NCBI RefSeq assembly: GCF_030646255.1 | Contig: NZ_JAUSNF010000015.1 | Coordinates: 1 to 36,516, forward strand | Origin: Candidatus Burarchaeum sp. | GTDB lineage: Archaea; Micrarchaeota; Micrarchaeia; Burarchaeales; Burarchaeaceae | Length of the DNA: 36,516 nt | Direction of reading: 5' to 3' | Shown: positions 1 through 36,516 of the stretch, piece by piece | Position numbering within the stretch: the first letter of the stretch is position 1 | Layout: the number at the start of each line of letters is the position of its first letter | Position numbers and translations under genes: made by a program | The notes under the pieces: generated by a model | What the model was told of the DNA's origin: nothing | The model's input: only the letters and a program-made list of their open reading frames with translations | The model's database searches: none

Positions 1-615
1 AAAATAAATGCCCAGTATAAGTGAATAAATTCCGAGTCCGGGTAAAATTTTGTAGCCGGCTTTTTTATTGAATAAAAATTCCCATAAAATTATGCATCCG
101 CCCGTTATTATGCAAAGATCCCGGAACCAAAAAGATATGCCTGCGAGCAACAAAGCAAGATAAAACTCAGTCGCTCTTTCAGTACGCATATATCTGAGAT
201 AAAACAGGAATGCCGCCAAAGAAGTGACGGCGCCCCACGCATCCGATGCAAACGTATAGCCCGAAGCCCAGAATGCAGGAGAGAATAGCATAATCATGCC
301 TGCAAAAACTGCCTGCGTGTCGCTTCCTCCGTTTTCCTTCGCAAGCAGATATGCAAGTACAACAAGGCCCAGGGCTCCTGCAAAAGCAACCACGGCAAAA
401 CCAATCTCTCCGAAGCCGGATATTGCGATGGCCTCTAAAATCGAAATTCCGGGCTGTCTTTCCCAAGCAACGAAACGCCAATTCTCCGTTACACCAATTA
501 TTGAGTAGGCATTATTGACGTAAACTGCTTCGTCCCACCACAAGACGACGTGAAAGTAGGCCAAGATAAAAATAACGGCGCAAGAAATAAGCATCAGTTT
601 CTGAAACGCGTTCAT
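1..615 (-). CDS. GT-C type membrane glycosyltransferase-like protein, N-terminal part (runs off left edge)
   Basis: An uninterrupted reading frame of 205 codons starts at ATG 615 and is still open at base 1, so the C-terminus is missing. The N-terminus (MNAFQKLMLISCAVIFILAY) is a membrane segment. It is followed by WWDEAVYVNNA near residues 28-38, the acidic DE-A-Y pattern found in the first extracytoplasmic loop of ArnT/PMT-like GT-C glycosyltransferases, which use lipid-linked sugars. Further hydrophobic segments fill the remainder, with an RYMRTERATEFYLALLLAG stretch typical of the cytoplasmic turn in this fold. The likely role is transfer of a sugar from a polyprenyl-phosphate donor at the cell surface. 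Substrate and acceptor cannot be told. The start lies about 27 bases from a TATA-like box shared with the divergent tatD gene, so the message is probably leaderless. The family call rests on the DE motif and topology only. Confidence 0.7.
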   Translation of the reverse strand, partial: MNAFQKLMLISCAVIFILAYFHVVLWWDEAVYVNNAYSIIGVTENWRFVAWERQPGISILEAIAISGFGEIGFAVVAFAGALGLVVLAYLLAKENGGSDTQAVFAGMIMLFSPAFWASGYTFASDAWGAVTSLAAFLFYLRYMRTERATEFYLALLLAGISFWFRDLCIITGGCIILWEFLFNKKAGYKILPGLGIYSLILGIYF

Positions 616-636
616 AAGATTCCAATGCCATTTGGA

Positions 637-648
637 TTTATTAAATGC
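637..648. promoter_or_regulatory. Shared bidirectional TATA box for the GT-C gene and tatD
   Basis: The near-symmetric sequence ATTTATTAAATG sits 27 bases before tatD ATG (667, +) and about 28 bases before the GT-C ATG (615, -). An archaeal TATA box this close to both start codons predicts two divergent leaderless transcripts from one element. Neither start has an obvious ribosome binding site, which fits. Confidence 0.55.
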
Positions 649-666
649 TTTTTCGTTAACTCCTGC

Positions 667-1389
667 ATGTTCGACGCGCACTGCCACCTCGAAACCGTGC
701 CAAAACTTGACGAGGCGCTCGCGGCCTGCCGCGCAAAGCTCAACGGCCTGATTACGTGCGGCTATGACCTGCCCAGCAGCGTGCGGAATGCCGAAATTGC
801 CGCGAGCAATCCTAATTACGTGTGGGCCTGCGGCGGTCTCGCTCCGCAGTACGCGATGAAGATGAACGACGACGAGGTTGCAAAAGTGTTCGGCTATCTG
901 CGCGAGCATGTCGACTCCTTCGTCGCCATCGGCGAGATTGGGCTGGACTACAAATGGGCTAAAACCGAGGGCGAGAAGGCGAGGCAAAAAACTGCTTTCG
1001 AGAAGCAAATTGCTCTTGCAAACGAGCTGCAAAAGCCCGTTGTCATACATTCACGCGAGGCCGAGGAGGAATGCGTTGAGCTGTTGCTTGCTGCCAAGTG
1101 CGAGCGCGTGCAGTTGCACTGCTTCAGCGGAACTGCGGAATTGGCGAAACGGGCCGCGGACTCCGGCTGGTTCATCTCAATCCCGCCGCTCAGGTCAAAG
1201 GCGCGGAAGCAAGCGGTTAAAAGCTTGGAGCTTGAATACTTGCTTGCCGAAAGTGATGCGCCCGCCATCGGCAAGGACCCGCTGGCATGCCTTGCGGGCG
1301 CGGAAATGATTGCGGAAGAGAAAGGGATGGAAAGGGGCGAAGTTGAGGCGGTGCTTGAAAAGAACTGCAGGCGCCTCTTCAGCATATAG
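667..1389 (+). CDS. tatD: TatD-like metal-dependent hydrolase/DNase
   Basis: 240 residues. The start at ATG 667 is chosen because the protein then opens with MFDAHCHLE, the usual TatD N-terminus, and a TATA box lies 27 bases upstream. The metal-site residues of the TatD TIM-barrel family are all visible: His5 and His7 in HCH, Glu90 in GEIGLDYKW, His128 in VIHSRE, His151 in LHCFSG and Asp197 in ESDAP. TatD enzymes are metal-dependent 3'-5' exonucleases, linked in other organisms to DNA repair and DNA degradation. The length is a little below the roughly 260 residues of bacterial TatD, as in many archaeal members. The next gene begins within ten bases of the stop, so the two are probably co-transcribed. 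The family is certain; the in vivo substrate is not. Confidence 0.9.
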   Translation: MFDAHCHLETVPKLDEALAACRAKLNGLITCGYDLPSSVRNAEIAASNPNYVWACGGLAPQYAMKMNDDEVAKVFGYLREHVDSFVAIGEIGLDYKWAKTEGEKARQKTAFEKQIALANELQKPVVIHSREAEEECVELLLAAKCERVQLHCFSGTAELAKRAADSGWFISIPPLRSKARKQAVKSLELEYLLAESDAPAIGKDPLACLAGAEMIAEEKGMERGEVEAVLEKNCRRLFSI

Positions 1390-1398
1390 GTGTTTTTC

Positions 1399-1869
1399 AT
1401 GCCGTCAATGATGGAAAAAATAAAGGCCCTTGTGAAGAAGGAGCGCAGGGAGCCGACTAAGAATATTGCATTGCTAGTGGACGGGCCGAACGTCATACGC
1501 AAGGACATCAATGTGGATTTGGAGGATGTGAAGCGCAAGCTCGCTAAATATGGAAGAATAAAGGTTTGCAAAATGTATTTGGACCAGTACGCGAGCGACA
1601 AGCTCATTGAGGCCATGACCAACCAGGGCTTTGAGCCTATCATCACAACGGGCGATGTCGATGTTACTTTAGCAGTGGATGCAATGCAGCAGGTCTACAA
1701 CCCCGCTATTCAGGTGATTGCACTCATGACAAGGGACACGGACTTCAGGCCTGTTTTAGTGAAGGCCAAGGAGCTGGGCAAGGAGACCATAGTCATAGGC
1801 GCGCAGCCGGGATTCTCGGCGGCTCTGCGGAATACGGCCGACGTTGTAATAATGGCTGAGACGCGGTAG
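1399..1869 (+). CDS. NYN (LabA/PIN-like) domain protein, probable ribonuclease
   Basis: 156 residues from ATG 1399. A GGTG ribosome binding site overlaps the tatD stop just upstream; an in-frame GTG at 1390 is less likely because it sits inside that site. The protein has the NYN-domain layout related to PIN nucleases: LLVDGPNVI with Asp28, TTGDVDVTLAVDA with Asp86 and Asp88, and MTRDTDFRPVLVKA with Asp113 and Asp115, ending in a Rossmann-like VIGAQPGFSAALRNTADVV strand. These acidic residues match the metal-binding cluster of the family. It resembles the conserved archaeal LabA/DUF88-type proteins. Members act as RNases, but the substrate of this group is unknown. The partner tatD encodes another metal-dependent nuclease, so the pair may act in nucleic-acid turnover (inference). 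Confidence 0.85.
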   Translation: MPSMMEKIKALVKKERREPTKNIALLVDGPNVIRKDINVDLEDVKRKLAKYGRIKVCKMYLDQYASDKLIEAMTNQGFEPIITTGDVDVTLAVDAMQQVYNPAIQVIALMTRDTDFRPVLVKAKELGKETIVIGAQPGFSAALRNTADVVIMAETR

Positions 1870-1901
1870 GAAAAGCAAAGCCCGTCGACCGATCAGCAGA
1901 A

Positions 1902-2759
1902 TTATTTCTCAAGCACAGGCACGCCGTTAAACTGTGTGCCATCGACTTCAATCTCAAGCGGCACTTCTGCCTTCACTGCGCCCGCATGGCTTATTGCAAC
2001 TCGTGCATCAACTGCCGCATGCGCGCTGCCCGGGCTCATGCGCAGCTCATTGCCTGAAAGCGAGAGCGAGAACGGCGTGGAATTGTCGGCGAGCATTGCT
2101 GTGAAATAGTTGTACTGCTGCGCATTGACATAGCCGCTTGCTTTGCCTCCGGGCGGTGCAATGCTGCCGCCTTCCGCATCCCTCAGGTCAAGCGAGACAA
2201 ACGTGCCTGCATCAGTCCAATTCCATGCACCCTCTGCAATGCAGCCAGCGCCGCATGCCTTGTCGAGCCGCACCTTGAGATAGTAGGCGTCGGCTTTGCC
2301 AGCGAGTGCAACTTCTTTCTCATTCCAACCCACATATGCATAGGTGAATTCAGGCGCCGTAAACCTGATGGCGGGCCGAACCGCGTTAATTTTTATTTTC
2401 GAGTTCGCGAGTTTAGCGTAATCCTCTTCAACAAATTTTTCATAACCTGCAACCGCGCCATCAGCATCCGCGAGCTGCGAAGGCATTGAGCCGCTGAATG
2501 ACAGGAGCACATGCGAGTCATTGCGCGATGCGTTGAAGGAAATGCCTGCGAGCGAAACAAAATCGTGCGCAACATCATCGGCAATTGCGGCGCGCTTCGA
2601 AACCTCAGCGAACGTCGGCTCGCCCTGCTTCCAGTTCATGGCGTCAATGGCTATGAGCACAAGTAACGATGCGATGAGCACGAAGATGAGCGTGAATGCA
2701 AATCCTTTCCTAGTGCTTCCAGCCCCGCCAATCCGCACGAATGCAAGTTCTTTTCTCAT
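1902..2759 (-). CDS. Pilin-like surface protein, fifth gene of the pilin-like operon
   Basis: 285 residues. Its ATG overlaps the TGA of the preceding gene (ATGA), showing translational coupling. The N-terminus carries basic residues, then RKGFAFTLIFVL and a single hydrophobic helix to about residue 42, then a long hydrophilic, β-rich extracellular part. This is the layout of archaeal type IV pilin-like proteins, but the QxSxE cleavage motif is degenerate here (GFAFT). Two Cys in KACGAGC near residues 167-171 could form a disulfide. It is the last gene of the operon; no terminator stands out before the convergent NYN gene, 32 bases away. It could be a minor pilin or simply a membrane-anchored surface protein. 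The exact function is unknown. Confidence 0.65.
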   Translation of the reverse strand: MRKELAFVRIGGAGSTRKGFAFTLIFVLIASLLVLIAIDAMNWKQGEPTFAEVSKRAAIADDVAHDFVSLAGISFNASRNDSHVLLSFSGSMPSQLADADGAVAGYEKFVEEDYAKLANSKIKINAVRPAIRFTAPEFTYAYVGWNEKEVALAGKADAYYLKVRLDKACGAGCIAEGAWNWTDAGTFVSLDLRDAEGGSIAPPGGKASGYVNAQQYNYFTAMLADNSTPFSLSLSGNELRMSPGSAHAAVDARVAISHAGAVKAEVPLEIEVDGTQFNGVPVLEK

Positions 2760-3157
2760 GCTCCCGACCTCTCACAAACCTTTGCCTCGCCCATGAGCAC
2801 CTGAAGTTCTCCCGCAGCGCCCTGCCGTACAAAACTCCTGTATGCAACGCTCTCTTTGCCCGCAGGGCAGCCGCATGCATATGCCGCATCAATAACTTTC
2901 CCTTCAGCCCCTGCCTCGCGCACCACAATCGAGCCGCACCTGTTGGCCTGCAGGAAAAGCTGGCGCACCTGCGTGTCGTCCAGCACCTGCCCATTATCGA
3001 GCGCAGCCAGTACATCGGGTGCAAAATGCGCGTCAGTGTGCGTAAGCGCGGGTTTGTAGTTGACGACCACAAACGCAACCGACAGCAGCACAACTAGGAA
3101 TGCGGCTGCCGAAACCGCATCAATCGTAAAAATGAATCCGCGCCGATTTTTTTGCAT
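2756..3157 (-). CDS. Pilin-like protein with GFxFTxDA N-terminus
   Basis: 133 residues. The ATG at 3157 has GAGGAGGG upstream. The N-terminus has NRRGFIFTIDAVSAAAF followed by a hydrophobic helix. The arginine-glycine site plus 'FTIDA' is a variant of the archaeal prepilin cleavage context, with Asp in place of the usual Glu at about position +5. The mature part has two Cys pairs (around CGSI and YACGCPAG, then KVC), which suggests disulfides in an extracellular domain. It sits between two similar genes in the same orientation and its stop overlaps the next start by ATGA. A minor pilin or pseudopilin is the best reading. No sequence feature identifies a specific pilus type. Confidence 0.65.
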   Translation of the reverse strand: MQKNRRGFIFTIDAVSAAAFLVVLLSVAFVVVNYKPALTHTDAHFAPDVLAALDNGQVLDDTQVRQLFLQANRCGSIVVREAGAEGKVIDAAYACGCPAGKESVAYRSFVRQGAAGELQVLMGEAKVCERSGA

Positions 3158-3184
3158 TTAATTTTCCCTCCTCGCCACCACCAA

Positions 3185-3712
3185 CTACTTCCTCCACACC
3201 TTCATCACTGCAAATACTGGCTCGCCGTCAAGTCTCGCAACGCGCCTGCTCACGAAAACACTGCCTTCGCCTGCAGGCTGATTGCCTGTCGAATAGAGCC
3301 GCGAGCCGTCTGCAGAAAGCACCTCGAATTCAAACTCATAGGCCGCGCCCTCGCGCAGGAGGCCAAGCCTCGCACGCAGCTCATCCCGCTCAGCAGGCGC
3401 GGCCGCAAGTTGCTCGAATTTTATGAACTGTACTATCTTACCTGCATCCAGCACGCCCCTTGAGTCAGCAAGCCCGATCGAGTGCATGTCTTCATTTAGT
3501 TCCTTCCAGTCCGAAGGTGAGCCCGGAGTGAGCACGAGCTGCGAGAGCGCCATGTCTGCCACTGACGAGCCCTCCTCATAGCGAGCCTGCGATGCGCCTG
3601 CAATAGTATTTGAAGCAACCAGCACGATGCCGAGCAGCACCACGGCTACTGTTGACGCGAACATGAGGTCATAGCTTATGACTTGCCCCTTTCTAGTGCC
3701 GTTCATAATCAT
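3185..3712 (-). CDS. Pilin-like protein with GQVISYDL N-terminus
   Basis: 175 residues. The ATG at 3712 overlaps the TGA of the upstream gene (ATGA); an alternative ATG lies two codons later. After a short basic leader the sequence RKGQVISYDLMFAS leads into a hydrophobic helix of about 20 residues. This resembles the class III signal QxSxE but with QVISYD, so the key acidic residue is Asp and is displaced by one. The remainder is hydrophilic with mixed α/β character and no Cys-rich domain. Position and architecture place it with the pilin-like operon. The processing peptidase and the assembly ATPase are not in the window, so membership of a true pilus is inferred. Confidence 0.65.
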   Translation of the reverse strand: MIMNGTRKGQVISYDLMFASTVAVVLLGIVLVASNTIAGASQARYEEGSSVADMALSQLVLTPGSPSDWKELNEDMHSIGLADSRGVLDAGKIVQFIKFEQLAAAPAERDELRARLGLLREGAAYEFEFEVLSADGSRLYSTGNQPAGEGSVFVSRRVARLDGEPVFAVMKVWRK

Positions 3713-4173
3713 GCGCCCTTCACCGTAATCTTGCCGTCCGCCTCTTTTCTCACAACCGCATTCTTTGCACCGTCAAGTTCAAACGCAACATCATCTGTCA
3801 ATATGGGCGAAGATACGATGCTCTTGGCCTCGCTCGAGCCCCATGCAACCAATACATTCCTGCCCTGCACCGCGAGTTCGAGACCTTCCGCATCCGTGAG
3901 GCTCACACGCGCCTCGCTGCCCGGAAGACCCTGCCCAACAGCAACTATGGCGCCGGCCAGCCTATCTGCAATTGTCTGTGCGTGCCGCGCCCCGCTCCCG
4001 CCGGCCCAAACATTCTGCATGTTGGCATAGACTGCAAAGAGCGAGATGAGGATTGCAATCGCGAAGAATGAGATTATGAGCAATTCGATACTCATCTGTG
4101 CCCGCAGCGAGTTCGCCCGCCCCTGCCGGGAGCACGACAGCACCATGCCCTTTTCCTGCCTAGGCGAGCACAT
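3709..4173 (-). CDS. Type IV pilin-like protein with class III signal peptide
   Basis: 154 residues if started at ATG 4173, which has GGTGATG about six bases upstream and overlaps the previous gene by 14 bases. ATG 4146 is an alternative that gives a leader length closer to normal. The leader ends in SLRAQMSIELLIISFF, a good match to the archaeal class III prepilin motif QxSxE followed by a hydrophobic helix. In this family EppA/FlaK-like peptidases cleave before the Gln. The mature protein has a helix followed by a β-rich C-terminal part. With the first gene of the operon it is the clearest pilin candidate of the set. Confidence 0.75.
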   Translation of the reverse strand: MCSPRQEKGMVLSCSRQGRANSLRAQMSIELLIISFFAIAILISLFAVYANMQNVWAGGSGARHAQTIADRLAGAIVAVGQGLPGSEARVSLTDAEGLELAVQGRNVLVAWGSSEAKSIVSSPILTDDVAFELDGAKNAVVRKEADGKITVKGA

Positions 4174-4876
4174 CAGCCATCACCCTGAGGTTGAACTGCT
4201 CGCCGTTGCTCGCATCCACTTCAAGCGAGCCGGCATAGGTGCCCGGGGCCTCGCTGCTCCAGAAGCTGATATCAACCGTGCGCGACTCGCCGGGTGCAAG
4301 TGAAATGGAATTGGTGGAAAGCAGTGCGCCCGCGCCGGGATTCTGCCAGTCCAGCGCGAGCGAGACTGTGAGCGGTTCTGCGCCCGTATTCGTAAACGTA
4401 ATTTTTCCCTCAGCCGCGCCCAGCTTGCCCATATATGCGTACACTATTGTGGGCTCGACTGAGAGCGAAGTCTTTCCTATTACAACAGCGCCCTGGACAG
4501 CCCGCACGCGCACGGTGTGCTCGCCCGCAACATCGGGCAGCGAGCCTTGCAGGGGCGCACTGCTCTGGGCATTAATGTCCATGGGCCCGCGCGGGCCCCG
4601 TATCTGCACCCCGAGCAAATTGCCATCCACAAAACTTGCGCCTTTCACGACCGTAGCTGGCAGAACCAGCTGCACGAGCCTCTCGCTGCCCGCGCCCTCG
4701 GAGTAAACCTCGTCTGCAGCAGAAGCAATGCCGTTTATGCCCGCGCGCGCAATCTCCGCATCCGCATAGGTGCGCGTGTCGCTCAGCCTGATGCCGCCCG
4801 CATCGAGCATGATGCCAAGGACGAGCATAAGGCCTGTAAGTATGATTATGACCTCGACACTCGACTGGGCCCGCAT
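4160..4876 (-). CDS. Type IV pilin-like protein with C-terminal Ig-like domain
   Basis: 238 residues from ATG 4876; a TTG two codons earlier is possible but the ATG lies 26 bases from a TATA box. The very short leader MRAQSSVEVIIILTG is a textbook class III prepilin signal (Q-S-S-V-E, then hydrophobic). Residues about 145-238 form a β-rich segment with the pattern of a CARDB/Ig-like domain ('GKITFTNTGAEPLTVSL', 'LAPGESRTVDISFW', 'PGTYAGSLEVDASNG'), common in archaeal surface proteins. First gene of a five-gene operon whose members overlap or nearly touch. It is probably the leaderless first cistron and possibly the main structural subunit, though that ranking is a guess. Confidence 0.78.
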   Translation of the reverse strand: MRAQSSVEVIIILTGLMLVLGIMLDAGGIRLSDTRTYADAEIARAGINGIASAADEVYSEGAGSERLVQLVLPATVVKGASFVDGNLLGVQIRGPRGPMDINAQSSAPLQGSLPDVAGEHTVRVRAVQGAVVIGKTSLSVEPTIVYAYMGKLGAAEGKITFTNTGAEPLTVSLALDWQNPGAGALLSTNSISLAPGESRTVDISFWSSEAPGTYAGSLEVDASNGEQFNLRVMADVLA

Positions 4877-4897
4877 GTGCAAATCTTTCAGGCGTGG

Positions 4898-4906
4898 TTT
4901 AAATAG
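4898..4906 (-). promoter_or_regulatory. TATA box of the pilin-like operon
   Basis: On the minus strand CTATTTAAA is centred 26 bases before ATG 4876. This spacing predicts a leaderless transcript beginning at or near the first codon. Confidence 0.55.
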
Positions 4907-4951
4907 CTATCTTGGCCGCATGCCGTGCCGCCTAAACTAAAAACGCGCCAG

Positions 4952-4965
4952 AAATTTATTTAAAC
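4952..4965 (+). promoter_or_regulatory. TATA box of the repeat/propeller surface-protein gene
   Basis: AAATTTATTTAAAC lies about 50 bases before ATG 5012. A start of transcription about 25 bases downstream leaves a leader of roughly 26 bases containing GGGGTGG, in contrast to the leaderless operon on the other strand. Confidence 0.5.
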
Positions 4966-5011
4966 AATGCGGTTGCATACGCTATCCAACTTTTTCATTG
5001 GGGGTGGGCGC

Positions 5012-6967
5012 ATGAAGGGACTTGCGAAAACTGGTTTTATCGGAATCTTGGTGGCAGTATTGCTTCTGTCAGCCACGGCAGTATATGCGCCGGGAGCGGC
5101 GCTATGCAATGATGGCAATGATAATGACGGCGACGGGTTGACGGACTATCCCACTGATCCTGGCTGCAGCAGCAGAAAGGACACGACTGAAACAGGAACA
5201 ATCGCGTGCGACAATAATGCGGATGACGATTCGGACGGCAAGACAGATTATAAACTCAACGGCTCGGGCGACCCCGGCTGCACGGGAGCGTCAGATACGA
5301 ACGAGCGCGGCACGTTGCTGTGCGACAACGGCGCGGATGACGCGGATGCGGACTCTTTGAGCGACTATCCGAACGACCTCGGCTGCACCGGCCCTTCGGA
5401 CAACATCGAGGTGAACGGCCAATGCGACGACCTTATGGACAATGACGGCGACACGCTTACGGACTACTCGAGCGACCCGGGCTGCGCCTCCTACTCGGAT
5501 GCAAGCGAACGCGGAACGGCGCAGTGCGATGACGGACTGGATAATGACGCTGACAACTGGGTCGATTACCCTGACGACCCCAGCTGCGCAAGCGCGACGG
5601 ACAATGATGAGTCCCCTGCAGACACGCCCGCAAGCCCGCCCCAGACAAGCCAAAAATACATCTACCTATATGCTGGCGAACCCGACATTGACGTGAATCC
5701 CGCAGACCCTGCGAATTTGGCAGTTTCAGGCATTGGGCCAACAGGGAGCACTACGCCAGTATTTTATACTCTTGACGGAGGCATCACATGGAATCGCAGC
5801 AAATCCAACGTGTATATGGGCGGTAGCGACCCTAACATAAACTATGATGCACATGGAAATCTTTATTATAGCACAATAGACACATTCTTTGATCCTAACG
5901 ACCACGAGGTAATAAGCGTATCAAAATCAGTCAATAAGGGCGCCAATTTCACATCAAAGACAGCGGCAATAAACAGGACCACAATATTCAGGATGCCTGA
6001 CGGGTCGAACAGGACAATGTGCCCGGATTCGAACCTGACAGTAGCGGACGTCGACTATCCCAAGCTCGGAGCCGACAGGTTCATCGGCTCTCCGCATGCA
6101 AGCAACGTCTACGTCATGGCAAAGGTCACATACGATATGAACAACAATAGCCAATGCGATGGCAATGAGCCGTTCATCACAAGCATCGTCCGCTCAGCGG
6201 ATGGCGGCGCGACCTGGAAGGACGGCCAGTCTATTTCCATCGGCGCCTTCATGGAGAATATTGGCGTGGGCCCGACAGGCAACGTTTATCTTGCCCTCGG
6301 CAGCAGCCCTGCGACGCCCAGCGATGCCCCGCCTCAGTATGGCACATACATCTGCAACAGTTCCTCTCCTTACAGCCCTAACAATGGCATCGCACTTTGG
6401 AAATCGACTGATGGCGGGGCGCATTTCGGCAACGGGACTTGCATCTACCCTGCAAACGCATCCATCCTTACGCGGGGCCCTGCCATGGTGGGCGTCGATC
6501 CCTCGAATGCGAACAACGTATATGTGATTTTCGATGCCTATCTGATACTAAACGGCAGCTATATCAGGGTTTACAGCATAAAGTCAACAGATGGCGGCGC
6601 AACGTGGAGTTCGCCAGTTCTTGTCGACGACAATGCCACAAGCGACAAGTCGAGGGCAAGGATAAGCGTATCCGGGAACGGCCGCGTGGATGCTGCCTGG
6701 TTTGACTACCGCAACAGCAATAGCACAGACCACAAGCGTTCTTCAGTGAACACAATGGACATCTATTATTCCTACAGCCTTGACGGCGGGAATACGTGGG
6801 CGGCGAACGTCCGGGCAAGCAACGTTACGGCGCGGTACGAGGGTGTCGGAAATGACTACATAGGCATAGTGTCTTCGGGCAAGAAGGCATACGTGTCGTA
6901 TGCGCAAAAAACCAACACATCTTCAAATAACGACTATGCGTACGTAAGTACGATACAGCACCCATAA
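5012..6967 (+). CDS. Secreted protein: five Cys/Asp-rich Ca-binding-type repeats plus Asp-box (BNR) propeller
   Basis: 651 residues. ATG 5012 is chosen because GGGGTGG stands just upstream and the protein then opens with a clean signal peptide (MKGLAKTGFIGILVAVLLLS, predicted cut after VYA); an upstream ATG at 4967 would hide it. Residues about 33-210 hold five repeats of about 35 residues built on C-x-DGxDNDxDGxxDYPxDPGC, with Asp/Asn spacing like EF-hand or thrombospondin type-3 calcium loops and two Cys per unit. Residues about 230-651 carry five to six Asp-box motifs (S/T-x-D-G-G-x-T-W: TLDGGITW, SADGGATW, STDGGATW, SLDGGNTW) that mark sialidase-fold β-propellers. The sialidase catalytic Arg triad and RIP motif are not recognisable, so enzymatic activity is not claimed. 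It is likely a calcium-stabilised surface adhesin or glycan-binding protein. No C-terminal anchor is seen. Confidence 0.8.
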   Translation: MKGLAKTGFIGILVAVLLLSATAVYAPGAALCNDGNDNDGDGLTDYPTDPGCSSRKDTTETGTIACDNNADDDSDGKTDYKLNGSGDPGCTGASDTNERGTLLCDNGADDADADSLSDYPNDLGCTGPSDNIEVNGQCDDLMDNDGDTLTDYSSDPGCASYSDASERGTAQCDDGLDNDADNWVDYPDDPSCASATDNDESPADTPASPPQTSQKYIYLYAGEPDIDVNPADPANLAVSGIGPTGSTTPVFYTLDGGITWNRSKSNVYMGGSDPNINYDAHGNLYYSTIDTFFDPNDHEVISVSKSVNKGANFTSKTAAINRTTIFRMPDGSNRTMCPDSNLTVADVDYPKLGADRFIGSPHASNVYVMAKVTYDMNNNSQCDGNEPFITSIVRSADGGATWKDGQSISIGAFMENIGVGPTGNVYLALGSSPATPSDAPPQYGTYICNSSSPYSPNNGIALWKSTDGGAHFGNGTCIYPANASILTRGPAMVGVDPSNANNVYVIFDAYLILNGSYIRVYSIKSTDGGATWSSPVLVDDNATSDKSRARISVSGNGRVDAAWFDYRNSNSTDHKRSSVNTMDIYYSYSLDGGNTWAANVRASNVTARYEGVGNDYIGIVSSGKKAYVSYAQKTNTSSNNDYAYVSTIQHP

Positions 6968-7044
6968 AGCGCGTGACGCAGTAGCCGCCCCTCGCCCTTT
7001 GGCCCGCCCCGGGCAGTTTCGCGCCCGCCTACCCGCGCGTCTAG

Positions 7045-7059
7045 CTTTTTATTTTTTTG
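7045..7059 (+). promoter_or_regulatory. TATA-like promoter of the purine operon
   Basis: CTTTTTATTTTTTTG centred about 26 bases before the purL ATG at 7076 in an otherwise GC-rich gap. There is no ribosome binding site before purL, so a leaderless purL message is likely. The T-run could equally help terminate the upstream gene. Confidence 0.45.
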
Positions 7060-7075
7060 CCACCATTAGGGCATT

Positions 7076-10018
7076 ATGGCTTCTGCCCACAGACTCGAGG
7101 TCCAGTACAAACAAGACCCGCGGCTGAAGTCGCGCACAGCACGCATCCGCTCGCTGGGCTTTCCCTCAGTGCAGGAAGTGCAGCTCATAGACGTCTATAC
7201 CATCTCGACCGCTGCAAAGGACTTCAGCCCAGCCGAGCTGCAGAAAATCGGGGAACAGCTCGTCAACCCCGTAGTTCAGGGCTTCACCGTGGATGCTGCG
7301 ACCAAGGGCGAGTTTGATTTTGCAATCGAGGTGGGCTTCCTGCCCGGCGTGACCGACAATGCGGGCAGCACGGCCAGGCAGACCATTGAGGACTTCTTCA
7401 AGATGCGCTTCCGCGAGGGCGAAGGCGTCCACACCTCGCAGCTCTATTTTGTCAAGGCCAAGCTCTCTGCGACAGAAATGCAAAAGCTTGCGTCAAAGCT
7501 CGCGAACCCGCTCGTCAACCGAGTGCACATAAAAACGCGGCAGGAGTACGGCGCGAAGGGCATGGATGTTGTGGTACTGCGTGTGCATTTGGATGAGCTG
7601 CTGGAAGCCGAGCCCGTTAACCTGGATATCGAAGATGCCGAGCTCGCGAAGCTGGGCAAGGAAGGCATTCTGGACAAGAAGATAGGCACAAGACGGGGGC
7701 CGCTTGCGCTCGACCTTCCGCAGCTGCATGCCATCAGGGAACATTTCAAGAAGCGCGGAAGGAAGCCGACAGACCTTGAGCTCGAGTCCCTTGCGCAGAC
7801 GTGGAGCGAGCACTGCAAGCACACGATATTTGCGTCTGCGATGGATGATGATGTGCCGCAGGGCCTTTACAAGACATACATACAGGGTGCCACTAACTGC
7901 ATACGCAAGCAAAGAGGAAAGGACGACCTCTGCGTGAGCGTGTTCAGCGACAATTCGGGCGCAATAGTTTTTGACAGCGAAAATCTGGTAACCCACAAAG
8001 TGGAAACGCACAACTCGCCCTCTGCACTCGACCCGTTCGGCGGCGCGCTCACTGGCATAGTGGGCGTGAACCGCGACACAATAGGCTTCGGCCTTGGCGC
8101 AAAGCCGTGCATTAATTACTATGGTTATTGCGTGGCAGACCCCGAGACTGAACCCAAGCTCTACAGGGGCAAGGGCAGGGCAAACCCGCTCCTTCCCCCG
8201 AGGCAGATACTCGACGGCGTTGTGCGCGGCGTTGCAGTGGGCGGCAACTGCTCAGGCATCCCGACACCGCAGGGCTGGTGCTACTTTGATGCTCGCTATG
8301 TTGGCAAGCCGCTGATTTTCGTGGGCACTGTTGGCGTGATGCCTCTTGAGAAAAACGGCAGGAAGCTCTATTTGAAAAAGGCGCAGCCCGGCGACCTCAT
8401 CGTGATGGTCGGCGGCCGCGTGGGCAAGGATGGCATACATGGTGCAACCTTCTCCTCAGAAGCTCTCGATTCCGGAAGCCCCGTAACCGCAGTTCAAATC
8501 GGGGACCCGATAACGCAGAAGAAATTGAGCGATGCGATTGTAAAGGAGGCGCGCGACCTCGGGCTCTACACGAGCATGACTGATAATGGCGCGGGCGGCC
8601 TTTCTTGCTCAGTAGCAGAAATGGCCAAAGAGAGCAATGGCTGCCATGTGCAGCTTGACAAAGTGCCGCTCAAATATCCTGGCATGGCACCGTGGGAGAT
8701 TTGGGTTTCAGAATCGCAGGAGCGCATGACACTCGCAGTCCCTCCCGCCAAGCTCGATGAATTCATGGAGCTCATGGGGCGGCGCGAGGTCGAGGCCACT
8801 GTGATTGGCAAGTTTACAAACTCAGGCAAGTGCGTGGCCGAATGGAAATGCAAGGCCGTTATGGATGTTGACCTGAAGTTCCTGCATGACGGGCTGCCGA
8901 AAAAACATCTCAAGTCAAGCTACTCGCAGAAGAAATTCCCAGAGCCTTCGCAGGCCTGCCCTTCGGACTTGAGCCCAACAATGCTTGACATGCTGAAGAG
9001 AAAGAACATCTGCTCAAAGGAATTCATAACAACGCAGTATGACTACGTCGTGCAGGGCGGGCACGTGCTTGGCCCGCTCCAGGGCAAGGGCCAGGTGCAG
9101 TCAATAGCCTCGCTTACAAAAGTCGTGCTCAGCTCAAGGAAAGGCGTGGGCCTGTCGCAGGGCACGTACCCGCTCTACTCTGATATCGACACTTACTGCA
9201 TGGCAGCCGCAGGAATTGACACGGCCATAAGAGGCCTCATAGCAATCGGCGTGCCGCTGGACAAGATTGCGCTTCTGGACAACTTCTGCTGGTGCTCTTC
9301 CGATGAGCCTGAAAGGCTCGGGCAGCTGAAGCGTGCGGCAAAGGCATGCTATGATTATGCAACTGCCTTCGGCACGCCCTTCATTTCAGGAAAGGACAGC
9401 ATGTTCAACGATTTTGTTGGCTTCGATGAGAAGGACAAGCGCGTGAAAATTTCAGTGCCTCCAACGCTGCTCATTTCCTCCATTGGCATTCATCCCGAAG
9501 CGGAAAAGGCGGTTTCAATGGATGCAAAATGCGAGGGCGATTTGATTTATGTGGTAGGTGAGACCCGCGAGGAGCTGGGCGGCTCGGAGTATTTTGCCTA
9601 TCTTGGCCATGTGGGCAACAGAGTGCCAAAGCTCGACGCGGCTGGTGCAAAGGCAAGGTATGCGAAAGTGGAAAAGGCAATAGCGGGCGAGCTCGTAGCA
9701 TCCGCCTATCCCGTCAACTACGGCGGGCTGGGCGTGGCGCTCGCAAAAGTCGCGGTTGCCGGTAGGTTAGGCATGAGTCTCACCATTCCACAGGCCATGC
9801 GCCCAGACTATTATCTTTTCTCGGAGTCTCAGGGCCGCTTTGTTGTCACTATCTGCCCTGCTAATGGGGAAAAGTTCGAGAAGATTCTGGGTGCTGATGC
9901 GAAGCTGCTGGGCACGGTGGGCGGCCAAAACTTTACGGTCAAGGCAGATAAAACTCTAGTCAATTTGCCCATGGCACAGCTTGAGGAAGCATACAAATCT
10001 CCGTTCAGAGGTTATTGA
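7076..10018 (+). CDS. purL: Phosphoribosylformylglycinamidine synthase, PurL with fused PurS-like N-terminus
   Basis: 980 residues. It catalyses the ATP-dependent amidation of FGAR to FGAM in de novo purine synthesis, using ammonia from PurQ. Residues about 1-170 look like two tandem PurS-type αβ modules (LEVQYKQDPRLKSRTARIRS; later SQLYFVKAKLSATEMQKLAS), followed by a linker domain and the PurL core. Core signatures are visible: TWSEHCKHTIF near residue 245, KVETHNSPSALDPFGGA near 315, DNGAGGLSCSVAEMA near 500 and SGKDSMFND near 780. Separate archaeal PurL proteins are about 700-750 residues with PurS encoded apart; here PurS appears built in, while PurQ remains a separate downstream gene. 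The PurL stop and purQ start are one base apart. Leaderless start at 7076. Confidence 0.93.
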   Translation: MASAHRLEVQYKQDPRLKSRTARIRSLGFPSVQEVQLIDVYTISTAAKDFSPAELQKIGEQLVNPVVQGFTVDAATKGEFDFAIEVGFLPGVTDNAGSTARQTIEDFFKMRFREGEGVHTSQLYFVKAKLSATEMQKLASKLANPLVNRVHIKTRQEYGAKGMDVVVLRVHLDELLEAEPVNLDIEDAELAKLGKEGILDKKIGTRRGPLALDLPQLHAIREHFKKRGRKPTDLELESLAQTWSEHCKHTIFASAMDDDVPQGLYKTYIQGATNCIRKQRGKDDLCVSVFSDNSGAIVFDSENLVTHKVETHNSPSALDPFGGALTGIVGVNRDTIGFGLGAKPCINYYGYCVADPETEPKLYRGKGRANPLLPPRQILDGVVRGVAVGGNCSGIPTPQGWCYFDARYVGKPLIFVGTVGVMPLEKNGRKLYLKKAQPGDLIVMVGGRVGKDGIHGATFSSEALDSGSPVTAVQIGDPITQKKLSDAIVKEARDLGLYTSMTDNGAGGLSCSVAEMAKESNGCHVQLDKVPLKYPGMAPWEIWVSESQERMTLAVPPAKLDEFMELMGRREVEATVIGKFTNSGKCVAEWKCKAVMDVDLKFLHDGLPKKHLKSSYSQKKFPEPSQACPSDLSPTMLDMLKRKNICSKEFITTQYDYVVQGGHVLGPLQGKGQVQSIASLTKVVLSSRKGVGLSQGTYPLYSDIDTYCMAAAGIDTAIRGLIAIGVPLDKIALLDNFCWCSSDEPERLGQLKRAAKACYDYATAFGTPFISGKDSMFNDFVGFDEKDKRVKISVPPTLLISSIGIHPEAEKAVSMDAKCEGDLIYVVGETREELGGSEYFAYLGHVGNRVPKLDAAGAKARYAKVEKAIAGELVASAYPVNYGGLGVALAKVAVAGRLGMSLTIPQAMRPDYYLFSESQGRFVVTICPANGEKFEKILGADAKLLGTVGGQNFTVKADKTLVNLPMAQLEEAYKSPFRGY

Positions 10019-10019
10019 G

Positions 10020-10895
10020 ATGAATGTTGCAAAGCGCGCACAACCGATTTCCGAGAAGGCGCTCATCATGAGCGGCTATGGCATAAACTCGGAGATGGAG
10101 ACGCAGGAGGCGCTGAGGCGCGCGGGCATGGCCTCTGAAATAGTGCACATAAATGATTTGATAGCCGGCAGGAAAAAGCTGTCCGCTTACCGCCTCCTCG
10201 TATTTCCAGGCGGCTTCTCGTACGGAGATGATACTGGCGCAGGCAATGCGTATGCCAATAGGGTGCGCAACAATCTGTGGGATGAGCTGCTCGAATTCCT
10301 TGACAACGACAACCTTGTGCTGGGCATATGCAATGGATTCCAGATATTGGCTAACTTAGGTCTTGTGCCTGCGTTCGGCAGAAAGTATGCGCGCGAAATC
10401 GCGCTCATGCCGAACAGGAGCGGTGTGCTCGAGTGCAGTTTTGTCACACTGAAGCCCGCTGTCAGCAATCACTGGACAAAAGGCATTGAACGTATATGCT
10501 GCCCCATAGCGCACGGCGAGGGCAACTTCCAATGCGCACCTGAGGTTCTGAAGCGCATCAAGGAGAAGAATATGATTTGCTTCAAGTATGTGCGGGAGGA
10601 TTTGAGCCCTGCGAAAGGAGAGTTTCCATTCAATCCGAATGGCGCGCTCGAGGACATCGCTGGCATAACTTCGGAAGATGGCAAGGTGCTGGGCCTCATG
10701 CCGCACCCTGAACGCGCAATGGAGTTCACGGGCCTGTATGATTGGCCGCTGCAAAAGGAACTGCTGAAGCGGGGCCTGAGCGAGGCGCCTGTGCGGCCTG
10801 GTCTGCCCGGGTGCCGTCCCGGCACGCTGCCTTCTGAGTCGCTGAACATGCAGTTCTTCAGGAATGTCGTCGGATATTTTGGCAAACGGGATTAG
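10020..10895 (+). CDS. purQ: Phosphoribosylformylglycinamidine synthase glutaminase subunit PurQ
   Basis: 291 residues from ATG 10020, immediately after the purL TGA. GAGG within the end of purL serves as binding site; an in-frame start 39 bases earlier is disfavoured because it overlaps purL and lengthens the family N-terminus. It is a class I glutamine amidotransferase: nucleophile Cys in LGICNGFQILANLG (near residue 108), catalytic His-Glu in MPHPERAME (near residues 235-240), and the PurQ marker VFPGGFSYGDDTGAG. It supplies ammonia to PurL. The protein is longer than bacterial PurQ (about 227 residues), mostly through a mid-domain and a C-terminal tail containing LPGCRPGTLPSE. Together with purL it makes a complete FGAM synthase. 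Confidence 0.93.
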   Translation: MNVAKRAQPISEKALIMSGYGINSEMETQEALRRAGMASEIVHINDLIAGRKKLSAYRLLVFPGGFSYGDDTGAGNAYANRVRNNLWDELLEFLDNDNLVLGICNGFQILANLGLVPAFGRKYAREIALMPNRSGVLECSFVTLKPAVSNHWTKGIERICCPIAHGEGNFQCAPEVLKRIKEKNMICFKYVREDLSPAKGEFPFNPNGALEDIAGITSEDGKVLGLMPHPERAMEFTGLYDWPLQKELLKRGLSEAPVRPGLPGCRPGTLPSESLNMQFFRNVVGYFGKRD

Positions 10896-10924
10896 ATTAT
10901 AATTCTTGCTGGTGAGGTAATCCT

Positions 10925-12403
10925 ATGGGATGCGCGCGGAGTCCGTTTAGTTGCAGGAATTACGAGAAGAGGGAAGCCTGCGGCGTGGTTGCAGCCTATT
11001 CCTACAAGCACAAGCCGGTAGCCGACGTCATCTATCTCGCCCTTCTTGCGCAGCAGCACAGGGGACAGGATGGCGCGGGCATCGCGATTGTTGAAGGTGA
11101 CTCGATAGAGATGCAGAAGGGGCTCGGGCTTGTGGCCGAGGTCGTGAAGCCCGAATTCATAGGCGGGCTGAAGGGCTGGCTTGGAGTGGGCTCAGTGCGC
11201 TATCCGACTACAGGCACTCCGAGCGCCCGCGATGCGCAGCCTTTTGTCGTGGGCTACACGCAGAACGGGATAGCATGCGCCCACAACGGCAATCTTGTGA
11301 ATTACCTGCAGATGCGCGAGATGATACAGCACGACGGGCGGCGCCTCATCTCGCGCTGCGACAGCGAGATCATCGTGGACTATTTCGCAGGCGAGCTCGA
11401 GAAGTGCAAGGGCGACCTCTTCAAGGCCGCAGAGTCCTGCATGAAAACCTTTGACGGCGCGTACTGCGAGGGCATGGTTACGGGGAAGGGCGACCTTTTT
11501 GCATTCCGCGACCCGCACGGCATAAAGCCGCTCTGCTATGGCTGGAATGACGAGCTGTTCATGGTTGCGAGCGAGAGCGTTTCGCTTGACATAAACAAGA
11601 TTCCGATGAAAGGGCATGTGAAGCCCGGCTCTGCGCTGCTGCTCCGCAACGGGAAGCTTACTGTAAAGCAGCTTGTAACCGCGCGGTTCGCGACCTGTAT
11701 GTTCGAGTACGTCTATTTCTCGCGCCCAGACTCTGTGCTCGATGCGGGAAGCGTTTACGAGGCGCGGGTGAGGCTGGGCGAGCTGCTTGCGCGCGATGCG
11801 CCCGCAAAGGCGGACATAGTCGTGCCAGTGCCCGACACCGCCCGGCCCGCGGCAGAGGGCTATGCGCGCGCGCTCGGCATATCTTGCGTCGAGGGGCTCA
11901 TAAAGAACCGCTACATCGGCCGCACGTTCATAATGCCATACCAGAGCGCCCGCGAGGCTGCGGTTCGCGTGAAGCTAAATCCCTTAAGGTCTGTGCTGAA
12001 GGGAAAGCGCGTCGTGCTTATGGATGACAGCATTGTGCGCGGCACGACGACCTCTAAGATTGTGAGCCTGCTCAAGGAGGCCGGGGCAAAGGAGGTGCAC
12101 GTGCGCATAACCTGCCCGCCCATCATCGGGCCGTGCTTCTATGGCATCGACATGTCAAGCCACAAAGAACTCATAGCGGCAAACCACAGCGTGGACGAAA
12201 TACTAAAAAGTCTGGGCGCAGACTCGCTCGCCTATCAGACTATCGGGGCAATGAATGAAGCCATCGGCCTGAAGGCAGGCCAGATGTGCAATGGATGCCT
12301 GCACGAGGATTACCCGACACCGCTGGCAAAGAAGGTGAACAAGATTCTGAAGGGCGGGAGCTCGGAGAAACGGTACTGGGAAGAAGCGACAACAGTGCAT
12401 TGA
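10925..12403 (+). CDS. purF: Amidophosphoribosyltransferase PurF, with propeptide and probable 4Fe-4S cluster
   Basis: 492 residues, with GGTGAGGT a few bases before ATG 10925. First committed step of purine synthesis: PRPP plus glutamine to phosphoribosylamine. The N-terminal class II glutaminase domain has its nucleophile at Cys19 (KREACGVVAAY), so an 18-residue propeptide must be removed. The phosphoribosyltransferase domain shows the PRPP loop VVLMDDSIVRGTTTSK. Four Cys at 258, 404, 455 and 458 become 240, 386, 437 and 440 after removal of the propeptide, almost the numbering of the Bacillus subtilis PurF iron-sulfur ligands (236, 382, 437, 440). The enzyme is therefore of the cluster-bearing, oxygen-sensitive type. 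Third gene of the purine run. Confidence 0.95.
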   Translation: MGCARSPFSCRNYEKREACGVVAAYSYKHKPVADVIYLALLAQQHRGQDGAGIAIVEGDSIEMQKGLGLVAEVVKPEFIGGLKGWLGVGSVRYPTTGTPSARDAQPFVVGYTQNGIACAHNGNLVNYLQMREMIQHDGRRLISRCDSEIIVDYFAGELEKCKGDLFKAAESCMKTFDGAYCEGMVTGKGDLFAFRDPHGIKPLCYGWNDELFMVASESVSLDINKIPMKGHVKPGSALLLRNGKLTVKQLVTARFATCMFEYVYFSRPDSVLDAGSVYEARVRLGELLARDAPAKADIVVPVPDTARPAAEGYARALGISCVEGLIKNRYIGRTFIMPYQSAREAAVRVKLNPLRSVLKGKRVVLMDDSIVRGTTTSKIVSLLKEAGAKEVHVRITCPPIIGPCFYGIDMSSHKELIAANHSVDEILKSLGADSLAYQTIGAMNEAIGLKAGQMCNGCLHEDYPTPLAKKVNKILKGGSSEKRYWEEATTVH

Positions 12404-12436
12404 CCTGCGCACGGCGAGCGTTGCGAGTTGGTATTA

Positions 12437-13774
12437 ATGACGCATGTTTTGTTAGTCGGAAGCGGCGGCCGCGAGCATGCAATTGCTGATGCACTTTCGC
12501 GCAGTGATGATTGCAAACTTTACTCATTCATGAGCTCGCGCAACCCCGGAATTGTGCGGCTGAGCGAGGAATGGGCTGTCGGCGATATTTGTGATGTTGT
12601 TTCGGTTGCGAAATGGGCGCGGGCGCGGAAGATAGAGGTTGCGGTTATTGGGCCTGATGCTGCCTTTGAGAAAGGCGTTGTGGACGAACTGGAGAAGAAC
12701 GAAGTGCTAGTGTGCGGCCCGAGCAAGGCGGCGGCGAGGATTGAGTGGGACAAGTCTTTTGCGCGCGAGCTGATGAAGAAAAATAAAATCTCGGGCTGCC
12801 CGAAATTCATTTCTACCAGCGATGCAAAAACGGCAGCCGAATTTATCGACGAACTTGGGGGCGAGGTTGCCATAAAGCCCTCTGGCTTAACGGGCGGCAA
12901 GGGCGTGAAGGTCGTGGGCAAGCAGCTCAAGGATGGCAAGGAGGCCAAGCAGTATGCTGCTGAAGTGCTGAGCGCGAATATCGGAAAGCTGGGAAGCGTA
13001 GTCATAGAGGAAAAATTAGAGGGCGAGGAGTTCACTCTGCAGGCATTTGTCGACGGCCGCGCGCTCGCAGGCATGCCGCTTGTGCAGGACCATAAGCTGG
13101 CATTTGAAGGCGATAAAGGCGGAAATACGGGCGGCATGGGCAGTTACAGTGACGCCAACCATTTGCTTCCATTCATTTCAGCGCGCGAAAGGGATGCTGC
13201 CTTGGACATTATGCGCTCCACAATTTCCGCACTCGCAAAAGCCGGCTCGCCTTACCTCGGAATTCTTTACGGGCAGTTCATATCAACCGCGCACGGACTC
13301 AAGGTCATAGAGTTCAACTCGCGCTTCGGCGACCCGGAGGCCATGAATGTGCTGCCCCTGCTCGAGGGTGATTTTGCCGAGATAGCGGGTCGCATAGGTG
13401 AGGGGAAGCTGGCGCGCAGCGAGATGAAGTTTGCGCAGAAGGCGAGCGTTTGCAAATACCTTGTGCCCGAAGGCTATCCTGAAAAGCCCCTGAAGGGCGA
13501 GCCTGTTGAGGTAAATGAAGGCGCGATAGCACGCGAAGGCTGCAAGATATTCTACGCCAGCATCGATGAGCGCGAGGGAAAGCTTGTGATGCTGGGCTCG
13601 CGCACAGTGGCGCTCGTTGGACAGGGCGCCAGCATCGCAGAGGCAGAGAAAAAGGCCGAGCGCGCATGCACCTATGTGAAGGGAAAGCTCTTCCACAGGC
13701 GCGACATCGGCACTGCGGAACTGATAAATAAGCGAGTGGCGCATATGGCGGCACTGAAGGGAAAGGGGAACTGA
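12437..13774 (+). CDS. purD: Phosphoribosylamine-glycine ligase PurD
   Basis: 445 residues from ATG 12437; an in-frame TTG three codons earlier would precede the normal MTHVLLVGSGGREHAI opening. ATP-grasp enzyme joining glycine to phosphoribosylamine, the product of PurF. Signatures seen: VGSGGREHAIA at the N-terminus, SGLTGGKGVKVV (glycine-rich ATP-grasp loop, about residues 150-165), EEFTLQAFVDG, GGNTGGMGSYS near 230 and the metal-site stretch IEFNSRFGDPEAMNVLPLL near 295. Length is slightly above the usual 420-430 residues. It follows purF by 33 bases. A weak ribosome site only (GAGTTGGT). Confidence 0.94.
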   Translation: MTHVLLVGSGGREHAIADALSRSDDCKLYSFMSSRNPGIVRLSEEWAVGDICDVVSVAKWARARKIEVAVIGPDAAFEKGVVDELEKNEVLVCGPSKAAARIEWDKSFARELMKKNKISGCPKFISTSDAKTAAEFIDELGGEVAIKPSGLTGGKGVKVVGKQLKDGKEAKQYAAEVLSANIGKLGSVVIEEKLEGEEFTLQAFVDGRALAGMPLVQDHKLAFEGDKGGNTGGMGSYSDANHLLPFISARERDAALDIMRSTISALAKAGSPYLGILYGQFISTAHGLKVIEFNSRFGDPEAMNVLPLLEGDFAEIAGRIGEGKLARSEMKFAQKASVCKYLVPEGYPEKPLKGEPVEVNEGAIAREGCKIFYASIDEREGKLVMLGSRTVALVGQGASIAEAEKKAERACTYVKGKLFHRRDIGTAELINKRVAHMAALKGKGN

Positions 13775-13825
13775 TGGCAGGACGGCAAATGCCGTGCAGG
13801 CTGCTGCAGGAAAGCGGTGAACCAA

Positions 13826-14830
13826 ATGGCATTCGATTACTCAAAAGCCGGGGTTGACGTGCAGAAGGTGAAAGACATGCACGCGCAGATAGACGAGATG
13901 CTGCGTGCAACCCACTCGAAAGACGTACTTCCAATATATGGTCACTACGCGGGCCTGCTGAAACTGCCGGGCGGGAAGCAGCTGCTTGCAATTCACACTG
14001 ACGGCGTTGGCACAAAAGTCCTTGTAGCCCAGCGCCTGCGCAAGTTTGATACTGTGGGTATAGACTGCGTTGCAATGAATGTGAATGACATACTCTGCGT
14101 GGGCGCGCGGCCGACAGCGCTCGTCGATTACCTCGCGCTCGAGCGCGAGGATTCTGCCCTGACTGCCGAGTTGATGAAAGGGCTGGTGAAAGGCGCAAAG
14201 GAAGCCGGCGTTTCAATCGTGGGCGGCGAGACTGCGATTATGGGCGACGTGATTAAGGGCGAGCCGGGCTGCACTGGCTTTGACTTGGCTGCCACTTGCA
14301 TAGGAACCGTGGAGACAAAGGATGGCAAGCCCATAACTGGAGAGGCGATGAAGGCCGGCGATGTCGTGGTCGGGCTTGAAAGCAGCGGCATACACTCCAA
14401 TGCTCTTACGCTTGCGCGCAAGGTGCTGACTGAGGAGAAATGGCAGCGCGAGCTGCTTACGCCAACGCGCATCTACGTCAAGCCGGTGCTCGAGATGGTT
14501 GCAAAACTCGAGGTGCACGGGCTGGCGCACATAACTGGTGGGGCATTCTCAAAATTAAGCAGAATTGCGGACAGGGCGAAAGTAGGTATCACGCTCGAGA
14601 ACATGCCATCCCCGCAGCCGCTCTTCGCCGAAATCCAGCGCGTTGCAAAGCTAAGCGAGCGCGAGATGTACCGCACCTTCAATATGGGTGTGGGTATGTG
14701 TGTAGTCGTGCCTGAAAAAGACGCGGACGCGTGCATCTCGATTGCAAAGAGGCACGAAATTAAGGCAAGCAGAATAGGAAAAGTGACAAAAGAAAAAGGA
14801 ATTCTACTTAGAAAGGAACGGCTTGATTAA
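13826..14830 (+). CDS. purM: Phosphoribosylformylglycinamidine cyclo-ligase (AIR synthase) PurM
   Basis: 334 residues. ATG 13826 is chosen because GCGGTGA stands five bases upstream; the GTG inside that site (13817) is an alternative start in frame. It converts FGAM to AIR, directly using the PurLQ product. Family signatures: FDYSKAGVDV at the N-terminus, HTDGVGTKVLVAQ, DCVAMNVNDILCVGARP, IVGGETAIMGDV, GLESSGIHSNALTLAR and HITGGAFSKLSRI. The order purL-purQ-purF-purD-purM covers the steps from PRPP to AIR except GAR transformylation (purN/purT), which is not in the window. The stop is 11 bases from the stop of the convergent downstream gene. Confidence 0.95.
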   Translation: MAFDYSKAGVDVQKVKDMHAQIDEMLRATHSKDVLPIYGHYAGLLKLPGGKQLLAIHTDGVGTKVLVAQRLRKFDTVGIDCVAMNVNDILCVGARPTALVDYLALEREDSALTAELMKGLVKGAKEAGVSIVGGETAIMGDVIKGEPGCTGFDLAATCIGTVETKDGKPITGEAMKAGDVVVGLESSGIHSNALTLARKVLTEEKWQRELLTPTRIYVKPVLEMVAKLEVHGLAHITGGAFSKLSRIADRAKVGITLENMPSPQPLFAEIQRVAKLSEREMYRTFNMGVGMCVVVPEKDADACISIAKRHEIKASRIGKVTKEKGILLRKERLD

Positions 14831-14841
14831 GGCACAGATAT

Positions 14842-15459
14842 TTATAGCTGCGCAAGCGACCTGTTCGTAACCTCGAATTTCTTGAGCTTGCCTGCCATGT
14901 CAAGCATAAGGACACCGAGATATGCGTTTTCTATTCCTACTCTCTGCCCAAGCAAGTCCAGAAGCGCATATATGCTGATGCTATTGCCTGATAGCGTCTC
15001 CAATAGCCTTTCCATGGCGTTCATTCCTTCTACAAACTTTCCCCCTGCGGGTGTGAGAGTGCATCTCGCGCGTTTATCTATCACGACTTTCTCAACAAAC
15101 CCAGCTTCAATTGCCCAGTTAATTATAGCGTCTGCCTTTCTGAATTCTCCTTCATGGCCCGCCTCTCTCAGTTCATTGGCTGCGGTGCCACGCACCTCCT
15201 TGACCATCCTGGACCGTTCTTTCACTTTATCATACTGCAATGTTTTCAAAAATTTGTAACCGTGTTCGAGTATCAGCAACCCGTTTTCACTCAGGGTGCT
15301 CGTAATATGGTTATTCGAGTATGCCTGTGAATATAATTGGGGTCCTGTCCTGCCGCCCAACGCCCATACGCGGCTCATGTCGGTAATGTGTCTTGTCGGC
15401 AAAGTCACTATTGCTTTCTTCACCTGCTGCAAAGCGGGTGTAGCTCCTGCATGTTGCAT
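14842..15459 (-). CDS. Unknown protein with possible winged-helix domain
   Basis: 205 residues from ATG 15459. I do not recognise the family. The middle part (about residues 75-135) has the helix-rich, basic then β-like pattern of a winged helix: NELREAGHEGEFRKADAIIN, WAIEAGFVEKVVIDK, then RCTLTPAGGKFVEGM, where 'LTPAGGKFVE' resembles the wing of MarR/PadR-type regulators. The C-terminal part (LLDLLGQRVGIENAYLGVLML) looks like a second helical domain. Neither membrane segments nor a signal peptide are present. A TATA box 29 bases upstream suggests a leaderless single gene. It could be a transcription regulator; a DNA-binding role is inference. It converges on purM, 11 bases away. Confidence 0.6.
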   Translation of the reverse strand: MQHAGATPALQQVKKAIVTLPTRHITDMSRVWALGGRTGPQLYSQAYSNNHITSTLSENGLLILEHGYKFLKTLQYDKVKERSRMVKEVRGTAANELREAGHEGEFRKADAIINWAIEAGFVEKVVIDKRARCTLTPAGGKFVEGMNAMERLLETLSGNSISIYALLDLLGQRVGIENAYLGVLMLDMAGKLKKFEVTNRSLAQL

Positions 15460-15484
15460 ATACTTTTCTTTTTCCGCTTTCTAG

Positions 15485-15492
15485 TATATAAA
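15485..15492 (-). promoter_or_regulatory. TATA box of the possible winged-helix gene
   Basis: TTTATATA on the minus strand, centred about 29 bases before ATG 15459, just beyond the stop of the upstream YdjM-like gene. This gives the downstream gene its own promoter. Confidence 0.5.
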
Positions 15493-15495
15493 CTT

Positions 15496-16056
15496 TTACG
15501 GCTGCCTCAGCCAGCATTTTATCTCCCAACCGAGGCGTCCGCAGGAGTAGCGGAGGTCCCTGTGCGTGCGGTCCTGAATATCAACCAGCTCCTCGAGGAA
15601 GAACGCACCTGCGAGGATGAACATGTAGATGAGCACGCCCATGCTCGAGGAAGACATTAGCGGATAGTTTTGGCCATCAACATTCACTTTGATGTCAAAG
15701 TGCGTCAAGTCCATTAGCTGGTCGCTGACCGGGTAGAAATAGAGCACGCTGTAGGACGTGAAGAAGTCTACGATGGGGTGCGAAACTAAAACTATGAAGA
15801 ACAGGATGCTCATCTGCTTCCAGAACACCCCGTACTTCTCGTACTTGAATGCGAGCGCAATGAGTGCAAGCGGGAAGAGGAACGTAACGAAAATGTTGTG
15901 GAACGTGCCGCGGGCCAGGAGGCCGAAAAAGTGGTCCACATCCGGCAGCGTTGCCACGACTGCGAAGATGAGCGGCGCAAGGTGATGGTGCCTTACATGC
16001 ACGCGCGCGGCATAGAGCGCCATGAGCGTGAAAAGGAAGTGGAAGAGTACGTCCAT
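15496..16056 (-). CDS. YdjM/DUF457-like membrane protein (putative metal-dependent hydrolase family)
   Basis: 186 residues from ATG 16056; the frame is open further upstream but the promoter TATA at 16080-16097 lies inside that extension, so the short form is right. Four to five membrane segments. Conserved polar positions in or near membranes are HVRHHHLAP (about residues 19-27), TLPDVDHFFG (about 35-44) and LVSHPIVDFFTSY (about 95-107). The His/Asp pattern 'PDxDH' plus 'SHxxxDxxTS' is characteristic of the YdjM/DUF457 inner-membrane protein family, sometimes labelled membrane-bound metal-dependent hydrolases. The real activity of the family is not established. It probably forms its own leaderless transcript, divergent from cdc48. 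Confidence 0.75.
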   Translation of the reverse strand: MDVLFHFLFTLMALYAARVHVRHHHLAPLIFAVVATLPDVDHFFGLLARGTFHNIFVTFLFPLALIALAFKYEKYGVFWKQMSILFFIVLVSHPIVDFFTSYSVLYFYPVSDQLMDLTHFDIKVNVDGQNYPLMSSSSMGVLIYMFILAGAFFLEELVDIQDRTHRDLRYSCGRLGWEIKCWLRQP

Positions 16057-16079
16057 GCCTTCGCATGCGCGGGCAGGGT

Positions 16080-16097
16080 AAATATATTTATATATTT
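16080..16097 (-). promoter_or_regulatory. TATA region of the YdjM-like gene
   Basis: An 18-base run made only of A and T (minus strand AAATATATAAATATATTT) about 30 bases before ATG 16056. It suits a leaderless archaeal promoter. Confidence 0.5.
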
Positions 16098-16137
16098 GAT
16101 GTCCAATATATGCACTCGTGGCATCGACGGAGTTTAA

Positions 16138-16149
16138 ACTTATATAAAG
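16138..16149 (+). promoter_or_regulatory. TATA box of cdc48
   Basis: ACTTATATAAAG lies 51 bases before the cdc48 ATG at 16196. This leaves room for a leader of about 25 bases with the weak site GGGGCGAT. It stands back to back with the YdjM-like promoter. Confidence 0.5.
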
Positions 16150-16195
16150 GCTGGCGCAGAAATGCTGGCACAGGATTTGACATTGGGGCGATAAT

Positions 16196-18352
16196 ATGGC
16201 TGAGACAAATGGGATTGAACTCAAGGTAGTCGAGGCATTGCAGAACGACGTTGGGCGCAGCATCGTGCGCATAGACTCGCGCGCCTACAAGGTGCTCGGC
16301 GTCACAAGCGGCGACATTGTCGAGCTGAAGGGCAAGCGCGTAACTGCTGCAGTGGTGTGGCAGGCGCATTCGCAGGACGAGGGGCTGAACGTAATCCGAC
16401 TGGACGGCTACTTGAGGCAGAATGCAGGCGTGGCCATAGGCGACAAGATTTACGTGCGCAAGGCCCAGCTCAAAGAGGCAAAGAAGGTCATACTTGCACC
16501 GAACCAGCCCATGCGCTTCTCGCCCGACTTCGGCACTTTCATAAAGGGCAAGCTCAAGGGCAGGGCGCTCACGCGCGGCGACACGCTCTACGTCGGACTT
16601 TTCGGCACCTCCTTCCCGCTCATTGCGGCGGTCGTGCAGCCTCAGGGCATTGCGCTCGTGTCGGATGCGACCGAGGTCGAGGTCAAGGAAGCGCCCATCA
16701 AGGACATGGGCAAGGTAATGTCGAGCATTTCCTACGAGGACATCGGCGGGCTGAAGGAGGAAGTGCAGAAGATACGCGAGATGGTCGAGCTGCCCATGCG
16801 CCATCCTGAGCTTTTCGAGAGGCTGGGCATCGAGGCGCCGAAAGGAGTTCTTATTTATGGCACGCCCGGAACTGGAAAAACCCTGCTGGCGCGCGCTGTC
16901 GCGAGCGAGAGCGAGGCCAACTTCATACACATCGCAGGACCTGAGCTCGTGAGCAAGTTCGTGGGCGAGAGCGAGGAGAAGCTGAGGCAGGTATTCAAGG
17001 ATGCCGAGGAGAATGCGCCCACCATAATTTTCATGGATGAGCTGGACGCGATTGCGCCCAAGCGCGAGGAGGTCACGGGCGAGGTCGAGCGCAGGATGGT
17101 GAGCCAGCTGCTCACGCTCATGGACGGCCTGAAGAGCCGCGGGCACGTGATTGTAATCGGCGCGACCAATAGGCCCAACTCAATAGATCCCGCGTTGCGC
17201 AGGCCTGGCCGCTTTGACAGGGAGATTGAACTTGGCATACCTGACCGAAATGCGCGCAAGGAGATACTGCAGATTCACACGCGCAACATGCCGATTGCCG
17301 AGGACGTTTCTCTCGACGAGCTGGCCAACATCACGCACGGCTACACGGGCGCTGACATGTCCTCGCTCACAAAGGAGGCGGCCATGCGCGTGCTCAGGCG
17401 CATACTTCCCAAAATTGATTTGGAGCAGGAGTTCATCCCGCCCAAGATTCTCGAGGGCCTGCAGGTTCTGCGCGAGGATTTCATGTCCGCCCTGCGCGAC
17501 ATCCACCCGAGCGCCCTGCGCGAGGTCTTTGTCGAGGTGCCGAATGTGAAATGGAGCGACGTGGGCGGGCTCGAGCAGGTGAAGAAGGCGCTGGCCGAGG
17601 CAGTCGAGCTGCCGCTCAAGAAGCCCGAAGTGTTCACGAAGATGGGCATAAGGCCGGTGAAAGGAATTTTGTTAGTGGGCCTGCCGGGCACAGGTAAGAC
17701 GCTCATAGCAAAAGCAGTTGCAACTGAGAGCCAGGTGAATTTCATCTCCATCAAGGGGCCCGAGGTCTTCAGCAAGTGGGTCGGCGAAAGCGAGAAGGCC
17801 GTGCGCGAGATCTTCCGCAAGGCAAGGATGGCCGCGCCCTGCATAATTTTCATAGACGAGATTGATGCAATTGCAAGCTCGCGCTCAGGAGCGGATTCGG
17901 ACTCACACGTGGGCGAGCGCATAGTGAACACGCTGCTCACTGAAATGGACGGCCTGCTCAATTTGAAGAACGTACTCGTGTTGGGCGCCACGAACAGGCC
18001 GGAGCTCGTGGATCCTGCGATTCTCAGGCCAGGCCGCTTCGACCGCGTGCTGGAGATTCCCATACCTGATGAGAAGACGCGGCTCGAGATTTTCAAGGTC
18101 CACACAAAGAAGATGCCGCTCGAGAAAGACGTTGACCTGAAGGCGCTCGCATCAGCCACTGAGAGCTACACGGGCGCGGACATCGAGGCCATCTGCCGCG
18201 AAGCGGGCATGCAGGCCATCAGGACCGATGCATCCACTGTGCGTGAGGCCCACTTCTCGCACGCTCTCAAGACCATCAGGCCGACCGTGACAAAGGACAG
18301 CCTGGACAAGATGAAGCGCTTCTCCGAGACTGTTAATACGATGTACGGCTGA
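16196..18352 (+). CDS. cdc48: CDC48/VCP-type double AAA ATPase
   Basis: 718 residues. A hexameric unfoldase that extracts and unfolds proteins, in archaea thought to feed the 20S proteasome. Domain order: CDC48 N-domain (about 5-85), CDC48 domain 2 (about 100-170), AAA D1 with Walker A GTPGTGKT near 222 and Walker B IIFMDELDAIAP near 275, AAA D2 with Walker A GLPGTGKT near 495 and Walker B IIFIDEIDAIAS near 550. Both AAA domains have the RPGRFDR second-region motif. Walker A of D1 and D2 have Thr and Leu where GPPGTGKT is usual. The C-terminus ends in Met-Tyr-Gly, matching the HbYX (hydrophobic-Tyr-any) tail that docks proteasomal ATPases on the 20S ring. dph6 follows within 11 bases. Confidence 0.95.
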   Translation: MAETNGIELKVVEALQNDVGRSIVRIDSRAYKVLGVTSGDIVELKGKRVTAAVVWQAHSQDEGLNVIRLDGYLRQNAGVAIGDKIYVRKAQLKEAKKVILAPNQPMRFSPDFGTFIKGKLKGRALTRGDTLYVGLFGTSFPLIAAVVQPQGIALVSDATEVEVKEAPIKDMGKVMSSISYEDIGGLKEEVQKIREMVELPMRHPELFERLGIEAPKGVLIYGTPGTGKTLLARAVASESEANFIHIAGPELVSKFVGESEEKLRQVFKDAEENAPTIIFMDELDAIAPKREEVTGEVERRMVSQLLTLMDGLKSRGHVIVIGATNRPNSIDPALRRPGRFDREIELGIPDRNARKEILQIHTRNMPIAEDVSLDELANITHGYTGADMSSLTKEAAMRVLRRILPKIDLEQEFIPPKILEGLQVLREDFMSALRDIHPSALREVFVEVPNVKWSDVGGLEQVKKALAEAVELPLKKPEVFTKMGIRPVKGILLVGLPGTGKTLIAKAVATESQVNFISIKGPEVFSKWVGESEKAVREIFRKARMAAPCIIFIDEIDAIASSRSGADSDSHVGERIVNTLLTEMDGLLNLKNVLVLGATNRPELVDPAILRPGRFDRVLEIPIPDEKTRLEIFKVHTKKMPLEKDVDLKALASATESYTGADIEAICREAGMQAIRTDASTVREAHFSHALKTIRPTVTKDSLDKMKRFSETVNTMYG

Positions 18353-18362
18353 GGCGCTGGCA

Positions 18363-19025
18363 ATGAAAATCGCCTCGCTATTCTCGGGCGGCAAGGATTC
18401 CGCCTACGCCCTCTTCTGCGCCATGCAGCAGGGCTACGATGTGCGCACGCTCGTCACGCTCTATCCGCAGGCCGACTCAATGATGTTCCACTACCCCAAC
18501 GTGGACCTCACGCAGCTGCAGGCAGAGGCAATCGGAATTCCGCACGCGACCAAGCGAACAAGCGCCGGTGAGAAGAATGAGCTCGATGCGCTCCGCGAGC
18601 TTCTGCGCGGCCTCAAGGTTGATGCGGTTGTAAGCGGCGCGGTCGAGAGCGAGTACCAGAAGCAGAGGATAGACCTCATCTGCGATGAGTTGGGCATGAG
18701 GAGCTTCGCGCCCCTCTGGCGCAAGAAGCCAATTCCGCTCCTGCGCGAGATGCTCGATGCGGGCCTTGAGATAATCGTGACTGCGGCGAGTGCCGAGGGC
18801 CTTGGGAAAGAGTGGCTCGGCCGTAAGCTGGACGCAGCTGCGGTCAGCGAGCTCGAGAAATTGCAGAAAACAAAAGGCGTCCACCCACTTTTCGAGGGCG
18901 GCGAGGGCGAGACTCTCGTAACCTGTGCGCCGTTTTTCCGCAAGAGGCTTGTGATTGAGAAGGCTGAGAAAAAGTGGTCGGGTTCGAGCGGCATGCTTCA
19001 CATAAAGAAGGCAAGTCTTGCATGA
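18363..19025 (+). CDS. dph6: Diphthine-ammonia ligase Dph6
   Basis: 220 residues. It performs the last, ATP-dependent amidation in diphthamide synthesis on elongation factor 2. The N-terminal ATP-PPase loop SGGKDSAYAL (residues 8-17), the central VVSGAVESEYQKQR and the C-terminal FEGGEGETLVT stretch are the marks of the archaeal Dph6 (MJ0570-like) family, and the length is normal. It starts 11 bases after cdc48, with GAGGCGC as a weak binding site; the two are likely co-transcribed. No dph2 or dph5 gene is present in the window. Confidence 0.9.
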   Translation: MKIASLFSGGKDSAYALFCAMQQGYDVRTLVTLYPQADSMMFHYPNVDLTQLQAEAIGIPHATKRTSAGEKNELDALRELLRGLKVDAVVSGAVESEYQKQRIDLICDELGMRSFAPLWRKKPIPLLREMLDAGLEIIVTAASAEGLGKEWLGRKLDAAAVSELEKLQKTKGVHPLFEGGEGETLVTCAPFFRKRLVIEKAEKKWSGSSGMLHIKKASLA

Positions 19026-19053
19026 GTCTAGGTCGGGCGTCTAATTGCAAATT

Positions 19054-20085
19054 CTACTGGCTCGCCTGCTCAAGCCTGTTTATTATCGCGTCCAGGTCCC
19101 TGCCCCACACATCGCGGGCAGTAATCTTTATGTTGACATAGTTGCCCACTGGAACCTGGTCGTCTATTATTAGTGATTGGCCAACGCCCGTCTTCGAGAA
19201 GTCCAGCGGCGCGACAAAGTCTATGGAAACATTCTGGTTTATCGGAATCTCATAAATTGTCCCGCCCGTAGGGCTGTATGCCCTGAGCGTTGTCTTTATA
19301 GGTAATATGAGCGTGCCAGTTGCGCGCAGGGTCGGCGGGAATATGCCAGAGAGGGGCAGCTCCTTTTTCAGCACAACATTTCCGCTTAGGGGCGCCATCA
19401 CTGAAATTTCTTTAGACCTGAATATCTTCAGGTCATTTGCCATGCCGCCCATCTCTCCCTTCATCTGGGCCACTTCACTGCTGGCCGTGTAGGCAAAATA
19501 GAGCGAGGCAAGTGCGACTATGAGCGCGACATAGAGAAGCAACCCCCCCATCCCCCATCCTTTTCTCAGTGCAGTCGGCTGAGTATAAACTCCATAATCA
19601 TAGCCATCACCGCGCGAATTCGCGGACAGCAGGTGCTTTTTCGGGGTCCTTTCCTCCTCGTAGTCTTCCCTTCTCTTTGCCATCGGCGCTTCCTTCCGCG
19701 ACTGCCGCACTTCCTCAACGCGAGCGGGTTCCTGAATGAATTGCGGTGGTGGGCCTGGCGGCAGTTGCGGAACATACACAACTTCCTGTTTCTTCTGCGC
19801 AGCCTTCAGCTCGGGAATTTTAGGTAGGGCCGGGAGTTGGAACTGTGCAGGTGCTTGCTGCGCAGCCGGCGGCTTTACTTCCACTACCTTCTTTTCTTCC
19901 TTCGGCACAATACTTGGTGCGGGAGGTGCTAGCTGCGGTTTCGGAGCAGCAGGTTGCGCAGCCGGCGCGACCATTGGGCTCACCGGCGCCTGCTTAGCCG
20001 CTTCCTCCTTTTTCCTTGCCTCCTCCAGTATCTTCTTCCTGATGCCGCTAGGCACAGTCGAAAAATCATCCGTATCTTCAGCCAT
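19054..20085 (-). CDS. Single-pass membrane protein with Pro/Ala/Lys-rich cytoplasmic N-terminus and external β-domain
   Basis: 343 residues from ATG 20085 (MAEDTDDFSTVPSGIRKK). I do not recognise the family. Residues about 20-115 are low complexity, rich in Pro, Ala, Gln and Lys; about 120-170 are highly charged (MAKRREDYEEERTPKK). One membrane helix follows (about 178-200, LLLYVALIVALASLYFAYTA), then a short heptad-like segment with Met-Gly spacing, and about 130 residues of β-rich sequence. The charge pattern puts the N-terminus in the cytoplasm and the β-domain outside. Such a layout suits a protein linking a cytoplasmic partner to the cell surface. The TATA box lies about 32 bases before the start. 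It stands alone, convergent with dph6. Confidence 0.75.
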   Translation of the reverse strand: MAEDTDDFSTVPSGIRKKILEEARKKEEAAKQAPVSPMVAPAAQPAAPKPQLAPPAPSIVPKEEKKVVEVKPPAAQQAPAQFQLPALPKIPELKAAQKKQEVVYVPQLPPGPPPQFIQEPARVEEVRQSRKEAPMAKRREDYEEERTPKKHLLSANSRGDGYDYGVYTQPTALRKGWGMGGLLLYVALIVALASLYFAYTASSEVAQMKGEMGGMANDLKIFRSKEISVMAPLSGNVVLKKELPLSGIFPPTLRATGTLILPIKTTLRAYSPTGGTIYEIPINQNVSIDFVAPLDFSKTGVGQSLIIDDQVPVGNYVNIKITARDVWGRDLDAIINRLEQASQ

Positions 20086-20111
20086 GCAAATCACACTGCA
20101 TATCTTCTTCC

Positions 20112-20121
20112 TTATTTAAAT
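20112..20121 (-). promoter_or_regulatory. TATA box of the Pro-rich membrane protein gene
   Basis: Minus-strand ATTTAAATAA centred 32 bases before ATG 20085, with GTGTGA between the box and the start codon. A leader of only a few bases is expected. Confidence 0.5.
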
Positions 20122-20193
20122 GCGCTAGCCTGCATATGCGCACGGCAAATGCCGACCGCGCACCTCTAGCCCGCATCCCAAACCGTCAGTCGC

Positions 20194-21480
20194 CTACTCC
20201 GTCCCTTCCTTCCACGAGTTCGCATAGCGCGCCTGCTCGGCACTCATGTTTTCCAAATAAATTCCTTTTGCCTCAAGCACGAGCCGCGCCACATTCTCAT
20301 CCACTGCTGCCAAGACCGAATGGACTGCAGGCAGCATCTTCTTGCCCTCGGCCGCAATGTGCTCGGCGCAAAGCGCCTGCAGTGCGAAAGACGCATCCAT
20401 GATTTCTATCGGGTGCCCCTGGCCGCTGGGCCGCGCCAGGTTCACGAGCCTGCCCTCCGAGAGCAGCCGCACCTTCCTTCCGTTCTTCAGCTCAAATTCC
20501 TCTAGGTTTGCGCCCAGCCTTCTGGCCTTCTTCGCCATCTCGCGCAGGCCCTTGGCATCAATCTCAACGTCAAAGTGCCCGGCATTCGCCACTATTGCGC
20601 CATCCTTCATGAGCTCAAAATGCCTTCCCGCTATCACGTGCTTGTTGCCAGTTGCAGTCACGAATATGTCGCCAATGCGGGCCGCTTCTTCCAACGGCAT
20701 CACATCATAGCCGCTGTAACTCGCCTCGAGCGCCCGATGATAGCTGCTCGCCCCCCCCTCATGCGGCACGCCCGCGGCTTCCACCACGATTACGCGCGCG
20801 CCCATGCCCTTCATGCGCTCGGCAATGCCGCGGCCGCACCAGCCGAAGCCTACAACTACAACGCGCTTGCCCGCGAGCACCACATTCGTGGCGCGCATAA
20901 TTGCGTCAACCGTGCTCTGCCCGGTTCCAAATCGGTTGTCGAACAGGAATTTCGAGTATGCATCGTTGACTGCAATCACAGGGAGCTTCAGCTTGCCCTC
21001 GCGCTCCATGGCTTTCAGCCGCCGCACGCCCGTCGTAGTCTCCTCGCACGCGCCCCGCACATTTGCCAGCATTTCTTTCCTCTTGTCGTGCAGCAGCAAA
21101 ATCAAGTCACAGCCGTCATCAATCACGATGTCGGGCTTTGAGTCAAGCACCTTGTTCAGGCACCAATCGTACTCGCTGGCGCTCTCGCCTTCCCATGCAT
21201 AGACTTCCATCTCCCGCGCAAGCGCCGCAGCCACTCTATCATCTGTAGTCAGCGGATTGCACGAGGAGGCGGCCACCGAGGCTCCGCCAGCCTTCAGCGT
21301 CTCAAGCAAAATTCCAGTCTTCTTCTCAAGATGCAGCGCCACTCCAATCCGCAATCCCCTGAACGGCTTCTCGCGCTCAAACCTTTTCCTGATGCTCATG
21401 AGCGCAGGCATGTTGGCGCGCGCCCAGGCGAGCTCAAGCTCGCCGTCTCCTGCCATCTTTGCATCCTTTATTTTGCTCAT
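20194..21480 (-). CDS. ahcY: Adenosylhomocysteinase family enzyme (possibly S-inosylhomocysteine hydrolase)
   Basis: 428 residues. The family hydrolyses S-adenosylhomocysteine to homocysteine and adenosine with bound NAD. Signatures: SCNPLTTDDRVAAAL near 72, GACEETTTGVRRL near 143, NDAYSKFLFDNRFGTGQS near 170 and the Rossmann loop VVVVGFGWCGRGIAERMKG near 210. DDGCDLILLLHD differs from the common 'DDGxDLxxxxH' version only mildly. After the second Rossmann strand (VIVVEAA) there is an insertion of about ten residues (GVPHEGGASSYHR) before ALEASYSGYDVMPLEEAA, where relatives read VTEVDPxKALEA. The C-terminal K-x-x-HYRY tail of bacterial and eukaryal forms is missing, as in other archaea. It overlaps the upstream phosphorylase gene by ATGA. 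With a deaminase two genes upstream it may use the inosyl substrate, as in methanogens (inference). Confidence 0.9.
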   Translation of the reverse strand: MSKIKDAKMAGDGELELAWARANMPALMSIRKRFEREKPFRGLRIGVALHLEKKTGILLETLKAGGASVAASSCNPLTTDDRVAAALAREMEVYAWEGESASEYDWCLNKVLDSKPDIVIDDGCDLILLLHDKRKEMLANVRGACEETTTGVRRLKAMEREGKLKLPVIAVNDAYSKFLFDNRFGTGQSTVDAIMRATNVVLAGKRVVVVGFGWCGRGIAERMKGMGARVIVVEAAGVPHEGGASSYHRALEASYSGYDVMPLEEAARIGDIFVTATGNKHVIAGRHFELMKDGAIVANAGHFDVEIDAKGLREMAKKARRLGANLEEFELKNGRKVRLLSEGRLVNLARPSGQGHPIEIMDASFALQALCAEHIAAEGKKMLPAVHSVLAAVDENVARLVLEAKGIYLENMSAEQARYANSWKEGTE

Positions 21481-22193
21481 TCAACCATCCCCGCAAGCGC
21501 TGCCACAATCTTTATTACCTTGGCCTCGCTCTTTGCCATCATGTCCAGAACTTCCTGGTGTGAAAGCTGCTTCTTGCTCATGCCAGCCGCATAATTTGTG
21601 CCTATTGCAATTGAAGAATACTCCAAGCCGAGCTCGCGCGCCAATATCGCCTCATACGCGCTTGTCATGCTCACAAGGTTCGCGCCCAGCATCTTGAACG
21701 CCTTTATCTCAGCAGGGCTCTCGAACCTCGGGCCAAACGTGGTGGCCACAACCCCGCCGCTCTTCACGTCAATCTTCACCTTCCTGCCTGCCTTCGCAAT
21801 GAGCGCATTCAGCCTTTTGCTGTAGGGCTCGCTCATGTCCTCATGCTTTGCGCCAGTTGCGAAATGGTCGTGGAAAGTTACCGCGCCCAGGTGGAATGCG
21901 AGAAAGTCAGCTATGGTCATGATTTCGCCCGGCCTGAACTTTGATATTATGCCGCACGCATTTATGCCCACGACGTGCTTTGCGCCCACCTTGTTCATTG
22001 CGTACAGGTTGGCCCTGTGATTGATTTTGTGCGGTGGTATGATGTGCGTCGGGCCGTGCCGCGGGATGAACGCTACCGTGGCCTTGCCAAAGCGGCCTAA
22101 CTGCACCTTCTCCCAGCCGAACGGCGTCTCGACGTGCCTTTCCTCGCCCTTCATCACGCTATAGAATCCGCTCCCGCCGATTATGCCCAGCAC
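21477..22193 (-). CDS. Methylthioadenosine-type phosphorylase with 6-oxopurine active site (probable S-methyl-5'-thioinosine phosphorylase)
   Basis: 238 residues from GTG 22193, chosen because GGAGAGGTG stands six bases upstream and the family opens with xIGIIGGSGxY; a GTG three codons earlier is in frame but overlaps the binding site. Member of the MTAP/PNP family: GIIGGSGFY, phosphate-site RHGPTHIIPPH, INACGIISKF, EGPRFES-like TTFGPRFESPAEI and SMTSAYEAILARELGL. The base-recognition loop reads GTNYAAGMS. Asn200 and Ala202 stand where adenine-specific MTAP enzymes have two Asp (TDYD). Asn here is the mark of 6-oxopurine enzymes, so methylthioinosine (or inosine/guanosine) is the likelier substrate. 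Genes for a deaminase upstream and SAH/SIH hydrolase downstream support this. Confidence 0.85.
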   Translation of the reverse strand: MLGIIGGSGFYSVMKGEERHVETPFGWEKVQLGRFGKATVAFIPRHGPTHIIPPHKINHRANLYAMNKVGAKHVVGINACGIISKFRPGEIMTIADFLAFHLGAVTFHDHFATGAKHEDMSEPYSKRLNALIAKAGRKVKIDVKSGGVVATTFGPRFESPAEIKAFKMLGANLVSMTSAYEAILARELGLEYSSIAIGTNYAAGMSKKQLSHQEVLDMMAKSEAKVIKIVAALAGMVE

Positions 22194-22238
22194 ACATACC
22201 ACCTCTCCGCCGCCTTCTCCTCGCCTGCCAACCTACCT

Positions 22239-23528
22239 TCACCTCGAAACCAAATCAAACGCCGCCTTCCCGCCCGCGGCAACCGCTTTCTCCTCGTCAA
22301 ATACCACCACTTTCCGCTCCTGCATCAGAATTTTCCCATCCACAATTACATCAGTTACATTGCCCGCGCTTGCAGCATACACCAAATTGGACACGATGTT
22401 GTGCAGGGGCACAAGGTTGGGTGCGCGCAGGTCCATGAGGATCAAATCTGCCAGTTTGCCTTCCTCAACCGCCCCGCCATTGAAGCCCAGCGCCCTCGCG
22501 CCATTGCGCGTGGCAAAGTCAAGCACCTGCTGTGCCGGCGCCAGCGTGGCGTCCCACCTGGCGTTCTTGTGCAGCAGCGCGCACAGCTTCATGGCCTCGA
22601 ACATTGAGAGCGAGTTGTTGGATGCCGCGCCGTCCGTGCCGAGGCAGACATTCACATTGGCCTGCTCGAGCTCTGGAATAGGCATTGCGCCTCCGCCGGC
22701 CAGCTTCATGTTGCTCGCAGGATTGTGGGATGCGCTCACCCCATGCTTTCCCAGCAGAACGCACTCCTCGCGCCTAAGCCATACGCAGTGCGAGGCCAGC
22801 AATCTTTCACTCAGGAATCCAAAAGACTCCAAATAATCAACGGGCCTCTTGCCGTGCTTGTTCATGCAGTCGGCCACTTCCTTCCGCGTCTCGCTCAAAT
22901 GGAGCTGAACCTTCACGTCGTGCTTGCGCGCAAGTTCTTTAGTCTTCTCGAGCAGCTCGCGCGAGCACGTGTAGATTGCATGGGGCCCGAAAGACGCCAT
23001 AATCCTCCCCTTCGCCTTCCCATTCCACTCGCGCACGAACTTCTCCCCTGCAGCAAGCTCCTTCTTCCTCTTGTCCGCATTCTCAAGGTCAATCATGCCG
23101 TCCGATAGGTTGGCGCGCAGCCCGCTTTTCTCGACTGCAGCCGCAGTCTCGTCCATCAGGAAATACATGTCTGCGAAAGAGGTCGTGCCGCCCCTGATCA
23201 TCTCAAGGCAGCCCAGCATCGAGCCCGCGCGCACGTCGCTAGCTTTCAGTTTGGCCTCGCGCGGCCAGATTTTCTTCTCGAGCCACTCCTGCAGGTGCAT
23301 GTCATCGGCATAGCCCCGCAGAAGCGTCATGGCCAGGTGGCAGTGCGTGTTCGCAAGTCCCGGCATGACTGCTTTCCCACTAGCGTCAATCACGTGCTCG
23401 GCCTTCTCGCGCATGCCCCTGGCTACCTTGGCAATGCGGTTGCCCTCTATGAGTACGTCAAAACCTTTCAGCACCTCGCGCCTGTCGTTCTGCGTGACTA
23501 CGAGCGCGTTGCGTATGAGAATGCCCAC
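22239..23528 (-). CDS. dadD: MTA/SAH/5'-deoxyadenosine deaminase (amidohydrolase family, DadD-like)
   Basis: 429 residues with a GTG start at 23528, 25 bases from a TATA-like box. Amidohydrolase metal site visible: HCH in PGLANTHCHLAMTLLRGY (about 63-65), His in VQLHLSET (near 208), His in LLASHCVWL (near 235) and Asp in CLGTDGAASNNSLSM (near 285). The SNNSLSMFEAMK stretch and MTLLRGYADDMHLQEWL are typical of the MtaD/DadD group that deaminates methylthioadenosine, S-adenosylhomocysteine and 5'-deoxyadenosine to the matching inosines. First gene of the three-gene salvage operon, so its products are the logical substrates of the two downstream enzymes. Confidence 0.88.
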   Translation of the reverse strand: MGILIRNALVVTQNDRREVLKGFDVLIEGNRIAKVARGMREKAEHVIDASGKAVMPGLANTHCHLAMTLLRGYADDMHLQEWLEKKIWPREAKLKASDVRAGSMLGCLEMIRGGTTSFADMYFLMDETAAAVEKSGLRANLSDGMIDLENADKRKKELAAGEKFVREWNGKAKGRIMASFGPHAIYTCSRELLEKTKELARKHDVKVQLHLSETRKEVADCMNKHGKRPVDYLESFGFLSERLLASHCVWLRREECVLLGKHGVSASHNPASNMKLAGGGAMPIPELEQANVNVCLGTDGAASNNSLSMFEAMKLCALLHKNARWDATLAPAQQVLDFATRNGARALGFNGGAVEEGKLADLILMDLRAPNLVPLHNIVSNLVYAASAGNVTDVIVDGKILMQERKVVVFDEEKAVAAGGKAAFDLVSR

Positions 23529-23547
23529 GGGTAGGGCTTCGGAGGGA

Positions 23548-23559
23548 ATATTAAAAAAG
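23548..23559 (-). promoter_or_regulatory. TATA-like box of the salvage operon; T-run after L40e
   Basis: Minus-strand TTTTTTAATATT lies 25 bases before the GTG of the deaminase gene and 20-30 bases after the L40e stop. It can serve both as promoter for the salvage genes and as the T-tract terminator of L40e. Confidence 0.45.
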
Positions 23560-23577
23560 AAACACCTTGTTTCCCGT

Positions 23578-23730
23578 CTACTTCTTCGCCCTTATTTCAG
23601 TGCGCTTAGGCCTCAGGTAGTGGTAGCCGCACTTCCTGCACTTCTCCACGCCCTGCTTGTTGCGGCCCTTGCACTTCCTGCAAATCCAAATCTTCTTCAG
23701 CACTGCATCTGCAATCGGAAACTTACCCAT
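23578..23730 (-). CDS. rpl40e: Large-subunit ribosomal protein L40e
   Basis: 50 residues: MGKFPIADAVLKKIWICRKC followed by KGRNKQGVEKCRKCGYHYLR and a basic tail. The CRKC...CRKC zinc ribbon and length match archaeal L40e, which is made without the ubiquitin fusion known in eukaryotes. Ribosome binding site GGTGATG lies four bases before ATG 23730, and a TATA box stands at 23772-23780. This small gene is easily missed by length filters. It is in the same direction as the salvage operon, whose own promoter overlaps its terminator. Confidence 0.93.
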   Translation of the reverse strand: MGKFPIADAVLKKIWICRKCKGRNKQGVEKCRKCGYHYLRPKRTEIRAKK

Positions 23731-23771
23731 GAAACATCACCATTTGATAGCTTCTATTTAGGCAGGGCAAA

Positions 23772-23780
23772 CTTATAAAT
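23772..23780 (-). promoter_or_regulatory. TATA box of the L40e gene
   Basis: Minus-strand ATTTATAAG about 46 bases before the L40e ATG, leaving a leader of about 20 bases that includes the GGTGATG binding site. Confidence 0.5.
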
Positions 23781-23812
23781 GGGTTTACGGCCTGATGGGC
23801 GGCCAGCGGGGT

Positions 23813-23821
23813 TTTAAATTT
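23813..23821 (+). promoter_or_regulatory. Possible TATA box of tRNA-Thr
   Basis: TTTTAAATTTG about 75 bases before the tRNA 5' end is the only TATA-like sequence facing the tRNA. If used, the precursor would carry a 5' leader of about 50 bases containing the palindromes at 23836-23888. Confidence 0.3.
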
Positions 23822-23835
23822 GGCATGCACAAAGA

Positions 23836-23888
23836 AAGGTGAACCTTCGTAAAGGAGGGTGAACCTTAGGGAACCTTGGTTCCCTAGG
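23836..23888. repeat. Three consecutive palindromes with phased GAACCTT repeats before tRNA-Thr
   Basis: AAGGT-GA-ACCTT (23836-23847), AGGGT-GA-ACCTT (23856-23867) and CTTAGGGAACC-TT-GGTTCCCTAGG (23865-23888) follow each other. The last is an 11-bp stem with a two-base loop and one G·T pair, ending one base before the tRNA. GAACCTT recurs at 23841, 23861 and 23871, spaced 20 and 10 bases, i.e. on one face of the helix. It could be an operator between the divergent L40e and tRNA genes or an RNA hairpin in the tRNA leader. Confidence 0.5.
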
Positions 23889-23889
23889 T

Positions 23890-24004
23890 GCCCCTGTAGC
23901 TCATCGGTAGAGCGACTGCCTTGTAGCGGCCCTTTTCTTTCCCAAAGAAAAGCGCCGGCGGAAAAGAAAGCAGTAGGTAGCGAGTTCAATTCTCGTCGGG
24001 GGCT
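23890..24004 (+). tRNA. tRNA-Thr (anticodon TGT) with a 43-base intron
   Basis: All cloverleaf parts pair: acceptor GCCCCTG/CGGGGGC with discriminator T (24004), D-arm GCTC/GAGC, anticodon stem ACTGC (23915-23919) with GCAGT (23970-23974), variable loop AGGTA and T-arm GCGAG/CTCGT around TTCAATT. The anticodon TGT is at 23922-23924 and A37 follows. Between A37 and the 3' half of the loop lies an insertion, taken as an intron at the canonical 37/38 site (23926-23968; a one-base shift gives the same length). A T discriminator is usual for archaeal tRNA-Thr. The T-run at 24011-24015 can end transcription. The gene at 24008 (-) ends three bases beyond. Confidence 0.9.
23926..23968 (+). other. tRNA-Thr intron with internal hairpin
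   Basis: The intron folds on itself: CTTTTCTTT (23932-23940), CCC loop, AAAGAAAAG (23944-23952), nine pairs. One C·C mismatch is followed by CGGC (23927-23930) with GCCG (23954-23957). I could not draw a canonical bulge-helix-bulge at the exon junctions with confidence, so the exact splice bases are tentative. Confidence 0.6.
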
Positions 24005-24007
24005 TCC

Positions 24008-24802
24008 CTATTTTTCCTTCCTAATCAGCGCCGACAGCGAGCCGAACCGGATGCAGAATTCCTCTATGGCCTTCTTGAAGACGAGCATCGCGACAAAGGC
24101 GAGCATGCCTCCTATCGCAAGCATCAGGTGCGCCAGGAAGTAAAGCGGTATGATTGTGGGCGCGGCCTCGGCTGCGCCCATCACGAGAACGTCCCTCGTA
24201 GCCGTAGTCATCAGCGTCGTACCCATCGGAAGGATTATGCCTGCCATCAGAAGAAGCGAGGAAAGCTCGTAATGCGTGCTGAACTTCGTGTTCATTATCT
24301 GCACTGTGAAATTTTTGAAGTTGTGCGTGTAGACTGAAAGATTTATGAGTCCAATGCCAATGATCAGTTGGGCCGCCAGGGACATAAGCTGGTCTGCGGC
24401 GTAAAGCGCAGGGAAGCGCGCCATCTGCGCCACGTTTGCAACTATGTAGGTTAGCAGGTACGAAAGGAGCATCAGTCCGGGAACATGCACGTTGCCGCAT
24501 ATGCGGGCGAGCGCAAGCGTAGGCCTGAACAGGAGCAATGCCGCCAGCAGGAACAAGGAAGAGCCGATTATGCCGACTTCGGGAGGCGGCACGCTCCCCA
24601 CGTTCATCACATAATATGACGTAATAACGGGCAGGGCGAGGCTCAGCGGAAGCGCCAGGAGTATGCCCAACGACCCCAGGTCCTTCTTCTCGAGCTTCTC
24701 CGCAATTAGGATGACGTCCCTGAATATGTAAATGGCCAGCCAGAGGAAAATGATTGCCAATATTGCAAGAACCGAACTCAGAATACTTAACCAAGAATTC
24801 AT
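24008..24802 (-). CDS. Unknown polytopic membrane protein
   Basis: 264 residues from ATG 24802 (MNSWLSILSSVLAILAII), chosen over an upstream in-frame start because GGGTGG and a TATA box (24842-24851) lie immediately upstream. About seven hydrophobic segments with short polar loops; the loop FRDVILIAEKLEKKDLG after the first helix is the most charged part, and HNFKNFTVQIMNTKFSTHYE lies between helices five and six. No Cys-rich domain or known catalytic motif is seen, and I do not recognise the family. It may be a small-molecule or signalling membrane protein, but nothing shows which. Its stop is only three bases from the 3' end of tRNA-Thr on the other strand. Confidence 0.65.
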   Translation of the reverse strand: MNSWLSILSSVLAILAIIFLWLAIYIFRDVILIAEKLEKKDLGSLGILLALPLSLALPVITSYYVMNVGSVPPPEVGIIGSSLFLLAALLLFRPTLALARICGNVHVPGLMLLSYLLTYIVANVAQMARFPALYAADQLMSLAAQLIIGIGLINLSVYTHNFKNFTVQIMNTKFSTHYELSSLLLMAGIILPMGTTLMTTATRDVLVMGAAEAAPTIIPLYFLAHLMLAIGGMLAFVAMLVFKKAIEEFCIRFGSLSALIRKEK

Positions 24803-24841
24803 TTTCCAACGCCACCCTTTCTTTTTTCTTGACGTTCCCGG

Positions 24842-24851
24842 CTTTATAATA
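24842..24851 (-). promoter_or_regulatory. TATA box of the unknown membrane protein gene
   Basis: Minus-strand TATTATAAAG about 44 bases before ATG 24802, giving a leader of about 20 bases that contains GGGTGG. Confidence 0.45.
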
Positions 24852-24890
24852 CTTGCGCCGCGCCGTCTCCGCACTCCTGCCTGCTTACTG

Positions 24891-24906
24891 ATTTATAAAA
24901 ATAACC
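24891..24906 (+). promoter_or_regulatory. TATA box of the DUF2666-like gene
   Basis: ATTTATAAAAATAACC lies about 36 bases before ATG 24932, leaving a leader of about 10 bases with AGGGTG five bases before the start. Confidence 0.5.
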
Positions 24907-24931
24907 TTCAAATAGGGTGCAGGGTGTTGGC

Positions 24932-25378
24932 ATGGGCGAGGAAGTCACATTTGCCGCGAACGTGAAGGGCTGGGTTGCAATAAAGAAGATGGGCGCTGAC
25001 GCGAATACGAAACCCGAGGAAGTGGCTGCCGTCCTGGCGGGCATAACGGCCACAATAGACCGCAAGGGATTCGAGTTCGCAGGCATCAAGACTGACGTGA
25101 TAGATGCCTACGCCGACAATCTTACAAAGGGCAAGCGAAAGGGCTACGGGAACCTAGCCGAACTCTTCGGCAAGATACGCAACAGCGAACTGAAGGCAAA
25201 GCTCATAGCGGCGGGCGATGAGGCGAAAGTACCCGTGGCCGAGGCCTACTTCCTCCGGCGCGTTCTCACAAACCTAGGCTATGCCGCATGGATAGACGGT
25301 GCGTCGCTGATGGCTGCCTACCCCGACCTGAAGATACCGAAGCCGCGCGGAAATTTCGGAAAAAAGAAGAAACAATGA
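24932..25378 (+). CDS. Small soluble archaeal protein, possibly DUF2666
   Basis: 148 residues from ATG 24932, with AGGGTG at the right spacing; a GTG five codons earlier is in frame but lies before the binding site. Sequence opens MGEEVTFAANVKGWVAIKKM, then TKPEEVAAVLAGITATIDRK, a helical middle, and ends in a very basic tail (PKPRGNFGKKKKQ). The pattern 'W-V-A-I-K-K...PEEVAxxLAxI' is what I remember of the archaeal DUF2666 family, whose function is unknown; this match is from memory. The Lys/Arg tail could contact nucleic acid (inference). It is followed nine bases later by a signal-peptide protein in the same direction. Confidence 0.6.
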   Translation: MGEEVTFAANVKGWVAIKKMGADANTKPEEVAAVLAGITATIDRKGFEFAGIKTDVIDAYADNLTKGKRKGYGNLAELFGKIRNSELKAKLIAAGDEAKVPVAEAYFLRRVLTNLGYAAWIDGASLMAAYPDLKIPKPRGNFGKKKKQ

Positions 25379-25387
25379 GGTGAGGCC

Positions 25388-25969
25388 ATGAACTTCAAGG
25401 TGCTTTTCACTGCAGTTTGCATTTTATCGCTATTGCCTCTAGTGCATGCAGACATAGGGCCCAAATCACAAGGCTGCTATGAGTTCATAAATCTGAACGA
25501 ATTTTCAGAAACCAGTTTTATGATTGGTTCATATTACGCTGGGGATAACGTATCTCTGCTACCTGCTGTAGCCGGTACTTATTCTGGAGGCCAAATCTGC
25601 GAATATTCTGCTAGTTTCAGAAGAGGTGAAAAATTATATGCCGGAGATGCTTGCATCTCTGAAGAATTATCTTCGGTGTCTCGAATTGGGGCTCTGCCAA
25701 AAACTGCCCCAAACTGCACTAAATGGGCCGTTTCCGATTGGATTCCTGTGAAAGGTTCCTACCTCGTTTCCTTAAAAATAGAAAAAATAGATTTTGATAC
25801 TCACCACATGACCATCTCTGCAGTCAATGAAAAATTCGAAATTTCTGATTTCTTGCGCCTCGTATTCGGAGACCCCATTTTTTTCGTGCTCGTAGCGGGC
25901 GTCATCTTATTTTTCGCATTCGTACTATTCCTAATCTTCTACTACATTCGTAAAAAATGGGGCCACTGA
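25388..25969 (+). CDS. Unknown protein with signal peptide and C-terminal membrane anchor, overlapping tRNA-Pro
   Basis: 193 residues from ATG 25388, with AGGTGAGG just upstream. N-terminal signal peptide (MNFKVLFTAVCILSLLPLVHA), an extracellular domain of about 125 residues with four Cys (C30, C62, C79, C100 approximately), then a hydrophobic helix (VLVAGVILFFAFVLFLIFYY) and a short basic tail RKKWGH. This is type I membrane topology. I do not recognise the domain. The gene is visibly more A/T-rich than its neighbours. Its last four codons and stop lie inside the opposite-strand tRNA-Pro: the final Lys-Lys codons are the tRNA's T6 terminator, and Trp-Gly-His-stop comes from the acceptor and T-arm. 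This may be recent or acquired sequence. Confidence 0.7.
   Translation: MNFKVLFTAVCILSLLPLVHADIGPKSQGCYEFINLNEFSETSFMIGSYYAGDNVSLLPAVAGTYSGGQICEYSASFRRGEKLYAGDACISEELSSVSRIGALPKTAPNCTKWAVSDWIPVKGSYLVSLKIEKIDFDTHHMTISAVNEKFEISDFLRLVFGDPIFFVLVAGVILFFAFVLFLIFYYIRKKWGH
25952..25957 (-). terminator. T6 terminator of tRNA-Pro
   Basis: Six T directly after the discriminator base on the minus strand. On the other strand the same bases are the two Lys codons at the end of the membrane-anchored protein. Confidence 0.55.
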
Positions 25970-26030
25970 GATTTGAACTCAGGTCGCCAGGTCCCAAACC
26001 TGGTAGCATACCAGACTAGCCCATGGCCCC
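25958..26030 (-). tRNA. tRNA-Pro (anticodon TGG)
   Basis: Minus-strand cloverleaf: acceptor GGGGCCA/TGGCCCC with discriminator A, D-arm with GG in the loop, anticodon stem CCAGG/CCTGG closing TTTGGGA (anticodon TGG), variable loop and T-arm CTGAG/CTCAG with TTCAAAT. No intron. The 3' 12 bases are shared with the end of the convergent protein gene. Confidence 0.92.
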
Positions 26031-26052
26031 GCAAACATGATCTTCTATGCTC

Positions 26053-26066
26053 ACAAATAATAACTT
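26053..26066 (-). promoter_or_regulatory. TATA-like box of tRNA-Pro
   Basis: Minus-strand AATTAAGTTATTATTTGTGA begins at the stop of the GNAT gene and is centred about 29 bases before the tRNA 5' end. Confidence 0.4.
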
Positions 26067-26502
26067 AATTCTCAATCCCGCGCACCAGCACAAGTACTGT
26101 TCCATTCCGTTTTCCAATTCTCGCGCCCTTCAGCGCAAAGCCGCGTTGCGTGTAGAAGCGCAGCGCCTTTGCATTAGACTCCTTTACGAGCAGCGAGAGC
26201 GAGCTCCTGCCATTCTCGCGCGCAAATGCGACTGCGCGTTCGAGCAGTGCAGAGCCGATTCCGTGCCGCTCGCAGTCAGGCGTAACGGCTATGCCGCCTA
26301 TGCGCACCTGCCTCGCGCCGAGCTTCACATCGACAAAGCCAGCCAGATTGCCATCACGCTCAGCCACAAAGTACTGCACCCCGCGTGCAGTGCGCCTCCT
26401 AACCTCAGCCTCGTCAATGCGCGCAAGCGGGAAGTATTTCTGGCTCAGCTCAGCTATTGCATCCGCATCCGCAGAGCCCATGCGCCGCACGATTATGCCC
26501 AT
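26065..26502 (-). CDS. GNAT-family N-acetyltransferase (RimI-like)
   Basis: 145 residues from ATG 26502, with GGTG five bases upstream. The acetyl-CoA-binding GNAT motif A is clear: IGGIAVTPDCERHGIGSALL, with the R/Q-x-x-G-x-G/A pattern as RHGIGSA. It is followed by motif B: VKESNAKALRFYTQRGF, the 'N-x-x-A-x-x-F/Y-Y-x-x-x-G-F' end found in RimI/Nat proteins. The N-terminal half (MGIIVRRMGSADADAIAELS) fits the α1-α2 substrate region. It transfers an acetyl group to an amine; the substrate could be protein N-termini or a small molecule and cannot be told from sequence. Divergent from the membrane-protein operon. Confidence 0.88.
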   Translation of the reverse strand: MGIIVRRMGSADADAIAELSQKYFPLARIDEAEVRRRTARGVQYFVAERDGNLAGFVDVKLGARQVRIGGIAVTPDCERHGIGSALLERAVAFARENGRSSLSLLVKESNAKALRFYTQRGFALKGARIGKRNGTVLVLVRGIEN

Positions 26503-26535
26503 TCAAGCACCTATGCAGGAACGAGCGTCCTTTGA

Positions 26536-26547
26536 ACTTTAAATACC
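26536..26547. promoter_or_regulatory. Shared TATA box for the GNAT gene and the six-paralogue membrane operon
   Basis: ACTTTAAATACC reads as a TATA element on both strands, 33 bases before ATG 26574 (+) and 39 before ATG 26502 (-). It is the only TATA-like sequence before the large operon, whose first gene also has GGGGAGCGGTG upstream. Confidence 0.5.
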
Positions 26548-26573
26548 TATTCGTCGATAGGGGAGCGGTGCAT

Positions 26574-27845
26574 ATGGACTGGTTGCCTCTAGCTGGGATT
26601 GCACTTCTCACAACCGCGTTTGTAATCAGCATCGCCTACATGATAGCCAAGGGCTTCCACCTGCCCCAGCTCGAAGGCTGGGCGAAGTTGGAATACCATG
26701 AGCTGCTTGTTTCAGCCCTTCTTCTCGGCGCCATTGTTTTTGGCATAGGCATGATTGACGTGGTGGCTGGCCAGCTCGGGCAGGGCAAGGACATGACGTT
26801 CCAGGTTTCAGCAGACCCTGCAAATGCCGACAGCGCGCCCGCAGAGCCTCTGGATCCTTCAGATCCTCTTTCAGATCCCGTATATGTCTCCAAAGCAACG
26901 TGCACGTTTGGCGGCGGTTCAACAAGCGCATTTGCGCTCGAGCGCACCTATGCATTCGACGAATGCTACCTAGAGAAAAGCGCAGACCACATGATTTACG
27001 TCTACAGGCAGCTGAGCAAGGCCAACCGCTACATCTCGAAGATGACCACCTTTTCCTATAACATTGCAATTCCGCTCTATCTTTTCTCTGCCAGCGTGTA
27101 CAAAGCTCCGCATGCAGGCCTCAGCTACCTGCCCGGCCTCATAGGCGGGGGCATGGATGCGCTTGCCTCCAGCATCTTCATCCAGGTCTCGCAGAAGCTG
27201 CTGCTAGATTTCTTCCATGCAGTCTCCTTCTCATGGATCCTTCCCTTCGGCCTTGCCCTGCGATCTTTCACATTCTCACGGAAGCTCGGTGCCACGCTTA
27301 TCGCGATTGCAATAGGCACCTACGTGGTCTACCCGCTCACTATTGCTTTCGCGGCAGGCGTTTACGATGCCCCCGGAATGGTCAAGGACATCAGCATAAA
27401 CCTCCCGAACGAGCCGCCGAACCTTCAGGACACTGCGATATGCAGCCCGTTCGTGCAGAACTTCATGTGGGTCGGCTCGATAACCTGGTGGTTTGTCTGG
27501 TTCACGCCGGAGTGCACGGGCACGACTTTCCTGGGCTATTTGGAGTGCATGCTCGCAGTCTATCCCGAAGCGCAGTCAATTTTCAACGGCATCAATGCAG
27601 TATTCCTGCTGGCCTACGCGCCTACACTCTGGGACTATGCATTCAAGGTCCATCCTGAAGCACTCTACAATCTGCTTGCAGACCCCACCAACCCTCAAGC
27701 CATACTGCCCGCAGTCTCTCACAATGCCATGATTACTGCGGTGCTTTCAGTATTCAGCATAATCCTTACAGTCTCCGCAACCCGCTCGCTCTCAATGCAG
27801 CTTGGCGGCGACGTGCAGTTCTACGGAATTTACAAGCTGATATGA
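26574..27845 (+). CDS. Polytopic membrane protein, paralogue A of six (VirB6/TrbL-like array)
   Basis: 423 residues from ATG 26574 (MDWLPLAGIALLTTAFVISI), with GGGGAGCGGTG upstream. Family blocks: N-terminal membrane hairpin with IAYMIAKG and 'LEGWAKLEYHELLVSALLLG' (about 15-50); an external loop with Cys; central block ILPFGLALRSFTFSRKLGAT + LIAIAIGTYVVYPLTIAF (about 222-258); an external Cys-containing loop; and a C-terminal helix ending RSLSMQLGGDVQFYGIYKLI. There are about six to seven membrane segments. The same blocks recur in the next five genes, so this is one ancient tandem family. The topology and the central Arg-rich block resemble VirB6/TrbL channel proteins of type IV secretion; this is structural analogy, not a proven match. 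Nothing enzymatic is visible. Confidence 0.75.
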   Translation: MDWLPLAGIALLTTAFVISIAYMIAKGFHLPQLEGWAKLEYHELLVSALLLGAIVFGIGMIDVVAGQLGQGKDMTFQVSADPANADSAPAEPLDPSDPLSDPVYVSKATCTFGGGSTSAFALERTYAFDECYLEKSADHMIYVYRQLSKANRYISKMTTFSYNIAIPLYLFSASVYKAPHAGLSYLPGLIGGGMDALASSIFIQVSQKLLLDFFHAVSFSWILPFGLALRSFTFSRKLGATLIAIAIGTYVVYPLTIAFAAGVYDAPGMVKDISINLPNEPPNLQDTAICSPFVQNFMWVGSITWWFVWFTPECTGTTFLGYLECMLAVYPEAQSIFNGINAVFLLAYAPTLWDYAFKVHPEALYNLLADPTNPQAILPAVSHNAMITAVLSVFSIILTVSATRSLSMQLGGDVQFYGIYKLI

Positions 27846-27854
27846 GGCATCAAA

Positions 27855-28763
27855 ATGAAGTTGCTTGCAAAATCACTCGCATTCCTGCTCCTGCTTACGG
27901 GAATTTCCAGTGCAGCCTCGGCCTGCAGCGTCAGCATTACAAGCGAAGCTTCGCTCATCATACTCCTGGCGCTCCTATCCGGCCTCATAGTTGCGCTTGC
28001 CTACATGGGCTCGCAGGTGTTCCAAAAATTCGAGTGGGAAATATGGGCAAAGAATACGGGCGTGCGGGTCCTGGTTGCGCTCGCGCTGGTTTTCGGCGTG
28101 AACATGGTGATTCTTGCAGGCTGCGCGGCATCTGATGCGCTGGTGGGCAAGGACATGTTCGATGCCTCGAACAGCTATCTGGGCAATCTCGTTTACTCTC
28201 GCGGCTTCCCGCTAATCTACACCTTAACCGAGGCGAGCCTCCAGAACCAGCTCGAGGCAATTGACTTCAAGTTCACCTCAAGTCCCTTCTCAGGCGGTTC
28301 GGGCATTGCGGCGCATGCGGGCGAGAAGACAAAGGCCAACGCGCAGGATGCTGTGGTGAACATGCTTATGCCCCTCATGGCAAGCCTTTACGCGCAGCAG
28401 CTGCTCTTGCAAGCAATACAAACTGTGATTGTGCCCGTCTTCCTGCCCTTCGCATTCGTGCTCCGCGTCTTCTCGCAGACCCGCACAGTGGGCGACTACC
28501 TGATAGCAATCTGCCTCGGCCTTGCAGTAGTTCTTCCGCTCACATACGTTATGAACCTCGTGATAGTCGGCGGCATGGACATGGCAAACATCCTCACGCC
28601 CTCAATGGCCGCAGACCCCGACCTCAAGCTCGCATCAGTGACTTCGCTCATCCCTCAGGCCATTTTCCTGCCCAACCTCACAATCGTAGTCACTGTCAGC
28701 TTCATAATGAGTTTCTCAAAGCTCCTCTCGCGGGGCTTTGAGGTGGAGGCGCCCAATGCGTAA
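27855..28763 (+). CDS. Polytopic membrane protein, paralogue B of six
   Basis: 302 residues from ATG 27855, nine bases after paralogue A. It begins with a signal-peptide-like segment (MKLLAKSLAFLLLLTGISSA) followed by SACSVS, which might be a lipoprotein or ordinary cleavage site. Shared blocks: LIVALAYMGSQVFQKFEWEI for the N-terminal hairpin, VFLPFAFVLRVFSQTRTVGD + YLIAICLGLAVVLPLTYVM (about 192-235) and the C-terminal VTVSFIMSFSKLLSRGFEVE. It is the shortest and most diverged of the set: the FTR-GG core became QTR-GD and the C-terminal GG-D/E became RGFE. The external loop includes SPFSGGSGIAAHAGEKTKAN. It overlaps the next gene by eight bases. Confidence 0.72.
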   Translation: MKLLAKSLAFLLLLTGISSAASACSVSITSEASLIILLALLSGLIVALAYMGSQVFQKFEWEIWAKNTGVRVLVALALVFGVNMVILAGCAASDALVGKDMFDASNSYLGNLVYSRGFPLIYTLTEASLQNQLEAIDFKFTSSPFSGGSGIAAHAGEKTKANAQDAVVNMLMPLMASLYAQQLLLQAIQTVIVPVFLPFAFVLRVFSQTRTVGDYLIAICLGLAVVLPLTYVMNLVIVGGMDMANILTPSMAADPDLKLASVTSLIPQAIFLPNLTIVVTVSFIMSFSKLLSRGFEVEAPNA

Positions 28764-30813
28764 ATATTTCCCAGCCGCACTCGCCCTGCTCGCCATCTCG
28801 CTCCTATTGATAGGTTGCACGGGCATACCTAATCCAACCCCTCCAGCGCAATCCGCAGAAAAAGGCATTGTTGATTCTTGGTTCACAGAAAACTGGGCAG
28901 CCACCTCACTACTCATAGTCCTCATAATCTTCTTCATCCTCGGAATACTGTACATGCTTTCCCAGTCTTTCAGCAACCGGGAGCTGCATGCGTGGGTCGT
29001 CACAGAGTTCTTCCAGAATCTAATGTCCATCGTGATAATAGTAATTCTCGTCGTACTTTTCGTCTCGGTCAGCCAGCTCTCAGAAGCACTCGTCAACCTC
29101 TCTGACCCTGCAAGCCCGACGCCTCCTTGCTCAGTGAGCGAATGCCATTTCGGGCTTGCGAGCAACTATCTCGAACAGCTAATCCTGATAATAACCTGGC
29201 CGCAGAACATGTGTCTGGCAAACATCGACACGAGCCCGACAAGCCCGTGCATGACCGATCCCGTTACTGCGCGGGTGATAGAAGTGGACTTCGAGGACCC
29301 GCCCGGTTCCAACAACTTCGTTCGCAAGTGCCCGGCAGACATTGGCAGTTCGCCGCCTCCTGTTTGCCTGAAGGACGCAACAGGCCAGAATATCGTGCCC
29401 ATGGGCCTTGCAGACTACTCCACCATGCGCGCAATTTCCCGGATGTCCCTGTCAACCTACAAGATAAGCCTGGTGGCAGTCGACCTCCTGCCCTTCCTCT
29501 TCTCCGGCTACTCCATGCGGCCCTATGCCGGCTTCTCGATTTACGCCGACAGGCACATGCTTATCGCAGACTATTCCCTGCGCCTGGCCGCATCGCTCAA
29601 TGCCCAGAAGCTGTTCCTCCAGTATGTGCAAACTGCGCTCGTGCCCCTCCTCCTAATTGCCGGCGTACTCCTGCGCGCCATCTTCTTCACGCGCAAGCTG
29701 GGAGGACTCATGATTGCCATTGCCATCGCGCTCTTCACAGTCTATCCCCTCACCTACTTCGTCTTCCAGTACACCTTCCCGGTTGCGATGGAGGTGGAAA
29801 GCACCAGCGTTGGAGGAATAGACCCGCTGGCTTCCTGCGTCCCGGCGGAGCTGTATGTTGTTTATCCTAAGGATACAACCAGCATGTGCACGGCTGCGTG
29901 TGACGTTAATCCCAACACAGACCCTTCCGCACCTTCAGATCCGTCTAAAAACGCACCGAGTTTTGCAAAGACTGCCTGTAAAACTGAATGCACCGCCTAC
30001 TGCACAGACCAGTATGAAGTTCTCGATAATGCCTGTTACGAAAGGTGCGCCACGGGCTCGCCCAACTATATTTTCCTCTGCTCGATAACCTACTCCGATG
30101 ACAACGGGGACGGCCTCAAAGGGTACGAGTGCGACGATGCTGCTGAAGCAGCGGGTGGAATTCTGAGTACTGTTGCATACAGGACTGCGGCCAAGGCGTA
30201 TATGGGAATCCATCATCCTGGCATAGCAACCTGCAATGATTTGGTTATTGAAACCGCAGATCCCTATGCTGCAGTGGGCGAGTGCTCGATCACAAACGCG
30301 GCAGGCGCGCAGATAACCTGCCCCTCTCGCGCGCTTGCGGACTGCCGCGTGACTTACAGGGCACTGACAAAGAAAGCCGATGGCACTTATGAACGGAACC
30401 CTGAACCTGACGGTCCTTTGGTCTATGCTTTCCCAGACTATTATGATGAAGTCCTGCCCCAGCTGCCAAATGAGTGCAAGGCGAGTCCAGACATCGTGGA
30501 GGCGTGCAAGCTATGCGCAGCGAACATCGGCGGAGTCACCACGCCTGCTGAGGCAGAGCGGCTCACAATTTTGCCCGACCCCCAGATGCAGGCCGACTGC
30601 ACCAAGAGCGATATACTGGAGTCAGGCACAATACCTCCCCTAGACTCAGACAAATTCACGGTGAGCGGCGACATTGAGGCAGCAGCCAAGCTGCTCATAG
30701 CCGGCATAATCCTGCCAATATTCAGCTTCATAATCACAATAACATTCGCAAAGTGCCTCTCGCCCCTGCTGGGCGGGGACTTTGATATAGCCGGCATAAT
30801 GAGGATGATATGA
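28756..30813 (+). CDS. Polytopic membrane lipoprotein-like protein, paralogue C of six, with large Cys-rich external domain
   Basis: 685 residues from ATG 28756, preceded by GAGGTGGAGG; it overlaps paralogue B by eight bases. N-terminus MRKYFPAALALLAISLLLIG ends in a lipobox (LLIGC). Shared blocks: ILYMLSQSFSNRELHAWVVT for the hairpin, IAGVLLRAIFFTRKLGGLMI + AIAIALFTVYPLTYFVF (about 298-335) and the C-terminal ITFAKCLSPLLGGDFDIAGI. Between the central block and the last helix, about 300 residues (340-640) form a Cys-rich external insertion with more than twenty Cys, including CTAACD, KTACKTECTAYC, NACYERC and CKLC. This insertion is absent from the other five paralogues. It is therefore a strong candidate for a surface-exposed, disulfide-bonded binding domain. 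Confidence 0.75.
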   Translation: MRKYFPAALALLAISLLLIGCTGIPNPTPPAQSAEKGIVDSWFTENWAATSLLIVLIIFFILGILYMLSQSFSNRELHAWVVTEFFQNLMSIVIIVILVVLFVSVSQLSEALVNLSDPASPTPPCSVSECHFGLASNYLEQLILIITWPQNMCLANIDTSPTSPCMTDPVTARVIEVDFEDPPGSNNFVRKCPADIGSSPPPVCLKDATGQNIVPMGLADYSTMRAISRMSLSTYKISLVAVDLLPFLFSGYSMRPYAGFSIYADRHMLIADYSLRLAASLNAQKLFLQYVQTALVPLLLIAGVLLRAIFFTRKLGGLMIAIAIALFTVYPLTYFVFQYTFPVAMEVESTSVGGIDPLASCVPAELYVVYPKDTTSMCTAACDVNPNTDPSAPSDPSKNAPSFAKTACKTECTAYCTDQYEVLDNACYERCATGSPNYIFLCSITYSDDNGDGLKGYECDDAAEAAGGILSTVAYRTAAKAYMGIHHPGIATCNDLVIETADPYAAVGECSITNAAGAQITCPSRALADCRVTYRALTKKADGTYERNPEPDGPLVYAFPDYYDEVLPQLPNECKASPDIVEACKLCAANIGGVTTPAEAERLTILPDPQMQADCTKSDILESGTIPPLDSDKFTVSGDIEAAAKLLIAGIILPIFSFIITITFAKCLSPLLGGDFDIAGIMRMI

Positions 30814-30814
30814 G

Positions 30815-31993
30815 ATGAACTTCAGAAAACTCGCAGTCATTGCGCCTGTGCTGGTCCTGCTAGTGCTGGCTGGCTGCCTCGGCTTCGTACAGCGCGACGC
30901 TGGAACTGGCGAGTGCATAGGCACATGCCCATTCGGCACGCACCAGCCCTCCCCAACCACCTGCGCCTGCGTGCCTGACCAATGGTCTGGCGACTGGGTC
31001 GTACTTTCAGCCCTTCTTCTCCTCACCCTAATCTTCCTAATTTCAATATTCTACATGCTGGCAACTGCGCTTGAGATGCCTTATCTGCAGATGCAAATCA
31101 AGGATGAATATGCTCAGGCAATAGTTTCGCTAATTTTCCTGGTAGCCCTGGCATCTATGCTTTGGAGCATCAACAACGTGCTGCTGCCCGGGCTTGCAGG
31201 AACCTTCGGGCTTACTCTTACAGACGTACCTGGCGGTTCGCACATGGAGGCCGCATTCGATCCTATCAGCGGCGTAATGGATCCCATGGCATTTGCAAAA
31301 GAATATACTCAGGACATCACCGACGCGCTTAGCCATTTCACTGCAGACCTGGAGGGCATAGCTCTCGAAGTGGGCGCGGCGAGCTCAGTCTCAACCTATT
31401 GCCAGATTCTCGGCGGCGTGCTGGGCTTCTCTATAGTCCCATGCAGTTACCTCAACTCAACCATGGGCACGCTGGGCCTGCTCCTCAACGCACTCTACGC
31501 CGCCTCCATTGCAATGTGGGCGCAGGCAATGCTGCTCAAGCTGGCCGGCACTTTCATGATCCTGCTCCTGCCTCTCGGAGTCCTATTGCGGAGCCTGCGC
31601 TTCACGCGCTCAGCAGGCGGCGCACTCATAGCAATCGCAGTCGGCTTCTACCTAATCTATCCCTTCATGGTCATAGCCGACTATTCTTTCATAAAATCTG
31701 ACGTGTTCATGCCCGATTCCGCAACTGCAAAATACGGTTATACGCACGTGTATGACACGGCAATCAAAGAGCTTTCAGTCAATCACGATCTCGGCGCATG
31801 CACGGGTGACGGGGACTACATCTCCATGCTTACCAACCGCGAGGCGTTCATCGAGCCCATGGCCTACTGGATAATCATAGTTTCCATACTCCTGCCAGTC
31901 ATGAACCTCCTGGTCACGCTGACATTCATACGATGGTTTGCCTCTGCGATAGGGAGCGAGATTGAAGTGGGGCAGCTTGCGAGGGTGGCATGA
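30815..31993 (+). CDS. Polytopic membrane protein with lipobox, paralogue D of six
   Basis: 392 residues from ATG 30815, directly after the TGA of paralogue C. Begins MNFRKLAVIAPVLVLLVLAG with a classical lipobox LAGC, then a short Cys-rich external stretch (ECIGTCPFG, TTCACVPDQW) before the first family helix. Shared blocks: FLISIFYMLATALEMPYLQM and KDEYAQAIVSL; LLPLGVLLRSLRFTRSAGGA + LIAIAVGFYLIYPFMVIA (about 250-287); and the C-terminal VTLTFIRWFASAIGSEIEVG. It has six or seven membrane segments. The leader is almost the same as that of the last gene of the array (MNFRLLAPAFLV...IAGC), so those two share their N-terminal targeting region. Confidence 0.75.
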   Translation: MNFRKLAVIAPVLVLLVLAGCLGFVQRDAGTGECIGTCPFGTHQPSPTTCACVPDQWSGDWVVLSALLLLTLIFLISIFYMLATALEMPYLQMQIKDEYAQAIVSLIFLVALASMLWSINNVLLPGLAGTFGLTLTDVPGGSHMEAAFDPISGVMDPMAFAKEYTQDITDALSHFTADLEGIALEVGAASSVSTYCQILGGVLGFSIVPCSYLNSTMGTLGLLLNALYAASIAMWAQAMLLKLAGTFMILLLPLGVLLRSLRFTRSAGGALIAIAVGFYLIYPFMVIADYSFIKSDVFMPDSATAKYGYTHVYDTAIKELSVNHDLGACTGDGDYISMLTNREAFIEPMAYWIIIVSILLPVMNLLVTLTFIRWFASAIGSEIEVGQLARVA

Positions 31994-32967
31994 TGGCGTA
32001 TTGTACCCTGGGCATCACTGGCGTGTCGGGCCTCATCGGACTAAGCGTCATGCTCTCCATATTCGTAATCTCGCTAATCTTCATGCTGGGCAGGGCCATG
32101 CGCTCTTCGACAATTGAGGCGTGGGTGAAGCTCGAGCTCTACCAGGTGCTGGCCACCATACTTTTCGTATCTGGCTCGATGTTTTTCATCGGCATATTCT
32201 GCAGCGTAGATGTCACTTTCTTCTCCGATTACATAAATCTCGGCGTCGTAGACCCTGCCCTAATAGACCCCGCAATGTTCCCGGTCAATGCCAACATGTT
32301 CGATGCCAGCAGCGACTATCTTGTGTGGCTGCAGAACAATATTTATGGCTCAAGCACGCAACCGGGCTTCTACTTGCAAGTGAAAAGCGTCCTCATGAAG
32401 TGGGAGGTGCAGGCCTCGAAGAGCGAATTCAACTGCCCCGGGGAATTCTGCCTCATGATGCCTAACGGCTGGAGCATAGACCCTGGCACAGGGTTCTACA
32501 CAAAACTGAATGCTGGCTATGCCGCACTGCAGGCACTTATAATTTCGATGCTCTCAGTCTCCTCCTTGCGTTTCATGCTTGAATATGCCTCGGCAGGCGC
32601 GCTCCTGATACTCTTCCCAATAGGCGCCTTCTTCAGGTCAATACCCTACATGCGCGGCTTCGGCGGCGCGCTCATGGCCCTTGCGCTCACGCTCTATCTT
32701 GCCCTTCCCTTCATCCTATTTGTAAATGCGCTCGTTGCCTATCCGGTGATTACCGGAACTCCGAACCTATTCGCGCCGCCATCGACTTGTTCGTCGGACG
32801 GCTCTGGCGCATGCATCGTGCCCATAGCCCAGCAGGCTGCCAGCGCCTCATTTGTCACCGTTTTCCTGCCTGCCCTTGACTTTATATTGCTGGCAGCAAT
32901 AGGAAGAGACTTAGCCCGCCTCTTCGGCAGCGAGCTTGACCTTACAGGATTATCGCAGTTGGTATGA
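31990..32967 (+). CDS. Polytopic membrane protein, paralogue E of six
   Basis: 325 residues; the ATG at 31990 overlaps the TGA of paralogue D (ATGA), and a second ATG follows at once. No lipobox; the first helix starts near residue 15. Shared blocks: FVISLIFMLGRAMRSSTIEA with WVKLELYQVLATILF; ILFPIGAFFRSIPYMRGFGG + ALMALALTLYLALPFILFVN (about 208-247), where FTR is replaced by YMR; and the C-terminal IGRDLARLFGSELDLTGLSQ. Cys in the loops (SVDV region, NCPGEFC, STCSSDGSGAC) suggest disulfides in external loops. The next gene begins 11 bases after the stop. Confidence 0.75.
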   Translation: MMAYCTLGITGVSGLIGLSVMLSIFVISLIFMLGRAMRSSTIEAWVKLELYQVLATILFVSGSMFFIGIFCSVDVTFFSDYINLGVVDPALIDPAMFPVNANMFDASSDYLVWLQNNIYGSSTQPGFYLQVKSVLMKWEVQASKSEFNCPGEFCLMMPNGWSIDPGTGFYTKLNAGYAALQALIISMLSVSSLRFMLEYASAGALLILFPIGAFFRSIPYMRGFGGALMALALTLYLALPFILFVNALVAYPVITGTPNLFAPPSTCSSDGSGACIVPIAQQAASASFVTVFLPALDFILLAAIGRDLARLFGSELDLTGLSQLV

Positions 32968-32977
32968 TGGTGTAAAA

Positions 32978-34048
32978 ATGGTTCCGGAACTCGATAAATT
33001 GACAGACGTCTGGACCAACCCCGTGCAAGGGCTCGGAGCCTCGGGCATGCAGTTTGCCCTCACAATAGTCCTGACGATAATTTTCATCATCGCAATTCTT
33101 TACATGCTTTCAGCCGCGCTGCGCAACGAGCGGCTGAAGCGCTGGCTAGCCGGCGAGCTCATGCAGGCCTTTGCCTCAGCACTCATGATTATAGGCCTAG
33201 TGGTTTTCGCACTCTTCATTACGCAGGTATTCTATGGCTTCTATTATAACCCGGTTTCTGGGGGCTTCCCCGGCATTTCCTGCAATTCTGCCGACTCCAG
33301 CTGGTCTGCAACGGGTTTTGGAATAGTGGATCCGGCAAATCCCACCTTCATAATCAAAAGTCCGCTCGACTACTTCAGGTGCAAGTTCACCACCATAGAC
33401 ATGCAGTTCAGCAATCTCTACGCCGATACTGTTAGCCTGGACCTGCACGTGGAGCGCGCGGAATGGTCATGCTGGATTTTCTTCGGCACTGAAATCATGT
33501 GCGGCTGGGACCTGCACCCTCTGGCGCAGAGCCTTCATGCGCTAGCATACAAGATTGTGCAGTATAGGATAGGCGTGAACGCTGCGCTCGTGCTGGCTGA
33601 TTACGTTCAGCAATGGTTCCTGCCAATATTCCTGCCAATAGGCATCCTGCTGCGCGCCATACCCTTCACGCGGGGCGCCGGCGGCCTGATAATCGCAACA
33701 GTGCTCGGCTTCTACTTCATCTTCCCGATAGTCTTCATGTTCGGCGACCTGCTGCTGAGCAGCCAGCTCGAAAAGCCAGACCTGAGCTTCATCGACCCGA
33801 ATGCCAATGAGTGCGTCTACTCAGACCTCTCGGGTGCAATGGGCGTATATGTTGCCGACGCTGCCATAGCTGCTCAGGCCCAGCTCACAATCTCAACCAT
33901 CCGCTCTCTCCTTACCGCGCTCATAATGGAAATAGTTCTCGCGCCCCTGCTGGCGCTGGCCGCAACAGTGATGTTTATACGTGCCTTCTCACCCATATTC
34001 GGCTCGGACAGCTCGATGGTAATGTATGGAATTTCGAAGATGATTTGA
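32978..34048 (+). CDS. Polytopic membrane protein, paralogue F of six
   Basis: 356 residues from ATG 32978, chosen over an upstream in-frame start because GATGGTG lies immediately before it and after the stop of paralogue E. Shared blocks: FIIAILYMLSAALRNERLKR with WLAGELMQAFASALM; IFLPIGILLRAIPFTRGAGG + LIIATVLGFYFIFPIVFMFG (about 215-256), the best consensus copy of the central motif; and the C-terminal FIRAFSPIFGSDSSMVMYGI. The external segment between hairpin and core has Cys in FRCKF, SCWIFFG and IMCGWD. It is the last polytopic member; a lipoprotein gene follows nine bases later. Confidence 0.75.
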   Translation: MVPELDKLTDVWTNPVQGLGASGMQFALTIVLTIIFIIAILYMLSAALRNERLKRWLAGELMQAFASALMIIGLVVFALFITQVFYGFYYNPVSGGFPGISCNSADSSWSATGFGIVDPANPTFIIKSPLDYFRCKFTTIDMQFSNLYADTVSLDLHVERAEWSCWIFFGTEIMCGWDLHPLAQSLHALAYKIVQYRIGVNAALVLADYVQQWFLPIFLPIGILLRAIPFTRGAGGLIIATVLGFYFIFPIVFMFGDLLLSSQLEKPDLSFIDPNANECVYSDLSGAMGVYVADAAIAAQAQLTISTIRSLLTALIMEIVLAPLLALAATVMFIRAFSPIFGSDSSMVMYGISKMI

Positions 34049-34057
34049 GGTGATGCG

Positions 34058-36516
34058 TTGAACTTCCGCTTGCTTGCCCCCGCATTCCTCGTGCTTGCCC
34101 TGTTCATAGCAGGCTGCCCCTCGCTCCAGCCGGTTACTTTTGCAAACACAGATGCCACTGACAGCTACATCGCGCCCTCGGACTGCGCCTCGTGCGCCTG
34201 CCTCGTGTGCCAGCGGCCCGAACTGACAGATCCCGCCGCAATCGATGACATCTCCGCGCCCACGGGCATAAGCAAGGACTATTTGGCAAAGAGCGGCGGC
34301 GGGCTCGCAGGCAGCCGCTGCTGGTTCCAGACCTGCGGTGCAAAGCTCGAGCAGCAGATAAAGGAAGACCGCAGCCTCTATCAGGTGCCGTTCAAGATAA
34401 GTGCGGGGCAGGACGTCGGACCTATTAACGGATACATACAGGGGCTTTCAAGCTGGCAGTTCAGGCAGGCTGCGAAATACTGCCCGATGACTGACAAGTG
34501 GTGCGGCTTTGCGGCGCCGGGCACCAAGGACAGGTGGCAGAATGTCCTGCGCTCCTACGGCTTTGACGCCTTCCTCCAGATGCAGTGCAACTCTCCCGAC
34601 CCTCCCCGGCTATGCAATTACGGCACAGGCTCGGATGATTTTGTAACCTGGAGCGAGGATCCTGTAAAATCCGCAAGCCCTACAATACCGCAGTTCGAGT
34701 GGATGTCTGACAGCACGTACGTTACCTCTCCAGACGACAATGCCTATGTAGCGGACCATTCGGCCCAGGGATATCCTTTTCCCATGTTTGACAATGGCGT
34801 CGACAGCGCCTTTGCAGGTAAAGTCCTTCCCAAAACCTCAGACCTCCTCTGCCTCTTCCAAGGCCCCTATGACATCATGACTGCCTCAGGTTCCAAATAC
34901 TACGGCGCGCCTTCGCAGCTATTCTGCGCCTCTGGAAACTGCAACAAGGTACGGACGTATGAAAGCTACTGTCGTAAGGACGAGGGTGCGCCAGGCCTAG
35001 ACTATTCTGTAACAGACCCGGACAACCCACAAGACTACCTGCCGATTGACAGCACAGATTGCAGGTGCAGGACCGTGCGGTTCTATAATGAGGAAAATGC
35101 ACTCAATTATCCATCTGCACTTATTGCAGCCGGAGGAGCAATAGGCTTTACCAACGGGCATCTTCCTGATGGCACTGCAAAAGACATTCTGCCGGGCGGC
35201 AGCCAGCAATGGTGCCGTGCCTATCCTGCTAATCTTGCGAACCCTCAACTGACCGGCCTTTTCTATCCTGATTCGGGCATAATCCAGGATGGCGACAAAA
35301 TATTCATCTGGAATTCGCTGGGCATGGCCTCAGGCACCGAGGCGACGGATTATATGAATCCAAATACGGACACTATTGACGAACTGGTCAACGCCGATAA
35401 CTTGCCCGTATTCAAGAACTGCGCAACGGCCGCAAAGCCCATCAAAGGAGAATGCGCAGCCTACTACGAGGATTCCACTGCCCATACGATTTCCATTGTA
35501 GGCAGCTCCGCATATCTGGACGATTTAACTAATCCGGCCACTTACACCGGCAAATTCAGGTACTGCATAGATTGGGCGATAACTGAGGGGGGAGAATGCG
35601 TCATGACTGAGGATGAACGGCTCGACCTTCTGGAATATGGCTTGTGCGAGGGCTGCTTCCCAACAATGGACCTGGTGCCTATAGGCGGGACCTACTGGAG
35701 CGCAAACCTGGGTGATTTCGGCACAAACCTGGTCGAGGACATAAAAGGCGAAGAAATCTCTCCACCGGAATATGCACATAGTGGATTCCTGCAGCTCAGC
35801 ATATTGCCCGTCGTCGACACCCGTGTTTGGGCCACTGATGCCCAGGAAAGTATAGCAAAACCAACCATGGTAGATCAAGAATGGTATTCTTTCTCCGGAC
35901 GACTCTGGCGCGAAGGGGCTACGCCCGTAGTAATTGTTTTGGGCCGCAACCGCGCCGATATGGCCCCATTGATAAAACAAACAGTATTGTCCGATCCCGC
36001 TGATCCTAACAGCACCTACGGCAACTGTCCGCCATTCGTGGATCCCGACGATGGGATTACAAAACAATCCTGTCTGGTGGGCGTAGAGGACAGTTGGAAA
36101 ATAGGCACCGACTGGAACATAGGCGACCCCGTAAATCCCTGGGCATCGACCAAGGGCAATGACCCAATTCCAGCAGGCTACGGGGGCAGTGTTGACTTAT
36201 TGGTCGCCGACGTAACGCTGACGACCTGCGTAAGCGATGCGCAATTCGGCGACGTTCTTCAGGCCCTCATACGAAGGGCCAAAGACGTCCAGTCCATCCA
36301 TGCGGACAAACCCCTCGGCTGGCTTCTCTACCTGCGGTTCCTTGACAGCGGCTGCGACTATGCGACAGACAAAAGCATCGGCGCCATAGACCTGCTCGCG
36401 AATGCAGGCTACATCGGCGTGATAGCAACTTTTGCCGACCCGCCAGCCGGCGACTATTCTGCGATAAAAACTCCCTACGACGTCGCCACATTCAACACGC
36501 TCCTTCACACGCTTGC
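34058..36516 (+). CDS. Giant Cys-rich surface lipoprotein, N-terminal part (runs off right edge)
   Basis: An open frame of 819 complete codons continues past the window end. The start is TTG 34058: GAGGTGATG precedes it, no ATG or GTG in frame lies between the last stop and this codon, and the protein then begins with MNFRLLAPAFLVLALFIAGC, a clean lipobox leader like that of paralogue D. The mature part is hydrophilic and Cys-rich, with early CASCACLVCQ and later NCNK, DCRCR and GLCEGCF, plus many Asp, Gly, Tyr and Trp. No repeats, catalytic motif or second membrane helix appear within the visible portion. It belongs to the same operon as the six polytopic proteins and is probably their external partner, by analogy with lipoproteins of secretion machines (inference). 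Known domain assignment was not possible. Confidence 0.78.
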   Translation, partial: MNFRLLAPAFLVLALFIAGCPSLQPVTFANTDATDSYIAPSDCASCACLVCQRPELTDPAAIDDISAPTGISKDYLAKSGGGLAGSRCWFQTCGAKLEQQIKEDRSLYQVPFKISAGQDVGPINGYIQGLSSWQFRQAAKYCPMTDKWCGFAAPGTKDRWQNVLRSYGFDAFLQMQCNSPDPPRLCNYGTGSDDFVTWSEDPVKSASPTIPQFEWMSDSTYVTSPDDNAYVADHSAQGYPFPMFDNGVDSAFAGKVLPKTSDLLCLFQGPYDIMTASGSKYYGAPSQLFCASGNCNKVRTYESYCRKDEGAPGLDYSVTDPDNPQDYLPIDSTDCRCRTVRFYNEENALNYPSALIAAGGAIGFTNGHLPDGTAKDILPGGSQQWCRAYPANLANPQLTGLFYPDSGIIQDGDKIFIWNSLGMASGTEATDYMNPNTDTIDELVNADNLPVFKNCATAAKPIKGECAAYYEDSTAHTISIVGSSAYLDDLTNPATYTGKFRYCIDWAITEGGECVMTEDERLDLLEYGLCEGCFPTMDLVPIGGTYWSANLGDFGTNLVEDIKGEEISPPEYAHSGFLQLSILPVVDTRVWATDAQESIAKPTMVDQEWYSFSGRLWREGATPVVIVLGRNRADMAPLIKQTVLSDPADPNSTYGNCPPFVDPDDGITKQSCLVGVEDSWKIGTDWNIGDPVNPWASTKGNDPIPAGYGGSVDLLVADVTLTTCVSDAQFGDVLQALIRRAKDVQSIHADKPLGWLLYLRFLDSGCDYATDKSIGAIDLLANAGYIGVIATFADPPAGDYSAIKTPYDVATFNTLLHTL

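Follow-up and report, generated by a model that had tools for sequence, protein, structure and literature searches.

Six ordered paralogous membrane proteins as a candidate hub of a type IV secretion-like machine in Micrarchaeota

The DNA analysed here (the window) is the whole of contig NZ_JAUSNF010000015.1, 36,516 nt in length, from the genome, 84% complete, of a Micrarchaeota archaeon. Between positions 26574 and 34048, open reading frames and sequence comparison reveal six consecutive genes, all on the plus strand and separated by -8 to +10 bases, that encode mutually homologous membrane proteins with five helices (Table 1). The operon does not stop there, as a gene for a giant lipoprotein begins nine bases after position 34048; its product is homologous to proteins of sister genomes (L043 and L045), being 43% identical to that of L045 (1118 aa), and the matching domain of the orthologues is predicted to fold as a TIM barrel. 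In the cassette loci surveyed, a giant lipoprotein gene often follows the six. The secreted protein encoded upstream was not among the recurrent neighbours in the same survey. Because the contig ends with the window, the genes further to the right were read from sister genomes.

Table 1. Genes of the cassette and its surroundings in the window
Feature	Position	Strand	Description
Secreted protein	25388..25969	+	193 aa; one C-terminal membrane helix; upstream of cassette; no family match; membership uncertain
Subunit 1	26574..27845	+	423 aa; position-1 clade in tree; homology within the set by BLASTP and profile
Subunit 2	27855..28763	+	302 aa; signal-peptide-like N terminus; most compact of the six; position-2 clade
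Subunit 3	28756..30813	+	685 aa; lipobox-like N terminus; position-3 clade
Subunit 4	30815..31993	+	392 aa; lipobox-like N terminus, Cys-rich N-terminal segment; position 4
Subunit 5	31990..32967	+	325 aa; position-5 clade
Subunit 6	32978..34048	+	356 aa
Giant Cys-rich lipoprotein	34058..36514	+	TTG start; lipobox-like LFIAGC; gene cut by the contig end after 819 aa

A preliminary description, made from the sequence, had recognised six tandem homologous genes in one direction, and this was borne out by the open reading frame coordinates and by comparison of the proteins. Every pair is detected by BLASTP within the set of six (best E per pair about 1e-15 to 1e-4), and a single profile built from the six proteins recovers all of them at E values of 1e-143 to 1e-76. 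Seven residues are invariant across the six, including both arginines and the glycine of an LRxxxxTRxxG motif and the proline of the next helix. Two of the features ascribed to every copy proved to be less general: a C-terminal GG[D/E] is found in copies 1 and 3, while copies 4–6 carry GS[E/D] and copy 2 neither, and strong cysteine richness is found mainly in copy 3 (26 Cys in the whole protein, whose helices 4 and 5 are separated by a large Cys-rich insert) and copy 4 (8 Cys), the remaining copies having 3–6. The external placement of the cysteines was upheld over 294 family members, in which 1894 are predicted to be extracellular, 198 in the membrane and 30 in cytoplasmic loops. The predicted topology, which obeys the positive-inside rule over these 294 proteins, places the N terminus outside and the C terminus in the cytoplasm, with about five membrane helices and a large non-cytoplasmic loop. 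An AlphaFold2 model of subunit 6, calculated with 71 alignment rows, reached a pLDDT of 82.9 and a pTM of 0.78.

The preliminary description had named a lack of homology among the six, or a match to a well-known transporter family, as grounds against its reading, and neither was found. Scanning the six against Pfam, NCBIfam and PADLOC returned nothing credible and no transporter family above its cut-off; an NCBIfam GerXB match of copy 3, which reached 25 bits where the cut-off is 600, was set aside as a chance hydrophobic match. The comparison with VirB6/TrbL that had been proposed as a check gave no match to PF04610 or to Bacillota candidates: PF04610 was absent from the families listed for 70 members and above cut-off in none of 60 genomes, and alignment with three Bacillota VirB6 candidates, whose profile is very shallow, gave an hhalign probability of 0.3. 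No archaeal VirB6 candidate could be identified by family on pNOB8. A profile search of the PDB with the family gave nothing significant, and a Foldseek search with the confident subunit-6 model gave no PDB match at E <= 0.001, long membrane helices being a weak case for this program. The cassette was not mentioned in the open-access full-text library searched, outside which most subscription journals lie.

The family is carried by 263 of 301 Micrarchaeota genomes and by 88 of the 96 that are near-complete, with one or more cassettes per genome. Among 81 cassette loci, the order 1-2-3-4-5-6 is nowhere contradicted: it is exact and on one strand in 56, and the other 25 are affected by contig cuts or by missed or mis-scored frames, or are unresolved, with no alternative order. 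The best phmmer match of a protein in another cassette shares its position in 71–98% of cases, where 17% would be expected by chance, and in a tree of 108 proteins the position label changes 8 times, compared to a minimum of 6 and a mean of 71.8 after shuffling. The six positions are therefore, as judged from these sequence comparisons, ancient orthologous lineages. This bears on the hypothesis that the six genes are alternative, interchangeable versions of a homo-oligomeric VirB6-like channel, serving for example in surface variation. The extracellular loops do diverge greatly in length and sequence between the copies, R388 and Dot/Icm have homopentameric VirB6 homologues (PMC12857230), and the solo loci described below carry one member each; interchangeable versions, however, would be expected to undergo loss, shuffling or conversion, yet all six positions and their order are kept across the phylum, and we consider this explanation unlikely.

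The cassettes are surrounded by housekeeping genes, such as leucyl-tRNA synthetase, other tRNA synthetases, FtsZ and purine genes. A large gene beside many cassettes was at first suspected to be a VirB4, and on inspection turned out to be the leucyl-tRNA synthetase. That the genes might be conjugative or other mobile-element machinery parked in the chromosome was suggested by the solo loci, whose layout of VirB2, VirB4 and a single VirB6 resembles conjugation modules. Against this stand the housekeeping neighbourhood and the near-universal presence in the phylum, as well as the lack of relatives of the family profile on viral contigs and of relatives of a solo member on plasmids. A VirD4-type coupling protein was above cut-off in only 2–3 of 60 genomes, as short partial matches (two of them a patch in a giant frame), and 5 control genomes also exceeded the cut-off. 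A mobile origin of this kind thus appears very improbable.

The VirB6-like reading of the preliminary description gained its support from gene position. In some lineages, the full cassette is flanked by VirB2-type pilin genes on one side and by the gene of a CedD/CedB/VirB4-like ATPase on the other. In the solo loci, a single family member follows the pilin and precedes the N-domain protein, with the ATPase coming last, and these solo members align with the six-position profile at an hhalign E of 1e-44. The pilin flanking a cassette (L073) scores above the cut-offs of Pfam T4SS_pilin and TrbC, and the flanking ATPase above those of DUF87 and AAA_10. The ATPase that the preliminary description had sought outside the window is present on another contig of its own genome and adjacent to the cassette in some lineages; in NCBIfam the own-genome enzyme matches CedD (6e-22) and CedB (8e-20) best, both with scores below the curated cut-offs, and VirB4 and HerA come after these. 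A search of this genome, at its 84% completeness, with the pilin profile found none. The pilin profile can also be aligned with the N-terminal hairpin of the family (hhalign E 1.2e-5, probability 81; unrelated pairs give E values of 0.1–0.7), the match becoming weaker when the pilin set is widened (E 1e-4, probability 58), and a likeness between hairpin and pilin has been reported for CedA1 and CedA (PMC9905601).

In most of the loci seen, as in the window genome, the cassette is not linked to the motor genes. This, together with the giant lipoprotein that often follows the six and the lack of a fold match to VirB6, would also fit a separate envelope complex, i.e., an adhesin scaffold or lipoprotein platform that is merely co-inherited with a type IV secretion system. 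Such a complex would not, however, be expected to have genes inserted directly between those for pilin and ATPase, as family members are in the solo, Fermentimicrarchaeum-type and G043-type loci. Moreover, in a set of 60 genomes, the family was found in 51, the N-domain protein in 51, the ATPase in 50 and the pilin in 49, and the other nine genomes lacked all of these; the co-occurrence of the family with pilin, N-domain protein and ATPase has p values of about 1e-9 to 1e-11. A separate complex is accordingly held to be improbable. The placement of the family in a type IV secretion-like system rests on three components, namely the two-helix pilin, a polytopic family member beside pilin and ATPase genes, and the VirB4/CedB-type ATPase of the HerA-FtsK superfamily.

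The explanation that we favor, with reasonable though not strong confidence, is that the six genes are specialised paralogues of one VirB6/CedA-like protein that jointly form the membrane hub of a type IV secretion-like machine in Micrarchaeota. This hub would be a channel or assembly platform built from six different subunits, perhaps as a ring containing each of them once, and the several alternative versions in a genome would share one motor. From an N terminus outside the cell, each subunit is predicted to run through a hairpin of two helices into a large extracellular loop; the next two helices are connected on the cytoplasmic side by a short LRxxPxTRxxGG turn, and a second extracellular loop, more variable and Cys-rich, leads to helix five and a tail in the cytoplasm. 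With its cytoplasmic side the hub would dock onto the HerA/CedB-like ATPase and the membrane-anchored N-domain protein that partners it, and it would feed VirB2-type pilins and/or substrate outward, with the extracellular domains and the co-transcribed lipoprotein facing a partner cell. The machine would move DNA or protein between cells, whereby substrate, direction and stoichiometry are all inferred. A bolder and distinctly more tentative version holds that every cassette assembles into an obligate hetero-hexameric channel ring, to which each subunit contributes one copy and which would match a six-fold ATPase, as opposed to the five-fold homomeric hub of bacterial VirB6; the several alternative cassettes of a genome might then supply several rings that differ in their extracellular domains and giant lipoproteins and can replace one another as heads of a common motor.

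Many Micrarchaeota, all of them small archaea, are thought to need partner cells. A type IV secretion-like machine that is inherited with the chromosome and present in nearly the whole phylum would be a direct candidate for the means by which they act on a partner, and could explain an exchange of DNA or protein with neighbours. A VirB6-like hub of six paralogues would also illustrate how homomeric secretion hubs can become heteromeric in evolution, and the puzzle of the five VirB6 copies in Rickettsiales would gain an independent archaeal parallel.

The closest known systems include Ced of Sulfolobales (CedA, CedE, CedA1, CedB and CedD) and Ted of Thermoproteales, which likewise combine a two-helix pilin, a polytopic VirB6-like protein and a HerA/VirB4-like ATPase. 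In contrast to their one or two such proteins (Saccharolobus has two VirB6-like paralogues, CedA and CedE; PMC11868833), there are six ordered paralogues here, in several cassettes per genome, with a separate membrane-anchored N-domain protein and in a different phylum. The vir system of Rickettsiales also has tandem, highly divergent VirB6 paralogues that carry large variable extensions and are vertically kept (PMC2653234), but its five copies (virB6a–e) match TrbL/VirB6 models, which the Micrarchaeota six do not, and come with a VirB8–B10 apparatus. With VirB6/TrbL proteins in general (R388 TrwI, A. tumefaciens VirB6), the family shares about 4–6 membrane helices (five in one published VirB6 model), a big non-cytoplasmic loop and adjoining pilin and VirB4 genes, whereas no sequence or fold match was detected and the known VirB6 hubs are homopentameric. 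Patescibacteria, which are ultrasmall and often epibiotic, similarly possess a near-universal type IV secretion-like machine (PMC12102498), although a six-paralogue VirB6 cassette has not been described there and their VirB4 is of the bacterial MPF_FATA type. Finally, the giant SPEARE proteins of nanohaloarchaea are DPANN surface proteins tied to VirB4/TraG-like ATPases (PMC10266531), but are not described with a six-gene membrane cassette such as that of the Micrarchaeota.

The six consecutive same-direction genes of the preliminary description were found as described, abutting or overlapping, on a window that is one entire contig of the genome G000 (1.21 Mb, 61 contigs, 84% complete). Their supposed mutual homology was upheld by BLASTP within the set, which linked every pair (per-pair best E ~1e-15 to 1e-4), and by a profile built from the six that recovered all of them at E 1e-143 to 1e-76. 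The invariant residues sit in the central LRxxxxTRxxG turn and at the Pro of the following helix. G000 carries a second cassette on its contig C24, covering the end of position 3 and then positions 4, 5 and 6. Nearly all relatives of this genome in the GTDB collection bear the label Micrarchaeota. Each of 13 complete cassettes, of which 12 come from relatives and one is the window's own, holds exactly six genes, and the best phmmer match in another cassette was the same-position protein in 71–98% of cases (chance 17%). A tree of 108 proteins with seven labels, the six positions and “solo” (a single family member in place of the cassette), needed 8 changes of label, versus a minimum of 6 and 71.8 when shuffled; its internal support is modest, and the pairing of the sixth proteins win_p6 and L180_p6 was marked as a long-branch join. 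A single scan of the GTDB contigs yielded 80 named loci, 81 with the window, and the exact order 1-2-3-4-5-6 on one strand was seen in 56. The other 25, none of which had a differing gene order, showed contig ends, missing genes that were recovered in gaps with the expected position, narrow 4/5 mis-scoring (three loci), one split gene, and no called first gene (L117 and L127).

Positions of the cassette, the motor-locus genes and neighbouring or related features
Feature	Contig	Locus	Position	Strand
Six-gene cassette	G000:C17 (window)		26574-34048	+
N-domain protein	G000:C14	L172	7730-8545	
ATPase	G000:C14	L172	8591-10165	
Motor-locus companions	G000:C14	L172	10205-13540	
Four small secreted proteins	G000:C17 (window)		1902-4882	-
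Secreted repeat protein	G000:C17 (window)		4967-6967	+
ATPase with in-frame insert	G006:C37	L187	2680-5829	
Open frame, 4596 aa	G059:C15	L205	89226	
Open frame, 3271 aa	G016:C6	L206	8809	

The family was present in 51 of 60 relatives and, for the phylum as a whole, in 263 of 301 genomes (88 of the 96 near-complete ones); four genomes of f19, a family within the phylum, have a single member. No relative of the position-3 profile turned up among viral contigs, nor any relative of a solo member among plasmids, in scans based on sequence patterns, so that remote members elsewhere could escape detection. No mention of the six-gene cassette was found in the open-access full-text literature, a scope that most subscription journals fall outside.

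In 294 proteins, Lys and Arg together amount to 11.1 per 100 aa in the hairpin turn and 10.4 in the C tail, against lower densities of 4.8 and 6.1 for the two large loops; the central turn stands at 23.4, a value in part built into the search motif. The predicted topology puts 1894 Cys in extracellular segments versus 30 in cytoplasmic loops, and the earlier assignment of Cys to external loops holds as a location. The predicted model of subunit 6 was confident (pLDDT 82.9, pTM 0.78) and matched no solved fold. The N-terminal hairpin was aligned with the pilin of the same system at E 1.2e-5 (prob 81, falling to 58 against a wider range of pilins), a relationship previously reported for CedA1 and CedA (PMC9905601). 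VirB6 proper found no support from the TrbL model, profile comparison or fold search, and assignment to it is not claimed.

Gene order ties the family to a type IV secretion-like system. In Ca. Fermentimicrarchaeum limneticum and its relatives (loci L069, L070 and L075), one or more pilins precede the six-gene cassette, which is followed by two proteins of 265–277 aa with two helices at the N terminus and by a 508–513 aa ATPase above the cut-offs for DUF87, AAA_10 and P-loop_TraG. L071 holds the downstream part of this order and L073 the pilin side, with a pilin above the Pfam cut-offs for T4SS_pilin and TrbC/VirB2; G043 (L180) repeats the whole order, save that one extra membrane-protein gene stands between cassette and pilin. 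Solo loci (L181, L182, L183, L186 and L189) run from a pilin through one family member and the N-domain protein, a separate membrane-anchored putative partner of the ATPase, to the ATPase itself. The L181 pilin reaches 25.3 bits for TrbC, slightly below the cut-off of 27.9. In hhalign, the solo members pair with the six-position profile at E 1e-44. Among 60 genomes scanned, 51 have the family; all of these encode the N-domain protein, 50 the ATPase and 49 the pilin, and the nine without the family had none of the three. The hypergeometric p values (ATPase 7e-10, N-domain protein 7e-11, pilin 4e-9) overstate independence because the genomes are related. Many genomes have two or three cassettes, yet only one close ATPase homologue (e.g., G001 and G026).

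The window was said to contain no VirB4- or VirD4-like ATPase; the ATPase of G000 is on contig C14, beside the N-domain protein. After this pair come a two-helix protein bearing CxxC pairs, one of 248 aa, and a second two-helix protein at least 707 aa long. No pilin was found in this 84% complete genome; its congener G001 has some. The best NCBIfam models for the ATPase were CedD and CedB, with scores under their curated cut-offs. Bacillota plasmids have a split VirB4 whose N-domain the N-domain protein weakly resembles (hhalign E 0.0017, prob 15), and a VirB3/VirB4N identity is a lead only.

Conserved companions at the motor locus have equivalents in L173-L179: a small two-helix CxxC-pair protein, a ~250 aa protein with a coiled coil and winged-helix-like end, and a protein of ~860 aa that has two membrane helices. 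In L187 the VirB4/CedB-like ATPase of a relative is interrupted by an insert of 500+ aa beside the Walker B motif, with intein-like ends and LAGLIDADG-like motifs. Loci with a single VirB6-like gene (L181-L186 and L189) form a second type IV-like kind, which coexists with six-gene cassettes in G007, G032 and G048 and is the sole kind in f19; L182 and L189 have a further ~750 aa protein downstream, in L182 a P-loop ATPase by inspection. In some Micrarchaeum-type genomes (L088, L092 and L114), genes for an FtsZ-like protein and a DUF2070 membrane protein lie downstream of position 6. The open frames of L205 and L206, with a short VirD4-like P-loop patch, are reminiscent of nanohaloarchaeal SPEARE giants.

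Nine bases 3′ of the window's cassette begins a seventh gene, whose product, a lipoprotein rich in Cys, spans at least 819 aa before it is cut off at the contig edge. Its relatives form a family that directly follows position 6 in 22 of the named loci; likeness is strong to the members in G001 and G002, both sister genomes, and weak to the others. The check for an ATPase to the right of the window turned to the sister genomes: the next gene past the lipoprotein is on the opposite strand there, and thus no ATPase follows directly. The conserved domain at the C terminus of the larger lipoprotein family, modelled from 13 sequences (pLDDT 72, pTM 0.73), resembles the TIM barrels of clan-A-type glycosidases (Foldseek E 7e-7, prob 1.00, TM ~0.4). 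As its alignment has no invariant Glu column, we suspect that the barrel binds sugar or is inactive, not that it acts as an enzyme. At the other end of the window, four neighbouring genes encode small secreted proteins whose N termini are pilin-like (e.g., AQSSVEVIIILTG) and which are possibly minor archaeal type IV pilins; next to them, a 666 aa secreted protein has repeats rich in Asp and Cys (CDNGxDxDxDGxxDYPxDPGC), with BNR/Asp-box repeats after them.

We infer a hetero-oligomeric hub in which the six paralogues would occupy different places, with their cytoplasmic turns facing the ATPase side, one motor shared, and the diversified, probably disulphide-rich loops outside; its stoichiometry, substrate and direction are proposed in the same sense, and the cargo may be DNA (exchange) or protein (delivery). 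Nearly all of the 60 genomes lack a VirD4-type coupling protein, and no such protein is named among the listed components of the Ced system. In R388 and Dot/Icm the VirB6 hub is a homopentamer (PMC12857230), five divergent VirB6 copies are kept in Rickettsia (PMC2653234), and in Saccharolobus the paralogues CedA and CedE play distinct parts in the import and export of DNA (PMC11868833).
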